NCBI RefSeq assembly: GCF_000614185.1
Contig: NZ_BAKM01000018.1
Coordinates: forward strand, 1 to 64,000
Reading direction: 5' to 3'
Length of the DNA stretch: 64,000 bases
From: Phocaeicola sartorii JCM 17136 = DSM 21941
GTDB taxonomy: Bacteria > Bacteroidota > Bacteroidia > Bacteroidales > Bacteroidaceae
The notes beneath the pieces were generated by a model. That model saw nothing but the letters and a program-made list of their open reading frames with translations. It did not search any database and had not been told where the DNA came from. Every line of letters begins with the position of its first letter. Position 1 is the first letter of the stretch. The position numbers and the translations under genes are program-made. Below, in pieces: positions 1-64,000 of this stretch.

Positions 1-47
1 CCCCAATCAATTCTCCTCATAATTCCCCCTTATATCTACATTTTTAT

Positions 48-55
48 TACATTTG
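48..55 (+). promoter_or_regulatory. Bacteroidota -7 box upstream of the repeat protein gene
   Basis: TACATTTG matches the Bacteroidota -7 consensus TAnnTTTG exactly and lies 21 bp before the ATG at 77. No clear TTTG -33 element is visible at the usual 19-21 bp spacing. It probably drives the two-gene unit 77-2976. Confidence 0.5.
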
Positions 56-76
56 TACCCAAGAAACTAAAAATGT

Positions 77-1468
77 ATGAAAATGAATGTGCGTATAGCA
101 GCAATGCTTCTCTTAGGATATTGTGCAGGTATGTCAACTCCTGCTTTTGCCCAGAAAAAGGACAAGCTTAAAAAGGGACCCAACATCTCCTTGAACATTT
201 CCGCGAAGAAAGACAGTGTCAAAACCACTTATCTGAATATCGGTCTGCTTACAAATATCTATCAACTGAAAGGAATCGGCATCAACGCCGTGTCCAGCGT
301 TGTGCAAAAAGACATGACAGGCTTCCAGATCTCCGGCCTGGCCAGCATTACCGGACGTCACGCCTCCGGTTTCCAACTGGAAGGGATTGCCAATGTGGCC
401 GGGAGCAACGCCAATGGAATCATGCTCAGCGGGCTGATGAATGTGGCCGGAGGAAAAGCCAACGGCATACAATTTTCCGGATTAGGCAACATTGCCGGAA
501 AAATATCGAGAGGGGTTACCATCGGCGGTCTGATGAATCTGGCCGGCAGCGAAGCCCAAGGGGTTCAGATAGCCGGCTTGGCCAACATTGCCGGAAAATC
601 ACAAAACGGTATCGCCGTCGGCGGACTGATGAACGTATCTGCCGAGAAACTGAACGGAGCGCAAGTATCCACCCTGCTCAATATCAGTGGCGGAGAAGCC
701 AAAGGTGCCCAAGTTTCAGCCATTGGCAATGTAGGTGTAAACGTGAATGGTATGCAGTTCTCCGCCATCAGCAACATCGCTGCCGGAGAAATCAGAGGCT
801 TGCAGCTGTGTGGCGCGGTAAATATCGCCGTCAAGACGGAAAACGCCCTGCAATTCTCAGGACTGACCAATGTGTGTCAAGGCAAGCTGCGCGGTGTGCA
901 GTTCGCTCCCGGCAACTACGCCGGAGAAGTAAGCGGCGCGCAAATCGGTCTGCTCAACCTGTGTGGCGGAAATGTAAAAGGGATACAAATAGGAATCATC
1001 AACCATAGCAAGGATACTACCGCCCATAAACTAGGTTTGGTGAATATCACCCCTAAGACCCGTATCCAGATGATGCTGTATGCAGGCAACACCAGCAAAC
1101 TGAATGCCGCCGTGCGTTTTAAAAACCGCTGGAGTTATACCATGCTGGGTATCGGTACACACTATCTGGATTTGAATGACAAGTTTTCGGGCTGTGTGTT
1201 CTATCGTGCCGGTCTTTACTATCCCATCGCCCCCAAACTGGAACTAAGCGGTGACTTAGGCTATTTCCACGTAGAAAATTTCGAGAATGAAGATGCGGAA
1301 ACGCCGGAACGTATGTATTCATTACAGGCCCGCATCAATCTGGAATATAAATTCAAATCCAAGATCAGTTTCTTTGCATCGGGTGGTTACGGCATGACAC
1401 GCTATTATGATAAAAATAAGTTCTACGAGAAGAAACCTATTTTCGAAGCAGGTGTTATCTTATTTTAA
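77..1468 (+). CDS. Exported 16-residue-repeat protein (LA_2272-type surface repeat)
   Basis: 463 residues with a signal peptide ending near Ala25 (TPAFAQ). From about residue 82 to 315 it consists of some 15 tandem repeats, mostly 16 residues long, with consensus G-x-Q-hydrophobic-S-G-L-x-N-hydrophobic-A-G-x4, as in LA_2272-type surface repeat proteins. The periodicity suggests a beta-solenoid. The C-terminal ~150 residues alternate polar and aromatic residues and end in Ile-Leu-Phe, like an outer-membrane barrel. The DUF3943 gene follows 36 bp downstream, so the two may be co-transcribed. ATGs at 73 (out of frame) and 83 are close alternatives; 77 gives the signal peptide intact. Molecular function is unknown; location at the outer membrane or cell surface is inferred. 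Confidence 0.75.
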   Translation: MKMNVRIAAMLLLGYCAGMSTPAFAQKKDKLKKGPNISLNISAKKDSVKTTYLNIGLLTNIYQLKGIGINAVSSVVQKDMTGFQISGLASITGRHASGFQLEGIANVAGSNANGIMLSGLMNVAGGKANGIQFSGLGNIAGKISRGVTIGGLMNLAGSEAQGVQIAGLANIAGKSQNGIAVGGLMNVSAEKLNGAQVSTLLNISGGEAKGAQVSAIGNVGVNVNGMQFSAISNIAAGEIRGLQLCGAVNIAVKTENALQFSGLTNVCQGKLRGVQFAPGNYAGEVSGAQIGLLNLCGGNVKGIQIGIINHSKDTTAHKLGLVNITPKTRIQMMLYAGNTSKLNAAVRFKNRWSYTMLGIGTHYLDLNDKFSGCVFYRAGLYYPIAPKLELSGDLGYFHVENFENEDAETPERMYSLQARINLEYKFKSKISFFASGGYGMTRYYDKNKFYEKKPIFEAGVILF

Positions 1469-1504
1469 ACAGCCGTCACACGAGTATAAACTAATTCATA
1501 CAGT

Positions 1505-2976
1505 ATGAAACTACAGCATATCGCATTAGTCTGCCTGCTGGCATTAAGTGCCGAAAGTGCCACAGCTCAAATACTGCATCGTCCCGATTCCATTTATACA
1601 TTCACAGATCCCCGCCTGCAAAAAAAGCATCCTTGGCGTGCCGCCGCCGAGACTTTCGGCATGAATGTCGGAGTATGGGCATTCGACCGTTATGTAATGA
1701 ACGAAGACTTTGCCAAAATCAGCATCGGCAGCATACGGCGCAATATCAAGCATGGTTTTGTATGGGATAACGACCAGTTCTCCACCAATCTGTTCGCCCA
1801 CCCCTATCACGGGAATCTTTATTTCAATGCAGCACGCAGCAACGGACTGACTTTTTGGGAATCGGCCCCATACGCCTTTGCAGGAAGCCTGATGTGGGAA
1901 ATAGCCGCAGAAGTGGAGCCTCCTGCCATCAATGACCTGATGGCTACCACCTTGGGCGGTATCGCCCTGGGAGAAGTAACGCACCGTATGTCTTCCCTGG
2001 TGCTGGACGATTCCAAGCATGGCTTCTCACGTTTCACCCGCGAGTTTCTGGGAACCCTGATCTGCCCCATGCGGGGATTGAACCGGATGATAACCGGCGA
2101 GATGTGGAAAGTAAAGCGTTCGCATTACAAATACCACGACTACGACCGCATTCCGGTATACTTTTCCATAGGCGCCGGCGACCGTTACCTGGCCGATGAC
2201 AATCACCTGTTTCGTGGAGAGCACAATCCCTACCTCGAATTCCGGATACAATACGGAGACGCTTTCGATAAAGTGAACGACGGCCCATACGATTACTTCA
2301 CCGCACGGGCACTTTCGGCCTTTCCGGAAACCAACCTCTCATCAGTCAGATCAACCTGATGGGGAAGTTATGGGGAGTTCCCTTGAAAACCACTACCGGC
2401 ATGGAAATGATGTTCGGTATCTTCCAGCACTTCAACTATTTTGATTCCGAGGAAGTGATTGACGGATCGGGGCGTATCCCTTACAAGATTTCGGAAGCTG
2501 CCAGTGTGGGACCGGGTATGATTTACAAATTCCCCCAAATGAACAGTCTGGTAAATTTGGAACAACGTGTATTCCTGAGTGCCATTCTGCTGGGTGGAAG
2601 CCTTACCGACTATTACAACGTAATAGACCGCAATTACAACATGGGAAGCGGATACAGCATCAAGAACAATACTATTCTGGACTTCGGCCGTTACGGCATG
2701 TTCGCACTGAATATGCATCTTTACCAGATTTTTACCTGGAAAGGATACGAGCATAAGGATTTGGAAACGGTAAACCCGCTTTATCTGAATGCACAAGGAG
2801 ACAAAGGAAATGTAATGCTCGCTGTGGTAAATCCTATAATCGAACTGAATCTAAGTTCACACTTCAAAGCAAATATGGAAGTGTCCTATTACTACCGCCA
2901 CACACATTATTCCTACCATGAGGACATAAAATACAAGACCTTCGAGACCCGGCTAGGATTGATTTATCAATTCTAA
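1505..2976 (+). pseudogene. DUF3943 domain protein, frame broken once
   Basis: A signal peptide (cleavage near ATAQ) precedes a DUF3943-type protein of Bacteroidetes, an exported probably membrane-associated family of unknown function. The reading frame is split into 1505-2359 (284 aa) and 2359-2976 (205 aa). The first frame ends in the unnatural tail NLSSVRST, while the +1 frame across the same bases reads ISQINLMGKLWG and continues to a natural aromatic C-terminus (LIYQF). One base restored near 2337-2341 (CCTCTC, probably CCTTCTC) rejoins the halves into about 490 residues. It is the second gene after the repeat protein. Whether the deletion is biological or a sequencing error cannot be told here. 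Confidence 0.75.
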
Positions 2977-3551
2977 AGCAATGAAGAGCGGACACGGCTC
3001 AAGGTTTCGGGAGTCATCTGTAATAATGAAGCGATGTACACAAGAGGTGCACGCTTCAATATTTCGGGATGAAGTTGCAACAGCTTGTCATAGCGTTTAT
3101 GAGCCGGTTCAAAACGAAGCGTGTCCGCCTTTATCTGAGACTCTATCAAAGAATGCTCGATAAAGCCGCGATAAAGCCGCTCTATATCACGATATTGATC
3201 TATCAGCTTCTCAACTTCCACACGGGGCAGTTCCCACACCACAGAGGTTTCCAATGTCTCTACCATCAGGCGGGTGGGTTCCTGTTTAAAATAACTCTCT
3301 ATGCAAATTATCATTCCGTTCTCATAACCGATATGTTCTGTCAGATCTTTATCATACTTATAATAAAATTGTCTGAGCATCCCTTTCTCTATAAACAACA
3401 TCGCTTTACAAACCTCACCGGCCTGCAAAACAATCTCCCCTTTACGATATTTTTTACAAACTAAGATTTCGGCTAATGCGTGAACACTTTCTCTACTGAG
3501 AGGATGGTTAACTTCTGCTATCCTTCTAGCTATGTCTATACTAGTTGTCAT
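2973..3551 (-). CDS. Crp/Fnr-family transcriptional regulator
   Basis: 192 residues. The N-terminal ~120 residues form a cNMP-binding-type beta-roll (KYRKGEIVLQAGEVCKAMLF, then an EKGMLRQFYY strand). The C-terminus holds a short helix-turn-helix ending in LLQMTPETLSRVRSSLL, the recognition helix typical of Bacteroidetes Crp/Fnr regulators. There is no CxxC iron-sulfur motif, so an Fnr-type oxygen sensor is unlikely; the ligand is unknown. It converges with the DUF3943 gene (4-bp overlap of the 3' ends) and diverges from the C69 peptidase gene at 3697, which it might regulate. Confidence 0.85.
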   Translation of the reverse strand: MTTSIDIARRIAEVNHPLSRESVHALAEILVCKKYRKGEIVLQAGEVCKAMLFIEKGMLRQFYYKYDKDLTEHIGYENGMIICIESYFKQEPTRLMVETLETSVVWELPRVEVEKLIDQYRDIERLYRGFIEHSLIESQIKADTLRFEPAHKRYDKLLQLHPEILKRAPLVYIASLLQMTPETLSRVRSSLL

Positions 3552-3661
3552 GTGCTCCCAATTTTTGTATTTTTTTGCAAAAATACAAAAAAAAGGCCGA
3601 ATAAAACGGTATAAATAACAAAATTAAGCCGATAATGTTCTGAATAATAGTTTTTTTTATA

Positions 3662-3669
3662 TACTTTTG
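3662..3669 (+). promoter_or_regulatory. -7 box of the C69 peptidase gene
   Basis: TACTTTTG matches TAnnTTTG; TTCTG at 3638-3642 is a weak -33 candidate about 19 bp upstream. The box contains the TTG at 3667 that opens the longest reading frame, so transcription should start after that codon and ATG 3697 is the credible start. Confidence 0.55.
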
Positions 3670-3696
3670 AAACGTAATAGTAATATAACGACCTTT

Positions 3697-5295
3697 ATGA
3701 AACTACTAGCCTCTTTAACAATCCTGGGTTTAGTCATGACACAAAGTGTCACAGCCCAAACAAATTACACGAAGGATCCGGAAAGCTGTACTAGCATTAT
3801 GGTAGGAAAGAAAGCAACTACCGACGGATCAGTTATAACCAGTCACACATGCGACAGCTGGTACCGAACTTGGGTAAACATGGTTCCGGCAGAAAGCTAT
3901 GAAAGGGACACAGTCATGAATATTTACGATGGCCGTATGCATACCGAATTTGCAGCCGACCAGACCAATGTAAAAATCAAAGGACAAATACCACAAGTAC
4001 GAAAAACATACGCTTTCATGGATACATCCTACCCTTGTATCAACGAAAAGCAACTGGGCATAGGTGAAACGACCGTAAGCGGACGCAGGGATCTGGAAAA
4101 CCCCAAAGGCATGTTTATGATTGAAGAATTGCAGCGCGTGGCATTACAACGTTGTACAACAGCCCGTGAGGCTATCCGCCTGATGGGAGATCTCGTAAAA
4201 CAATATGGTTATGGCGACAGCGGCGAGTGCCTGACCATCGCCGACCCCAATGAAGTATGGCATTTCGAAGTTTTTGGAGAAGGAAAAGATAAAATTGGCG
4301 GAGTATGGGCGGCAGTCCGTATTCCGGATGATCATGTAGGTGTATCTGCCAATATCTCACGCATCAGTACGCTCAATTTGAAAGATCCCGATCATTATAT
4401 GGCTTCCGAAAATGTATTTGACGTGGCCAAAAAGTTAGGGTATTGGGACGGGAAAGAGCCTTTTAAATTCTGGAAAGCCTATAGCGGAAAGAATTATTCC
4501 GGTCAACTGAAATCCTTCAGCACCCGCGAGCACTTTATTCTGAATGCACTGGCACCTTCCTTGAAGCTTGATTATGAGGCAGAAGAACTGCCTATCAGTG
4601 TAAAACCCGACAAGCAAGTATCCGTAACAGATGTTATGGCATTGCTCCGGGAGACATACGAAGGAACGCCGCTGGATATGACACAGAATCTGAAAGTTAC
4701 GGTAAAAGATAGGAAAACCGGAAAAGTAGACACCATTATCAGCCCGAAAGCCAATCCGTGGATGCGTGGCGATGAACTGAATATGCTGAACGGAATTAAA
4801 AAGGGAGTTGTGAAATCAGTACGCAATATCGCCGTTCCGCAATGCGCTTATTCTACAGTCATCCAGTTACGTGGCTGGCTTCCCGACGCTGTAGGTGGTG
4901 TGGTATGGTTCTCTATGGACAATCCCGGACAAAGCCCGCGCGTTCCGGTATTCTGTGGCATTACTGATTTCCCTGCTATGTATAAAATCTGCGGTAACCA
5001 CCGCTACCGCGATGATGCCGCCTTATGGCACTACCGCCGCGCCAACAAACTGGCTGCTGTAAGATGGGGAGCGACCCGCAAAGTAATGGAAAAGAATATC
5101 CGTCATTTCGAAGAAAAAGGGCAACGTGAACTTCCATTTGTGGAAACACAATACCAAAGCATCCTTCAATCCAAAGGAGAAGAAGCCGCCCGTACTTATC
5201 TCACAGACTATACGACAGACTTTATCGGTGCCACCATTCTTCGTTGGGACGAAATGGCAAACCAATATTGGATTGAATCACGCTTCGGCTTTTAA
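3697..5295 (+). CDS. Exported C69-family dipeptidase
   Basis: Peptidase family C69 (U34, Ntn-hydrolase) dipeptidase, about 532 residues from ATG 3697. A signal peptide (MKLLASLTILGLVMTQSVTA) is followed by a short stretch ending in ES, then Cys31 in CTSIMVGKKATTDG, the N-terminal nucleophile family motif; autoprocessing before that Cys is expected from the family. Characteristic later segments include GIGETTVSGRRD and SGECLTIADPNEVWHFE. The longer frame from TTG 3667 is rejected because that codon is inside the -7 promoter box. It sits 31 bp upstream of the C1 peptidase gene and near an S9 peptidase, suggesting a periplasmic peptide-scavenging cluster. Confidence 0.9.
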   Translation: MKLLASLTILGLVMTQSVTAQTNYTKDPESCTSIMVGKKATTDGSVITSHTCDSWYRTWVNMVPAESYERDTVMNIYDGRMHTEFAADQTNVKIKGQIPQVRKTYAFMDTSYPCINEKQLGIGETTVSGRRDLENPKGMFMIEELQRVALQRCTTAREAIRLMGDLVKQYGYGDSGECLTIADPNEVWHFEVFGEGKDKIGGVWAAVRIPDDHVGVSANISRISTLNLKDPDHYMASENVFDVAKKLGYWDGKEPFKFWKAYSGKNYSGQLKSFSTREHFILNALAPSLKLDYEAEELPISVKPDKQVSVTDVMALLRETYEGTPLDMTQNLKVTVKDRKTGKVDTIISPKANPWMRGDELNMLNGIKKGVVKSVRNIAVPQCAYSTVIQLRGWLPDAVGGVVWFSMDNPGQSPRVPVFCGITDFPAMYKICGNHRYRDDAALWHYRRANKLAAVRWGATRKVMEKNIRHFEEKGQRELPFVETQYQSILQSKGEEAARTYLTDYTTDFIGATILRWDEMANQYWIESRFGF

Positions 5296-5326
5296 TTGTC
5301 AACCTTATCATATTAAAAACAAACTT

Positions 5327-6517
5327 ATGAAAACAAAAGTATTCACACTAGCCGCATTGCTATGCTGCGCATCAGCCATGTATGCACAAGAAAGCGGTTA
5401 CAAATTCACAACTGTCGCATCACAGAAAGCAACTCCTGTCAAAAATCAGGCTTCTACCGGAACTTGCTGGTGCTTCGCCACCACTTCGTTCATGGAATCC
5501 GAACTGCTCCGTATGGGCAAGGGGGAATATGACCTTTCTGAAATGTTCATTGTACGCCAAAAGTACTTGAACCAACTGGAAGACAACTATTATCGGGGAG
5601 GCAATGGGAATTTAGGACAAGGAAGCCTTTCACACACGTGGAAGAATGCCTTCAACCAAGTGGGCATCGTACCCGAGGAAGTATATCACGGAATCAATTA
5701 TAACTCGGAGAAACATAGTCATGGCGAAATGGTGAAATACATCAACGCCTTAGGAAGTACGGCGGTAAAGATGAAACGTCGCAGCCCGGAATACTACAAG
5801 CTGATCAACAACCTTTTCGACACTTACCTGGGAGAACTGCCTGAAAAGTTCACTTATAAAGGAAAAGAATACACTCCGAAATCTTTTGCTGAAAGTTTGG
5901 GGTTGAACATGGACGATTATATCGAACTGACTAGTTTCACCCACAAACCATATTACCAGAAATTCTCTCCGGAAGTACCCGACAATTGGGAAAATGAGCA
6001 AATGTACAATCTTCCGCTGGACGAAATGATGGAAGTCGCTGACTATGCTTTGACCCACGGATATACCGTATGTTGGGACGGTGACGTCAGTGAAAGAGGC
6101 TTTTCATTCAAAAATGGTGTAGCCATCAATCCGGTGGTGAAGAAAGCGGAAGATCTTTCGGGTTCCGACCGTGCACGTTTTGAAAAGATGGACCCTAAAG
6201 AACAAAGAGAGATGCTGGCGGAAGCCTACAAGTTTGAAAAGCCGTGCCCCGAAGTGAATGTCACTCCGGAAGTCCGTCAGGAAGGTTATGAAGCATTTGT
6301 TACTACCGATGACCACTTGATGCATCTTACCGGCATCACCAAAGACCAGAACGGAACCAAATATTATATCACCAAGAACTCTTGGGGTACAGAACGTAAT
6401 ACATTCGGCGGCTATCTGAATATGTCCGAAAGCTATGTGCGTGCCAAGACTATTTTCCTCATGGTGCATAAAGATGCCATTCCGGCTGCTATCAAACAAA
6501 AATTAGGAATCAAATAA
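5327..6517 (+). CDS. Exported C1-family aminopeptidase (PepC/bleomycin hydrolase type)
   Basis: 396 residues from ATG 5327. The frame is open back to 5126 inside the upstream gene, but ATG 5327 starts a clean signal peptide (MKTKVFTLAALLCCASAMYA). Papain-fold catalytic elements are in order: Gln41 (oxyanion), Cys47 in TGTCWCFATTSF, a His in HLMHLTGIT and Asn in ITKNSWGTE. The long insert between Cys and His is typical of bleomycin hydrolase/aminopeptidase C. Unlike cytosolic PepC it is exported, so it probably trims peptides in the periplasm alongside its C69 and S9 neighbours. Confidence 0.9.
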   Translation: MKTKVFTLAALLCCASAMYAQESGYKFTTVASQKATPVKNQASTGTCWCFATTSFMESELLRMGKGEYDLSEMFIVRQKYLNQLEDNYYRGGNGNLGQGSLSHTWKNAFNQVGIVPEEVYHGINYNSEKHSHGEMVKYINALGSTAVKMKRRSPEYYKLINNLFDTYLGELPEKFTYKGKEYTPKSFAESLGLNMDDYIELTSFTHKPYYQKFSPEVPDNWENEQMYNLPLDEMMEVADYALTHGYTVCWDGDVSERGFSFKNGVAINPVVKKAEDLSGSDRARFEKMDPKEQREMLAEAYKFEKPCPEVNVTPEVRQEGYEAFVTTDDHLMHLTGITKDQNGTKYYITKNSWGTERNTFGGYLNMSESYVRAKTIFLMVHKDAIPAAIKQKLGIK

Positions 6518-6645
6518 AAAAGAAAAGAGCAGGCGTCCGTTTTTCTAAAATAGACGCCCGTTTTTTTGAAAACAGATGTCCGGACCGGAATCCCAATACA
6601 TACTGGCATTTTCAAATGGACATTTGTCTTTTTAGTAAAAGATCT

Positions 6646-8886
6646 ATGATTATGATGACAAAAAAAAACTTATTTGCATTAGTCTTATGCTTGTTCAGTC
6701 TCGGAACCACAACCCATGCGCAACGCATCCCCACACTGGAGGAGGCTGTATACGGAGGACTGATCAAGACAGAAGGCGGAAGCAACGTGAGCTGGATGAA
6801 AGATGGCGAACGTTATTCCAAAATAGAGAAAAATGCCGAGGGGGCATACGAAGTCACTGCCTACAAAGCAAAGGACAATTCCAAAGAAGTGCTGATCCCT
6901 GCCCGGCTGCTTTTGAATCCACAGACAGGAAAACCGATCCCTGTCCGCAATTTCATATTCAGCGAGGATAACTCCAAAGTATTGATCTACACCAATACCC
7001 GTCGCGTATGGCGTTATGATACCCGCGGTGATTACTGGGTGCTAAGTTTGAAAGACGGCAAACTGCAACAATTGGGCAAAAACTTGCCGGAAGCAACCTT
7101 GATGTTCGCCAAGTTCTCGCCGGATGCCAGCCGGGTGGCATACGTTTCCAAAAACAACATTTATGTAGAGAATCTGGCCGACGGTAAAATCAACCAGATA
7201 ACTCAGGACGGGAATAATGAAATTGTAAACGGAACATTCGACTGGGTGTACGAAGAGGAATTCAATTGCCGCGATGGTTTCCGCTGGAGTCCCGACGGGC
7301 AATACATAGCCTATTGGCAAAGCGACACCCAAGGTACGGGATGGTTTGATATCATCAATAATGTAGATTCCATTTATCCCAAAATCCAACGTTTTCCCTA
7401 CCCTAAAGCCGGAACTGCGAACTCCGCTGTAAAAGTAGGCTACGTATCCGCCGACGGTGGAAACACCACCTGGCTGAATCTGCCCGGTGACGCACGTAAC
7501 CACTACATTCCCCGCATGGAATTCATTCCGGGCTGTAACGAACTGTTCATCCAGCAAATGAACCGTGCCCAAAACACCAATAAAGTATGGATTGCAAAAA
7601 TAGGTGAAAATAACCCCGTCAACATCTTTACTGATCAAGACGCCGCATGGTTGGAAACCAATGACAATGTGCGTTGGCTGAAAGGGAACAAGTATTTCAC
7701 CTGGGAAAGCGAACGTGACGGATGGCGCCATCTGTATCGTGTAAGCCGTGATGGCAAGGAAATCAAGCCCATCACCCAAGGAGCCTTTGATTATATTCAG
7801 GAAGTGGGTGCGGATATGGATAAAGGTCTGGTGTACTTTATCGCCTCTCCCGACAATTTCACCCAGCGTTATCTCTACCAAGCACGCCTTTTCGGCAATG
7901 GAGAAGTGAAGCGGCTCAGCCCGGTTGATCAAAGCGGACAACATCGTTATATCATGTCACCATCCGGCAAATGGGCAGTCCATACGTTCAGCAACTCGGA
8001 AACTCCCCCTGTGATCGACATGGTGTCTTTCCCCGGCCATAAAAGCGTACGTCTGATTACAGACAATGCGAAAGCCAAAGAGCAATACAAAGCCTTGGGA
8101 CTGCAACCGAAAGAATTTGTAAAGACCCGTTCGGGAGAACTGGAACTGGATGCATGGATGGTCAAACCCGTCAACTTTGACCCTGACAAAAAATATCCAG
8201 TCATTATTGATGTATATGGAGAACCAGCCAACGCCACCGTGCAGGATGTATGGAGTGGAGGAAGCTTATGGCACCAGTACATGGCAAACCAAGGATACAT
8301 CATTGTCAGCATCGAGAACCGTGGAGCCAATGCCCCCCGCGGACGCGAGTGGCGCAAATGCATTTATGGAGAAGTCGGAACCTTTGCCAGTGAAGATCAG
8401 GCAAGAGGCATCCAGGACCTGGCACGTCAATACTCTTTCATTGACGCCACACGTATCGGCATCACCGGCTGGAGTGGCGGAGGCAGCCAGACGCTGAACA
8501 GTATGTTCCGCTATCCCGATGTTTTCCACACAGGCATTGCCATTGCTTTTGTGGCAGACCAGCGTCTGTATGACACGATATATCAAGAACGTTACATGAA
8601 CACTCCTCAAAATAATCCGGAGGGTTACCGCAAAGGGTCTCCCATCTCGTATGCAGCAGGACTGAAAGGCAATTTGCTGTTAATTCACGGTACAGGAGAT
8701 GATAATGTCCATTACCAGAATTGTGAAATGCTGGTCAATGAACTGGTACGGCACGGCAAGATTTTCTCACAGATTTCTTACCCCATGCGTTCTCACGGAA
8801 TTTATGAAGGCGAGGGAACCAGTTTGCATCTGAGAAAGACGATGGCTGATTACTGGTTGAAAAACCTGCCTGCCGGAGGAAAATAA
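6646..8886 (+). CDS. Exported S9 prolyl peptidase, DPP IV type
   Basis: About 746 residues: signal peptide (cleavage after THAQ), eight-bladed propeller, then alpha/beta hydrolase. The propeller carries DWVYEEEF, the double-Glu motif by which DPP IV enzymes bind the substrate N-terminus. The triad is visible as Ser (codon 8473) in GWSGGGSQT, Asp in GTGDDNVHYQ and His in RSHGIYEGEG. The usual Tyr after the nucleophile Ser is Gly. Expected activity is release of X-Pro dipeptides. In-frame ATGs are at 6616, 6646, 6652 and 6655; those at 6646-6655 give a compact signal peptide, while 6616 adds ten poorly hydrophobic residues. It lies 128 bp after the C1 peptidase. Confidence 0.88.
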   Translation: MIMMTKKNLFALVLCLFSLGTTTHAQRIPTLEEAVYGGLIKTEGGSNVSWMKDGERYSKIEKNAEGAYEVTAYKAKDNSKEVLIPARLLLNPQTGKPIPVRNFIFSEDNSKVLIYTNTRRVWRYDTRGDYWVLSLKDGKLQQLGKNLPEATLMFAKFSPDASRVAYVSKNNIYVENLADGKINQITQDGNNEIVNGTFDWVYEEEFNCRDGFRWSPDGQYIAYWQSDTQGTGWFDIINNVDSIYPKIQRFPYPKAGTANSAVKVGYVSADGGNTTWLNLPGDARNHYIPRMEFIPGCNELFIQQMNRAQNTNKVWIAKIGENNPVNIFTDQDAAWLETNDNVRWLKGNKYFTWESERDGWRHLYRVSRDGKEIKPITQGAFDYIQEVGADMDKGLVYFIASPDNFTQRYLYQARLFGNGEVKRLSPVDQSGQHRYIMSPSGKWAVHTFSNSETPPVIDMVSFPGHKSVRLITDNAKAKEQYKALGLQPKEFVKTRSGELELDAWMVKPVNFDPDKKYPVIIDVYGEPANATVQDVWSGGSLWHQYMANQGYIIVSIENRGANAPRGREWRKCIYGEVGTFASEDQARGIQDLARQYSFIDATRIGITGWSGGGSQTLNSMFRYPDVFHTGIAIAFVADQRLYDTIYQERYMNTPQNNPEGYRKGSPISYAAGLKGNLLLIHGTGDDNVHYQNCEMLVNELVRHGKIFSQISYPMRSHGIYEGEGTSLHLRKTMADYWLKNLPAGGK

Positions 8887-8968
8887 AAGTCAAAAGTTCC
8901 GGATATAAAATGATTCCGGATCGTTTTATAGTTATGAAACATGTTAAGACACTACTGATATGATTGTG

Positions 8969-9030
8969 CAGCCTGCCACTCTGAACACTAGTAAAGTAAA
9001 ATCTTTCATAAAGTTCAGAAGGGCAGGCTG
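8969..9030. other. Long hairpin between the S9 peptidase and wzi genes
   Basis: CAGCCTGCC-act-CTGAAC (8969-8986) pairs with GTTCAG-aag-GGCAGGCTG (9013-9030): 9 bp plus 6 bp of perfect stem around a 3x3 internal loop, with a 26-nt terminal loop. No T-run follows, so this is not an ordinary intrinsic terminator. It could be an RNA structure in the wzi leader or a mobile-repeat relic. Confidence 0.5.
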
Positions 9031-9084
9031 ACAAACCAACTTCGTTTTAACAAGTTTTACACTAGACCCAAACATATAAACTAG

Positions 9085-10572
9085 ATGAGGAAAATACAAC
9101 TATTCTTATTACCACTATCTTTATTATTCATGACTCGGCACATCCATGCCCAACTCCCTGCCCAAACAGAATATGCTGTTGAGACAGGAGGAACATCGGG
9201 CAAAGGAGCCTATGCACCGATGTGGCTTACCGCCAACAGGCAAGGGCTGTCTTCTGTCAATACCGAATATGGCTATTTACGGGCGGGAATTGCACACACG
9301 ATGTCATTAAACCGGCATTTCTGTTTCAGTGCGGGAGTGGATTTGGCAACCGCCTACAATTTCACCTCTTCATTCATCATCCAACAAGCCTATGCAGACC
9401 TCAGTTACCACTGGTTGAATCTGAGTATCGGCAGCAAAGAACGCTTGCCCGAACTAAAGAATCCCAAGTTAAGCAGTGGAGGTATGGTAGAGTCAAATAA
9501 TGCCCGTCCCATTCCCCAAGTGCGTCTGGAAGTGCCCGAGTACGTAGCCATACCGGGTACTCATAAATGGATTTATCTGAAAGGGCATATAGCCTACGGG
9601 CGTTTTACTGATGACAAATGGCAGGAACATTTCACTTCCATAGGAAACAAATATGCCATTGATGTACTTTATCACAGTAAATCACTCTTTGCCAAAGTGG
9701 GAAACCGAGATCATTTTCCGGTAGAGTTTGAAGGAGGAATACAGATGGCCACCCAGTTTGGCGGTGATCAATATATTGCCGGGCAAAAAGATCCTGTAAT
9801 CAATATGCCTACCCGGTTCGTTGACTTCATGCGCGTGTTGATTCCTATGGCCGGAGATGATACTACGCCTGAAGGCGAACAAGTAAACATCTACGGCAAC
9901 CATGTCGGCAGCTGGAACTTTGCCGCAACAGCCTACCTGAACCAATGGAAGTTAAAAGTCTATTACGAACATTATTTCGATGACCACTCTCAAATGTTTT
10001 TCCAATACGGACGTTGGAAGGACGGACACATCGGAGTGGAAATAACTTTTCCCAAAAACCGCCTCATCAATACTTTTGTATACGAAGGATTAGGAACAAA
10101 AGACCAGACCGGACCTATGCTGTATGATTCATTCTGGGGCGAATTTGAAGAACAAATCAGCGCCAAGGATAATTACTACAACCATTACCTTTATCAAGGA
10201 TGGCAACATTGGGGAATGGGAATAGGCACCCCCCTGCTTCCCGGGCCTGTTTACAACAAGAACGGACAAATTACTTTTATCAGTAATCGTGTACTGGCGC
10301 ATCATATAGGATTCAGCGGTTCCCCCTGCCATTCGCTGGGGTATCGTGTACTGCTCTCCTACTCCCGCCACTGGGGCACTTATGACAATCCTCTGAATGA
10401 GATAAAAAAACAATTCAATTCTTTGTTTGAAGTAACTTATGCTCCACAACGGCTGAAAGGATGGAACTTCACTGTATCCGGAGCTATGGACCGTGGCAGT
10501 ATGCTTGGAAACAACTATGGCGGAATGCTGGTTATCCGCAAGCAAGGAATTATCAAATCAAGCTATAAATAA
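9085..10572 (+). CDS. Capsule assembly Wzi-family outer-membrane protein
   Basis: 495 residues with a signal peptide (cleavage near HIHA-Q). The mature part has the Wzi-family opening ETGGTSGKGAYAPMWLTANRQG and strand-rich, aromatic-flanked segments expected of an 18-stranded barrel. Wzi anchors or organises capsular polysaccharide at the outer membrane in Gram-negatives; in Bacteroidetes the family is common but the ligand is rarely tested. No capsule cluster is visible nearby. A small lipoprotein gene follows 30 bp later and may be co-transcribed. Confidence 0.85.
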   Translation: MRKIQLFLLPLSLLFMTRHIHAQLPAQTEYAVETGGTSGKGAYAPMWLTANRQGLSSVNTEYGYLRAGIAHTMSLNRHFCFSAGVDLATAYNFTSSFIIQQAYADLSYHWLNLSIGSKERLPELKNPKLSSGGMVESNNARPIPQVRLEVPEYVAIPGTHKWIYLKGHIAYGRFTDDKWQEHFTSIGNKYAIDVLYHSKSLFAKVGNRDHFPVEFEGGIQMATQFGGDQYIAGQKDPVINMPTRFVDFMRVLIPMAGDDTTPEGEQVNIYGNHVGSWNFAATAYLNQWKLKVYYEHYFDDHSQMFFQYGRWKDGHIGVEITFPKNRLINTFVYEGLGTKDQTGPMLYDSFWGEFEEQISAKDNYYNHYLYQGWQHWGMGIGTPLLPGPVYNKNGQITFISNRVLAHHIGFSGSPCHSLGYRVLLSYSRHWGTYDNPLNEIKKQFNSLFEVTYAPQRLKGWNFTVSGAMDRGSMLGNNYGGMLVIRKQGIIKSSYK

Positions 10573-10602
10573 AAGTTTTAACCGTCAATCCCCAATCAAC
10601 AC

Positions 10603-11013
10603 ATGAGACAAATCATATTATTCATACTCCTTGTAGTGGAAATCAGCAGTTGCGACAAGGCTCCCATCAATGACAAACTAGATGGCAGATGGCAATTGAT
10701 GACTATAGAATATACAGATGGGAAAGTCGAGGAATGTAACCGCATTTATTATAGTATCCAATTACATTTAGTGGAAATCAGTGCCAAAGGTGGAAATGGA
10801 GGTACTCACATCGGACGTTTCTCTTATAAAGAAGATGAGATAACCATGAGTGAATTCCGTCACCGTGGAGATGAAGAAAAACTAACGACACTGAATGAAT
10901 TGAAGCCCTTCGGACTCAACCAAGCCATTAATCATCTTCAAGTGGAAAAAGCAACAGGAAAGAAACTTATTCTGAAATCGGATTATGCACGTCTCACATT
11001 CAGAAAGTTCTAA
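10603..11013 (+). CDS. Small lipoprotein with lipocalin-like fold
   Basis: 136 residues. The lipobox is VEISSC (Cys17), so lipidation and envelope location are expected. After the Cys, KLDGRWQLMTIEYTDG and the alternating strands to the end (YARLTFRKF) resemble the small lipocalin-like lipoproteins frequent in Bacteroides. Function is unknown. It is 30 bp downstream of wzi and is followed by a strong hairpin, so it probably ends that transcript. Confidence 0.65.
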   Translation: MRQIILFILLVVEISSCDKAPINDKLDGRWQLMTIEYTDGKVEECNRIYYSIQLHLVEISAKGGNGGTHIGRFSYKEDEITMSEFRHRGDEEKLTTLNELKPFGLNQAINHLQVEKATGKKLILKSDYARLTFRKF

Positions 11014-11029
11014 TGTTCATCAATAAAAC

Positions 11030-11063
11030 GCAGCCGGCTACATTGGTTTATGAAGCCGGCTGC
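11030..11063. terminator. Terminator hairpin between convergent lipoprotein gene and aspA
   Basis: GCAGCCGGCT (11030-11039) pairs perfectly with AGCCGGCTGC (11054-11063) across a 14-nt loop. It lies between convergent genes, with an AT-rich tract on both sides, and could terminate both. Confidence 0.7.
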
Positions 11064-11108
11064 ATGAAACAAGTCTTTTATCTCTGAATAATCTGTAATG
11101 ATACAAAC

Positions 11109-12542
11109 TTATTTTCTAGGCTTTATATCCAGTTTTACCGGCTTCAACATATTTTCCGGACTTAGAATCGTATCCAATTCTTCCTTGTTCAAGACCCCAT
11201 GTTCCAAAACCAGCTCATAGACACTTCTGCCCGTTTCCAAAGCTTCTTTTGCAATCTTTGTAGAATTCTTATAACCGATTATCGGATTCAATGCAGTGAC
11301 TACACCAATGCTGTTATGCACCTCAATCTTGCAACGTTCCGCATTGGCTGTAATACCTTCCACACAACGTGTACGCAGGGTTTCAAAACCATTGATCATC
11401 AAATCTACAGATTCAAAACAACACTGTGCCATCACCGGCTCCATAGCGTTCAGTTCCATTTGTGCAGCCTCGCCGGCCATAGTCACACATAGTTCATTAC
11501 CCATTACCTTATAACAAATCTGGTTCATCACCTCAGGAATCACTGGATTCACTTTGCCCGGCATAATGGAAGAACCCGGTTGCATGGCCGGAAGGTTAAA
11601 TTCCCCTAAACCACAGCGCGGTCCGCTGGCCAGCAAACGCAAGTCATTACAAATCTTATTTACTTTAACAGCTACCCTTTTCAAAGCTGAGGCATAACCC
11701 ACCAGGCAAGATGTGTCCGAAGTAGCTCCCACCAAGTCTGCCGACAAGTTGAATTCAAAGCCTGTAATTTCACACAATGCCGCCACGCATTTCTCCGCAT
11801 AGCCCGGCTCCGCGCAAATACCGGTACCGATGGCCGTAGCCCCCATATTTACTGTCAAGAAGTCCGCCGCCGCCTCATTCAAGTGGCGGATTTCATCTCT
11901 CAATATGCTGGCAAAACCATTGAATGTCTGACCTAAGGTCATAGGTACGGCATCTTCCAACTGGGTACGTCCCATCTTGATGATATGCGCAAACTCTTCT
12001 CCTTTCTTATGGAACGCACCAATCAGCGATTCCAGATAAGGCAGAAAACGAAGATGGGAATAATACATACCGATATGGATTGCAGTGGGATAAGCGTCAT
12101 TGGTTGATTGCGAGCAGTTCACATGGTCATTAGGAGAGCAATATTGATACTCGCCACGTTTATGCCCCATAATTTCCAAAGCACGGTTAGCGATGACTTC
12201 ATTGGCATTCATATTGGTAGAAGTGCCGGCACCTCCTTGAATCATATCTACAGGGAACTGTTCGTGATGCTCACCATTCAAGATTTCCTGGCACGCCAAC
12301 ACAATGGCGTCTTTTTGTTCTTTAGTCAGCAGACCTAACTCATAGTTGGCCATTGCAGCTGCCATTTTTGTGATGGCAAGGCCGTTGATAAACAACGGAT
12401 ATTCATTGAGATGGAATTTGCTGATTGGGAAATTTTCTATGCCTCTAAGAGTCTGCACACCATACAAAGCACTGGCCGGAATCTCACGGGCACCAATTAA
12501 ATCACTTTCTACTCGGGTTTCTTCTGTAAGTTTTGTTTCCAT
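11109..12542 (-). CDS. aspA: Aspartate ammonia-lyase
   Basis: 477 residues from the ATG at 12542, matching the length of E. coli aspartase. It converts L-aspartate reversibly to fumarate and ammonia in the cytosol. The N-terminus VESDLIGAREIPASALYGVQ is of aspartase rather than fumarase type, and the superfamily signature GSSIMPGKVNP is intact. In Bacteroides it can feed fumarate respiration and the succinate pathway. The reading frame extends to 12587, but that start falls inside the -7 promoter box, so 12542 is preferred. It is monocistronic by layout. Confidence 0.93.
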   Translation of the reverse strand: METKLTEETRVESDLIGAREIPASALYGVQTLRGIENFPISKFHLNEYPLFINGLAITKMAAAMANYELGLLTKEQKDAIVLACQEILNGEHHEQFPVDMIQGGAGTSTNMNANEVIANRALEIMGHKRGEYQYCSPNDHVNCSQSTNDAYPTAIHIGMYYSHLRFLPYLESLIGAFHKKGEEFAHIIKMGRTQLEDAVPMTLGQTFNGFASILRDEIRHLNEAAADFLTVNMGATAIGTGICAEPGYAEKCVAALCEITGFEFNLSADLVGATSDTSCLVGYASALKRVAVKVNKICNDLRLLASGPRCGLGEFNLPAMQPGSSIMPGKVNPVIPEVMNQICYKVMGNELCVTMAGEAAQMELNAMEPVMAQCCFESVDLMINGFETLRTRCVEGITANAERCKIEVHNSIGVVTALNPIIGYKNSTKIAKEALETGRSVYELVLEHGVLNKEELDTILSPENMLKPVKLDIKPRK

Positions 12543-12584
12543 AATAAGTTTATTTATCGGTTTATCATTTTTTATTTTATACAG

Positions 12585-12615
12585 CAAAGGTATAAACTAA
12601 CATTTTGATATCAAA
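12585..12615 (-). promoter_or_regulatory. aspA promoter (-33 and -7 elements)
   Basis: Read on the minus strand: TTTG at 12615-12612 and TACCTTTG at 12592-12585, separated by 19 bp, the canonical Bacteroidota spacing. Expected transcription start is near 12577, giving a leader of about 35 nt before ATG 12542. Confidence 0.75.
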
Positions 12616-12754
12616 ATATATTCTAATATAATTTTCAAATATTATTTCATACTTATTTTTGCAATAAAACCATCAACAAACTTACATTATGAAAGTTCGG
12701 TCAGTTAACAAAGTCTTATATTCTTTGGAGTTCATTCGAAAAACAGGCATAAAA

Positions 12755-12779
12755 AAAGGCGTCCATCCAGAACGCCTTT
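12755..12779 (-). terminator. Intrinsic terminator of the YitT gene
   Basis: On the minus strand AAAGGCGT/ACGCCTTT forms an 8-bp stem with a 9-nt loop and runs directly into a T-run (the A-run from 12751 on the plus strand). It lies 25 bp after the YitT stop codon. Confidence 0.75.
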
Positions 12780-12803
12780 ATTCTATTTTTTAACTTAAGA
12801 TCC

Positions 12804-13694
12804 CTATTTTACCTTTATTCTATCAAACCCTTCACCAAACACACCTATGACGGCACTTTGTGATACAAATGCATTCGGATCGATATCTTTTATCAAACGG
12901 AATATGGTAGTAGATTCACGTTTTTTTGCCAGCACGAACATCATTTTCACACCCGCACCGGTATAACAACCCACTCCGTCAATAAACGTCACTCCTCTAT
13001 GCAGGTCTTTATTTATGCGATGGCCTATTTCCTCATGTTTCTTCGAAATGATAAAGAACTGCACTGACTGACGGGCACTGTTTACCACTTGATCCAATAC
13101 AAAACTGGATATAAACAAGACAACATATCCATATACCACCTTTTCCCAATCATGCAACACAAAATAACTGGAAGAAATAATAACCAAGTCACACATCAAT
13201 ATAACCCGGCCTAAAGTAATATCACGATACTTATTGACTATAGCGGCTATAATATCCGTACCTCCTGTACTGCCATTGGCAGAAAAAGCGACACCAATAC
13301 CGCCTCCACAGAAAAAGGCCCCCAAGACACAAGCCATGAAAGGCTGGTCATGTATTAAAGACTCCCCTCCCGTCAAATCCTGTATGACAGGCAGAATAGA
13401 ACTCAGCACAAATACGGCATAAATGGTTTTCACACTAAACTTCCATCCCAGAATAATCAAAGAAAGTATTAACAATGCTCCATTAATTCCCAAATAGGTA
13501 TATTGAACCGGCAAGCCAGTAGCCCAATAAACAATAGAAGCAATACCCGGTACCGCACCCGAAGGGAGGTCATTGGGCAACAAAAAGACGGTCCATCCGA
13601 TAGCATACATCAGCATGCCAAGAGCTATTAGCATATAGTCTCTTAATTCTCTGATAATCCGTTGTCTACGCGTCGTAATAAAGACTGAATCCAT
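12804..13694 (-). CDS. YitT-family membrane protein (DUF161 + DUF2179)
   Basis: 296 residues. The first ~210 residues hold five to six hydrophobic helices with the YitT-type sequence FLLPNDLPSGAVPGIASIVY and GGGIGVAFSANGSTGGTDI. The last ~85 residues are the soluble DUF2179 domain (DLHRGVTFIDGVGCYTGAG). The family is inner-membrane and its substrate is not established. It stands alone, with its own -7 box at 13727 and a downstream terminator. Confidence 0.88.
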   Translation of the reverse strand: MDSVFITTRRQRIIRELRDYMLIALGMLMYAIGWTVFLLPNDLPSGAVPGIASIVYWATGLPVQYTYLGINGALLILSLIILGWKFSVKTIYAVFVLSSILPVIQDLTGGESLIHDQPFMACVLGAFFCGGGIGVAFSANGSTGGTDIIAAIVNKYRDITLGRVILMCDLVIISSSYFVLHDWEKVVYGYVVLFISSFVLDQVVNSARQSVQFFIISKKHEEIGHRINKDLHRGVTFIDGVGCYTGAGVKMMFVLAKKRESTTIFRLIKDIDPNAFVSQSAVIGVFGEGFDRIKVK

Positions 13695-14236
13695 GTGAGT
13701 TTTCCTTTATAAAATCATATTGTCCGCAAAAGTACAAAAAGATTAAGTCACTTAGCCTTAAAAGGTGACATTTTTTTCAAGCAAAAACCATGGAAAAAGC
13801 TTAATTAACTAATATCCAAGGCGTAAAGAGCAATAAATTAGTAACAGGTCACAAAACCACTGGATTCCAATGAATGCAAATCAGCCTTTTAAAGCCCCAC
13901 AAGGCTTTACTGAGCCTGCCGCATTTAAAATTTCACGTTGCTTTTGGTCGCTTCAACAGCCTCTCATCCAATCGTCAGCTGAAAAATACCCATTTCAAGG
14001 TATTGTAAAGAGTGGCGCATATAACGAACTTTGCAAATAAAAACAAAAACGATATTCTGACGTATGCAAACGGCAAAAGACAGCCTGCGGCAACACGGAC
14101 AGCCTGTCGGGTAAAAACAAAAAAAGGTAGTGCGGCATAAAGAACGATCCGAAAAGGATCTTGAATCTTTTACAGGCAGTATCTCCAATTCTCTACGAGG
14201 ACTGGAAAAGACTCATGGATATATAAGGATTACAGT
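13695..14236. other. 541-bp intergenic region without a convincing gene
   Basis: CAAAAGTA at 13727-13734 reads TACTTTTG on the minus strand and is a likely -7 box for the YitT gene. A small hairpin AAAGCC/GGCTTT lies at 13891-13908 with no T-run. The rest has only short, low-quality reading frames. No tRNA or repeat was recognised. Confidence 0.4.
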
Positions 14237-14698
14237 ATGACAGAACAATTGAATCATCATAGCAACCCGATGAAAACAAACGGATACATCCGCACTTCTT
14301 CCTGTCTGGAATGCAAGCCCTGCGGAAACGACTGTACGATTGTGAATAATCGGATCTCTTTTATAACAGACTCCGAGAAAAAGCGTTTCAGCCACCTTCT
14401 GCTCGACTCCGCCCCCAAAGCCTGCATGCAGATGCGGCAAGTCTTGCCAGGCGGCATTACATTTAGTGCAAGAAGTGAAACACCGTACCATTCCGGCAGA
14501 ACAACTAAAAATAATCAATATATGAGTATCACCAACATTATCAGTAACGATGAAGTTACACTTGTACAAGGAGTCAACGGAGTTTTTCTCTGCGAAGAAT
14601 CGTGGACTACGCAAAGCCGGAAATCCGCCTTACACAAAGAAGATCTGAACACACCCGATATCGAAAGCCTGCAATCAGACTTACCGGAGTTAACTTAA
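14237..14698 (+). CDS. Hypothetical Cys-containing protein upstream of the CDF exporter
   Basis: 153 residues with no family recognised. The N-terminal region has a Cys cluster SSCLECKPCGNDC (two CxxC-like pairs), which could bind metal. There is no signal peptide and the second half is of low complexity. Starts at 14237 and 14270 (MKTNGYIRTSS) are both possible. It is 60 bp upstream of the CDF gene in the same direction. The long non-coding stretch before it and its unusual composition mean it may not be a real gene. Confidence 0.35.
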   Translation: MTEQLNHHSNPMKTNGYIRTSSCLECKPCGNDCTIVNNRISFITDSEKKRFSHLLLDSAPKACMQMRQVLPGGITFSARSETPYHSGRTTKNNQYMSITNIISNDEVTLVQGVNGVFLCEESWTTQSRKSALHKEDLNTPDIESLQSDLPELT

Positions 14699-14758
14699 CC
14701 ACAGGCAGATGCCCCCGTATTCAACAACCATTCATTCTATCGAATAAATAAAAAAGAT

Positions 14759-15716
14759 ATGCATACATCTCATTCCTGTCACTGTCATGAGCAAGATGCT
14801 CATAGAAAACAGAGTCATGAACATCATCATGTACCTCCCAAAGGTGAAAAACTACTCATCGTTACGCTGCTGAACGCTTTGATTACGGCAGTGGAAATAG
14901 TGGGCGGGCTTCTTTCGAACAGTCTTTCACTGCTCTCTGATGCCGTACACAATCTTGGTGACACTTTGGCCATAGCCTTTGCCTACATTGCCCGGCGCAT
15001 AGGCAACAAACAGGCGGACATGCGCCACACCTTCGGTTACAAGCGTACGGAAATTCTGGCTGCTTTTGTCAATGCCTCCATGCTGATGGCTATCTGCCTC
15101 TTTCTACTGAAAGAAGCTTACGAACGTAGCCTGCATCCCGAACAGATACAGGGCAAAATGATGCTCATCGTAGCTGTCGTAGCTGGTGGCCAATCTTATC
15201 TCTGTGCTGGTTTTGCAAAAAGAAAAGGAGCACAACATGAACACCCGTGCCGCCTACCTGCACCTGCTGGGCGACACACTCTCGTCCGTGGCCGTGATAG
15301 CCGGCGGAATTGCCATCTGGCTGTACGATCTTGTTTGGCTGGACCCGCTTATTACGGCACTGGTCAGCCTGTACATCCTGTATCATACGTGGGGCGTATT
15401 ACACGAAGCGGTTAGCATCCTGATGCAAACCGCTCCTGAAGGGGTGGACATCCCGATGATTATCCAAAAGATAGAAGTTCTTGAAGGCGTGCACGATGTA
15501 CATCACCTGCACCTGTGGCAACTCAACGAAGAACAAATTCATTTCGAAGCGCACATCAAAGTGAAAGAGGGAATCAGCATAGAGCAGCTGGACGAGATGC
15601 GAAAACAAATACAAGAAATACTTTCCGCATACGGCATATACCACAGCACCCTTCAGATAGGGCACGATTGCTGCGAGGGGCATATCCCATTGATTGTCAA
15701 TGAAAACAGGGACTGA
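14759..15716 (+). pseudogene. Cation diffusion facilitator (CDF) exporter, frame broken once
   Basis: CzcD/ZitB-type CDF transporter exporting divalent metal (probably Zn2+, possibly Fe2+ or Mn2+) by proton antiport. The N-terminus is His/Cys-rich (HTSHSCHCHEQDAH). TM2 has the metal-site motif LLSDAVHNLGD and TM5 the matching HLLGDTLSS; the C-terminal cytoplasmic domain has VHDVHHLHLWQL. The frame is split into 14759-15415 and 15186-15716; the junction at about 15182 (GTAGCTGGTGG) needs +2 or -1 bases. Restored length is about 318 residues, normal for the family. It opens the TonB/DUF4374/ABC locus. Confidence 0.8.
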
Positions 15717-15766
15717 TATAGACATATCCTATTAGAAAGAGAAAACTAACAACCATATAAATAACA

Positions 15767-18114
15767 ATGAAACAGAAAATACTATTCTCTCTATGGGCAC
15801 TGACGCTCATGATCCTCAGCGTATCTGCCCAAACAGAGAAAGAGCGGATTACAGGCATAGTTATCGACTACACAAGCGAAGAGCCACTACCCGGAGCAAC
15901 CATCTTTATCGAGGAACTGAAAAAGGGTGATGTGGCGGACAAACACGGTGAATTCTCTTTTTCAGAGGTTCCTTTCGGCACTTATACATTCACCGTGAAG
16001 TTTATGGGCTATCAAAAAGCTACCCAAAAAGTAACCGTGAGCAATGAGCGTGCAAAGAAAACCATTATCCGCCTGAAGGCCGAAGCCCAATTGCTGGATG
16101 AAGTAGTGGTGATGGGCAAAAGTGAAGCCCGCAAAATCCGAGAACAAGCCATGCCCGTATCGGTCATCAGCATGAAACAGCTGCAAGGGACAGTGAGCGA
16201 TATACAAGGTATATTGGCAAAGACCGTAGGGGTTGCCATTCGTTCTACCGGAGGGGTGGGCAGCACTTCCCGATTGTCTGTACGTGGCCTGGAGGGTAAA
16301 CGCATTGGCTTCTTTATTGATGAAACGCCTCTGAATGACCAATCCGATTTTATCGACCTTAATGACATACCGATTGATATGATTGATCGGATTGAGATAT
16401 ACAAAGGCGTGGTTCCTGCCAAGTTTGGAGGATCATCAATGGGGGGCGCGGTCAACATCGTCATAAGAGAATATCCAGATCGTTATGCCGATTTAAGCTA
16501 TACCCGTGAGTCGTTTAACGTAAACAAGGCACAAACGGTATTCAAAAGGAACTTGAAAGATGCCGGATTGATAGTTGGCATAGGAGGAGGATATACTTAT
16601 GCAGACAATGATTACACGATGGAATCTCCTTACGTTAAAGGATTAAAAATCAAACGTGACCACGATAATTTCAGGAAAATACTCGTAGGAGGAAGCCTTA
16701 AAGCCAAGAAGTGGTGGTTTGATGAAGTGGAGTTTGAACCCGCTTTTATCGATACCTACAAGGAAATACAAGGCATAGAAACCGATATCAGAAAAGCCCA
16801 TACGAGATCGCGCCTTTATATGCTGGCCAATAACTGGAGAAAGAAAATTTCCTGTTAGAGGGCTTGGACTTAGAGATGAATACAGCGATTGGCTATACGC
16901 AATACGGGCTGACAGACACCGCTAAAGTATGGTACGACTGGAATGGGGTTTCCTATCCTACCCCCTCGCTCCACGGTGGCGAGCTAGGTACACGATACGC
17001 ATCCGAATCGGATAATAAGAAAACGACGCTGATGAATAAGCTGAATCTGGAATTCCTGATAGATAAGCATCATTCCGTTAGTTTTCATTCGGTTTTTACC
17101 TTGGCCAACGGGCATCCCTCGGACCCGGTCAAGGAAAAAAGTTTAGGAAAGAAAACGGATTTTGACTCGCGTATGCATAGCTGGACAGTAGGTCTGACCT
17201 ACGATTACCGCACGGCAAACGACAAGTTTCTCAACTCGTTCACGTCAAGATATTATTGGTATTCGATGAATACATCCTATCAAAACATCTATGTGAACAT
17301 CCCTGTAGAGGATATCCATCTGAACAAGAACAGCATAGGCTTCAGCAACGCCATGCGCTACCGCTTCACGCCCTTCTTTATGGCAAAGCTGTCGGGTGGA
17401 TATGACGTACGCATTCCATCGGAGAATGAATTGTTAGGCGATGGTTACACCATCAGCCCGTCGGAGAGACTGTTGCCCGAGCGCAACCTGAGCGTGAATG
17501 CCGGTCTGCTCTACGATCTAAGCGGAATCCATCCGAGCAATCTGCAAATAGAACTGAGTGGATACTACATGTATTTGCAGGATATGATTCGTTTCACAAA
17601 AGGAATTTTCGGCGCTCAATACCAGAATTTCGGAGAAATGCGAACCCTTGGTGTGGAGTTTGAAGTGAAGGCTGACGTCTTTCCTTTTTTATATGCTTAT
17701 GGCAATGTCACTTACCAAGATTTACGCGATGTAAGGAAACAGGAGGAAGGAAGCAATTTGCCCAATGCGACAAAGGGGAAACGGATGCCCAATATTCCTT
17801 ATTTCATGGCAAATGCAGGCCTGGAGTTTCATAAAGAAAATCTTTTCGGCGGTAAAGGGCAGAACACACGGCTATTTGTCGATATGGCTTTTGTGGAAGA
17901 GTACCTCTACGACTTTGAGATGACCGAGAATGCCAAACGGCGTATTCCCCGAAGCACAACGATGGATCTCGGTTTTGAACACAGCATCATGAATCAACGT
18001 CTGTTCCTCTCGGGCAAAATAAAAAACCTGACCAATGCCACTGTATTGTCCGAATTCAACCGTCCCCTGCCGGGCAGAAGTCTCGGCGTGAAATTGCGCT
18101 ATATTTTCAAATAA
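15767..18114 (+). pseudogene. TonB-dependent outer-membrane receptor (siderophore type), frame broken once
   Basis: Restored length is about 782 residues: signal peptide (VSAQ), a carboxypeptidase-regulatory-like beta-sandwich (residues ~27-105, ITGIVIDYTSEEPLPGATI), a plug domain (SVRGLEGKRIGFFIDETPLN; DRIEIYKGVVPAKFGG) and a barrel ending in LRYIFK. The sequence style is that of iron-siderophore/FecA-type receptors rather than SusC. Frames are 15767-16858 and 16864-18114; one A lost in GAAAGAAAATTTCC near 16845 explains the break. The second frame has no proper start (TTG 16864). The neighbouring DUF4374 lipoprotein and ABC pair point to a ferric-siderophore substrate. Confidence 0.85.
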
Positions 18115-18150
18115 ATAGAAACCAACCAGTAATCATTAAAAGATAAGAAA

Positions 18151-19380
18151 ATGAGAACAGTTTTTAAAAGCTGGCAACTTATAGCCATGAGTGTAATGAT
18201 GGTGTTTGCAACATCTTGTGAGAAAAATAACGGAGATGATCCAAGTCCCGGCAAAGTGTTGGGCGGAGAAGGCAATATCCTGATAGCAACCACAGTGAAG
18301 AATCCCGATGGACAAAGCGGACAGTCGTATGTGCAACAAATGCCTGAGCTATCGGGGACCTTGAGCATGAGCAAAGGCATTCAAACCGGTTTTGGAACCC
18401 CTATATCTATCGTGGGAAACGATGTCTTCGTCTTTCCAGAGTTTGGCGGCAAGGGCACACAAACCATCATCCGATATGCACGCTCTCAAAAAGGTTTGGA
18501 GAAAGCCGCAGAAATGCAGATTATTCCCGACTCCAACCCTAGCAACCTGACGCAAGTGAGTGCGGAGAAGGCTTATATCCCCACGTATGTTTTGGGGCGA
18601 ATCATGATTGTAAACCCGAAGACCCTGGAAAAGAAAGGAGAAATAGACTTGAAACAATATGCGCATCATGACGCAAGCCCCGAACCGGCTCACGGCATCT
18701 TGCGGGAAGGCCTATACTACCTCCCGCTCAACCAGCTTGCCGAAAACTGGATGCCTTATGCTGACTACAGGCAGGTGGACGTAGTCATTATTGATACTAA
18801 AACCGACCAAGTGGTAAAAGTAATTTCCGAAAAGACGAGCGGTCTTTGTTTTCCTACCCGTCCTTTCCTCAAGGAGATGATATTTACAAACGAACAAAAT
18901 GACATTTACATCGCTTGTGCAGGTTATTTCGGATATGACCCCACATACCTGAAGAATGGATTTGTCTGCATTCCGGCAGGCAAACAAGAGTTTGACGAAA
19001 CCCAGACGTGGGATATAAGCGGCACAAGCATTGAGGGAAGCGCCTATAAAGCGGCATCCGTATTCAACTGCAAGTATATTGGACATGGAAAGGTTGCCGC
19101 CTATGCAGGTATTGTAGAGCTGAATGGCAACAATCCTTATACGGCACGCAACGCCATGGCGGTGCTGATAGACTTGAACAGCCGAACAATCAAGAAAATT
19201 GAAGGAATCCCCTATACAGATGGTTATAGCGTGGCAATAGAATATCATAATGGCGAGGTCTTTTTTGCCGCGTATGGTGTAGACGCTTCGGGAATCTTTG
19301 CATACAATCCCATAACAGGAAAGGTACGACAGGCACTGTCGGCAAGTGGAAATATAGCATATATGCACTTCTTCAACTAA
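18151..19380 (+). CDS. DUF4374 lipoprotein, XusB-like siderophore-binding candidate
   Basis: 409 residues. Lipobox FATSC (Cys24) predicts a lipoprotein. The rest is a DUF4374-type beta-propeller (repeats such as VVIIDTKTDQVVKVISEKTS and IMIVNPKTLEKKGEIDL). In Bacteroides thetaiotaomicron the DUF4374 lipoprotein XusB captures ferric enterobactin-type xenosiderophores at the cell surface and works with a TonB receptor. Its place directly behind a siderophore-type receptor supports the same role here; the ligand is inferred. This is the only gene of the five in the locus with an unbroken frame. Confidence 0.8.
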   Translation: MRTVFKSWQLIAMSVMMVFATSCEKNNGDDPSPGKVLGGEGNILIATTVKNPDGQSGQSYVQQMPELSGTLSMSKGIQTGFGTPISIVGNDVFVFPEFGGKGTQTIIRYARSQKGLEKAAEMQIIPDSNPSNLTQVSAEKAYIPTYVLGRIMIVNPKTLEKKGEIDLKQYAHHDASPEPAHGILREGLYYLPLNQLAENWMPYADYRQVDVVIIDTKTDQVVKVISEKTSGLCFPTRPFLKEMIFTNEQNDIYIACAGYFGYDPTYLKNGFVCIPAGKQEFDETQTWDISGTSIEGSAYKAASVFNCKYIGHGKVAAYAGIVELNGNNPYTARNAMAVLIDLNSRTIKKIEGIPYTDGYSVAIEYHNGEVFFAAYGVDASGIFAYNPITGKVRQALSASGNIAYMHFFN

Positions 19381-19520
19381 GTAACAGCCCAAATACAAAA
19401 GGACAAAGACGAAAGTTGAGACACCGGCTTTCTCTTTGCCCTTTTTCATCGGATGCCTGATCATGGCACGAACGGCAATGATCAAGAAAAGAAACACTTC
19501 ACCTTTTAAATAACCTCCTT

Positions 19521-21303
19521 ATGAACAACCTCTCTCAGATTCTTAATTCCGCCACAATGGGACACCCCCGTCGATTGCGTCCGCTGATATGCTGGACCAT
19601 TGCGGAATATTTATTCCGTGGCGCACCTTACGGAAGCATGCTTCTTGTGGTATGGGAAGTATTCAAGCCTCTCCAGCACCCCGGAACCACAATCAATCTC
19701 ATGAATATAGCAGGGGCGTGCGCATTCCTCCTCCTCTCTCTCATCTGCCTTTGGCTCATCGGAAAGAAAGCCTATCTGGTAGCCTATCGTGACGGCTACG
19801 AAATATGCTGCGACGGCCGTCTGGCTGTAGTCAGCCACCTGCGCCGTCTGCCGATGAGCTTTTTCAACAGCCGAGACCCCGGAGACATCGGTGCATACAT
19901 TGTCAGCGACTACAACAATGTGGAGATGCTCACCACACACCTCATCGGCCAGTTCTTCGGCGGTCTGGCTATGCCCGTTGCCGCTTTGATATCGCTCGCG
20001 TTCTTCAACTGGCAATTGGCTCTGGCAGCTGCGGCCGTCATTCCACTGGCATACCCCATGATGCTGCTCACCAACCATTTTGTGGCGACATTGGGCAAGA
20101 AACATCAGAAGATAAAGACAGATGCCGCTTCGCGTATGATTGAATATATACAAGGTATCCGGCTGATAAAGGCATTCAATCTGAGCGGCAACAAGTTTGA
20201 ACGCCTGGAACGCTCCTTCCGCAACCTTAAGCAGGAAAGCATCCGCCTGGAAGCTGCGCCCGCACCGACCATCACACTGGCTTCCACGCTGCTGAACGGT
20301 GGCCTGGTGCTGCTGATGTTGCTGGGATTCCCGATGCTGCTGGACACTAAAATCTCCATGCCCGTATATATCATGTTCCTGCTGGCAGGATCGGTCATTT
20401 ATGCCCCACTCATCAACGCGCTGGCCTTTATAGCCATCATCAACTACATGAAGTTGGGAGCCGAACGCATCAACACTCTCTGCAAAACACCTGTACTTCC
20501 GGAAGGAACGATAGAGCGCACTCCGGCCCCTACCATAGAGTTCCGTCACGTAACCTTCAGTTACAATGCCAATATCCCCGTACTCCGCGATGTGTCGCTC
20601 ACCATTCCGGAAAAAGGACTGACCGCCTTTGTCGGCCCGTCAGGATCAGGCAAGACAACACTGACACGCCTCATCGCCCGCTTTTGGGATGTGGACAAGG
20701 GGGAAATCCTGCTAGGCGGACAAAATATCAAAGACTACACCGTACATACACTGATGCAGCAAATTTCCATCGTCTTCCAGGATGTGTATCTCTTTAACGA
20801 CACCATCTATAATAACATCCGCGTGGGACGTGAGACCGCCACCCGTGAAGAAATAGAAGCCGCCGCACGCAAAGCCCGGTGCCATGACTTCATCACAGCC
20901 ATGCCCGGAGCTACGGCACGATGGTGGGCGAAGGTGGAAACACACTCTCCGGCGGGGAAAAGCAACGCATATCCATCGCCCGCGCCATCTTGAAAGACGC
21001 ACCTATTGTATTGCTGGACGAGGCGACCGCTTCGCTCGACCCCGAAAACGAGGCGCATATCCAAGAGGCCATCAACGATCTGGTGAAAGAAAAGACCGTG
21101 GTCATCATCGCCCATCGGCTGGGAACTGTCGTTAACGCCGACAATATTGTGGTGATAGATAAAGGACAGGTGTACAACAAGGAAGCCACCAAACGCTTCT
21201 TGAAAAGGAAGGACTGTATCGAAGCCTCTGGCAGGAACAACAACGGGTGAAAGGATGGAAATTCCAGCAATCAACTAAACAGCAAGACCATGAATACAGA
21301 TAA
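19521..21303 (+). pseudogene. Fused TMD-NBD ABC half-transporter 1 (IrtA/B-like), frame broken twice
   Basis: Restored to about 594 residues: an exporter-fold membrane domain (residues ~20-310) and an NBD with Walker A GPSGSGKTTLT, Q-loop SIVFQDVYLF, signature TLSGGEKQR, Walker [13 protein letters not shown] and switch His (IIAHRLG). One base is lost near 20911 (GGAGCTACGG, expected GGAGGCTACGG) and another near 21172 (GTGTAC, expected GTGGTAC). The third frame reads [19 protein letters not shown], a normal ABC C-terminus, and stops at 21303. That stop overlaps the ATG of the second transporter (21290) by 14 bp, so the pair was translationally coupled. Such pairs downstream of siderophore receptors are of IrtAB type (siderophore import). 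Confidence 0.82.
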
Positions 21304-23076
21304 ACGTAAGACCGGGCTGGCACGATTGATAGAAATTGCCGGCACTAAACGTTGGCTGCTCATCGGATCGATGCTGCTGGCCGTCATCACCGCCATCGTA
21401 CAGTTTGTACCGATTATTGCGGTGTACAATATCCTCATCGAACTGGCGGAACATGCGCTTGCCCCCTCATTGATTGACAAAGCATACATCTGGCAATGGA
21501 GTTATGCCGCATTGGGAGCTTTCTTCGTTTTCGGAGCGCTCACCTTCGCCTCACTGATGCTCTCACACATTGCCGCTTTCAATATCCTGTACGAAATACG
21601 GATGCAACTGGCACAAAAGATGGTCCGTCTGCCGTTAGGGTTCTTTACCCGCAGAGCTTCGGGCGAGCTGAAGAAAATAATGAGCGATGATGTGGAACGC
21701 ATCGAATTGTTTATCGCCCATCACATCCCCGACATCGTAACCGCCGTACTTTTTCCGCAGATTCTTATCGGCTACATGTTTGTCGTAGACTGGCGGTTGG
21801 CTACCGTAGTTTTGGCAGTACTGGCGGCAGCATTCTATGTGATGGGGAAGATGTACACCGGAAAAAAAATCCGGGAGGTGTCCGAGCGGTATGTGGAGAG
21901 CCTGGGCAAGATGAATGCCGGCATCGTGGAATATATCCGAGGAATCCAAGTGGTAAAAACCTTTACAGAATCAACCGATGCCTACCGAAAACTGAATGAC
22001 GATATCAAGGAGTACCGCAATTTTTCAAATGAGGTGAACTTGCAGTACGAACCTACCTATGTGGGATTCCTCACCATACTCTCTTCGGCGCTGCTCTTTA
22101 TCATCCCTGTAGCTGTATGGCTGCTTGTCGGGAGTGCCTCGTATGCGGCTTTTGTACCAGTGGTGCTGATGTTCCTGCTTTTCGGCGTGACTGTTTTCTT
22201 CCCCGTCCTTAAACTCTTGTGGATAGGCAGCTTCTTGAATCAGAATAACATGGGCGTGCGGAAGATAGACGATATCCTTTATATGGATGAGATAGAAGAG
22301 TCTGCCACTCCCCGATACCCCCGGGATGCCTCGGTGGAGTTTCGCAACGTATCTTTTGCCTACGACACCACACCGATACTCAAAGAGGTATCTTTCATCG
22401 CCCTCCCCGGCACGGTAACAGCCTTGGTCGGTCCTTCGGGAGCCGGGAAAAGTACCGTAGCCATGCTTGCCGCCCGTTTCTGGGATGTTCAAGGCGGAGA
22501 AATTCTGATAGGAGGAGCACCCGTCAAAGAGATTCCCACCGCGGTGCTGATGAATAATGTGGCTTTTGTCTTTCAGGACAATATGCTCTTCTTCGATACT
22601 ATCGAAGAGAATATACGTATGGGAAACAAGACAGCAACCTTTGAAGAAGTGGCACAGGCAGCCTGTGCCGCTCAATGTCATGAATTCATCGAGGCTCTGC
22701 CCAATGGCTATCAGACATTGGTGGGCGAAGGAGGCACGTATCTCTCCGGCGGGGAGGCGCAACGCATCGCCCTGGCCCGTGCCATACTGAAAGACGCCCC
22801 TATCATCCTGCTGGACGAAGCCACCGCTTTTTCCGATCCTGAAAACGAAGGCAAGATACTGGAAGCGTTCTCTTATCTCATCATGGGAAAGACCGTACTG
22901 GTCATCGCACACCGTCTGGGTACAATTACGGATGCAGACTGCATTCTTTATGTGGACAAGGGAGCTGTGGCCGAACAGGGAACTCACAAGGAACTGCTTT
23001 CTCTCGGAGCTTGTATGCCCGTATGTGGGAAACGTATAACCGGACCAAAGAGTGGACGATCGGAGAAAAGAAATAG
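21290..23076 (+). pseudogene. Fused TMD-NBD ABC half-transporter 2 (IrtA/B-like), frame broken near its end
   Basis: Partner of the preceding half-transporter. It has a six-helix exporter-type TMD, Walker A GPSGAGKSTVAM, signature YLSGGEAQR and Walker B IILLDEATAFSD. The open frame runs to 23221, but its last ~70 residues are not ABC-like. Restoring one base near 23007 (CTCGGAGC) gives SLYARMWETYNRTKEW and a stop at 23076, for about 595 residues, the same size as partner 1. The two probably form a heterodimer in the inner membrane. Given the receptor and DUF4374 lipoprotein upstream, siderophore import is the favoured role; export of a metallophore is the alternative. Confidence 0.82.
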
Positions 23077-23134
23077 CCACAGAGACCGGACAAGAGACTT
23101 GAAAGGCAGGAAAGAAAATAAAGAAGAGAGCATA

Positions 23135-23177
23135 AAAAGTCCTGTCAAACTGAATGATCAGTATTCACAGGACTTTT
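23135..23177. terminator. Bidirectional terminator between the ABC operon and the LruC gene
   Basis: AAAAGTCCTGT (23135-23145) pairs perfectly with ACAGGACTTTT (23167-23177), an 11-bp stem with T-runs at either end. It lies after the restored stop of the second ABC gene and overlaps only the artefactual C-terminal extension, which supports the stop at 23076. Confidence 0.8.
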
Positions 23178-23184
23178 CAGCACT

Positions 23185-25065
23185 CTACTGCCCCTCAGGA
23201 TATAAAAACCAATCTTTATAATCCTTGCCAAAAGAATCCCTCCATTGTTTAAACTTGGGATAGTAGGTGGTAATAGATACTTTCTCAGGAGGCCACTTGA
23301 ATTCAATGTTACTGATATTTATGGCAAAAGGCATGTTGTCTTCTGCAATATAGTACATTGGATTACCATTGGAATCCTGACTCAAATCACTACCTGTGCC
23401 ACGTAAACTCTCATCGGCCACACTTGTCGGTTTATATCCTGACAAATGTACTTCATGGGAACGTTCATTTACAAAGACAAAAGGATTGTAAGGAGGATAA
23501 GCATCCATGTCACTTACTTTATCATATTTCTTAAACCCGATCACTACAGTCACAGGCTTTTTGAGAACGGGCTTTATATTGGGAAAAAGAACTAATACAG
23601 GCTTTTCCGTGTCCGGATCAAAATGATCGGCAATCACATTGCCATCTTGACTCACCCGCACCAAATCTATATGTTCTTTCCCCACATCATCCAACTGGAA
23701 GCCAAATCCATTGGTATAAGTGGCGCCATCATTCATCGGAGTAAAAGTTGTAGTGGTGCGTACCAAGGCGTTAGAAGATTTATCTTTCACTACCGTACTG
23801 GAATAATATATCACAACATCATTCATGTCATAATCATTCTTATCAGGCCAATTGTCCTCATAAGCCAAAGCCCCTTTGACTACATACGAAATTTCATCTT
23901 TATTTACTTCATCCGGTATACTGGGAGTAGACTCCACAGAAGAAGGAATAGATGCCATAATAGCAAACTGCACATCATTAAAGCGCATATCCACATTATC
24001 CTCCATAGCCATAAAGAAACAATTGTCAAGTTCAGGATCGCTTAACAGAACTGAACGTTGCTCTTTATTGTCATTATACGCGGGATTAGAATAACGAAGC
24101 AATGCACCTTTCTCTTTTCCGAATCCCATTCCTAATAAGACCCATCCAATATGCGTTCCTTTAGGGAACTCATCCTCATAGTTGCCATTTTCTTTATTCC
24201 AATATTTTAATCTTATTTGTTCACCGACTAAAGATTTAGGGGCATTCTTACCGGAACGAGGTATCAATATAGTCTTCTTTATAGTAGCTATATCTACAGT
24301 CTCCCCCTCTTTATACGTATAATAAGCGACCATATTCTCCCAAGCGGTAGAGGAGAAATCAAAATAAGTAGCTACCAGACCGGTAGCTTTAGTGATTACC
24401 ATATCATTATTTCCTGATGTACGTAGTTCCGGAAATCTTTCCAACAGATTACGATTATCCACCAGTATAGAACGGCTCAAGCTGCTGCATCTTTCTAAAA
24501 AAGCACCAGGAATATCCAACTTCTCAGACAATAAATAATCAGGAACTCCATTTTCATCCCAATGCCCCAGCACATCATATCCATCAGGGTATCCCACTCC
24601 TCCCATTATTGCTCTAGAACGCCCTCCGGCAGACAATTGCGCTTTATAATCAGCATAATTAAAGGTTAGTCCGTCTGCTAGCAATTCCAACTCAACAGGT
24701 GATACGACCAATACATGATCCGTTACCAGCCATACCTTTTTCAAGTATGCCGGCAAAGATACTTTGGAGATAAATTTACCATTCACATCAGTCGAAGCAG
24801 CATAAATGGGATTTATATCTTTGAACTCCCACGTATTTCCAACCAATTCCATAGGATATTCATCATACAGATAAAAAGCAGTCTGTACTTTCATGCCATA
24901 GTCAATGACAAGTTGGCAATTACGTGTAGTGATAAAATCAAAAAAGTCGTCTTTGTTGATTTTTTTCTCCTCTTCTTCCCCTCCACCCGTGTATATATCA
25001 TTCATATTACGCGAGCAAGCCACAAAGAAAATTGATAAGCAGATGATCCAATATTTTGTTTTCAT
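23185..25065 (-). CDS. LruC-domain lipoprotein
   Basis: About 626 residues from the ATG at 25065: signal peptide MKTKYWIICLSIFFVAC with lipobox FVAC. Residues ~430-620 form the LruC domain, recognisable by LAYEDNWPDKNDYDMNDVV, an acidic calcium-site-like motif. Members of this Bacteroidetes family are surface or envelope lipoproteins of unknown role. The frame is open to 25092, but that start lies inside the -7 promoter box, and 25065 starts the lipoprotein signal. Monocistronic, with its own promoter and terminator. Confidence 0.85.
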   Translation of the reverse strand: MKTKYWIICLSIFFVACSRNMNDIYTGGGEEEEKKINKDDFFDFITTRNCQLVIDYGMKVQTAFYLYDEYPMELVGNTWEFKDINPIYAASTDVNGKFISKVSLPAYLKKVWLVTDHVLVVSPVELELLADGLTFNYADYKAQLSAGGRSRAIMGGVGYPDGYDVLGHWDENGVPDYLLSEKLDIPGAFLERCSSLSRSILVDNRNLLERFPELRTSGNNDMVITKATGLVATYFDFSSTAWENMVAYYTYKEGETVDIATIKKTILIPRSGKNAPKSLVGEQIRLKYWNKENGNYEDEFPKGTHIGWVLLGMGFGKEKGALLRYSNPAYNDNKEQRSVLLSDPELDNCFFMAMEDNVDMRFNDVQFAIMASIPSSVESTPSIPDEVNKDEISYVVKGALAYEDNWPDKNDYDMNDVVIYYSSTVVKDKSSNALVRTTTTFTPMNDGATYTNGFGFQLDDVGKEHIDLVRVSQDGNVIADHFDPDTEKPVLVLFPNIKPVLKKPVTVVIGFKKYDKVSDMDAYPPYNPFVFVNERSHEVHLSGYKPTSVADESLRGTGSDLSQDSNGNPMYYIAEDNMPFAINISNIEFKWPPEKVSITTYYPKFKQWRDSFGKDYKDWFLYPEGQ

Positions 25066-25089
25066 AAAGTAATATGTGATTATTTCCGG

Positions 25090-25121
25090 CAAATATAGGA
25101 ATAAATAAGCTCACCTGCAAA
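25090..25121 (-). promoter_or_regulatory. LruC gene promoter (-33 and -7 elements)
   Basis: Minus strand: TTTG at 25121-25118 and TATATTTG at 25097-25090, with a 20-bp spacer, the full Bacteroidota promoter pattern. The transcription start should be near 25083, leaving a leader under 20 nt. Confidence 0.75.
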
Positions 25122-25162
25122 ATCATAAGGGAGGAGTTTTGCTCGTAATGGATCATTTTGTT

Positions 25163-25216
25163 CAAACCGCTTCGTTGCTGACGGAATCGAATTTCTAAGA
25201 ATTCTTCTTTATTCAT
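25163..25216 (-). pseudogene. Possible N-terminal remnant of an IS66 accessory protein
   Basis: The first 18 codons read MNKEEFLEIRFRQQRSGL, resembling the start of IS66-type TnpA accessory proteins (M-x-K-E-E-F-L-x-x-x-x-x-Q-x-S-G-L). The similarity stops abruptly and the frame then runs into the LruC promoter. No transposase is nearby. A chance match is quite possible. Confidence 0.22.
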
Positions 25217-25314
25217 TTTTCTCATAATCTTTTTTGCATAAAGATCAAGAGAATAAAGACAACGGGTATTTTATCGGGAGCTTACAAACAAGCTGAATCA
25301 TATATCAATTTTTT

Positions 25315-26120
25315 TCAAGGATCCGTAATCCGGAGTTGCCAAAAGGCTACAGCAGCCGCAGCAGCCACATTGAGCGAATCCACCCCATGCGCCATAGGGA
25401 TACGGACCACATAATCGGCTTCAGCGATTGTTTTGTGAGGAAGCCCCTCCCCCTCCGTTCCCATCACAATAGCCAACCGAGGTTCTGCCGCCAACATGGA
25501 TGATCTATAGAGACAGAATCGTCAGTCAACGCCATGGCAGCAGTACGGAAACCGAACTTGTTCAAATCGCCAATCGTACCATCCAACCATGTCCATGGGA
25601 CTAAAAACACCGAACCCATAGACACCCTTACCGCACGGCGATTTAACGGGTCGCAAGAATTGTGTGTCAACAATACTGCATCTATCCCAAGAGCAGCCGC
25701 CGAACGGAATATCGCCCCGATATTGGTAGTGTCCACCACACCGTCAATGACTACAATCCGCCGGGCATCCCGGCAGATCTCCTCCATAGAGGGCAACACC
25801 GGACGACGCATAGCACATAGTACACCACGTGTCAGAACATAGCCAGTCAGCGTAGCCAACAACTCTCTGTCTCCCGTATAAACGGGCACATCACCACAAC
25901 GCTCGATAATGTGGGCAGCACTACCAGAGATATGCTTGCGCTCACACATAAGAGCAAGAGGTTCATATCCTGCATCCAAAGCCCTACTAATGACATTGGG
26001 GCTTTCGGCTATAAACAATCCTTTTCCAGATTCCATACGCTGACGTAACTGAGCTTCCGTCAACGTGCAGAAAACATCCACTCCGGAATGTGTCAACGAT
26101 GATATTTCAATAACAGGCAT
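25315..26120 (-). pseudogene. SpoU/TrmH-family RNA 2'-O-methyltransferase, frame broken once
   Basis: Restored to about 268 residues. The N-terminal ~100 residues form the substrate-binding region; the rest is a SPOUT knot with motif 1 NIGAIFRSA, motif 2 AIVMGTEGEGLP and motif 3 IPMAHGVDSLNVAAAAAV. The substrate would be tRNA or rRNA with SAM as donor. The frame breaks near 25498 (minus strand CATCCATG; one base lost between HP and MLAAEP), giving fragments 26120-25464 and 25497-25315. All three catalytic motifs survive across the two pieces, which is more consistent with a sequence error than decay. It follows the alcohol dehydrogenase by 27 bp in the same direction. Confidence 0.82.
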
Positions 26121-26147
26121 ACACGCTTATATTTTACTATTTTCAAT

Positions 26148-27194
26148 TTACATTCCAGTCTCCATTGTTACAGCTACCTTTATCACTCCATCCTGTCGGT
26201 TCTCAAAAATCCGGTAAGCCGTCTCTATCTGATCCAGCGGGAAACGATGTGTAATTAATGGAGTGGTATCTATTTTTCCCACCTCTATCAAGCGGAGTAT
26301 CTCAGCACAATCACAACCATCTACGCCACCGGTTTTGAAAATCAAATTCTTTCCATACATGTCCGGCAGAGGAAGAATCTGAGGACGGTCATAAAGAGCC
26401 ACCAAAACAACGACAGCATTAGGGCGCGCACATTCCCATGCCAAGCGGAATGTATCCTCCCCTCCTGCTACTTCAAAAACTACATCCGCACCACCGTGTG
26501 TGCTACTTTGCAATATAAATTCCTTACATTTATCCGGAGTGACAACTTCCACTTGCGGATAATGTTCCCTAACAAACCGGATTCTTTCGGGGGATTGTTC
26601 ACAAACAACAATGCGCCGCGGCTTCCTCAGCATCACGCAAAGCAAAGTACAGATTCCCGTAGGTCCCGCACCAATGACAAGCACCGTGTCCTCTTCGGTA
26701 ATCTCCGAAATGCGAGCAGCCCAGAATCCTGTAGCAAGGATATCTCCTACAAACAAAGCCTGCTCGTCAGTCACGGAATCGGGAATACGATTCAAACCTT
26801 GATCAGCGTAAGGTACGCGAACATACTCCGTCTGCCCACCATCAATCCGGCATCCCAAGGCCCATCCCCCATTAGGATCGGTGCAATTATTCACATATCC
26901 ATGCCGGCAGAAAAAACATTCCCCACAAAAGGTTTCCACGTTGACGGTAACCCGATCGCCCGGCTTGACTAATTCAACATCACTTCCCGTCTGCTCTACA
27001 ATACCCACCATTTCATGCCCCACTGTTATTCCGGGAACGGCACGTGGCACACCACCATGTTTGATATGCAAGTCACTGGTACAAATACTTCCGAGAGTGA
27101 CGCGCACAATAGCATCACTCGAGTCTTTCAACTCAGGCTTCGGTTTCTCTATCAATTCAAATTTCCCCTGCTTAATATAAGTATATGCCAACAT
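26148..27194 (-). CDS. Zinc-dependent alcohol dehydrogenase (MDR family)
   Basis: 348 residues, the usual MDR length. The catalytic zinc ligand is the Cys in GSICTSDLHIKHGG together with GHEMVGIVE; a structural zinc site is given by CGECFFCRHGYVNNC. The Rossmann nucleotide site is VLVIGAGPTGICTLL. The substrate is not readable; zinc alcohol or polyol oxidoreduction with NAD(P) is expected. CAAAGATA at 27239-27246 (TATCTTTG on the minus strand) is a likely -7 box. The RNA methyltransferase gene follows closely and may be co-transcribed. Confidence 0.88.
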   Translation of the reverse strand: MLAYTYIKQGKFELIEKPKPELKDSSDAIVRVTLGSICTSDLHIKHGGVPRAVPGITVGHEMVGIVEQTGSDVELVKPGDRVTVNVETFCGECFFCRHGYVNNCTDPNGGWALGCRIDGGQTEYVRVPYADQGLNRIPDSVTDEQALFVGDILATGFWAARISEITEEDTVLVIGAGPTGICTLLCVMLRKPRRIVVCEQSPERIRFVREHYPQVEVVTPDKCKEFILQSSTHGGADVVFEVAGGEDTFRLAWECARPNAVVVLVALYDRPQILPLPDMYGKNLIFKTGGVDGCDCAEILRLIEVGKIDTTPLITHRFPLDQIETAYRIFENRQDGVIKVAVTMETGM

Positions 27195-27524
27195 GGAATT
27201 TCCTTTTCTTTTTTAACGGTTACTTTTATAAAACAATGCAAAGATAATATACTGACATAAATAACAGCCACCATTTGCTGACAAAATGGCTTTCATTGTC
27301 ACTTTGCCTCGCGTCTCAACTGCAAACAAATTCTGCAAAGGTTTAAAAGCATCTCGATATTTATTAAAATTATCTTCACAGATTTAAATTCATTTCACTT
27401 CCGGCTGACATTTTGCCATCAGGCATATACTTTGCAAGGACATCAGTGTATCGCCAAAAGCGACAAGATAAAAAGATTTAAAAAATCAATCTAGTAACAA
27501 TTTAAAATATAGGAGATTATAATT
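27195..27524. other. 330-bp divergent regulatory region between adh and hsp20
   Basis: It holds the -7 box of the alcohol dehydrogenase gene (27239-27246, minus strand) and a sigma-54-like element for hsp20 (27422-27436, plus strand). No coding potential was seen in the remainder, which is AT-rich. Confidence 0.5.
27422..27436 (+). promoter_or_regulatory. Sigma-54-like promoter upstream of hsp20
   Basis: GGCAT-ATACT-TTGCA keeps the invariant GG and GC dinucleotides exactly 10 bp apart and matches TGGCAC-N5-TTGCA at most positions. The same place lacks a good TAnnTTTG box. Transcription from about 27447 would give a leader of about 78 nt before ATG 27525. Confidence 0.5.
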
Positions 27525-27962
27525 ATGATGCCGACTAGAAAGTATAACAATCAGAATTGGTTACCAAGTATTTTCAATGATTTCTTTGATAATGAATGGT
27601 TGACAAGAGCGAACGCTACCGCCCCTGCAATTAATGTCATTGAAAGTGACAAAGATTATAAAGTAGAGGTTGCTGCTCCGGGTATGACTAAAGAAGATTT
27701 CAATATCCACATCAGCGAAAACAACGAACTAGTGATCTCAATGGAGAAAAAGAATGAAACAAAAGAGGATGACCATCACAACAGAAGATATTTACGTCGT
27801 GAATTCTCTTACTCTAAGTTCGAACAAGCTTTGATTCTTCCCGAAGATGTGGTTAAGGAAAAAATCAGTGCCAATGCCAGCAACGGCGTTCTGACTATTG
27901 ATTTGCCTAAACGCACTCCTGAAGAAAAAGCCAAAGTGAACAGGATCATCGAGATTCATTAA
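27525..27962 (+). CDS. Small heat shock protein, Hsp20 family
   Basis: 145 residues. The alpha-crystallin domain spans about residues 35-135 (INVIESDKDYKVEVAAPGMT, then ASNGVLTIDLPKR, the A-x-x-x-n-GVL signature). A C-terminal IIEI supplies the I-x-I/V-type oligomerisation motif. It is an ATP-independent cytosolic holdase that binds unfolding proteins. ATG 27525 is preceded by AGGAG; the next ATG at 27528 is a close alternative. The mobile element begins about 40 bp after its stop. Confidence 0.93.
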   Translation: MMPTRKYNNQNWLPSIFNDFFDNEWLTRANATAPAINVIESDKDYKVEVAAPGMTKEDFNIHISENNELVISMEKKNETKEDDHHNRRYLRREFSYSKFEQALILPEDVVKEKISANASNGVLTIDLPKRTPEEKAKVNRIIEIH

Positions 27963-28001
27963 TCACAGATTCTGAATAGTTGCAATCGGACAGTTTATAA
28001 G

Positions 28002-28011
28002 GTACATTTGC
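28002..28011 (+). other. Candidate left attachment site (attL core)
   Basis: GTACATTTGC fits the GTAnnTTTGC core used by CTnDOT-type elements. It is also a -7-like box with TTG at 27980 placed 20 bp upstream, yet no gene starts downstream. That fits a promoter severed from its gene (gtrA) by insertion. Confidence 0.5.
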
Positions 28012-28068
28012 GATATACTATTATTTTGCATGATATAAAAGTGCCTTACTTCCGGAGTTTTACAAAAG

Positions 28069-28173
28069 TGCTGCCACTGCTACCACCTTTCCCACTGGAA
28101 CCACGATGAACAGGACGTTCCAGAGGGTGGTGGCAGCACCTTTTTTATGCGGTAAAAAGGCTGCTGCCACCAC
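28069..28173 (+). repeat. Left arm of a long inverted repeat
   Basis: Starts TGCTGCCACTGCTACCACC and ends CTGCTGCCACCAC. It is roughly 93% identical to the reverse complement of 28673-28779 by eye. Inside it GGTGGTGGCAGCACC (from about 28126) and CTGCTGCCACCACC (to about 28174) form their own hairpin with a ~20-nt loop region. Confidence 0.85.
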
Positions 28174-28672
28174 CTTTCTCTATTCTTTCCGACAGTGAGA
28201 TACCTCGCGGCTATCCTGCCGGGGCGCACCTGTTGATACGTATGGCTCGCCTTGTTCATCCGTATGAACGTGTACACGGGCTACAAGTTTCAACCAGTTC
28301 CGTCAGGTTGAAACTTTAGTTCCATCAAGATGCAACCAGAGTTCCACTGAATTGTTACTGTGGTTTTGACTGTAGGCAACTGTAGTTCTGGCAGGATGCA
28401 ATCAGATTCCCATTGTAGTTTAACGCTTTAGGTTGACTACTCCTTCTTCTTACTTGTAAGGATGGTTGACGGAGTTAATACTTAGTTATAATATCAGTTG
28501 ACTCTTTCAACATCAGGCTACAGTCAGTGTTTTGTCCGCCGGTGGGTTCCATTCTGTCAGTCCGGCTTCAGCATTCTGTGGGTCCATTCCCATCTCCTTT
28601 TCCCGGCGTGTGGTAATCATCTCATGTATCTTCCCCTTCTTCCGTCCGTTTTGGGGTAAAAAAAAGGTAAAA

Positions 28673-28779
28673 GTGGTGGCAGCACACCTTTTTACCGCAT
28701 AGAAAAAGGTGCTGCCACCACCCTCCGGAACGACCTGTTCATCGTGGTTCCAGTGGAAAAGGTGGTAGCAGTGGCAGCA
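28673..28779 (-). repeat. Right arm of a long inverted repeat
   Basis: Reverse complement of the left arm with a few substitutions and small indels. GTGGTGGCAGCACACC at its start and AGGTGCTGCCACCAC inside it pair to give a strong nested hairpin. The arms enclose a 499-bp spacer; the whole structure is 711 bp. Confidence 0.85.
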
Positions 28780-29193
28780 GTTTTACCAAACTCTGTTGTA
28801 GGTGGATAAAGCATCCCGTGTGCACGGAATGCTCCGGATACGTATGTCATTTTCATGGATGGATCATCATAGAAGGATCAGCCGAAACGATGAACTGATA
28901 TTCGCTCCGACAGAGGAAATGGTTAAATGGGTTACAATAAGATTACGATTGAGGAAAATTTAAACAGGAACTAAGGAAAGTGGGCTTCTTTTTTATTGCA
29001 CAAGCATTAAAATCACAGATTTTTAGTAATTCTGGAAGACTTTTATAACCTCTTTATTTATAAGAGGTTTGAGAGAAAGGTTAAAATAGAGGTAACGAAT
29101 TGGCAACCGTGTTTATTTCTGCGCTTTGCTGCGAGTTGCTGTCAATGTCTCTCGTCTTGTTGCAAAATTAGGAATAAAAAACGGGAATACATC

Positions 29194-29229
29194 AAAACGT
29201 CCCATGATTTTTTTATCACAGGACGTTTT
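29194..29229 (-). terminator. Terminator downstream of the RteAB-like operon
   Basis: AAAACGTCC (29194-29202) pairs with GGACGTTTT (29221-29229) across an 18-nt loop. On the minus strand it follows the response-regulator stop by about 60 bp; T-rich flanks occur on both sides. Confidence 0.6.
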
Positions 29230-29287
29230 TTATCTTCGATGAGTATATCCGATTCAATCGTTACCTCTATTTTCAGTAAGTTATCGG

Positions 29288-30610
29288 CTATGATTGCTGA
29301 AATTTATACTTTAATCCATACTCTTCCAGCTTGCTGTACAGCGTTGTACGTCCTATTCCGAGCAGTTCGGCGGCAACCTTGCGGTTACCGTTCGCCTGCT
29401 TCAACGCACGTAAAATCCGTTCTTTCTCTTCCGCTTCGTTGCGCAAGGAGAAACTGATGGGAGAGGTCGGTTTTGTCACAGCAAGTTCCAGATGCTCTTT
29501 CGTGACAAGTCTGGTCTGCGCTTGCAACACCGCACCCATGATTTTCTGTCGAAGCTCACGGACATTGCCCGGCCACGCATGGGTCAGCAATGTTTTACGG
29601 GCTTCTCCGTCAAATCCGATAACGTCGCATTCCAGTTCTTGGTTCGCAATCTCACGGAAAAACTCCGCCAACGGCATGATGTCCTCCTGACAGTCGCGTA
29701 ACGGCGGGACGGTTATCTCGAAGTCATGCAGGCGGTATAATAAATCCTGCCGGAAACGTTTTTCGTTCACAGCCGCCTCTAAATACTCATTGGTGGCGGC
29801 AATGATACGGACGTTGAAACTCTTGTCCGTTTTGTCTCCTATCGGGCGGTATCTCCGCTCCTGTATGGCTCGCAGAAGCATCTGCTGGGTTTCCATAGCG
29901 AGATTACCCACCTCGTCCAAAAACAATGTGCCACCTTCCGCTTCGTGGAAATAACCTTTCTTGCTGCTGTCCGCACCCGTGAACGCTCCTTTGACGTGTC
30001 CGAAGAATGCCGACGGAGCAAGTTCTTTGGTGAGTGAACCGCAATCCACCGCCACGAACGGTTTTCCTGCCCGTTTGCTCTTATCGTGCAGAAGGTGGGC
30101 AATATGCTCCTTGCCCGTGCCGTTCTCCCCGAATATCAGTACACTCATGTCAGTAGGAGCCACCAGCCTTATTCGTTTCATGATGGCCTGAAATGCCGAG
30201 CCGTCACGGGAGAACACCGGCATACGGCTTCGCCCGATATTCCGTTCTTTTAAAATGGTACGAAGTAAAGGGACGAGTTTGTCCTCCACAAGTTGTTTGG
30301 GTATGTAGTCCAACGAACCGAGTTTCATGCTTTCCACTGCCGTATGTACTTCGGCATAGTCGGTCATGATGATGAACGGTTGCATCATTCCTTCCTTGCG
30401 CATCCAGCGCAAAAGGTCGATACCGTTGCCGCCGGGCAGGCGCAGGTCGGAAACCACTATGTCCCCGTCTGCGGCTTGTTGCAGATATTTCTTCACGGTC
30501 GAGAGGTGGAAAGCCTGCACGGTGCGGAACCCCTCGCGTGCCAGCAGGTTGCAGACGAACTCGCAATACACGATGTTGTCCTCCACCACGATGATTTTTG
30601 TATTATCCAT
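29288..30610 (-). CDS. Sigma-54-interacting response regulator, RteB-like
   Basis: 440 residues with NtrC architecture. A receiver domain carries phospho-acceptor Asp55 (VVSDLRLPGG). The AAA+ domain has Walker A GENGTGKE (161-168), the sigma-54 contact loop GAFTGA (208-213) and Walker B TLFLDEVGN. A C-terminal Fis-type HTH (about 405-430) reads GNRKVAAELLGIGRTTLY. In CTnDOT, RteB is the regulator paired with sensor RteA and controls excision and mobilization. Its start overlaps the sensor gene end by 8 bp, so they are co-translated. No rteC or tetQ is nearby, so its targets here are unknown. Confidence 0.88.
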   Translation of the reverse strand: MDNTKIIVVEDNIVYCEFVCNLLAREGFRTVQAFHLSTVKKYLQQAADGDIVVSDLRLPGGNGIDLLRWMRKEGMMQPFIIMTDYAEVHTAVESMKLGSLDYIPKQLVEDKLVPLLRTILKERNIGRSRMPVFSRDGSAFQAIMKRIRLVAPTDMSVLIFGENGTGKEHIAHLLHDKSKRAGKPFVAVDCGSLTKELAPSAFFGHVKGAFTGADSSKKGYFHEAEGGTLFLDEVGNLAMETQQMLLRAIQERRYRPIGDKTDKSFNVRIIAATNEYLEAAVNEKRFRQDLLYRLHDFEITVPPLRDCQEDIMPLAEFFREIANQELECDVIGFDGEARKTLLTHAWPGNVRELRQKIMGAVLQAQTRLVTKEHLELAVTKPTSPISFSLRNEAEEKERILRALKQANGNRKVAAELLGIGRTTLYSKLEEYGLKYKFQQS

Positions 30611-32930
30611 TATTATATTTTCTCCTTTCTTCTTTTGCCAGCCGGATGATTTCCGAACCTTTATCCAGTACGGCAGTCACAGCTTTATGGATAGCCTCGT
30701 TATTTGATATGCATTCGCTATGAAGCAATTTGTATAGTTCCCTTAATGGCTGGTCGGCACGGAGTATCTCCCACGAGCTGCGCAGATGGTGTATAAGGGC
30801 TTCCAGTTCTTGAAAATCTGTCTTTTGTTCCGCTTCCCTAATTATCAGCATTTCCTTTTCGGTTTCCGCTATCAGTTTATCCAGCATAACGGTTTCATTA
30901 CCGTAGGACAGCAGGGAGGTGAAATCCGGCTTTTCATTCCGGTTGCCTTTCATGGCGCACTTGTCTGAAACCTCCATCAGTTCCGATATGGAGAACGGTT
31001 TGAGCAGGCAACCGGAGAAACCACGTTCCATAAGTTCCTCCTTGCTGCAACTGCCCGAAGCGGTTGTCACGACTACCGGGATAGTCTTTGAATTGCCCAC
31101 ATTGGAGGTGCGTAGCAGTTCCAACAGCTCGAAGCCATTAATCTCCGACATATTCAAATCCGTAAGCAACAGACTGTATTCTTTCCGGCGTATCATTTCC
31201 ATCAGCTCCGCAGCACCAGTGCAGGTGTCGCAGTGTATCCCTTCCTGCGCATACATCTCTTTAAGCATCAGTAGCAACACTTCGTCATTGTCGACAGCAA
31301 TTACCTCATGATACGCCTCATTATGGCGGACATATCCTTGACGGGATTGTGCTGTCTGTTCATCAACTATCGGCATAAGTATTTCCACCGTGAAGCGGCT
31401 GCCTTTGCCTTTTTCGCTGTCCAGCCGGATTGTGCCGCCAAGCATTGCCACGATACGCTGCACGATGGATAAGCCCAGCCCGAAGCCGTCCTTTGCGGCG
31501 GCATTAGACAGACGTTCAAAAGCACCGAATACACGTTGTTGTTCCTCATCGGTCATACCTGTTCCCGTATCTTCAACAATGAGTTTCAGTGTACCGTTAT
31601 CATAATTCGTTATCAGGGATATACTGCCGTTATCAGTGAATTTCATGGCATTAGACAACAGGTTGTTCCCGATTTGGATTATTCGCTCTTTGTCAGTTAG
31701 CACAACGGCATCACATACGTTCTTCACTGTCAGCGATAGCCCTTTGTTCATGGCTATTGGCATGAACTCCGTTTCAAGTGTGTGCGTGATTGCTGAAATT
31801 CGGCAAGGTGAAAGACGTGGTTGTTCTTTGCCATTGTCTAAACGGAAGAAGCCCAACAAGGTATTGAGCATATCCCGCATACGGTCTGAGGAGTGCTGTA
31901 TGCTTTGAAGAAAATGCACATTGTTTCCATTGCTGCATTCCTTCCATAACAATTCGGTATAGCCGATTATTGTCGTCAATGGTGTACGCAACTCATGGGT
32001 AATAGTATGTACCGCTTTCTTTCGGGAGGCTATGAGTGCCTCATTTTGCTCGATTGATAGCTTCAGTTGCTCAATTAGATCTGTCGTTTTTCGTTTGTAC
32101 CGCTTGATACGTTTGGCATCCCTGTGTATGATTATATAGGAGATAATCAAAAGTAATAGAACGAAGCCAGTCAGACCTCCAATCTGTATAAACGACTGCT
32201 CACGCATGGTAGCTATCTCTATGTTTCGCTTTTGCAAGTCAGCTTGTACTTTTTCATCCATTTGGCGAATTAGTTCTTGCAGTTGTCGGTTAAGTTCCAC
32301 ATTCCTTGCAGCAAGACTGTCGGCGTGTTCCGATAGATAGTGGCTTTGCGCCTGTTGTTCGGCTATCATATCCCGGTTGAGGGAATGGAGCATCGTGGTG
32401 GTTACGGTTGGTTTTGGTCTTTCCTTCTTGCCGAATATGCCAAGAAATCCTTTTCGCTTTGGCTTTTGTGGTTGCTCCTGTACGCTTTTCTGCACGATTA
32501 CAGGAACCTGACGGGCTATCTTCTCGTTGAGAGCCTGCTGTTCGTCAAGTACTTGAACAATCCAGCGCATTTGCAGTTCTTTATCTGCAAGAAGATGGCG
32601 CACGCTGTCGATGCGCTCTACCGGATAAATCGTTTTGAAACGGCACAGCATACTGTCCATTGCCATACGCTGAATATGGTAACATTCTAAATCTTCATCA
32701 TCCCATTCCAATACGCTTTCGCCTAAAAGAGAAAACTTTATCAGCTGGATATGGATAATGTTTATTTCCTTACGGAAACTCTCTATCTGCCGGTTCATAG
32801 TTTCTAGTCTCTCCATGTCCCGCCACTCGCTGAACCAAGTGTAAACGATACCGCTCACTAACAAAGCTATCAGCAGGTAACCCATGGCCGTCAGTGTACG
32901 GATATTTTTTATTTCAATAACTTGTTTCAT
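30603..32930 (-). CDS. Hybrid sensor histidine kinase, RteA-like
   Basis: 775 residues. TM1 ~12-32 and TM2 ~249-268 enclose a periplasmic sensor region rich in helices. Then come HisKA with phospho-acceptor His312 in THELRTPL, an ATPase domain (N-box NNLLSNAMKF, G-box EDTGTGM and GFGLGLSIV), a receiver domain with Asp591 (LLLTDLNMSEING), and an HPt-like tail with His714/715 (LIHHLRSSW). This gives a complete phosphorelay to the adjacent RteB-like regulator. The domain order and partner match the RteA role of CTnDOT-family elements. The signal is unknown. Confidence 0.88.
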   Translation of the reverse strand: MKQVIEIKNIRTLTAMGYLLIALLVSGIVYTWFSEWRDMERLETMNRQIESFRKEINIIHIQLIKFSLLGESVLEWDDEDLECYHIQRMAMDSMLCRFKTIYPVERIDSVRHLLADKELQMRWIVQVLDEQQALNEKIARQVPVIVQKSVQEQPQKPKRKGFLGIFGKKERPKPTVTTTMLHSLNRDMIAEQQAQSHYLSEHADSLAARNVELNRQLQELIRQMDEKVQADLQKRNIEIATMREQSFIQIGGLTGFVLLLLIISYIIIHRDAKRIKRYKRKTTDLIEQLKLSIEQNEALIASRKKAVHTITHELRTPLTTIIGYTELLWKECSNGNNVHFLQSIQHSSDRMRDMLNTLLGFFRLDNGKEQPRLSPCRISAITHTLETEFMPIAMNKGLSLTVKNVCDAVVLTDKERIIQIGNNLLSNAMKFTDNGSISLITNYDNGTLKLIVEDTGTGMTDEEQQRVFGAFERLSNAAAKDGFGLGLSIVQRIVAMLGGTIRLDSEKGKGSRFTVEILMPIVDEQTAQSRQGYVRHNEAYHEVIAVDNDEVLLLMLKEMYAQEGIHCDTCTGAAELMEMIRRKEYSLLLTDLNMSEINGFELLELLRTSNVGNSKTIPVVVTTASGSCSKEELMERGFSGCLLKPFSISELMEVSDKCAMKGNRNEKPDFTSLLSYGNETVMLDKLIAETEKEMLIIREAEQKTDFQELEALIHHLRSSWEILRADQPLRELYKLLHSECISNNEAIHKAVTAVLDKGSEIIRLAKEERRKYNNG

Positions 32931-33020
32931 GAGACATCATAAGACCGCTATGTTTTTAGTTGAACTCATATCATCAATAGATAAAATTGGCGATGTGACA
33001 AAGGACAAGGATAGGCATTA

Positions 33021-33440
33021 TTATAAATTTCTTCTGACCCGTTTTAACAGTATCTTGCAGATTAACCTATGAAATGGTTTTATTATTGTAAAATAGAATT
33101 TTCCCATACGGTTATTGTATCTGACTTTTGTACAAACCGATAGATATAGGCTGTCATTCATACGCTTTTCGGTCATAAATGCAATAACAAAATCAAGGTG
33201 TTTGTTGTTTTTGCTTATTGTCGCAAGGCGATCGGATTCGACAATGACAAAATCCGATAAATTCTTCTCTCCTTTCAGACCAAAAGGTTTTACTATGGCA
33301 TTACGAAACTTCATCAAGGCAGTAATCCACTGCGGTGCGCAGAAGAATCTATCAGTCAATTCTTCTGCACTTATCAGCCGTGTGGTATGGACTATCTCAC
33401 TGTAATTATCAGTATAATCAAAATGCTTGTTTAGTTCCAT
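33021..33440 (-). CDS. DUF2867-type hypothetical protein
   Basis: 139 residues, probably cytosolic. The pattern FFCAPQWITALMKFRNAIVKPFGLKG followed by NNRMGKFYFTIIKPFHRLI is that of DUF2867 proteins, whose function is unknown. There is no signal peptide; the second Ile/Lys-rich segment could be membrane-peripheral. It sits just inside the cargo block, before the RteA-like gene. Confidence 0.65.
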   Translation of the reverse strand: MELNKHFDYTDNYSEIVHTTRLISAEELTDRFFCAPQWITALMKFRNAIVKPFGLKGEKNLSDFVIVESDRLATISKNNKHLDFVIAFMTEKRMNDSLYLSVCTKVRYNNRMGKFYFTIIKPFHRLICKILLKRVRRNL

Positions 33441-33462
33441 GACGCGTAAAAAGATTTTACTA

Positions 33463-34356
33463 TCACAAATTCTTCACCATATAGCGAATCACAACAGCTT
33501 TGACATTAGCTTCCGGGTATTTGTTTTGGTAATATGCCGTAAGGTCTTTATATAGCCATATCTCAACATTCTGCGGTGCAGGTGTTCGATTCTGAGCATA
33601 TATAAACACATCATATTGCATTACAGAGTCTTCTATATCATCGCCTGTTACAAAATTAAACTCTCCATATCCGGAAACTTTACTTTCCGGCAGAAGGAGC
33701 TTATATGATTCAGGAAACTCTGTTGGTTCCTTGCCCCTGCTAATCAAAAAGCCTTGATTAACAATGTGCATATCGACATCCAATAAGAACCATTTACGTG
33801 TTCCTGTAAAAGCAATATAACAACGCAAGCCTCCGAATTTATAGGTTGCATCGGTTTTAAGGTCATTTTCAATCTCATCTTTTTGGTCGGCTTCAATGGC
33901 ATAAGCAAATTCAGGATTGATATACGGACAACGTTGCTCAAAATACCAGTCCGGGATGAAATGAGGAGGTAAATTTTCAGAGTTCTTGCGTTCTTTCGAT
34001 ATGACTTCCAATAGCTCGTATTCAGTCCATGCCGGATCGCCCATATTATAATCCAGATAGCTCGTTTCACTGATGCGTATTTGGTACTCATATCCTTCTT
34101 CATATTCAAACTTACCGATGCTTCCATGAGCCTCCCAATCGGTGGACTGCTCGTTTTTTACAGCATATACATCTGCAAGTACATTGCTACCACTCGATGT
34201 TAAAACACCGGGGAGTTTTACAGAAGCTACCGTAAGCGTGTATTCCTTATAACCGGTTATCTTCCTACCTTCTTCATCATCGTCATTACACGCAGTCAGC
34301 CCTGCCATAGTAAGAATAGCTACCAATAGTATTGTGAAATAATTATGTTTCTTCAT
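33463..34356 (-). CDS. DUF4377-containing lipoprotein (element cargo)
   Basis: 297 residues with lipobox GLTAC (Cys22) followed by an acidic DDDEEG linker, which favours export to the cell envelope. Residues ~35-130 (FEYEEGYEYQIRISETSY, then ELLEVISKE) fit the DUF4377 pattern found next to HslJ/META-type domains. The C-terminal half is not recognised. The function is unknown. Confidence 0.65.
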   Translation of the reverse strand: MKKHNYFTILLVAILTMAGLTACNDDDEEGRKITGYKEYTLTVASVKLPGVLTSSGSNVLADVYAVKNEQSTDWEAHGSIGKFEYEEGYEYQIRISETSYLDYNMGDPAWTEYELLEVISKERKNSENLPPHFIPDWYFEQRCPYINPEFAYAIEADQKDEIENDLKTDATYKFGGLRCYIAFTGTRKWFLLDVDMHIVNQGFLISRGKEPTEFPESYKLLLPESKVSGYGEFNFVTGDDIEDSVMQYDVFIYAQNRTPAPQNVEIWLYKDLTAYYQNKYPEANVKAVVIRYMVKNL

Positions 34357-34409
34357 TTTATTGTTTCTTTATAGTAAATTCCACCTTTTGAAGACCTTTT
34401 TGGCAATAA

Positions 34410-34850
34410 TTATATATTTCTCTCCATAGGGATACTTACAATCCCCTTATTAAGCTCTTTTTCACCCACTTTTTTGAAACCTAAAGATGCATAGAAAGTT
34501 TCTGCATAGGTTGAAGAATGAACTGTTATATAAGTAAAATTACATTCATTCATTACATAGTCAAATAGCGATTTTCCTATTCCTTGCCGATGATAGTGCG
34601 GCAAGACAAAGAAGAGGGATATATGTTGTTTTTCCCGATGTACACCGATTATTCCTATCAATAAATGCTTGTCAAAAGCTCCATATATGTCAAGTGCATT
34701 CATCAACGATGTGTCATACACGAAACTTTTAAAGGTTTCGATACCTTCTTGGGTGAAATCATTCCTGCCACATTCCATACATACTTGATAGGACAAATCG
34801 GCAGCATTGTTATATTCATCTTGTGTTAATTTGCGTATCATAATATTCAT
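34410..34850 (-). CDS. GNAT-family N-acetyltransferase
   Basis: 146 residues of a complete GNAT fold. The acetyl-CoA site motif A is LPHYHRQGIGKSLFDYV (Q/R-x-x-G-x-G/A) and motif B is YAETFYASLGFKKVGEKE. The substrate is unknown. Its start overlaps the stop of the preceding GNAT gene by 4 bp, so the two are translationally coupled cargo genes. Confidence 0.85.
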   Translation of the reverse strand: MNIMIRKLTQDEYNNAADLSYQVCMECGRNDFTQEGIETFKSFVYDTSLMNALDIYGAFDKHLLIGIIGVHREKQHISLFFVLPHYHRQGIGKSLFDYVMNECNFTYITVHSSTYAETFYASLGFKKVGEKELNKGIVSIPMERNI

Positions 34851-35362
34851 ATCCTAAAATCAGCTTTTAGCAATTCATAACAGTGGCAATCTAAAAAATT
34901 CCCATTCTTGAAATAGGCATTACGATGTATGCCACATTTGCGAAATCCTATTTTCTCTAAAACTCTCATTGATGGCATATTACCAGCATAAACATTTGCA
35001 TAAACACGTATCACATCTGTATAGGAAAAATAGCTACGAATAGCAAGTACTAACATTTGAGTCATAATCCCTTTACCCCAATAAGGTTCGGCAAGCCAAT
35101 ACCCTAATTCAGCATTGTAGCGTTCCACGTCAATGCCACGAGAGAAACTTATGTTGCCGACAGCCTCCTGATTTACTTCGATGCAATAATTATTTTGTTC
35201 GCTTTGATTTAAAACGAATCGGATAAATTGTTGCGCATCGCTCTCAGAGTAAGGATATGGCAGACTATCACGGCAATTATCCCATATCTTTTTATTATTA
35301 AGATATTTAGCCAAAGTGGAAAAATCATCTTTAAGCCAACGTCTTATTTTGCATTTATCCAT
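34847..35362 (-). CDS. GNAT-family N-acetyltransferase (RimJ/RimL-like)
   Basis: 171 residues. ELGYWLAEPYWGKGIMTQML supplies the acetyl-CoA motif, and MRVLEKIGFRKCGIHRNAYFK is the RimJ/RimL-type C-terminal signature. Such enzymes acetylate protein N-termini, amino acids or small molecules; the target cannot be read. It is coupled to the following GNAT gene by an overlap at 34847-34850. Confidence 0.85.
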   Translation of the reverse strand: MDKCKIRRWLKDDFSTLAKYLNNKKIWDNCRDSLPYPYSESDAQQFIRFVLNQSEQNNYCIEVNQEAVGNISFSRGIDVERYNAELGYWLAEPYWGKGIMTQMLVLAIRSYFSYTDVIRVYANVYAGNMPSMRVLEKIGFRKCGIHRNAYFKNGNFLDCHCYELLKADFRI

Positions 35363-35444
35363 ATCTATTCCTTTTGTTTTATTACTGCGACTTTCACTAA
35401 CGCCAAAATTCTTCGTGGATTTGCCCGTTTGTCCGATGTGGAAC

Positions 35445-35738
35445 TTACGTTAGTTGGCAGGTAATAAATAAGCAAAGAAAGAGAAGGCCTGCCAATACAA
35501 TGCAGCCTATGACTAAAAAGGCTCTATTGAGTTTCTTACGCTCCAATTCCTCCTTTTCCAATGTATTCTTTCGAATATCCTCCAATTGTTCCAACGAGAG
35601 GTGGGAGGAGGGAGAGGAGGCACTTACTTCGAGCAATCGGCGACGAGTTTCCTTCATCCGCTCACGCCCTATCTTGCGCAGTGCCCTGTTCTCCTTATCT
35701 CGCTGGAGCATATCGCTCACACAGCCTAATGTCCCCAT
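35445..35738 (-). CDS. Small single-pass membrane protein, hypothetical
   Basis: 97 residues. An Arg/Lys/Glu-rich N-terminal ~70 residues (likely helical or coiled coil) precedes one C-terminal transmembrane helix (FLVIGCIVLAGLLFLCLFI). No family is recognised. It sits 14 bp downstream of the SecD-head-like lipoprotein gene, in the same direction. Confidence 0.55.
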   Translation of the reverse strand: MGTLGCVSDMLQRDKENRALRKIGRERMKETRRRLLEVSASSPSSHLSLEQLEDIRKNTLEKEELERKKLNRAFLVIGCIVLAGLLFLCLFITCQLT

Positions 35739-35752
35739 TTTATAGTTAATAT

Positions 35753-36205
35753 TTAATGTTCCAACCTTGATGTCTCAATTTCTTTTTGTAGAATCTCAAA
35801 GATACGTTCTAAATCATGCCTGTGCGGGGGACTGATTTGAAAAGTACCGCTTTCTATTCTTGCATTGACCATCGGGGCGGTAATAACTGTATCATTAAAT
35901 ACAAAACCTATCCGTTGCCCAATAGCTTGTTCTGTAGCATCTGCCCAGACTTTTTGTTTCTGCTTATTTACACTTCCCGATATAGCTCGGAGACCATAAT
36001 CATCAGAAACAAGTTCTATCGCAGCAAAATCCTTGACGGTTACAATCGGCCTGCTTGCAAGACTATCCTTCTGTCCGTCTGTGATAAGATACCAACCGTT
36101 TTCCTGATGCAGCATCGAAGCCTGCTTACATGAGACCACAAAGATGAATAAACAGCAGCCTATTACTCTTATTGCGGTTTGTGCATTTCTAAAAGTTTTC
36201 ATCAT
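35753..36205 (-). CDS. Lipoprotein with a SecDF P1-head-like domain
   Basis: 150 residues with a lipobox VVSC (Cys26). The C-terminal part, GQRIGFVFNDTVITAPMVNA followed by SGTFQIS, matches the P1-head subdomain pattern of SecD (G-x-x-I-x-h-x-h-x-x-x-h-x-x-A-P-x-h-x-x-x-I). Stand-alone lipoproteins with this fold occur in Bacteroidetes; the role is unknown. The gene just upstream is another lipoprotein, with a broken frame. Confidence 0.6.
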   Translation of the reverse strand: MMKTFRNAQTAIRVIGCCLFIFVVSCKQASMLHQENGWYLITDGQKDSLASRPIVTVKDFAAIELVSDDYGLRAISGSVNKQKQKVWADATEQAIGQRIGFVFNDTVITAPMVNARIESGTFQISPPHRHDLERIFEILQKEIETSRLEH

Positions 36206-36206
36206 A

Positions 36207-36622
36207 TCAATGCAGTTTGGTCAATGTCGCCACCGATTTTTCCGGACGATAAGACTGAAGTACAATGCGATTCTTGGACTTTTCAATAACTGTCCAATTG
36301 CCTACCAAAGCACTATTCTTAAAAGTAATGATTCTACCATCTATGCAATAGTATAAGTCCCATACAGCAGAAGGATCACCACTGCCCTCACCATTGATAC
36401 TTTTACCTTGTGTTTCAGTGAGGAATTCCACAATCAGATATTCTTCGTTTACGACTTCTTTCCCATCTGCATCATAATCGCAAACACAAGCATTCCAGGT
36501 CGTTTGCAACAGTTCCGAAGCGGTCAATGTTGCTCAGTATCATTGTCGTCATCACTGCAACTCGCCAATAGCCCAATACTTAGAAGCAATATCATACTCC
36601 ACAATTTAAGTTGATAGTTCAT
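36207..36622 (-). pseudogene. Lipoprotein, frame broken after the signal region
   Basis: ATG 36622 starts MNYQLKLWSMILLLSIGLL, with lipobox LLASC, followed by SDDDNDTEQH and a stop. The next frame, from 36527 (TTG), continues ASELLQTTWNACVCDYDADG and runs to 36207. One base lost between 36527 and 36535 (CAACATTGACC) accounts for the split; restored length is about 138 residues. The mature part is beta-rich, ending in RPEKSVATLTKL, and is of a lipocalin/META-like size, but no family is certain. It is 2 bp from the SecD-head-like lipoprotein gene. Confidence 0.6.
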
Positions 36623-36876
36623 ATTATCCAATTTTTTAGTTTGATATTATACATGGAATTTTAATTATAACCTTCTCTTCGTCTCTGAACCGGAAGTTTT
36701 ACGCTCATGGGATTGGGGTTGCGAGTACATCTCAATCCCACTTACAAATATAAATATGGTAAACAAAATATGTTTCATACCTTTATGATTGAATATTTCT
36801 GCAAAATTACAGGTATAAAACGAAACAACTCTCAAACTATTTTGAGAGTTGCATTACGGGCACTTATTTGAGAGTA

Positions 36877-37452
36877 TTATTCCTTGCCAAAAGTAATTTC
36901 TTTGCGGATACGGCTAAGGTAGGTCGGTGTAATTTGCAGATAGGAGGCAAGTTCTTTGAGCGTAATATCTTGCAATATATTAGGACAGCGTCTTATCAAC
37001 TCCCAATACCGTTCTTTGGGAGATTGCCGATAAAGATTGAGGTATCTGTCATGAGTTTGCCGAAATAACTCTTCTGCCATAACGCAGCGTAATTCTATAT
37101 TTTCTTTCAGTATTTGTCTAAAAAGATTAGTGCTACAAACCCATACGTTTGAATCGGTTATCGCTTGAAGAGCCACCAATGACGATTCCTTCCGAATGGA
37201 ACTATAGAAGTCTCCGGCTAAAGTATCGCACAATGCAAGCCCCGTGATATGTTCATTTCCATCAGTATCAATGATAGTATATTTAAAAGCACCGGATGTA
37301 ATGAAACCGAAATACTTAGGTGTTTCTCTGCGATGAAGAAAATACTCTCCCTTTTTATAATGGCAAAGTTTACCCTCTTTGACGCAAAGTTCACGCCAAA
37401 AATTCAGGTCTATCTTATCTATATATGGGTTAAAATTAGCCTTGCTTTTCAT
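36877..37452 (-). CDS. Crp/Fnr-family regulator (second of a tandem pair)
   Basis: 191 residues: a cNMP-type beta-roll followed by an HTH (TLKELASYLQITPTYLSRIR). Clearly a paralogue of the gene 5 bp upstream (shared opening YIDKIDxNFWRELCxKEGKLC and near-identical ending up to RIRKEITF). No Cys cluster for iron-sulfur binding. The pair probably arose by tandem duplication; which element genes they control is unknown. Confidence 0.85.
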   Translation of the reverse strand: MKSKANFNPYIDKIDLNFWRELCVKEGKLCHYKKGEYFLHRRETPKYFGFITSGAFKYTIIDTDGNEHITGLALCDTLAGDFYSSIRKESSLVALQAITDSNVWVCSTNLFRQILKENIELRCVMAEELFRQTHDRYLNLYRQSPKERYWELIRRCPNILQDITLKELASYLQITPTYLSRIRKEITFGKE

Positions 37453-37457
37453 CTGCT

Positions 37458-38024
37458 CTATTTTTCAAAAGTAATTTCTTTGCGAATGCGGCTAAGGTAT
37501 GTCGGTGTGATTTGCAGATATGATGCCAATTCTTTGAGCGTTATATTTTGAAGAATATTAGGACAATATTCTAATATATGAATATAACGTTCCTTCGCAG
37601 ATTGGCGATACAGATTCAAAAACCTATCATATGTCTGGTGAAAAAATCCGTCTGATATGACACAATGTAACTTAAAGTCTTTTTCAAAGAGTTCATCAAC
37701 AATATTGCGGTTACAAACCAATACTTCCGCATCTGTAGCCGCTATAATATCAGTAACGGCTGGAGTTTTCAATACAAGACTTGAATAGTCACCCAATGGC
37801 GTGTCGCAAAATGAAAAACCAGTTATATGTGTATTACCTTCTGAATCGGTCACGGAGTATTTGAAATATCCTTTTTTGATAAATCCCCATACATTTTTTG
37901 TTGTATCTCCACAATGAAGGAAATAATCACCTTTTTTATAAAGGCATAACTTCCCCTCTTTAGCGCAAAGTTCGCGCCAAAAATTCATGTCAATCTTATC
38001 TATGTATGAGTTAAAGTCTGCCAT
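37458..38024 (-). CDS. Crp/Fnr-family regulator (first of a tandem pair)
   Basis: 188 residues, with the same organisation as its downstream paralogue: an effector beta-roll (KGDYFLHCGDTTKNVWGFI) and an HTH ending TPTYLSRIRKEITFEK. CAAAGTTA at 38047-38054 gives TAACTTTG on the minus strand, a -7 box 23 bp before the ATG. It heads the cargo block next to the relaxase end. Confidence 0.85.
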   Translation of the reverse strand: MADFNSYIDKIDMNFWRELCAKEGKLCLYKKGDYFLHCGDTTKNVWGFIKKGYFKYSVTDSEGNTHITGFSFCDTPLGDYSSLVLKTPAVTDIIAATDAEVLVCNRNIVDELFEKDFKLHCVISDGFFHQTYDRFLNLYRQSAKERYIHILEYCPNILQNITLKELASYLQITPTYLSRIRKEITFEK

Positions 38025-38046
38025 TCTTAATCGTTACAACTATTTG

Positions 38047-38054
38047 CAAAGTTA
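38047..38054 (-). promoter_or_regulatory. -7 box of the tandem Crp/Fnr genes
   Basis: TAACTTTG on the minus strand matches TAnnTTTG, 23 bp upstream of ATG 38024. Confidence 0.5.
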
Positions 38055-38277
38055 AGCATTCTAATCCGAATAGTCCTTAATTCTGTTGAGCAATAAAGCC
38101 ATTCAGAGCAAAGTTCACTCCAAATGGCTTTTCAAATCAATGAAAATTCTATATTTTCATACTTTTGTGGCGGTTTCCTTCTTTCGCATATAATCCCGGA
38201 TGCCCGATGATTATATGGTCGGCAATGAAATTCCCTGACGGGCTGCGGTCTTTTGCCGGACTGCGTATCTGCGGTGG

Positions 38278-39219
38278 TTACAACCTCATTCCCCGTTTGC
38301 GTTTCTTCTTCCTGCGAAGTATTTCCGCCATTTCCTGATCGGTTTCCGCATCAGAGGCATTGTAAGATGAGCCGTTGCTGTTCAGCAGTCCCAACGAACC
38401 GTTGAACAATTCACTTTGTGCCGTTCCGAATGGTGCGCTCGGTGTAACTGCCTCATGTACTTTGGCTGTCATTCCCATACGTTCCTCATACCTGTTGTGC
38501 CGCAAGGTAGCATCAATCTTGGTATAACTGAAACGCCTGTCCACTTTGGAACCGTTGAAACGGTATCCGTTCTTGATGAAGACCACGCCCTGTATTTCGT
38601 CCGTCTGCCCTTTGTGGCTGAAAAGCACTTCCACGCCCTGCCGTTTTAGGTTGGCGACAAGCACGCTCCAGTTACCACACCTGCAGACTTCGGTTTTGAG
38701 GATGTCGTAAAGCTCGTACCTTGTCTTGTCCGGCTCTTTCAGGCGGTTGCGCTTGACATTATCCTTACCGCCAGCCATGTGCAAGCCGTATTTCTGCGTA
38801 AGATCTTTGCAGATACGGGCGCTTCGCAATCGCTCGTGCTTGTCCGAAATGGTGTTGCCGTTGTTGTCAATGCGGTTGAAGGCGATATGCACGTGCGGAT
38901 GCTCCTTGTCGAAATGTCGGGCGATGAAGAACTGCGTGTCCTTGATTCCCATCTTTTTCAGATATTCAAGAGCGATGCCCGCCATGACGCGGTTAGTCAG
39001 GCGTGGCTCATCCTCTTTGGAGAAACTTAACGCGATATGTCCGACAGGCTTCGCAACCTTGTTGTTCATCTGCCATTGGACGTTGAAACTCATGGCGATG
39101 GTTTCCCTGTTTTCCATGAACAAGCCATCGGATGCGACAACTTGGGCGTTCTTGTCTTTGTCAAGTATGTAATTCACCACACCCTTGAAGTCGCTTCCCT
39201 TTACGATTTTCGCCATCAT
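38278..39219 (-). CDS. Mobilization relaxase (MobA/BmgA type)
   Basis: About 313 residues from ATG 39219. The relaxase domain has GVVNYILDKDKN near the start, then HIALSFSKED and the metal-binding HUH motif HPHVHIAFNRID. The C-terminus is basic (RRKKKRKRG). It nicks oriT and carries the strand during mobilization. The open frame extends upstream to 39276, but MMAKIVKGSDFKG at 39219 is the family start and overlaps the mobC stop by 4 bp (ATGA-type coupling). BmgA-like enzymes of Bacteroides elements pair with a MobC/BmgB accessory protein, as here. Confidence 0.88.
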   Translation of the reverse strand: MMAKIVKGSDFKGVVNYILDKDKNAQVVASDGLFMENRETIAMSFNVQWQMNNKVAKPVGHIALSFSKEDEPRLTNRVMAGIALEYLKKMGIKDTQFFIARHFDKEHPHVHIAFNRIDNNGNTISDKHERLRSARICKDLTQKYGLHMAGGKDNVKRNRLKEPDKTRYELYDILKTEVCRCGNWSVLVANLKRQGVEVLFSHKGQTDEIQGVVFIKNGYRFNGSKVDRRFSYTKIDATLRHNRYEERMGMTAKVHEAVTPSAPFGTAQSELFNGSLGLLNSNGSSYNASDAETDQEMAEILRRKKKRKRGMRL

Positions 39220-39578
39220 ATCCCTATCTTGGTCAAGAGTTCGTGAATCCTTGCCACCGCCACCTTGCAGTCCCACTGTTCATCGTGGAACCCTCCGGCG
39301 TTAGCCTTGCGTGCAAGCTGGTTGAGATTGTTCGCCATGCCGCAGAGCTGGCGGATGTATCCGGCGTGTTCCTCCGACAGCCGTTCCCTCACATGACCGT
39401 TCCGGAAACATTCCCTCATGTATTCGCTCGGCGATATGCCTGCCTCATGCGCCCGTGTCAGCAAGCAGAAGTAGTCGGCTGCCGCCATTTTCACGCCAAT
39501 ACGATAGCTCAGCTTTTCCGCCGTTTCCTTTTTCGGGCGACCGCCCTTGTTACGTTTCTTATATTCCTTATGCTCCAT
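39216..39578 (-). CDS. MobC/BmgB-type mobilization accessory protein
   Basis: 120 residues, basic N-terminus (KKRNKGGRPKKETAEKL) and a ribbon-helix-helix-like segment (YRIGVKMAAADYFCLLTRAH), then the MobC signature LCGMANNLNQLARKANAGG. It assists the relaxase in oriT recognition and strand opening. It lies between the candidate oriT (39654-39695) and the relaxase gene, the expected order. Confidence 0.88.
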   Translation of the reverse strand: MEHKEYKKRNKGGRPKKETAEKLSYRIGVKMAAADYFCLLTRAHEAGISPSEYMRECFRNGHVRERLSEEHAGYIRQLCGMANNLNQLARKANAGGFHDEQWDCKVAVARIHELLTKIGI

Positions 39579-39653
39579 TTTCTACTTTCAATGCTGTTAC
39601 TGATTATACTGTATAGACCAACGGGATTCCACCTCCTGTAGCTTGGATGGTGG

Positions 39654-39695
39654 GTAGCAAGCGGTTTCGGTACACCCGAAACACAAACTTGCTAC
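39654..39695. other. Candidate oriT (nested palindrome upstream of mobC)
   Basis: GTAGCAAG (39654-39661) pairs with CTTGCTAC (39688-39695), and inside it GTTTCGG (39664-39670) pairs with CCGAAAC (39676-39682) around TACAC. This compact nested inverted repeat is 76 bp before the mobC start, in a gap between replication and mobilization genes, as is typical for oriT. The nick site is not identified. Confidence 0.6.
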
Positions 39696-39751
39696 TTCCC
39701 AATCCTTGAAGAATGAGTTTCGGGCAGCTCCCGTTTTTGCTGTTTGGAATG

Positions 39752-40690
39752 TCATAGTCCCAATCCTTTCTTCTTCTGTTTTACGATAGTTCTTGGTGGT
39801 GGACTAACGGCTAAATCCTGCCGTTTGCCGCACAGGTAATCGTTCAGGTCTTTGTGTCCTTTGTAGTTGTCGGAGAAATCGCGGATGCGTCCGGCGAACT
39901 CTCTTTCCAGTTCTCGGTACGCATTTCTTCCCGCCTCGTCATTATCAAGCAGGCAATGGATGCGCCCGTACCCGTGCAGCACATCTACGGCTTTGGAAAC
40001 ATTGGAGACGGAATTGAGGATGACATAATCCTGCCTGTCAAGGTTGGGCATGGCCGGACAGTTCTTCATCCGCAACGTGAGGAAGGAAAGATAGTCCGTC
40101 ATGCCCTCGAACACGAGGCATTTCTCTCTCAGCTCTCCCTGTTGCCGGATATGGCTGATGTCCTTCGGTGCGATACAGCCTTTGAAGAAACGGTTACGAA
40201 CCTCATATCCTCCAGCCACGTTCGGGAACCCGATGGCGAAATAGGGCTTGCCGTTATGGATGAAGTGCAGTTCCCTACATTCCGGTTTTGCCAAAGCTAT
40301 GTTTATACCCCGTTCCTGTAAGTAGCGGAGCAGTGCCGGATGGGTGAGTTCTCCCACTTCCAGGTGTTGGAAGCTCGGTTCGGATGCCTGCTGGCGAAAA
40401 GAGAAAGACACGGGACGGATGTGTGGAGCCTGTTCCGCTATCCTGCCAAGCAGGTAAGGCACATAGTCGGATGCGTATAGTTCCTGTGCCAGCGTGATGA
40501 TGTTGCCGCCCCTGCCCAGCCCGTAATCGAACCACAGGTTACGGTCGGTATTCACCTTGAACGAGGCTTCCGTTTCCTCTCTGAACGGGGATTTGTACCA
40601 CAGGCTGTTTCCCTGTTGCTTTACGGGCGTGTAGCCCAGACTTTGCAGATAGTCCGCGATTCTGATTTGTTTGGCTTCTTGTATAGTCAT
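39752..40690 (-). CDS. Toprim-domain primase-like protein
   Basis: 312 residues. The N-terminal ~100 residues resemble the zinc-finger/primase entry domain of DnaG-like proteins (SLWYKSPFREETEASFKVN; FDYGLGRGGNIITL), although a full CHC2 zinc site is not evident. The C-terminal half is a Toprim domain (CLVFEGMTDYLSFL; IHCLLDNDEAGRNAYREL, with the DxD-type acidic residues). It would act in priming or replication of the excised or transferred element, with the primase-helicase gene upstream. Confidence 0.85.
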   Translation of the reverse strand: MTIQEAKQIRIADYLQSLGYTPVKQQGNSLWYKSPFREETEASFKVNTDRNLWFDYGLGRGGNIITLAQELYASDYVPYLLGRIAEQAPHIRPVSFSFRQQASEPSFQHLEVGELTHPALLRYLQERGINIALAKPECRELHFIHNGKPYFAIGFPNVAGGYEVRNRFFKGCIAPKDISHIRQQGELREKCLVFEGMTDYLSFLTLRMKNCPAMPNLDRQDYVILNSVSNVSKAVDVLHGYGRIHCLLDNDEAGRNAYRELEREFAGRIRDFSDNYKGHKDLNDYLCGKRQDLAVSPPPRTIVKQKKKGLGL

Positions 40691-40710
40691 AATCTTACAA
40701 TGGATTTAGT

Positions 40711-40956
40711 GATGAATGGAAAAACGATAATTTGATGAATGTACACATTATTTCACTGAATGACAGCATGGTACATATTCATCGTCCTTTCATCAAAGTA
40801 CTCGCCAAAAGAGAAATTCATCATTAACGGTGACGGGCATAGCTTGTCAGTCTCATTTCTACTTTTCATCTTCGGAATACTTTTGATGAACATCTGATGA
40901 GGATGTAAACCTGTATGTTTCAGTATGGTTATATGCTTGTTCATCATTTCATCAAA
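40711..40956. repeat. Iteron-like TTTGATGAA repeats
   Basis: Four copies of TTTGATGAA/TTCATCAAA (40731-40739 +, 40789-40797 -, 40882-40890 +, 40948-40956 -) plus at least five TTCATC/GATGAA half sites lie in 250 bp between the two replication genes. A short open frame (40753-40947, 64 codons) overlaps them but resembles nothing. The arrangement suggests a Rep-binding or origin region. Confidence 0.45.
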
Positions 40957-40960
40957 ATAA

Positions 40961-42166
40961 TCAGAGAGTTGTCAGATATTCTTTTGTCACGGTATAGAAC
41001 CTTCCGGTTTTCCGTATGGGCGAATAGTGACATTCACGGGTACAGTCCACTTGGTAGGTGGTATAGGTAAGCGTATTAGGTGCAGGCGTGAGTTTCCAAC
41101 ACTCTTGCAATACTTTCCGTACTTGGTGCTTCTCCACCTTTACCTGCGAGTGTACCAGCAAAAGAAGAACATCGTTATAGCAGAACGAGAACGTGTCCGT
41201 GCCTGTACTGTCCATGATGTCGAGTATAAGCTCGCACATCTCGATTTCCAGACGGTTGCGGTTGCTGCGGATAATCTTGCGCAAGGCTTCGGTATGCAGC
41301 AATGAGGGAGCGAACCACATCCGGCTTTCTTTTTTCGTTGCCATTGCCCTGTGCTGCAAATGATGCAGGAAAGCCGGGATTTCCGCCTTCAGCTTTTGCA
41401 GAAAGTCGGTATCATCTGATTGCAGGCGGTTTATCTTGCGCACCCAATAACGTGTTTCGCCCGCGTCAATGATGACAGGCAAATACTCGTTGTTGGAACA
41501 CAGCACGAACTTGGCGAAGAAGGCTATCTCGTCACGGTCTTTGCCTTTGGCTTCCACCTTGTAGGAGAGTGTGGTGCTGAGGTTCTTCAACCGCTCGCTG
41601 TCCTCCCTGCGGTTGAGCAGCACCTCGTCCACCACGATGAGCAGCTTGCCCGTCCAGTCGGAATTGAACTGGCTGCGGAAATCCTCGTTGGTGTTGAACG
41701 TGACGTTGTTCTGAAACACGGCTTTCAGGAAGTTCAGGAACGTGCTTTTGCCTGTGTTGCGCTCTTCCGATACCAACAGCAGGATAGGCAGTTTTTGAAC
41801 AGGTTGCAGGTAGAGCAGTTGCAGGTAATCCATGCCTAACTCGTACTGTTCACCGAAGATGTGGTGTACTAATGAAAGGATACAGGGAAACTCGCCTTGT
41901 TGCGGGCGGTGCTCAATCGGCTCGTAGAGGTTCAGGAACTTGTCCACTACAGGACGGTAGTCCACATGGTCGGGGACGGTGCAGAAGCCGTCATACTTCG
42001 GCACGGTGGCGAGATAGTCCTTGCCGTAGTCCTGCCGCAGCGTCTCGTTGTTCCACACGATGCGTTTCCTCACATAGCCACCGTTCAGACGGGGCTGGTT
42101 CACTAATTTGTAGAGGGTCGTACCTACCCGTATGAACTCCTCCTTTTCTGTATTTTCTTTCTTCAT
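40961..42166 (-). CDS. Primase-helicase family NTPase (DUF5906/SF3-like)
   Basis: About 401 residues from ATG 42166; the longer frame to 42241 adds a Cys-containing leader that looks unnatural, and ATG 42160 is also possible. P-loop SEERNTGKSTFLNFL, Walker B LLIVVDEVLL and SF3-like motif C (FAKFVLCSNNEYLP) are present. A winged-helix-like C-terminal part ends in RFYTVTKEYL. Such proteins replicate mobile elements and phages. It probably works with the Toprim protein downstream. Confidence 0.82.
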   Translation of the reverse strand: MKKENTEKEEFIRVGTTLYKLVNQPRLNGGYVRKRIVWNNETLRQDYGKDYLATVPKYDGFCTVPDHVDYRPVVDKFLNLYEPIEHRPQQGEFPCILSLVHHIFGEQYELGMDYLQLLYLQPVQKLPILLLVSEERNTGKSTFLNFLKAVFQNNVTFNTNEDFRSQFNSDWTGKLLIVVDEVLLNRREDSERLKNLSTTLSYKVEAKGKDRDEIAFFAKFVLCSNNEYLPVIIDAGETRYWVRKINRLQSDDTDFLQKLKAEIPAFLHHLQHRAMATKKESRMWFAPSLLHTEALRKIIRSNRNRLEIEMCELILDIMDSTGTDTFSFCYNDVLLLLVHSQVKVEKHQVRKVLQECWKLTPAPNTLTYTTYQVDCTRECHYSPIRKTGRFYTVTKEYLTTL

Positions 42167-42300
42167 CGGCATCTTGATTTTATGATTGTCAGATGTTTGT
42201 CTGGCGCAAAATTCGGCAATACAAACAAGACGGATTGACAACCCACACGTGACTCACGTAAGATTTTCTTGGATTTGGCTTAAAAGCATACAACAAAAGC

Positions 42301-42335
42301 CCGAAGAAGTGCCTTTCTAATGGGTTTTTCTTCGG
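42301..42335 (-). terminator. Hairpin after the integrase operon
   Basis: CCGAAGAA (42301-42308) pairs with TTCTTCGG (42328-42335) across a 19-nt loop, on the 3' side of the small gene that follows the integrase. A strong T-run is lacking on the minus strand. Confidence 0.4.
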
Positions 42336-42355
42336 ACTTAGTAGTACGTATTGTT

Positions 42356-42436
42356 GATAAAACGGCAATACGTCTGTTCAACTGACCACCAATACGTTTT
42401 ATCAGCAGTACGTTTTATTGATAATGCGTTTTATCG
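42356..42436. repeat. Direct and inverted CGTTTTATC repeats
   Basis: GATAAAACG (inverted, from 42356), TACGTTTTATC (42393), TACGTTTTATT (42409) and TGCGTTTTATC (42425) lie in 80 bp between the integrase operon and the primase-helicase gene. The regular ~16-bp spacing of the three direct copies suggests a protein-binding array (operator, iteron or recombinase arm sites). Confidence 0.45.
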
Positions 42437-42499
42437 GCAATAGATTGACACATAAAGATTTGTCGGTTTCACTATTTTATGTCGCCATATCATTGGGCT

Positions 42500-42883
42500 T
42501 TATGCTTGATAATTAGACATATTGTGAATACCCAGCGAAAAGAAGAATGTTGTTTTCTCTTTTCGCAAGTATAGCCTTTCAAAAACGGCATTGCGCACCA
42601 GTTCCGCCCCAAAACTGTTGATGTGGAAAGCAAGCGCGACTATCATCGGGAAACTGAACACATCGGCATGATATCCGTTCTCCAGCCGGGCATACTTCTG
42701 TGCCTCTTGCCCTTTCAATACACCGCTTTTATACACGGCTTTGATGGCGGCACGGAGTGTCGGGACGATTACCCCGAACAGTTCCACCAATTCCGGTTCG
42801 CTCATCCATATATCAGTGACATTCTCCGTCATGATAATATTGCCGGATTCATTCATTGTTATGATGTTTCTTCCCATACTCAT
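42500..42883 (-). CDS. Hypothetical protein behind the integrase, possible DNA-binding
   Basis: 127 residues. The segment MSEPELVELFGVIVPTLRAAIKAV looks like a helix-turn-helix, and the remainder (DVFSFPMIVALAFHINSFGAELVRNAVFERL) is helical. No firm family assignment. Its start overlaps the integrase stop by 4 bp, so it is co-translated and may act as an excision or regulatory factor; this is inferred from position only. Confidence 0.6.
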   Translation of the reverse strand: MSMGRNIITMNESGNIIMTENVTDIWMSEPELVELFGVIVPTLRAAIKAVYKSGVLKGQEAQKYARLENGYHADVFSFPMIVALAFHINSFGAELVRNAVFERLYLRKEKTTFFFSLGIHNMSNYQA

Positions 42884-44103
42884 GACATCGTTATCCCGTT
42901 AAACGTCTTGCTCAATTTATCACCGAACATCGTCAAGTCATTGTCGAGTTTCTGCGTGGTTATCTTTGCGTAGATTTGGGTTGTGACGATATTCGTATGT
43001 CCCAATACACGGCTTACGCTCTCGATGGGCATGCCCTTGCTCAACGCTAATGTTGCGAAGCCATGACGACTGCAATGAAATGAAATTGACTTGGTTATAC
43101 CACATTCCTTTATCATCCGTTTCAGAGGTTTACAGACAGACCAGTAGTTCAAGCCGGGGAATATGCGGTTGTCTTTCTGTATCGGTCGGTAGCGTTCGAT
43201 TATCTGTAAGGGAATATCCAGCAGCTTCACTTGAAAGGGGACTTTTGTCTTGTGGCGTTTGGACAATATCCACTTCTCGCCGTTCACCTCCACTATGTTG
43301 TCATTCGTCAGTTCCTGAATGTCCACGAACGACAAGGCGGTGAAACTGGCAAAGACAAAGATGTCACGAATGTATGCGAACTTGCTATCCTCGAACTCAT
43401 GTGTCATGACCGCTTTCAGTTCATCTTCCGTCAGATATTCCCGCTCCTTTACATTGGGGCTGATATGGAACTGTGCGAAAGGGTTGCGTGGAATCAGTCC
43501 GTTGAAGTGCGCACGCATCACCACGCCTTTCAGCCACATACATTTCTCCCATATCGTCCCGTTATGCAGTCCGGCTTCAGTCGAGAGGTATGCGGCGAAC
43601 TCCTTGATGAAATCGGGAGTAAGTTCCGGCATAGCCATGTCCGTACGCTTGTAAAATGACTTGATGAACGCCGCAACATAGTTCCTTGCCACCACACGTG
43701 AGCGGTAGGTAGCCATTGTACGGTCTTTTCCCACACGCTTCTTGAACACCTCGTTCTCACGGTCAAAAGCCTTGAGCAGGGTTTCATACTCACTGCCGAT
43801 TCCCTGATAGGCGTTGCGTACCATTTCAGCCGTGACGAATGCCTCACGGTCGGATATGCGCTGGTAATGCTTGATGATTTGCGCCTTGATGTTGTCCAAA
43901 GCGAGGTTAATATCCCGTGCCTCGCGGCTCTTGCCCTTCGCCTTGTTGCCTTTCACGTCCCAAAGCGTTTTCGGGATGCTCTGCTTGCAACTGAACTGCG
44001 CTACAGTCCCGTTGATTGTAACCCGTCCCATGATGGGGACAATGCCGTTTTTCTCCTTGCTGCCGTTCACATAGAACAGCACCTTGAATGTGCTTCTTGC
44101 CAT
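42880..44103 (-). CDS. IntDOT-type tyrosine integrase
   Basis: 407 residues: N-terminal arm-binding domain, SAM-like core-binding domain (about 100-215) and catalytic domain. The catalytic residues are Lys in SKRHKTK, His343/Arg346 in HCSRHGFA, His369 in LGHTN and Tyr378 in TTQIYAKI. The first catalytic Arg of the superfamily is Ser258 (TALSFVDIQ), the hallmark of IntDOT, where this position is Ser259. TAACTTTG (44127-44120 on the minus strand) is a close -7 box. It catalyses integration and excision at the GTAnnTTTGC sites and faces inward from the right end. Confidence 0.93.
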   Translation of the reverse strand: MARSTFKVLFYVNGSKEKNGIVPIMGRVTINGTVAQFSCKQSIPKTLWDVKGNKAKGKSREARDINLALDNIKAQIIKHYQRISDREAFVTAEMVRNAYQGIGSEYETLLKAFDRENEVFKKRVGKDRTMATYRSRVVARNYVAAFIKSFYKRTDMAMPELTPDFIKEFAAYLSTEAGLHNGTIWEKCMWLKGVVMRAHFNGLIPRNPFAQFHISPNVKEREYLTEDELKAVMTHEFEDSKFAYIRDIFVFASFTALSFVDIQELTNDNIVEVNGEKWILSKRHKTKVPFQVKLLDIPLQIIERYRPIQKDNRIFPGLNYWSVCKPLKRMIKECGITKSISFHCSRHGFATLALSKGMPIESVSRVLGHTNIVTTQIYAKITTQKLDNDLTMFGDKLSKTFNGITMS

Positions 44104-44419
44104 ACTCGTTTTTTGTTTGCAAAGTTATTACTCAACGAGTTAGACCTTGATATGCCAACCTGTGCCACAAGCTGCCAGATACAACACGGTGTGTTAAAAA
44201 TCGCCATCCGGCGGGTAACGATTTGGAGACCGTTCTGCTTCATAAATCCGCTTTCCTTTGCGTTACCCCGTTTTTTTTACCTGTCCTCATTTGGCTCCGC
44301 AAACGCCTTATTGACAGGCGTTACGAAGACATTTGTCCCTTTTTATTCGTTTTTTCCAGAGATTTTGCGTAAGTTTGCACGAAAATTCACCATGTAAAAT
44401 AAACCAATAAAGAAAGAGG
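44104..44419. other. Right end of the element and gtrA upstream region
   Basis: It contains the integrase -7 box (44120-44127, minus strand), a hairpin-prone AAACGCCTT...AGGCG stretch near 44303-44329, and GTAAGTTTGC at 44369-44378. No gene or tRNA was recognised, so the element did not insert at a tRNA gene. Confidence 0.5.
44369..44378 (+). other. Candidate right attachment site, also the gtrA -7 box
   Basis: GTAAGTTTGC matches the CTnDOT attB core GTAnnTTTGC and contains TAAGTTTG, a -7 box that would start transcription near 44385, some 35 nt before the gtrA ATG. Whether it is attR, a promoter or both cannot be settled from one sequence. Confidence 0.5.
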
Positions 44420-44809
44420 ATGAAAGCATCAGTACGTTTAGTTCGTTTTGCTACGATAGGAACCTTAAATTATCTTATTACCATGTTAGTGATATGGATT
44501 GTAATGAGTTACTTCTCATTCAGAGGAAACTATATAGTAGCAAATATTATGGCATACCTCATCGCTCAGACTCATAATTTTATATGGAGCAAATATTGGA
44601 TCTTTCCTTCCAGCAATCCCCAAAACAGTCTTGGGCAACAAATAATGCTCTTTTGTACCGCTTTCGGTATTGCCTATGGCATACAACTTCTTTTTGTAAT
44701 ACTGATGATCGAAGCAATAGGCCTCAAAGAATTTACAGCACAATTCATTGGAATAATAATCTATGGAGCTGTTAATTTTATGGTGAACAATAGAATAACA
44801 TTCCGATAA
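44420..44809 (+). CDS. GtrA-family membrane protein
   Basis: 129 residues with four predicted transmembrane helices (first near residues 8-30) and the GtrA pattern RFATIGTLNYLITMLVIW and NFIWSKYWIF. GtrA-type proteins are thought to flip or translocate polyprenyl-linked sugars for surface glycan synthesis. The SDR gene starts 16 bp later, so the genes gtrA-SDR-VOC/GNAT likely form one operon. Its promoter appears to have been reshaped by the mobile element. Confidence 0.85.
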   Translation: MKASVRLVRFATIGTLNYLITMLVIWIVMSYFSFRGNYIVANIMAYLIAQTHNFIWSKYWIFPSSNPQNSLGQQIMLFCTAFGIAYGIQLLFVILMIEAIGLKEFTAQFIGIIIYGAVNFMVNNRITFR

Positions 44810-44825
44810 ATATATTTCAAAACTT

Positions 44826-45701
44826 ATGGCAGACAATTATATAGAAAGACAATACGAGCAATATGAAGCCCGAAAGGCTGCATGGGAAAAAAGCCGCAAA
44901 CATGGAAAGAAGAAAACGATCTCCGTCAAGCCTCAACCAAAGGAACTGACAGACAACGCTATCAGACTTCCTAGAAAAGCATTCATCACAGGAGGTGCCG
45001 ATGGTATCGGGAAAAATATAGTGAAAGCTTTCCGCAACTCACAATACCAAGTCGCCTTTTGTGACAAAAATGAGGAGTTGGGAACACTGACGGCCAAAGA
45101 GACCGGAGCAATTTTCTATCATGTCGACGTAAGTGATAAAGAGTCCCTTGAGGAGTGTATGCACGACCTTTTTGAAAAGTGGGGGGATGTGGACATCATT
45201 ATCAACAACGCCGGAATAAGCGAATTCTCCCCCATCACAGAAACCAGTGTGGAAGATTTTGACAAAATTCTATCCATCAATCTGCGACCTGTATTTATCA
45301 CCTCACGCACATTAGCTTTGCATCGCAAATTCCAGGCAGAAAATCATCCGTATGGCAGAATTATCAATATCTGCTCCACCCGTTATTTAATGAGCGAACC
45401 GGGTAGTGAAAGTTATGCGGCTTCCAAAGGAGGAATCTATTCACTGACTCATGCGCTTGCTTTATCCCTTGCCGACTTCCATATCACCGTAAACTGTATT
45501 TCGCCGGGATGGATTCAAACTAATAATTACGAACAACTACGCCCTGAGGATCATGCCCAACATCCATCAAAACGAGTAGGAAAACCGGAAGACATAGCAC
45601 GCATGTGTTTATTTTTATGTCAAGAAGAAAACGATTTCATCAATGGACAAAATATCATCATCGACGGTGGAATGACCAAAAAGATGATTTATCTAGAATA
45701 A
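44826..45701 (+). CDS. Short-chain dehydrogenase/reductase with N-terminal extension
   Basis: 291 residues. The first ~50 residues are charged and probably helical, which is unusual for SDRs (about 250 residues). The Rossmann motif TGGADGIGKN is followed by NNAG, then catalytic Ser (INICSTRYL) and YxxxK (SYAASKGG), and the C-terminal ISPGWIQT. Classical SDR, NAD(P)-dependent, resembling 3-oxoacyl-ACP reductases; the substrate is unknown. Confidence 0.85.
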   Translation: MADNYIERQYEQYEARKAAWEKSRKHGKKKTISVKPQPKELTDNAIRLPRKAFITGGADGIGKNIVKAFRNSQYQVAFCDKNEELGTLTAKETGAIFYHVDVSDKESLEECMHDLFEKWGDVDIIINNAGISEFSPITETSVEDFDKILSINLRPVFITSRTLALHRKFQAENHPYGRIINICSTRYLMSEPGSESYAASKGGIYSLTHALALSLADFHITVNCISPGWIQTNNYEQLRPEDHAQHPSKRVGKPEDIARMCLFLCQEENDFINGQNIIIDGGMTKKMIYLE

Positions 45702-45745
45702 AAACGAAACTGTAAAAAATATATACAACAGATAAACAATCACCC

Positions 45746-46687
45746 ATGAACATACATCATATCGCCATTTGGACATTTCAGTTGGAAAGGCTAAGAGAAT
45801 TCTATATCCGTTATTTTAACGGAACGAGTAATGAAAAATATATTAATGTCCAAAAAGGGTTTGAATCTTACTTCATTTCATTTGAAAGTGGTGCTACATT
45901 AGAGCTGATGAGCAGGACTGACGTGCAAAATGTTCCGATAAAAGAAAACAGACTGGGATTGACTCATCTAGCTTTTTCTTTTGAAAACCAAGAAGCTGTT
46001 TTATCATTGACGGAACTACTACGTGCTGAAGGATACCATATCGTAAGTGAACCTCGCATTTCCGGAGATGGTTATTTTGAAAGTGTGGTACTAGATCCAG
46101 ACGGGAACCGGATAGAGTGTGTTTATAAAAAAGAGCAGGAAAACACCCCTGTGAAAAACCATGTAATAGAAACGGACCGACTTATTTTACGTCCTTTTAC
46201 AGAAAATGATACGGAAGCAGTCTTTAACTGTTGCCGAAATCCTAACCTAGGAAATAATGCTGGATGGAAGCCTCATGACACACCGGAGGAATCTTTGAAA
46301 ATTCTTCAAACAATATTTATACCACAAAAAGACACATGGGCCATCACCAGACAGGAAGACCAGCTTCTGATAGGAGCTATAGGAATTCTGCCAGACCCTA
46401 AAAGAGAGAATTCAAATGCCGGAATGATCGGTTACTGGCTAGACGAAGCCCAGTGGGGAAAAGGATATATGTCTGAAGCCGTCTCTGCTGTTTTGGACTA
46501 TGGTTTCAACAAGCTGGGATTAACCTTGATCAGTGCGAACTGTTATCCTCAAAACAAACGTTCACAACGTGTTTTGGAGAAAATGGGATTTGCATACGAA
46601 GGCATTCTCCATCAGCCGAAGCAAGCTATGACGGCAAAATATAATGATCATCAGTGTTATTATTTAGAAAAAAACAATCTGAAATAA
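45746..46687 (+). CDS. VOC (glyoxalase-like) - GNAT fusion protein
   Basis: 313 residues in two domains. Residues ~1-128 are a VOC/glyoxalase-type domain (IHHIAIWTFQLERLREFY, LTHLAFSFEN, VVLDPDGNRIECVY with a metal-ligand His/Glu pattern). Residues ~138-305 are a RimJ/RimL-type GNAT (IETDRLILRPFTENDTEAVF; GYWLDEAQWGKGYMSEAV; SQRVLEKMGFAYEGILH). A fusion of these two small-molecule-modifying folds suggests detoxification or resistance, but no substrate is known. Frame is continuous across the junction and the linker is short, so it is not an artefact of missing stops. Confidence 0.82.
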   Translation: MNIHHIAIWTFQLERLREFYIRYFNGTSNEKYINVQKGFESYFISFESGATLELMSRTDVQNVPIKENRLGLTHLAFSFENQEAVLSLTELLRAEGYHIVSEPRISGDGYFESVVLDPDGNRIECVYKKEQENTPVKNHVIETDRLILRPFTENDTEAVFNCCRNPNLGNNAGWKPHDTPEESLKILQTIFIPQKDTWAITRQEDQLLIGAIGILPDPKRENSNAGMIGYWLDEAQWGKGYMSEAVSAVLDYGFNKLGLTLISANCYPQNKRSQRVLEKMGFAYEGILHQPKQAMTAKYNDHQCYYLEKNNLK

Positions 46688-46775
46688 ATTTCTTAATCTT
46701 GTTAATCCTCAACTTCTCCGGAAGGATATATATACGTGCCTAAGGAACACTCTTTCAGAGGTAAAGCAATCGTTC

Positions 46776-46799
46776 TTGGACAAATGTCTTTTTGTCCAA
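46776..46799. terminator. Terminator hairpin between convergent VOC-GNAT and MaoC genes
   Basis: TTGGACAAA (46776-46784) pairs perfectly with TTTGTCCAA (46791-46799), a 9-bp stem with a 6-nt loop. It can serve the convergent genes on either side. Confidence 0.6.
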
Positions 46800-46846
46800 A
46801 AACGATAAAATATACCTGATTCTCCTTCAGACATTATTTGAAAAAA

Positions 46847-47311
46847 TCAATTGAAATAATACAGGAAGACAGCGATACCCTCAAGCGCCTTTTTCGGCTG
46901 GTCTTTAATTTCAATCGTAAACTTAATTTCGGCTTTGGCCACACCACGCAAATTCTGTAAAGAATGAAGGCTTGCTACCATACGGATACTCTGACCAGCC
47001 AGAACTGCCTGTCCGAATTTCATCTTGTCCATACCATAGTTAATCATCATTTTCAGATTATTCACTTCTATGATCTGGTTCCACATATGTGGAAGCAACG
47101 AAAGAGTCAAGTAGCCATGCACAATAGTGCTATGATAGGGACTTTCCACTTTAGCACGTTCTGTATCTACATGAATCCATTGATGATCCAAGGTGGCATC
47201 TGCAAAAAGATTAATCCGGTCTTGCGATACTTCCACATAGTCAGAAATACCAATCTGTCGTCCTAGCAGTTTCTCAAAATCCTCGTACGAATTAACAATA
47301 ACTTTATCCAT
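46847..47311 (-). CDS. MaoC-family (R)-specific enoyl hydratase
   Basis: 154 residues of a single hotdog fold. The hydratase motif region reads FADATLDHQWIHVDTERAK, with the conserved Asp and His, followed by the typical STIVHGYLTLSLLP. It hydrates 2-enoyl-CoA/ACP or related thioesters in the cytosol. Divergent from the YgbA-like gene and convergent with the VOC-GNAT gene. Confidence 0.88.
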   Translation of the reverse strand: MDKVIVNSYEDFEKLLGRQIGISDYVEVSQDRINLFADATLDHQWIHVDTERAKVESPYHSTIVHGYLTLSLLPHMWNQIIEVNNLKMMINYGMDKMKFGQAVLAGQSIRMVASLHSLQNLRGVAKAEIKFTIEIKDQPKKALEGIAVFLYYFN

Positions 47312-47370
47312 TATCTCTTTATTTTAAAGGTTATACACTAATTGGATACAAAAATAAGAAAAAATAGTCC

Positions 47371-47378
47371 TATATTTG
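47371..47378 (+). promoter_or_regulatory. -7 box of the YgbA-like gene
   Basis: TATATTTG matches TAnnTTTG exactly. The TTG at 47376 that opens the longest frame lies within it, so ATG 47409 is taken as the start, with a leader of about 24 nt. Confidence 0.6.
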
Positions 47379-47408
47379 TACCCTATTCGCACAAAAGCTT
47401 CATTACAG

Positions 47409-47702
47409 ATGAGAATTATTGAAAGAGAACAACGTACCGCAGAACAAATGATCCGAATTTATTGTCGGTACAAGGAAGGCAATAAAGAGCTTTGCCCAGC
47501 CTGCCAGGAGTTATTGCAATACGCACATAACAGATTAGAGCACTGTACATTCGGTGAACAAAAAAAGACCTGCCGCAACTGTCCCATACATTGTTATAAA
47601 CCAGAAATGAAGAAACGAATGCGAGCAGTAATGCGGTACGCCGGTCCACGAATGATCTTTTTTCATCCCCTAGCAGCTATCAGACATTTCATGCATAAAT
47701 AA
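47409..47702 (+). CDS. YgbA-family, nitrous-oxide-stimulated promoter protein
   Basis: 97 residues from ATG 47409. Conserved Cys positions (CPACQELLQYA, CTFGEQKKTCRNCPIHCY) and the following MRAVMRYAGPRMIFFHP mark the small YgbA_NO family, associated with nitrosative stress in enterobacteria. The Cys set suggests a metal or iron-sulfur site. Small and cytosolic; its role in Bacteroides is not established. Confidence 0.78.
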   Translation: MRIIEREQRTAEQMIRIYCRYKEGNKELCPACQELLQYAHNRLEHCTFGEQKKTCRNCPIHCYKPEMKKRMRAVMRYAGPRMIFFHPLAAIRHFMHK

Positions 47703-47707
47703 CCAGG

Positions 47708-47821
47708 ATGGACTGAGCACAATTTTACGAGGAAGCATATAGCATTATAAAAGCAATTCCTTACGATAACGTTTCTACTTACGGAGAAATAGATATCAGC
47801 CCCACAAGTGCAACGTGGTAA
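47708..47821 (+). pseudogene. Remnant of an MGMT/alkyltransferase-like gene
   Basis: Reading from ATG 47708: MD-stop-AQFYEEAYSIIKAIPYDNV, then STYGEIDISPTSATW and a stop at 47819. This matches the N-terminus of DNA-alkyl-guanine transferase-like proteins (x-I-P-x-G-x-V-x-T-Y-G-x-I). The internal TGA at 47714 and the early end before any PCHR active site show decay. It lies just behind the YgbA-like gene. Confidence 0.6.
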
Positions 47822-47849
47822 TAATCGCTCACTAACAAAATATTCATCA

Positions 47850-48379
47850 CTATCTATTTTTGTATTTACAGAAAAGTTCTCTCAAAGTATGAACCAATAT
47901 CCGATAGCCAGCCCCATTCAGGTGCAAATCATCAATAGTCAAATCTGGATTCAATCTATCATTCAATAAAATTTGTCGAACACATCCAAATATACAACAT
48001 TGGTTTCCTCTTCTATCTTCTTTCTGATCTTCTCATTCAGTAAAGCTATAAAACGGTTCACAGCTGTGCTATCCATAAAATCATTACGTGGGAAAATACA
48101 AAACAAATAAGTACCACGAGAAAGAATGGCACTAACCGCCTTCACATACCTTTCCACATAAACATCCATGTTTTCTGTATTCAGATGATAGATATCATTG
48201 GTTCCAAACTGAATAACCACATAACTATCCGAAACATCTTCATGAAACCTCTCCACATAATCCAGCCCTTCCCCCGGAACACCATAATTGCGACATTCCC
48301 ATTGGGGGAAATAAGACTCAAGCGGCCAATAAGCAATGTGGCTATTTCCTATAAATGCAAATTTAGTTTTTCCTTCCAT
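47850..48379 (-). pseudogene. SGNH/GDSL-family hydrolase, frame broken once
   Basis: N-terminal block I is FIGNSHIAYW (nucleophile Ser), then YVVIQFGTNDIYHLN (blocks with the Gly and Asn oxyanion residues). The first frame ends at 47963 after VFDKFY. The adjacent frame continues LLNDRLNPDLTIDDLHLNG, supplying the block-V Asp-x-x-His pair (DLH), and reaches a stop at 47850. One T lost in AAATTTTA near 47968-47974 explains the split; restored length is about 176 residues. As read, the protein would lack its catalytic Asp-His. It probably acts on esterified sugars or lipids. Confidence 0.78.
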
Positions 48380-48381
48380 AC

Positions 48382-48588
48382 CTACCTCCTCACCAGTCTT
48401 TTAGGAGAACCGCTCCATGAGCACCCCAAACAATAGACTATAGTTAAATCAAACCCCTCCATATCCTCCTCCGGATTCCTCGGTATCACTCTCCCCTCAT
48501 CCGATACATAAACCAACAGTCTCTCTTCCCTCCCGTTTTTAACGTATAATCCTGCAATTTTACATTGCGGACACAACAATTTTCCCAT
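48382..48588 (-). CDS. Small zinc-ribbon-like hypothetical protein
   Basis: About 68 residues from ATG 48588. CPQC near the start and CLGC near the end can form a four-Cys zinc ribbon. The frame opens further to 48630, but MGKLLCPQCK is the natural start. No family is recognised. It is 2 bp from the SGNH hydrolase gene and probably co-transcribed with it. Confidence 0.6.
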   Translation of the reverse strand: MGKLLCPQCKIAGLYVKNGREERLLVYVSDEGRVIPRNPEEDMEGFDLTIVYCLGCSWSGSPKRLVRR

Positions 48589-48731
48589 ATCTGTATTCCT
48601 TTTTATCCAAAACAACAAATAAACATCCAATATTGCTTATAACTCATCAACAAAAGTAGGAAAAAAAATCAGATACATAGCATCTGTCATCAATTTGCAC
48701 CACATAAAAAGATTTTTGAAAAGAAAATGCC

Positions 48732-48739
48732 TATCTTTG
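48732..48739 (+). promoter_or_regulatory. -7 box of the helicase-associated gene
   Basis: TATCTTTG matches TAnnTTTG, 37 bp before ATG 48776. It lies after the alternative start at 48695, which supports the shorter reading frame. Confidence 0.55.
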
Positions 48740-48775
48740 TCCGAGAATATAAAACCGCAAAATAAAAGAGTAGCT

Positions 48776-50677
48776 ATGGAAATAAAATCCGATAGAAAAA
48801 AAGATTATATTACAAGATCTGATCACAAGGAACAAATAATGAAATACCTATCATGGAAAGTCAAACCTTTTGTTCTCTACCATGAAAGCTTTGAAACAAG
48901 CCGAGTACTTAGTTTTCCTCCGAAAGAGGTGGAAACCATTTTAAAAGAACTGGAAGAGGAAAACAAAATATTCCCATTACCAGCAGAAAGTTCACGAGAC
49001 AGACACTATATATTGAAAGCCGACATCCAGCTACAACTTCTCATGGATATAAAGAAAAGTCCTCAGAAACCGGCTTTCATCACTTCTCCCAGCTATTCTT
49101 CTCCAAACAATTGGAGAAAAGAAGAGTGGATCACCGCCATTCAAAACTTTGTACTAGGGAAAAGAATGAAAGATCAAATCCCTGCTTATGCTGAATCCGG
49201 ACCGATACGCTACATATTAATGTCTATGCCGTCCTTTCCCGAATGGATGCCTTTTTTTCAAAATATCCCCATACATATCATCGATACTCTTTTCCATGAA
49301 TACAAATATGTATGGACATCAGGACTGCTTAAACCTGACATCACCTGTCTGACAAACGGATACTTTGAAAATAAGGAAATAGCACCAACAATCCGGGAAA
49401 AATATAAATTGGAGTTCGCTTTTTACCAATATATCCTACCCGGACGCATCAACGAAATTCCTCATAAGATTGCCGCTGATATACCCGAAGGCATGTGTCA
49501 CCATGCCATTTACCATCAATATAGAGGTGATTTCAGCGAAGCCCTTGATCTCTATTCTCAATCGTTGAAAGGAATGAATGCAAAAAGCTTTGACAACGCG
49601 TTGATCAATCTCTTCTATATCATCGCCTTGCTAAACGACTCCACCATCGAGTCAAAAAGAACATTACGAATGCTATTTATAAAAGGTTATCTTCCATCAG
49701 AAATGATACCCGCCCAACTGCTTGCCCTCTATGCTTTAAATGAAAATATAGAACCGGTCATAAAACATATTCTCTATAGTTACGACAATTATCCACCGTT
49801 AATCAAAGTTCTGATCATGCTCATAACACGCCATTATCGGCTTCAAAAAAGAATAAAGCTGAATATCAGTGATGATAAGATACAACAGTTCATTGATGCA
49901 AACCATCTCAAATTATTACAACTGGAATGTTCTCAAGATTTCGCTCCCTACATTGAAAAAGCAAACGAGCTGATTCAAGAAACAGGTTTTTCCCCTCTAC
50001 TCCCTCCTTATCAAAAAACAGACGAGTGGGAAAGGGTTCTTGCATTGCTCTTGGATAAATCCAAAGAGCTTCCATCCAAAAATAATGATAAAAAAGGAAA
50101 AGCCGACTCACAAAGCCGGATTATCTACCGTATAGACCAACGCAACAACATTAATCCATACCTGCAAAAATCAAAGGACGGCATTATTTGGAGCAAAGGC
50201 CGCATCATTTCACTTACCACCTTTCAGCAAGGTATGTCCGAAATGAATGAAACAGATCATGCATTGACCCTATGCATCAAAACCCTTTCCAGCGACTGGG
50301 AAGAAAAAAGCCGTATGCGCTTTCATAGCCCCAAATCCATCATGCAACTGGCAGGATATCCTTTGGTGTTCTCGGCCGAAAAACCCGAAAGACAAATTAC
50401 AATCCGAAAAGAAGAACCACAAATAACCGTCACAAAAACAAGCAACGGTTTTAAAGTAAAAAGCAATATAGACACGGACAAAATAGAAGGAAACTATATG
50501 ATAAAAAGAGAGACAGAGACGCTTATAAAAATAATAGAGTTCTGCAATTTCCAACGTGACACCATCCTAAGCTTAAACCGCGTGTCTGTCTTCCCGTTAC
50601 AAGCTGAGGAACAGTTAACTGAAGTGTTACAGGAATTAAACAAAAACTTTATCATCCATTCCGACTTGCCCGTATAA
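48776..50677 (+). CDS. Large uncharacterised protein resembling the N-terminal part of a SNF2-type helicase; probably truncated
   Basis: 633 residues from ATG 48776. No catalytic domain is recognised. The end region (GRIISLTTFQQGMSEMNETDHALTL; EEQLTEVLQELNKNFIIHSDL) resembles the segment that precedes the ATPase core in large Bacteroides SNF2-type helicases. No SNF2 motifs follow; the frame stops at 50677 and the pseudouridine synthase gene starts at 50726. The protein is helical with several TPR-like stretches (HQYRGDFSEALDLYSQSLKG). It may be a stand-alone paralogue or a gene that has lost its helicase half. Confidence 0.5.
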   Translation: MEIKSDRKKDYITRSDHKEQIMKYLSWKVKPFVLYHESFETSRVLSFPPKEVETILKELEEENKIFPLPAESSRDRHYILKADIQLQLLMDIKKSPQKPAFITSPSYSSPNNWRKEEWITAIQNFVLGKRMKDQIPAYAESGPIRYILMSMPSFPEWMPFFQNIPIHIIDTLFHEYKYVWTSGLLKPDITCLTNGYFENKEIAPTIREKYKLEFAFYQYILPGRINEIPHKIAADIPEGMCHHAIYHQYRGDFSEALDLYSQSLKGMNAKSFDNALINLFYIIALLNDSTIESKRTLRMLFIKGYLPSEMIPAQLLALYALNENIEPVIKHILYSYDNYPPLIKVLIMLITRHYRLQKRIKLNISDDKIQQFIDANHLKLLQLECSQDFAPYIEKANELIQETGFSPLLPPYQKTDEWERVLALLLDKSKELPSKNNDKKGKADSQSRIIYRIDQRNNINPYLQKSKDGIIWSKGRIISLTTFQQGMSEMNETDHALTLCIKTLSSDWEEKSRMRFHSPKSIMQLAGYPLVFSAEKPERQITIRKEEPQITVTKTSNGFKVKSNIDTDKIEGNYMIKRETETLIKIIEFCNFQRDTILSLNRVSVFPLQAEEQLTEVLQELNKNFIIHSDLPV

Positions 50678-50725
50678 GAGCCTCAAAAGGAGAACGAATC
50701 ATTGTCAACTATATTAAAACGAAAT

Positions 50726-52348
50726 ATGCTACATTTTTTTAAGAATTCCATAGCCGCTATAAAGTTACCCGATAAGTTCACTTATCCTTTTCACTATACC
50801 CCTCATCCGCTTTGTATAATAGCGGCCGAAGAAGTACAGGCCTATCTTACAACCCAATTCCAATGGCAGGAAGAATTGCAAAAAGGAAAAATGTTCGGTG
50901 TCCTGATTGTACAAACTCCGGAAAACAGAACAGGCTATTTAGCCGCATTCTCAGGAATATTGGCCGGTAAAAATCTGCATCCTTTCTTCGTTCCACCAAT
51001 TTATGATTTGTTACAACCTCAAGGATTTTTCAAAATTGAGGAAGAACATATATCTGCCATCAATGCACATATTACACGCACACAGAACGATCCCCGTTAC
51101 CTGAACTTGCTCCGGCAAATAGAAACAGAGACAGCACAATCCCGGCAAGAATTGACAAAAACTAAAGAATTATTCAAAGCCGCTAAAGAAGCCAGAGAAA
51201 CCCGGCGCAGGACAGGAACTCCCGATGCAGAGGAACTAGCCGCAATGATACGCGAGAGCCAGTTTCAGAAAGCGGAATTAAAACGCATGGAAAGAATGTG
51301 GAAAGAAAAAATCACTTCACTGCAAGCGGAGGCTGATGCTTTCACCACAAAGATAGAAGCGATGAAAGTGGAAAGGAAAAAACGTTCTGCCACTTTGCAA
51401 CAAAAGCTATTTGAACAATTTCATATACTGAACGCCCGTGGAGAGACAAAAGATTTATGTTGTATTTTTGAACAAACTACACAAAAGTTCCCCCCTGCCG
51501 GAGCCGGTGAATGTGCGGCTCCCAAATTACTTCAATATGCCTATCAGCACCAATTAAAACCCATTGCTATGGCAGAATTCTGGTGGGGAGATTCCCCAAA
51601 GGCAGAAATAAGACATCATGGATACTACTATCCAGCATGCAAAGGAAAATGCGGTCCCATTTTGGGACACATGCTACAGGGGCTGGAGGTGGAAGAAAAT
51701 CCCTTGTTGAAAAACCATTCTCACGAAACGCCTTTGGAGATCGTATATGAGGATGATTATCTAGTCGTAGTCAACAAACCGACAGGAATGCTCTCGGTGC
51801 CCGGAAAAGGAGAAACCGACTCAGTCTATCAACATATAAAAACACTTTATCCGAATGCTACAGGCCCTCTGATAGTCCATCGCCTGGACATGGCAACTTC
51901 CGGTTTATTATTGATAGCCAAAAACAAAGAAGTACACCAGCGTCTGCAAGCACAATTCAAAAACAGGACGATAAAAAAACGATATATTGCCTTATTGGAT
52001 GGCAAAATTCCATTTAAAGAAGGAATCATAAAACTCCCTCTCCGTATGGATCCTCTTGACAGGCCCAGGCAAGTGGCAGACTATGAACATGGAAAAACCG
52101 CCATCACACAATACCAAGTTCTAAATGAACAAAACGAACGGACACTTGTCGCTTTTTATCCATTGACAGGAAGAACACACCAATTAAGAGTACATGCTGC
52201 CCATCCGGATGGATTACATTGTCCTATACGAGGAGATGAACTTTACGGACAAAAAGCAGACAGGCTTTATTTACATGCCGAAAGTCTGGAGTTTGTCCAT
52301 CCTATAACCCAAGAACTAATTTTCGTAGAAAAGAAAAGCAACTTCTGA
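50726..52348 (+). CDS. RluA-family pseudouridine synthase, long Bacteroides form
   Basis: About 540 residues from ATG 50726 (TTG 50702 is an alternative). The N-terminal ~340 residues include a coiled-coil stretch (~110-230) rich in Lys/Glu/Arg and a Cys-containing module (EWKGKCGPILG-like PACKGKCGPILGHM). The catalytic RluA domain covers about 350-530, with EDDYLVVVNKPTGMLSVPG and HRLDMATSG, whose Asp is the nucleophile, and GRTHQLRVH near the end. It isomerises uridine in rRNA or tRNA. The start lies 48 bp after the upstream gene. Confidence 0.9.
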   Translation: MLHFFKNSIAAIKLPDKFTYPFHYTPHPLCIIAAEEVQAYLTTQFQWQEELQKGKMFGVLIVQTPENRTGYLAAFSGILAGKNLHPFFVPPIYDLLQPQGFFKIEEEHISAINAHITRTQNDPRYLNLLRQIETETAQSRQELTKTKELFKAAKEARETRRRTGTPDAEELAAMIRESQFQKAELKRMERMWKEKITSLQAEADAFTTKIEAMKVERKKRSATLQQKLFEQFHILNARGETKDLCCIFEQTTQKFPPAGAGECAAPKLLQYAYQHQLKPIAMAEFWWGDSPKAEIRHHGYYYPACKGKCGPILGHMLQGLEVEENPLLKNHSHETPLEIVYEDDYLVVVNKPTGMLSVPGKGETDSVYQHIKTLYPNATGPLIVHRLDMATSGLLLIAKNKEVHQRLQAQFKNRTIKKRYIALLDGKIPFKEGIIKLPLRMDPLDRPRQVADYEHGKTAITQYQVLNEQNERTLVAFYPLTGRTHQLRVHAAHPDGLHCPIRGDELYGQKADRLYLHAESLEFVHPITQELIFVEKKSNF

Positions 52349-52372
52349 CCAGCCCTCTACTAAACTTAATTA

Positions 52373-52403
52373 CGCCTACTGTGGAATTTTTCTACAGCAG
52401 GCG
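52373..52403 (+). terminator. Terminator after the pseudouridine synthase gene
   Basis: CGCCTACTGT (52373-52382) pairs with ACAGCAGGCG (52394-52403; one mismatch), followed by a T-rich tract TTCCTTTTCC. It lies 25 bp after the stop codon. Confidence 0.6.
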
Positions 52404-52483
52404 TTCCTTTTCCACACTTTTCTTACCCACAAGACACAAGAATAAAGCACTGACTATAAGCAAGAAAGGCTATTCAGGCGCGT

Positions 52484-52500
52484 TTGGCACACTACTTGTA
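52484..52500 (+). promoter_or_regulatory. Sigma-54-like promoter upstream of the RND efflux operon
   Basis: TTGGCAC-ACTAC-TTGTA matches TTGGCAC-N5-TTGCA except for T in place of the -12 C. GG and GT are 10 bp apart. It is 41 bp before the ATG at 52541. TATTTCTG at 52499-52506 is a poor -7 alternative without correct -33 spacing. Confidence 0.35.
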
Positions 52501-52540
52501 TTTCTGCTGATGGCATCTTAAACATTAACAAAACGAAGGT

Positions 52541-53740
52541 ATGAAGCTATTTTTTACACACAGAGAGATTGCGCTGAAGAGGAAAAGGACAGCGCTTGCA
52601 GTAATAGGTATCGGACTAATTATCGGGATTTACCTGATTGTTTCCCATCGACCGGCAAAAGTACCGGAACTTCCGGTAGTTGCCATAGCACCCGCCACAC
52701 AAGACGATGTGGAAATATATGGTGAATATGTAGGACGCGTCCGTGCACAGCAATTCGTAGAGGTACGTGCCCGGGTAGAGGGATATCTGGAACAAATGCT
52801 TTTCGCTGAAGGTACATACGTCACTAAAAATCAAGTACTGTTTGTCATCAATCAAGACCAATACCGGGCTAAAGCCGACAAAGCGCGCGCCCAATTGAAA
52901 AAAGATGAGGCACAAGCACAAAAAGCGAAACGCGACTTAGAACGTATCCGTCCGCTATATGAGCAAAACGCTGCCAGCCAGTTGGACTTGGACAATGCTA
53001 CTGCCGCATACGAAACGGCAGAAGCCTCGGTAGCTATGAGCAGCGCCGACCTTGATCAGGCAGAACTGGAACTAGGTTACACGATCGTTCGTTCCCCATT
53101 GGCAGGACACATCAGTGAACGTCACGTGGATTTGGGAACATTAGTAGGTCCGGGTGGCAAATCATTGCTTGCCACCGTCGTGAAAAGTGACACCGTATTA
53201 GTGGATTTCAGTATGACAGCTCTGGATTATCTGAAAAGCAAAGAACGTAATGTAAACCTGGGTCAGAAAGACTCTACCCGCTCCTGGCAACCCAATGTTT
53301 CCATTACTTTGGCTGATAATACCATTTATCCATACAAAGGTCTGGTAGACTTTGCCGAACCGCAAGTTGACCCACGCACAGGTACATTCTCCGTACGTGC
53401 CGAAATGCCGAATCCGGAACGGATATTGCTTCCGGGACAGTTCACTAAAGTAAAACTATTATTGGATGTCAGAGAGAAAGCTACGGTAGTCCCGCTAAAG
53501 TCCGTTATCATAGAAAAAGGCGGTGCCTATATTTATGTAATGCGCAAAGATTCTACCGCCGAGAGACGTTTCATTGAATTAGGACCTGAATTCCAGAATC
53601 AAGTAGTGGTGGAAAGAGGCCTGGCCCCCGGAGAAGACATTGTCATAGAAGGATACCACAAGCTAAACCCTGGCATGAAAGTGAAAGTAAGTCCTGCCGT
53701 AGAGAACAAAAAAACGGAGGAAGAAGATACGATCAGATAG
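52541..53740 (+). CDS. RND efflux periplasmic adaptor (MFP) subunit
   Basis: 399 residues. An N-terminal membrane anchor (residues ~21-40, LAVIGIGLIIGIYLIVSH) has no lipobox Cys. The lipoyl/barrel-sandwich halves flank a coiled-coil hairpin (about 95-165): VGRVRAQQFVEVRARVEGYL first, then LGYTIVRSPLAGHISERHV. The beta-barrel and membrane-proximal domains follow (PQVDPRTGTFSVRAEMPNP). It bridges the inner-membrane pump with the outer-membrane channel encoded next. First gene of the mfp-rnd-omf operon. Confidence 0.93.
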   Translation: MKLFFTHREIALKRKRTALAVIGIGLIIGIYLIVSHRPAKVPELPVVAIAPATQDDVEIYGEYVGRVRAQQFVEVRARVEGYLEQMLFAEGTYVTKNQVLFVINQDQYRAKADKARAQLKKDEAQAQKAKRDLERIRPLYEQNAASQLDLDNATAAYETAEASVAMSSADLDQAELELGYTIVRSPLAGHISERHVDLGTLVGPGGKSLLATVVKSDTVLVDFSMTALDYLKSKERNVNLGQKDSTRSWQPNVSITLADNTIYPYKGLVDFAEPQVDPRTGTFSVRAEMPNPERILLPGQFTKVKLLLDVREKATVVPLKSVIIEKGGAYIYVMRKDSTAERRFIELGPEFQNQVVVERGLAPGEDIVIEGYHKLNPGMKVKVSPAVENKKTEEEDTIR

Positions 53741-53814
53741 TTTCTCACTCCCGAATACGAAGCAGTCCATCCCTACAGAGGGAAAGTTTACGCATTTAAA
53801 AAACAACAGGCATT

Positions 53815-56800
53815 ATGAAAGTTAGTTTCTTTATAGACAGACCGGTATTTTCTGCTGTCATCTCCATATTAATAGTCATTGTCGGTATCATCGGTCTCAC
53901 GATGCTGCCCATTGACCAATATCCGCAAATCACTCCGCCGGTAGTGAAAATCAGCGCATCCTATCCGGGTGCCAGTGCCCTGACTGTATCACAGGCTGTA
54001 GCCACTCCTATAGAGCAGGAGTTGAACGGTACACCGGGTATGCTCTACATGGAATCAAACAGTTCCAATTCGGGAGGTTTCTCAGCCACCGTCACTTTCG
54101 ACATCTCGGCAGATCCCGACCTGGCGGCAGTGGAAATACAGAACCGTATCAAGTTGGCAGAATCACGTCTTCCGGCAGAGGTCATACAAAATGGGATCTC
54201 GGTAGAAAAACAGGCAGCCAGTCAGTTGCTGACCTTATGCCTTACCTCCACCGACCCGAAGTTTGATGAAATATACCTTAGCAACTTTGCCACTCTGAAC
54301 GTACTGGACCTGATCCGCCGTATCCCTGGGGTAGGACGTGTATCAAACATCGGAAGCCGCTATTACGCCATGCAGATATGGGTACAGCCCGACAAACTGG
54401 CCAATTTCGGCCTGACCGTGGCCGACTTGCAGAACGCACTGAAAGACCAGAACCGCGAATCGGCAGCCGGTGTACTGGGACAACAACCGGTACAGGGATT
54501 GGACGTGACCATTCCCATCACTACCCAGGGACGTCTGTCTACCGTAAGCCAGTTTGAGGAAATCGTAGTCCGTGCCAATGCCGACGGTTCCATCATCCGT
54601 CTGCGTGATGTGGCCCGCATCTCGCTCGAAGCACAATCGTATAACACCGAGAGTGCCATCAACAAAGAGAATGCGGCGGTATTGGCCATCTATATGTTGC
54701 CGGGAGCCAACGCTATGGAAGTAGCAAAAAGCGTGAAAGAAGCCATGGAGGAAATCAGCAGGAACTTCCCCGAAGGAATGAGTTACGAGATACCTTTCGA
54801 TATGACTACGTATATTTCGGAATCTATTCATGAAGTATACAAAACACTGTTTGAAGCCTTGATACTGGTCATCATCGTAGTGTACCTTTCACTCCAAAGC
54901 TGGCGCGCAACAGTTATCCCGCTTGTTGCCGTACCTATCTCACTGATCGGTACTTTCGGATTCATGCTGATTTTCGGATTCTCGCTTAATATCCTGACCC
55001 TGTTGGGATTGGTACTTGCCATCGGCATTGTGGTGGATGACGCCATTGTGGTGGTAGAGAATGTGGAACGTATCATGGAAGAGGAGAAACTATCCCCCTA
55101 TCAAGCTACCAAGAAGGCTATGGAAGGACTTACAGGAGCCATTATCGCCACATCTTTAGTACTGGCAGCAGTATTTGTTCCCGTAAGTTTCCTAGGTGGA
55201 ATTACCGGACAACTTTACCGCCAGTTTACAGTCACCATCGTAGTATCCGTATTACTGTCTACGGTAGTAGCTTTGACACTGAGCCCCGTCATGTGCTCGC
55301 TCATTCTGAAGCCGGAAGATCCGAGCAAGAAAAAGAATATCGTATTCCGCCGCATCAATGAGTGGCTGGCTATCGGCAATCATAAATATGTGGGCCTCAT
55401 CAAGCATATTGTGAAACACCCACGCCGTGTACTGAGCACATTCGGCATGGTATTGATCGCCATCCTGCTGATCCATCGCATCATACCCACCAGCTTCCTC
55501 CCCATCGAGGATCAAGGTTATTTCAAAATAGAGCTGGAGCTACCCGAAGGAGCGACACTGGAACGTACACGCATCGTGACGGAACGCGCGGTAGAATATC
55601 TGATGGAGAATCCGGCAGTGGAGTATGTACAAAGCGTGGCAGGAAGCAGCCCGCGTGTCGGAACCAGCCAAGCGCGAAGTGAACTGACCGTTATCCTGAA
55701 GTCTTGGGAAGAACGTGACTCGCAGACCATTGACGATATTATGTCACAGGTGAAAAAAGACATGTCCCAATACCCCGAATGCAAGGTATATCTTTCCACC
55801 CCTCCCGTTATTCCGGGATTGGGTAGTTCGGGAGGTTTCGAGATGCAACTGGAAGCACGTGGAGATGCTACCTTCGAGAATTTGGTACAAGCTACGGACA
55901 CCTTGATGTATTATGCATCAAGACGTAAGGAATTATCTGGTTTGTCCTCGGCTTTGCAGGCGGACATCCCCCAGCTTTATTTCGATGTGGATCGTGACAA
56001 AGTAAAATTCGCAGGAGTACCTCTGGCCGATGTCTTCTCGACCATGAAAGCTTACACAGGTTCGGTCTATGTAAACGACTTCAATATGTTCAACCGCATC
56101 TACCGTGTGTATATTCAAGCAGAAGCGCTACCGGGAACATAAGGAAAATATCAACCTGTTCTTTGTGCGGGGCACGGACAATGCCATGATACCGCTCACC
56201 TCGCTGGGCACCACTTCGTACACCACCGGTCCGGGCAGCATCAAGCGCTTCAATATGTTCAACAGTTCCGTGATCCGCGGTGAAGCTGCAGACGGCTACA
56301 GCTCGGGACAGGCTATGGAGATTATCGAACAGATAACCCGCGAGCACCTCCCGGAGAATATCGGTGTGGAATGGAGCGGACTCTCCTTCCAGGAGAAACA
56401 GGCGGGCGGACAGACCGGTATGGTACTGGCATTGGTGTTCATGTTCGTATTCCTGTTCCTTGCCGCCCTATACGAAAGCTGGATGGTGCCGGTTGCCGTA
56501 TTGCTCTCTTTACCAGTAGCTGCACTAGGTGCCTATCTGGGTGTATGGGGCTGCGGACTGGAGAATGACGTTTATTTCCAGATCGGACTGGTGATGCTGG
56601 TGGGGCTGGCTGCCAAGAATGCGATTCTGATTGTGGAATTTGCCAAGGAACAAGTGGACAGAGGAGTAGAGGTAGTACAAGCCGCCCTTCATGCCTCGCA
56701 ACTCCGCTTCCGCCCCATCCTGATGACTTCATTGGCATTCATCCTGGGCATGCTGCCTATGGTCATCGCCAGCGGACCGGGTTCTGCCAGCCGGCAGGCT

Positions 56801-56914
56801 ATCGGTACAGGTGTATTCTTCGGAATGATCTTTGCTGTAACAGCGGGAATTTTATTGGTACCTTTCTTCTTTGTACTAATATATAAGATGAAAGCGAAAA
56901 TGAAACAAAAATAA
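53815..56914 (+). pseudogene. AcrB/MexB-type RND efflux permease, frame broken once
   Basis: Restored to about 1033 residues, close to AcrB length. It contains the N-terminal FFIDRPVFSAVISILIV, the TM4-type GIVVDDAIVVVENVERIM with the proton-relay Asp pair, and, in the second frame, AAKNAILIVEFAKEQV with its Lys. The open frames are 53815-56142 and 56105-56914; the break near 56125-56128 (GCAGAAGCGCTACC) needs two bases added or one removed to give QAEA-x-YREHKENINLFF. Drug/proton antiport in the inner membrane. It is the middle gene of the tripartite operon. Confidence 0.85.
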
Positions 56915-56926
56915 GGATATAAAAAG

Positions 56927-58306
56927 ATGAAAGAAATGATGAAACATACATTATTATATATAGCTATCGGGAATGACTTTGCTGACCTCCTGCCAGTTGG
57001 GCAAACACTATACACGTCCCGACTTGCACCTGCCCCAACAATTGGACACGCTGCGGCAGCAGGACACATTATCCATTGCGGATATGCAGTGGTGGGAAAT
57101 CTATACGGACACCACCCTGCAAAGCCTGATAGAAAAAACATTGGACAACAATAAAGACATGAAAATAGCCGCAGCACGTGTCAAAGAACTGGCAGCCATG
57201 AAGCGCATAGACTTTGCCAACCTTTTCCCCCAACTGAACGGAAGCGCTTATGCTCAAAAAGAAGGAAGCAATTATGGCGGTGATAACTATAAGAATGACC
57301 CCGAACTGGGTGCCAAACTCACAACAACCTGGGAATTAGATCTATGGGGCAACCTGCGTTGGGCAAAAGACAAAAGCATGGCACAATTCTTAGGAAGTAT
57401 CGAGGCACAACGTGCCTTGAAGATGAGTATTGTGTCCGAAGTGGCTCAAGCCTATTTTGAATTGGTTGCATTAGACAACGAACTGAACATCGTCCGTCAG
57501 ACACTCTATGCCCGTAAGGAAGGTGTACGCCTGGCAAAACTTCGTTTTGAAGGAGGGTTGACTTCAGAAACCTCTTACCAACAGGCACAAGTGGAATATG
57601 CACGCACCGCCACCTTGGTTCCTGAACTGGAAAGAAAAATCTCATTGAAAGAAAATGATATCGCATTCCTGGCAGGCGAATACCCGCACCGCATTCAGCG
57701 TTCCATTTTGCCCGAAGAAGTGAAACTGCCTGAAACATTGCCGATAGGCCTGCCCTCCACGCTGTTGGAGCGCCGCCCCGATGTACGCGAAGCAGAGCAG
57801 AAACTGATAGCAGCCAATGCCGGCGTAGGAGTTGCCTATACCAATATGTTCCCGCGGCTCAGCCTCACAGCACAATATGGCGTAGAAAGTGAAGAGCTCT
57901 CTGATTTCTTCAAATCACCCATTCATTATATCAGCGGCAATCTGCTTGCCCCCCTCTTCGCCATGGGAAAATACAAAGCAACCTTGAAAGCCAAGAAAGC
58001 CGTTTACGAACAGGAGTGCCACAGTTATGAAAAATCAGTACTCACTGCATTCAAAGAAGCCCGTAATGCCATTGTGGATTTCAATAAGATAAAAGAGATC
58101 TATGAATCACGTCTGCAACTGGAACGTTCCTCTAAAGCGACAATGGAACTGGCCCAACTGCAATACATCAATGGAGTAATAGGTTATCTGGATGTATTGG
58201 ACGCACAACGTAGCTATTTCGATGCCCAAATAGGATTGAGCAATGCAGTCAGAGACAAGCAGATCACATTGGTAAAATTGTATAAAGCATTAGGGGTGGA
58301 TGGTAA
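56927..58306 (+). pseudogene. OprM/TolC-type outer-membrane efflux lipoprotein, frame broken twice
   Basis: The restored protein has 459 residues: signal peptide MKEMMKHTLLYIAIGMTLL with lipobox LLTSC, then two OEP repeats (KLRFEGGLTSETSYQQAQVE; MELAQLQYINGVIGYLDVLD). The start is at 56927, but an extra G near 56970 (ATCGGGAATG) shifts the frame inside the signal peptide, leaving the open frame from 56973. At the end, the loss of one G in AGGGGTGG near 58293 reads past the normal KALGGGW-stop (58304-58306) to 58364. It is the final component of the RND operon and forms the outer-membrane channel. Confidence 0.82.
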
Positions 58307-58342
58307 CCACTCCCTTTTCCGTATTTTTCTTTATCCGGAAAA

Positions 58343-59515
58343 TCAAATTAGGATATATGCCTGATAGGCCGTACTGCCCTCTACCGGTGTAAGTGACAAG
58401 TAGCCCGATTTTACCTTTCCATTCTCCAGGCACAAAGGATATTTTTCCTGAAACGCAAGATGAGAATGCCATGCCTCACCGGGCTTTGCGTAATATTCTA
58501 TGACATACCGCCCCTGCACGCCACGACACACATAGTTATCATATACCAAGCGTGCTACCACTCCCATATTCATGCGAAGATTTATTTCCACACACGGATG
58601 AATGGCATACCCGCCATCCTTGGTACGGCATATCATCATATCCACCCCCAGATAACCTTGATAACTTCCTCCTATCACTTCCGCCAGCTCCACCTGCAAC
58701 ACCCGCCCGACCTGCCGCAAGGTTTCCGCTGGAATATAGGCGGATATCCTTGCTTCAATAGCTTCATCCGTAGCCAACAAGTTTTCTTTATAAACACCCC
58801 TCTTGTCCGTTTCGAATAAGGAATACCCTATAAAACGCACCTGTCCACCCTCATCCGCAAGAAACTCCATGGCAAAGTCCAGAAATTTATCATAAAAAGG
58901 CTCTCCTATCACCTCATGCTGAGTGGTGAGTATATGCTGAGTCCACCCTTTCAGCGGAATGGGAAAACTACCAGAAGTATACTGTATCCCCCTCCCGCTA
59001 CCAGACCATGGCGCCTTTAACAAAGCACGAGAGTGGGACAATACAAAAAGCTCCACCTCCTCTATCGAAGATAACACAAAGGCTTCCCCCAATGCAGGAA
59101 TGTCCCCGCCTATTTGCCCATAAAGGTTACGTAACACCCTTACAGCCGTCTGACGTCCGGATAATTGACGGATACGCTTCATACGCTCTGCTGACGGATA
59201 TGCCGTAACAGGAAATCCAGCCTCCTGCAAACGACGCACCAAAGACGGATTCCATCCCCAAGGTACCACCTTGTCACAAACAGGAGCGAATTCTGAGACC
59301 CAATTGACCGCAAGCGGCAAAAAGGATTGTCTTTCCATAGCCTCCACACGCTGAGGCGAATCCAGCCACACAGTACCTCCCTGTTCTGCATACCATGCAG
59401 GCAACACGGACAGCTCGGCTGCCATCCGCCGTGCATTGGCAGGCGCCATATAATAAGGATCACCACAAGCCAATGCCATATCATTTTCCGGATTAAATAA
59501 ATAAAACGCTTCCAT
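58343..59515 (-). CDS. ATP-grasp-like protein of Bacteroides
   Basis: 390 residues from ATG 59515 (the frame opens to 59554, but MEAFYLFNPENDMAL is the natural start). ATP-grasp elements visible are the Gly-rich loop LKAPWSGSGRGIQYTSG with a Lys, GYLGVDMMICR, and the metal site HPCVEINLRMNMG. The family ligates or activates a carboxylate with ATP; substrate unknown. Convergent with the efflux operon. Confidence 0.65.
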   Translation of the reverse strand: MEAFYLFNPENDMALACGDPYYMAPANARRMAAELSVLPAWYAEQGGTVWLDSPQRVEAMERQSFLPLAVNWVSEFAPVCDKVVPWGWNPSLVRRLQEAGFPVTAYPSAERMKRIRQLSGRQTAVRVLRNLYGQIGGDIPALGEAFVLSSIEEVELFVLSHSRALLKAPWSGSGRGIQYTSGSFPIPLKGWTQHILTTQHEVIGEPFYDKFLDFAMEFLADEGGQVRFIGYSLFETDKRGVYKENLLATDEAIEARISAYIPAETLRQVGRVLQVELAEVIGGSYQGYLGVDMMICRTKDGGYAIHPCVEINLRMNMGVVARLVYDNYVCRGVQGRYVIEYYAKPGEAWHSHLAFQEKYPLCLENGKVKSGYLSLTPVEGSTAYQAYILI

Positions 59516-59657
59516 TTCCAGGCACAAAGATAAATGTTTTAGAGTACAAAACATTCCTCCGGTCCGTCCTTTAAAAGAAAAATAAATAATATTTTGCTAT
59601 CTCCAGTTTGCAATTTGAATTAGTATTGCTATATTTGCAGCCGATAAAAAAGCAACC

Positions 59658-60835
59658 ATGGAAACCTTTTACAGAACACACAGTTATCTGGTGGAACATA
59701 CAAATGCTCCTGTCCGCCGAGACTGATGGACGAAATAGACTGGAACGACAGGCTGATCGGTATCAAGGGTACTCGTGGCGTAGGAAAAACGACTTTCCTC
59801 CTGCAATATGCAAAAGAAAAGTTCGGAACGGATCACTCATGCCTGTTCATCAACATGAATAACTTTTACTTCTCCAAATACACGTTAGTGGAATTTGCCA
59901 CAGAGTTCGTAAAACGCGGAGGGAAAGTTTTGCTGATAGACCAGGTGTTCAAGTATCCCGAATGGAGTCACGACCTGCGTGCCTGCTACGAAATGTTTCC
60001 GACTCTGAAAATCGTATTCACCGGATCATCCGTAATGCGGCTGAAAGAAGAGAATCCTGAACTGAGCGGCATCGTCAAGGTATATTACCTGAGAGGTTTC
60101 TCATTCCGTGAATATCTGAACCTGCAAAGCGGTAATAGTTTCCGCGCCTATACCTTACAAGAGATTCTGGAGAATCACGAACAGATAGCGAAGACCATCC
60201 TGCGCAATGTGAAGCCGCTGGATTATTTTCAAGACTATCTGCACCATGGCTTCTACCCATTCTTCCTGGAGAAACGTAACTTTTCGGAGAATCTGCTGAA
60301 AACCATGAATATGATGATAGAAGTAGACATACTTCTTATCAAACAAATTGAACTAAAATATCTCTCGAAGATAAAAAAATTACTATATTTGCTAGCTGTG
60401 GACGGGCCCGTTGCCCCGAACGTCAGCCAGCTGGCCACGGAGATTCAAACCTCACGTGCCACGGTGATGAATTACATTAAGTATCTGGCAGATGCGCGTC
60501 TTATCAATATGGTTTACCCCAAGGGGGAGGAATTTCCCAAGAAACCATCCAAACTGATGATGCACAACACCAATCTGATGTATTCCATTTATCCGGTAAA
60601 GGTCGAAGAACAGGATGTTCTGGATACATTCTTCATGAATACCCTATACAAAGACCACAAACTATATAAAGGCGATAAAGGCACTTCGTTTATGGTAGAC
60701 AACGGGCTGCATTTCCGTATTTGCGCGGAAGGATGCAAGTTCAAGAATAACCCGAACGTGTATTATGCCCCACACAAATTGGAGTTAGGGCATGGGAATA
60801 TGATCCCATTGTGGCTTTTCGGCTTTTTATATTAA
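59658..60835 (+). pseudogene. AAA ATPase (P-loop, Bacteroides type), frame broken near the start
   Basis: The natural start is ATG 59658 (METFYRTHSYLVEHTNAPVR...). Its frame meets a stop at 59724 because one base is lost near 59722 (CGAGACTG); the frame from 59726 continues MDEIDWNDRLIGIKGTRGVG and is open to 60835, giving 392 residues when restored. Walker A is GTRGVGKTT. The Walker B region reads KVLLIDQVFKYPEWS, with Gln where homologues have Glu. A GSS sensor-like motif (FTGSSVMRL) follows, then an HTH (SQLATEIQTSRATVMNYI) and a DUF4143-type C-terminus. Role unknown. Confidence 0.75.
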
Positions 60836-60877
60836 AAGATAGAGAATAGATTTTATTACCTAATAATTAGTAATTGT

Positions 60878-63800
60878 ATGACTAAACAAAAAAAATTCAT
60901 CACTTGTGATGGTAACCAAGCAGCAGCACATATCTCGTATATGTTCTCTGAAGTAGCTGCTATCTATCCCATCACTCCGTCGTCCACTATGGCTGAATAC
61001 GTGGACGAATGGGCTGCCGCAGGTCGTAAAAACATCTTCGGTGAAACAGTTTTGGTACAAGAAATGCAGTCAGAAGGCGGTGCAGCAGGTGCTGTTCACG
61101 GTTCTCTTCAGGCAGGTGCGTTGACTACCACTTACACTGCATCTCAGGGTCTGTTGCTGATGATCCCTAACATGTACAAAATTGCCGGTGAATTCCTGCC
61201 TTGCGTATTCCACGTATCGGCTCGTACATTGGCTTCTCACGCATTGTGTATCTTCGGTGACCATCAGGACGTCATGTCTTGCCGCCAGACAGGTTTCGCC
61301 ATGCTGTGCGAAGGTTCTGTACAAGAAGTTATGGATATGGCTGCTGTAGCTCATCTGGCTACCATCAAATCCCGCGTGCCATTCGTCAACTTCTTCGACG
61401 GTTTCCGTACCTCTCACGAGATCCAAAAGATTGAAATGTTGGAGAACGAAGATCTGGCAGGTCTGATTGACCAGCAGGCTTTGGCTGAATTCCGTCAACG
61501 TGCGTTGAATCCTAACAACCCTGTTGCACGCGGTATGGCCGAAAACCCTGATCACTTCTTCCAGCACAGAGAATCTTGCAACAACTTCTATGAAGCAGTT
61601 CCGGCTATCGTAGAAGAATATATGAACGAAATCGGTAAAATCACAGGTCGTCCTCACGGTTTGTTCGATTACTATGGTGCAGAAGACGCTGAACGCGTAA
61701 TCATCGCTATGGGTTCTGTAACAGAAGCTGCCCGCGAAGCTATCGACTACTTGATTGCTAACGGTGAAAAAGTAGGTTTGGTATCTGTACACTTGTACCG
61801 TCCGTTCTCTGCCAAACACTTCCTGGCCGCTGTACCTAAGACAGCCAAGAGTATTGCAGTTCTTGACCGTACGAAGGAACCGGGAGCAAACGGCGAACCT
61901 TTGTATCTGGATGTTAAAGACTGCTTCTATGGCATAGAAAACGCTCCGGTTATCGTAGGCGGCCGTTACGGTTTGGGTTCTAAGGACACAACTCCGGCTC
62001 AGATCCTCGCTGTATTCAAGAACTTGGCTCTGCCAATGCCTAAGAACCACTTCACAGTAGGTATCGTGGACGATGTTACTTTCACTTCTCTTCCTCAGGA
62101 AGAAGAAATTGCATTGGGCGGTGAAGGTATGTTCGAAGCTAAATTCTTCGGTTTGGGTGCTGACGGTACTGTAGGTGCCAACAAGAACTCAGTGAAGATT
62201 ATCGGTGACAACACAGACAAACATTGCCAGGCTTACTTCTCATACGACTCTAAGAAGTCAGGTGGTTTCACTTGTTCTCACCTCCGTTTCGGTGACACTC
62301 CTATCCGTTCCACATACTTGGTAAACACTCCGAACTTTGTGGCTTGCCACGTACAGGCTTACCTGCACATGTACGATGTAACCCGCGGTTTGCGTAAGAA
62401 CGGTTCTTTCTTGCTGAACACTATCTGGGAAGGTGAAGAACTGGCCAAGAACCTGCCTAACAAGGTAAAGAAATACTTTGCTCAGAACAATATCACTGTT
62501 TACTATATCAACGCAACTCAGATTGCACAGGAAATCGGTTTGGGCAACCGTACCAACACCATCCTGCAATCAGCATTCTTCCGTATCACAGGCGTTATCC
62601 CTGTTGATCTGGCAGTAGAACAGATGAAGAAATTCATCGTTAAGTCATACGGCAAGAAGGGTGAAGACGTAGTAAACAAGAACTATGCTGCCGTAGACCG
62701 TGGCGGTGAATACAAACAACTGGCTGTTGATCCGGCTTGGGCTGATCTGGAAGTGGAAGCTGCTGCAGCTAACAACGATCCTGCTTTCATCAACGAAGTA
62801 GTTCGTCCTATCAATGCTCAGGACGGTGACTTGCTGCCGGTATCTGCATTCAAGGGTATCGAAGACGGTACTTGGGAACAAGGTACTGCTCAATACGAAA
62901 AACGTGGTGTGGCTGCATTCGTACCAGAATGGAACGCAGAAAACTGTATCCAGTGTAACAAGTGTGCATACGTTTGTCCTCACGCTGCTATCCGTCCGTT
63001 CGTACTTGACGCCGAAGAACAGAAGGGTGCAAACTTCGAGACACTGAAGGCTGTAGGCAAGCAGTTCGACGGCATGACATTCCGTATCCAGGTTGACGTA
63101 CTCGACTGTCTGGGTTGCGGTAACTGTGCCGATGTGTGTCCGGGTAACCCGAAGAAGGGTGGCAAAGCTCTTACAATGAAGCATCTGGAAGGTCAGTTGC
63201 CTCAGGCTGCCAACTGGGAATACTGCACTAAGAACGTGAAGAGCAAACAACACCTGGTAGATATCAAAGCCAACGTGAAGAACTCTCAGTTCGCTACTCC
63301 GTTGTTCGAGTTCTCAGGAGCTTGCTCTGGTTGTGGTGAAACTCCGTATGTAAAACTGATTTCTCAGTTGTTCGGTGACCGTGAAATGGTTGCTAATGCT
63401 ACCGGATGTTCTTCCATCTACTCTGGTTCTGTTCCTTCCACTCCTTATACTAAGAACGAAAAGGGTCAAGGTCCTGCTTGGGCTAACTCTTTGTTCGAAG
63501 ACTTCTGCGAGTTCGGTCTAGGTATGACTTTGGCTGACAAGAAACTTCGTGCACGCATCGAAGCTGCCATGAAGGATGCTATCGCCGGTGATACTTGTCC
63601 TGCTGAATACAAAGAAGCATTCCAGGAATGGATTGACGGTAAAGACGATGCAGAAAAGAGCAAAGCTGCTGCCGAAAAGATTATCCCGATGGTAGAAGCT
63701 GCTAAAGATAAATGTGCAAACTGCGCTACAATCGCTGAATTCAAGAACTACTTGATCAAGAAGAGCCAATGGATTATCGGTGGTGACGGTGCTTCATACG

Positions 63801-64000
63801 ATATCGGTTACGGTGGTCTGGACCACGTGATTGCTTCCGGGGAAGATGTAAACATCCTGGTATTGGATACTGAAGTTTATTCTAACACCGGTGGTCAGTC
63901 ATCCAAGGCTACTCCGCTGGGTGCTATCGCCAAGTTCGCTGCTTCAGGTAAGCGTGTACGCAAGAAAGACCTTGGTATGATCGCTACTACTTACGGTTAC
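60878..64000 (+). CDS. nifJ: Pyruvate:ferredoxin (flavodoxin) oxidoreductase, 3' end cut by window
   Basis: 1041 codons open to the window edge, of about 1185 expected. It oxidises pyruvate to acetyl-CoA and CO2, reducing ferredoxin, with TPP. The order is: domain I from FITCDGNQAAAHISYMFSE (YPITPSS), domain III with core binding, two ferredoxin-like [4Fe-4S] sites CIQCNKCAYVCP and CLGCGNCADVCP, then the TPP domain with GACSGCGE and, at the end, NILVLDTEVYSNTGGQSSK. Codon use is strongly biased to preferred codons, as in highly expressed genes. A single-chain PFOR is typical of anaerobic Bacteroidetes. Divergent from nothing; preceded by the ATPase gene. Confidence 0.93.
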   Translation, partial: MTKQKKFITCDGNQAAAHISYMFSEVAAIYPITPSSTMAEYVDEWAAAGRKNIFGETVLVQEMQSEGGAAGAVHGSLQAGALTTTYTASQGLLLMIPNMYKIAGEFLPCVFHVSARTLASHALCIFGDHQDVMSCRQTGFAMLCEGSVQEVMDMAAVAHLATIKSRVPFVNFFDGFRTSHEIQKIEMLENEDLAGLIDQQALAEFRQRALNPNNPVARGMAENPDHFFQHRESCNNFYEAVPAIVEEYMNEIGKITGRPHGLFDYYGAEDAERVIIAMGSVTEAAREAIDYLIANGEKVGLVSVHLYRPFSAKHFLAAVPKTAKSIAVLDRTKEPGANGEPLYLDVKDCFYGIENAPVIVGGRYGLGSKDTTPAQILAVFKNLALPMPKNHFTVGIVDDVTFTSLPQEEEIALGGEGMFEAKFFGLGADGTVGANKNSVKIIGDNTDKHCQAYFSYDSKKSGGFTCSHLRFGDTPIRSTYLVNTPNFVACHVQAYLHMYDVTRGLRKNGSFLLNTIWEGEELAKNLPNKVKKYFAQNNITVYYINATQIAQEIGLGNRTNTILQSAFFRITGVIPVDLAVEQMKKFIVKSYGKKGEDVVNKNYAAVDRGGEYKQLAVDPAWADLEVEAAAANNDPAFINEVVRPINAQDGDLLPVSAFKGIEDGTWEQGTAQYEKRGVAAFVPEWNAENCIQCNKCAYVCPHAAIRPFVLDAEEQKGANFETLKAVGKQFDGMTFRIQVDVLDCLGCGNCADVCPGNPKKGGKALTMKHLEGQLPQAANWEYCTKNVKSKQHLVDIKANVKNSQFATPLFEFSGACSGCGETPYVKLISQLFGDREMVANATGCSSIYSGSVPSTPYTKNEKGQGPAWANSLFEDFCEFGLGMTLADKKLRARIEAAMKDAIAGDTCPAEYKEAFQEWIDGKDDAEKSKAAAEKIIPMVEAAKDKCANCATIAEFKNYLIKKSQWIIGGDGASYDIGYGGLDHVIASGEDVNILVLDTEVYSNTGGQSSKATPLGAIAKFAASGKRVRKKDLGMIATTYGY

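Follow-up and report, generated by a model that had tools for sequence, protein, structure and literature searches.

Background

Among the described elements that we found, the one closest in architecture to the repeat analysed here is the BrickBuilt MITE of Porphyromonas gingivalis. According to the accessible part of its description (PMC4596501), BrickBuilt is an element of the Bacteroidales that is always intergenic and is present in 19 copies, has a length of up to 991 nt and has many partial copies; it carries a 23-nt minisatellite between an unlike leader and tail, long hairpins made by this minisatellite are predicted, the terminal inverted repeats (TIRs) measure 12 bp (GAGACCTTYGCA, IS5-like) and no transposase remnant is reported there. 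Prokaryotic MITEs are typically smaller than 500 bp in total and have TIRs of about 4-30 bp, as given in the accessible part of PMC10969869, which also names SPRITE, a repeat of Streptococcus pneumoniae that resembles a rho-independent terminator. REP/BIME elements, which are linked to RAYT, consist of alternating palindromes in intergenic mosaics and usually exceed 100 copies per genome (PMC2817692, accessible part), and the insertion of insertion sequences (IS) into REPs is claimed in the title of PMC1525189.

Here we describe a hairpin-rich structure in Phocaeicola sartorii JCM 17136 (= DSM 21941), located in a stretch of 64,000 nt (contig NZ_BAKM01000018.1, positions 1 to 64,000), to which we refer as the window. 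It belongs, as one of many copies, to a family of non-coding repeats that is apparently undescribed and is dispersed between genes in a few related species of a Phocaeicola lineage; in the literature searched (openly licensed papers) no prior description of the family was found. Individual loci and genomes are indicated by L and G numbers.

Results and discussion

Anatomy of the repeat

An earlier note, made from the letters of the window alone, had pointed to a 711-bp structure with long inverted arms, a strong palindrome in each arm and a spacer without a clear gene, and this description proved accurate. The 711-bp stretch is the core of the element and lies between two near-identical 11-bp direct repeats (Table 1). 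The arms are complementary for 92% over 91 nt in an ungapped alignment (28055-28145 with 28703-28793) and for 88.9% in a gapped one (28055-28188 with 28658-28793), and the predicted fold of 28050-28800 as single-stranded DNA was more stable than that of all 20 shuffled sequences (-190.3 versus -90.2 kcal/mol, sd 6.2; z -16). Nested GTGGTGGCAGCAC palindromes were located in both arms (28126-28147/28153-28174 in the left arm and 28673-28694/28700-28721 in the right arm), and the only ORF of at least 60 aa within the element is one of 65 aa (28080-28277, - strand).

Comparison with other copies showed that the similarity exceeds the core and includes the outer ends on both sides and, on the right, part of the flank (Table 1). 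Taken from one side to the other, a copy of the family consists of an outer end, a palindromic direct repeat of 10-11 bp (TTTTGCAAAA), an arm of about 120-130 bp with two mutually exclusive hairpins, a gene-free spacer of about 470 bp with a 22-bp minisatellite, a second arm in inverted orientation, a second direct repeat and the opposite outer end.

Table 1. Features of the window copy, with positions as counted in the window
Feature	Position	Strand	Basis or remark
Core (left arm, spacer, right arm; TGCTGCC...GGCAGCA)	28069..28779	.	Bounded by direct repeats and core-less sites
Left direct repeat GTTTTACAAAA	28057..28067	+	Family consensus GTTTTGCAAAA
Right direct repeat GTTTTACCAAA	28780..28790	+	10 of 11 bases match the left one
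Left-type outer end TTCCGGA	28050..28056	+	Alignment of arm flanks; family consensus about CCCTTCCCGGA
Right-type outer end	28791..28805	-	CCACCTACAACAGAG when read inward
Left arm	28052..28191	+	Covariance model R1, 146.5 bits (arm in the 23-arm building set)
Right arm (left arm in inverted orientation, with both hairpins)	28655..28796	-	Covariance model R1, 155.5 bits (in the building set)
Left-arm hairpin 1	28069-28087 with 28126-28138		Followed by T-run 28141-28146
Left-arm hairpin 2 (alternative)	28126-28147 with 28153-28174
Degenerate spacer stretch	28286..28401	+	Homologous to the 22-bp minisatellite of other copies
Secondary 97-bp insert (TGTAGTTTAACGC...GACTCTTTCAA)	28414..28510	+	Terminal piece of a transposon with rve-type transposase
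Right flank shared with other copies	28806..28927	-	To about 28850 with four loci (L034, L038, L039, L040), to 28927 with a fifth (L032)

On its left the element is preceded by an Hsp20 gene (27525-27962, + strand). To its right lies an island of about 15 kb (29035-44361, start approximate) that starts with genes for a sensor kinase and a sigma-54 response regulator, ends on the right with a tyrosine integrase gene and also contains relaxase, toprim and DUF5906 genes; the island is not found at this place in P. vulgatus and G063, where its flanks are contiguous. The placing of the structure "at the left end" in the earlier note holds only in so far as the island starts about 100 bp past the right shared flank; the island itself is separate.

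Copies and distribution

A BLAST search of the own genome with the element yielded 66 matches, and a covariance model (R1, built from 23 arms) identified 23 full-length arms at 16 sites. Eight of these 16 sites lie less than 0.5 kb from a contig end, so that some of the one-arm sites may be halves of one copy. The genome search for the arm that had been proposed as a check established that the arm is not unique to this genome: of the 61 genus genomes searched, 8 contained arms (the own genome counted), with filters that were stricter and can miss weak matches. The richest relatives in terms of full-length arms were G069 (IMSAGC_004, 10 arms), G063 (6) and G011 (P. vulgatus ATCC 8482, 6). A plain DNA search gave matches in 6 of 60 genomes (again including the own genome), and G013, G014 and G030 match the spacer insert only.

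Two-arm copies numbered 12, of which seven in the own genome, four in G069, one in G063 and none in P. vulgatus. In all 12, and hence in three genomes, a + arm is followed by a - arm, i.e. the arms are inverted and face inward. The one outward-facing pair, found in a P. massiliensis record, is weak (second arm 10.5 bits, E 0.08). No match to the element was found in phage records. Plasmid records yielded one weak arm, in an entry for Phocaeicola massiliensis that is labelled plasmid 15, and a further weak P. massiliensis record came up when two other copies served as query. An exact 19-mer scan of genome contigs returned 14 stretches, six of them in P. vulgatus or IMSAGC_004, which were already seen to bear arms; among the other eight, which were scored with the model, only L212 matched, weakly (20 bits). 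The same scan of viral contigs returned one stretch, L213, to which the model did not match.

Copies of the family are alike for only about 75-85%, which suggests that the family may now be inactive. Arms that belong to the same copy are more similar than arms paired at random (79.9 versus 74.4%; 11 pairs, 1 of 20,000 shuffles reaching this value), although several arms have a closer relative in another copy.

Unpaired, distant arm-like units of at most 50 bits were seen at L121 (2886-3025), L122 (2918-3057) and L123 (3212-3352). The smaller Phocaeicola genomes G025 and G079 contain such unpaired units only, perhaps an older one-arm form of the family. We also observed a copy of 3 kb (L046, 2032-5080, in the own genome and L110, 134-3165, in G069), in which the arms surround DUF6078, BT4734-like_N and VapE-like genes; the frame that matches BT4734 measures 687 aa in G069 and 234 aa in the own genome.

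Orthologous loci and sites without the core

Neither P. vulgatus nor G063 has the element at the window site; between flanks that are 85-94% identical to those of the window, they contain 184-186 bp of a different sequence. The native sequence was replaced at this site and not merely interrupted, and no clean pre-insertion site is present. Other orthologous loci differ in what they retain: L041 is a two-arm copy whose orthologue in P. vulgatus, L120, is reduced to a single, decayed arm, L108 has two arms and its orthologues L070 and L114 one each, and the counterpart of L037 in G063 has an arm remnant of about 20 bp.

At three junctions (L167, L169 and L146) the core is lacking, and a right-type and a left-type end, as typed by eye, are joined at one TTTTGCAAAA. 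L167 and L169 are perfect GAGTTTTGCAAAACTC palindromes and L146 is near-perfect; the perfect 16-mer palindrome of the former two is expected 0.0017 times in this genome. L146 (G069) is orthologous to L031 in the own genome with 96% identity on both sides, and L031 retains the left arm and part of the spacer, its right end being lost. Exact GAGTTTTGCAAAA sites in four genomes comprised 3 core-less sites, 19 arms or arm remnants and 1 unrelated sequence. L167 and L113 were also considered as a filled/empty orthologous pair, which was rejected as the sequence from gene to junction differs.

For the L146/L031 pair, loss from a full ancestral copy is as short an explanation as a fresh insertion with subsequent deletion. 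We infer that loss is the more probable, given that the outer ends are found again at loci that are unrelated and that few sites are core-less (3 versus 19). The TTTTGCAAAA-type repeats that flank the core are palindromic and could therefore belong to the element rather than be a target duplication; a core-less site could likewise be uninserted target.

Composition of the spacer

TRF detected the 22-bp minisatellite in L034, L037 and L108 and reported no such array in the window copy, which has the degenerate stretch listed in Table 1. Two other arrays were observed beside arms, one of 21 bp at L108 (5017-5083; TRF, G069) and one at L073 in P. vulgatus (2758-2918, noted by eye).

The secondary insert in the spacer of the window copy is flanked by CAT at 28411-28413 and 28511-28513 (a 3-bp duplication), and the uninserted site was seen in L070, L108 and L114; in L031 the duplication is not clean. 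Longer forms of the insert in L034 and L035 adjoin an IS3-like relic with Pfam domain rve_3. Intact insert modules are 93-99% identical (83% for L047) and the remainder of the copies about 73-87%. Since the insert is more alike than its surroundings and its junctions differ, it seems to be a later, repeated arrival, and the idea that this shared nested insert would prove amplification of the repeat was rejected. The 97-bp piece has three GTTGAC motifs, is 94-99% alike across the window, L033, L034, L035, L041 and L117, even between species, and sits at several places in the repeats; contigs C93 and C145 of the own genome end inside it.

A peptide-like frame in the spacer had been put forward as a possible relic of a lost gene. 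The frame exists, but in 11 aligned sequences (the window and 10 copies, 14 sequences having been tried and 3 having scored below the limit) it is disrupted by indels of 1 nt and 4 nt and has no third-position bias (129/155/121 differences). On account of these out-of-frame indels and the lack of codon bias, it does not look like a coding relic.

Hairpins and T-runs in the arms

Each arm can be divided into three segments, of which segment 2 (GGTGGTGGCAGCA) can form either hairpin 1, by pairing with segment 1 and with a T-run next to it, or hairpin 2, by pairing with segment 3. In a chosen set of 35 arms, hairpin 2 was paired in 96.1% of the cells with a covariation of 0.128 (0.106 when shuffled), and it had 3 double-change pairs versus 1.7 in shuffles, a number that is not unusual as 91 of 500 shuffles reached it. 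Hairpin 1 was paired in 75.6% of the cells, with 11 double-change pairs versus 7.4 when shuffled. As the column pairs 45/90 and 46/89 of hairpin 1 hold in one sequence only, part of the hairpin as drawn is wrong. The covariation in the hairpins could also stem from relatedness or from template-switch correction within inverted repeats.

We called an arm terminator-like when hairpin 1 was below -15 kcal/mol and at least 5 of the next 8 bases were T. A stable stem with a T-run was found in 43 of 51 arms when read inward and in 7 of 51 when read outward (28 and 5 in the earlier chosen set of 35). The inward and outward numbers were 22 and 4 of 23 arms in the own genome, 9 and 2 of 10 in G069, 3 and 0 of 6 in G063, 4 and 0 of 6 in P. 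vulgatus and 5 and 1 of 6 for weaker arms elsewhere, so that the inward signature is kept in just 4 and 3 of the 6 arms in P. vulgatus and G063, respectively. A generic consensus scan for terminators listed none at the arms and gave one site in the region, away from them (shuffle mean 0.9); in our opinion the loop and stem limits of the scanner exclude the arm hairpins. The T-run persists in L121, L122 and L123, where the A-rich hairpin 2 partner has been lost (L121 and L122 are mutual orthologues).

The gene context could be scored for 19 arm-bearing loci out of a sample of 25, the other six having one neighbour that was not called. By rough ORF calls, 8 of the 19 lie between convergent, 10 between tandem and 1 between divergent genes; these calls carry error, since the orthologues L070 and L108 were scored as convergent and tandem, respectively. 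Because each arm has an inward terminator-like hairpin with a T-run, which would halt transcription coming from adjacent genes, a copy at a gene end is predicted to block read-through, and probably does so. The suggestion that the structure is a transcription barrier fits as a property of the sequence of each arm. It does not fit as a specific guard of the island end: such protection is not indicated, as the element lies outside the island and copies occupy many other loci.

Comparison with described elements

With BrickBuilt, as far as the accessible part of its description goes, the family has in common that it occurs in Bacteroidales and in intergenic regions, has a minisatellite between unlike ends, includes partial copies, is predicted to form long hairpins and holds no transposase remnant. 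The arms of about 120-130 bp with hairpins of their own differ from the 12-bp TIRs and minisatellite-made hairpins of BrickBuilt, and the ends (GAGTTTTGCAAAA) are not the BrickBuilt TIR, the likeness being loose only (GAG...TTTGCA). The tandem units measure 22 bp and 23 nt, respectively, a comparison of unit lengths and not of letters. Since the ends differ in length and sequence, the present family is not a BrickBuilt.

Judged by the accessible part of PMC10969869, the family resembles MITEs in being non-coding (with the exception of the 3-kb copy that holds genes), multi-copy, dispersed and mostly intergenic, and in having inverted ends (found in all 12 two-arm copies), decaying direct repeats and partial copies; the 711-bp core and the 120-130-bp arms exceed the size limits given for MITEs, and no parent IS was identified by exact GAGTTTTGCAAAA ends in four genomes. 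Like SPRITE in that source, it is a dispersed repeat that resembles an intrinsic terminator, a likeness by name alone and not by sequence. Alternating palindromes in intergenic mosaics are shared with REP/BIME elements (PMC2817692, accessible part), whereas copy numbers are in the tens (23 full-length arms in the own genome). A Y1 (RAYT-type) transposase (PF01797) was found in 0 of 5 genomes tested and in 5 of 14 control genomes, which argues against a relation with REP/RAYT and led us to reject a RAYT as the mobilising partner in these five genomes. The copies of the family have variable middles. Foldback-type elements, which are eukaryotic and in that respect unlike the present family, have very long inverted arms around a variable middle as well. 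Apparently undescribed as a family, it is of a known kind, being a dispersed repeat that resembles MITEs or foldback elements and has terminator-like arms.

Origin and possible function

Of the four ideas raised in the earlier note (non-autonomous mobile unit, invertible segment, transcription barrier and hairpin substrate), that of a non-autonomous mobile unit was best supported, by the dispersed copies, the fixed architecture, the presence or absence between relatives and the core-less sites. A different history, which we regard as possible though doubtful, is that a palindrome of about 45 bp (left end, TTTTGCAAAA, right end) pre-existed and that the core is a transposon that inserted centrally with a 10-bp target duplication. 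The core-less sites L167, L169 and L146 are consistent with this, the L146/L031 pair is explained equally well by insertion and partial deletion, and some insertion sequences target REP palindromes; the exact GAGTTTTGCAAAA sites (3 core-less versus 19 arm-bearing) are the opposite of what an abundant target family would lead one to expect, and no enzyme was found. It is somewhat less likely still that the arms are a domesticated terminator or insulator, whose role in intrinsic termination at gene ends is maintained by selection, with mobility as mere history. The inward hairpin and T-run in most arms, the T-run kept in L121/L122 and L123 without its hairpin 2 partner, the compensatory changes in the hairpins and the near absence of divergent neighbours (1 of 19 loci) would agree with such selection. 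The patchy presence (8 of 61 genomes) and the loss or halving of copies between close relatives are unlike the outcome of strong selection, and the T-run also pairs in hairpin 2, which alone could account for much of its conservation.

An invertible segment, in which recombination between the arms would flip the spacer (phase variation), had also been proposed, and the long inverted arms and the greater likeness of arms within a copy, which gene conversion between arms could cause, would suit it, as would two promoter-like matches in the spacer, a number to be set against 1.4 in shuffled sequence. The types of the inner and outer ends, however, agreed in 27 of 33 arms, disagreed in 5 and were undecided in 1. 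Among the 10 two-arm copies scored, five were coupled at both ends, L108 was coupled at one end with the type of the other undecided, and in four a single end was mismatched (the ends of L037 and L107 are of the right type on either side, and in L041 and L046 the interior differs); L110 and L117 fell outside the scoring because their interiors are too different to type. No scored copy had a swapped spacer, and inversion is therefore not supported; with no recombinase-sized ORF in the spacer either, we consider it very improbable. Equally improbable is a gene for a structured non-coding RNA or a producer of long dsRNA: the extreme fold and the covariation speak for it, whereas no Rfam family reached its gathering score (of the 8 matches below threshold, 7 were to microRNA models), spacers differ between copies in both length and content, and copies with a single arm are common.

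An exact GAGTTTTGCAAAA search in four genomes found no transposase with these ends. The 3-kb copy was rejected as an autonomous partner, being a single locus that is 98% identical in both genomes. BT4734-like genes were rejected too: there are 6, 6, 6 and 4 of them in G000, G011, G063 and G069, respectively, and only those of the L046/L110 locus lie between arms.

Conclusions

The explanation that we hold to be likely, taken as a whole, is that of a non-autonomous MITE- or foldback-like repeat that decays by loss of an arm or of the core and whose arms probably block read-through. The element would have been mobilised in trans by a separate enzyme, and decay would proceed mostly through the loss of one arm or of the entire hairpin core between the TTTTGCAAAA repeats, possibly by replication slippage across the long inverted repeat. 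A bolder version, to which we give little credence, is that of a portable transcription insulator: a mobile repeat in which each of the two inward-facing arms would alternate between two hairpins, a terminator formed by segments 1 and 2 and an anti-terminator-like one formed by segments 2 and 3, and which would spread to gene ends, shield convergent neighbours and leave by precise loss of the core at TTTTGCAAAA.

The family would enlarge the set of non-coding repeats in Phocaeicola, whose members are common bacteria of the gut. In this assembly such repeats occur at contig ends; they also mark gene ends that have been rearranged and may terminate transcription. With the core-less and one-arm orthologues at hand, it can be tested directly how stable long inverted repeats are in these bacteria.
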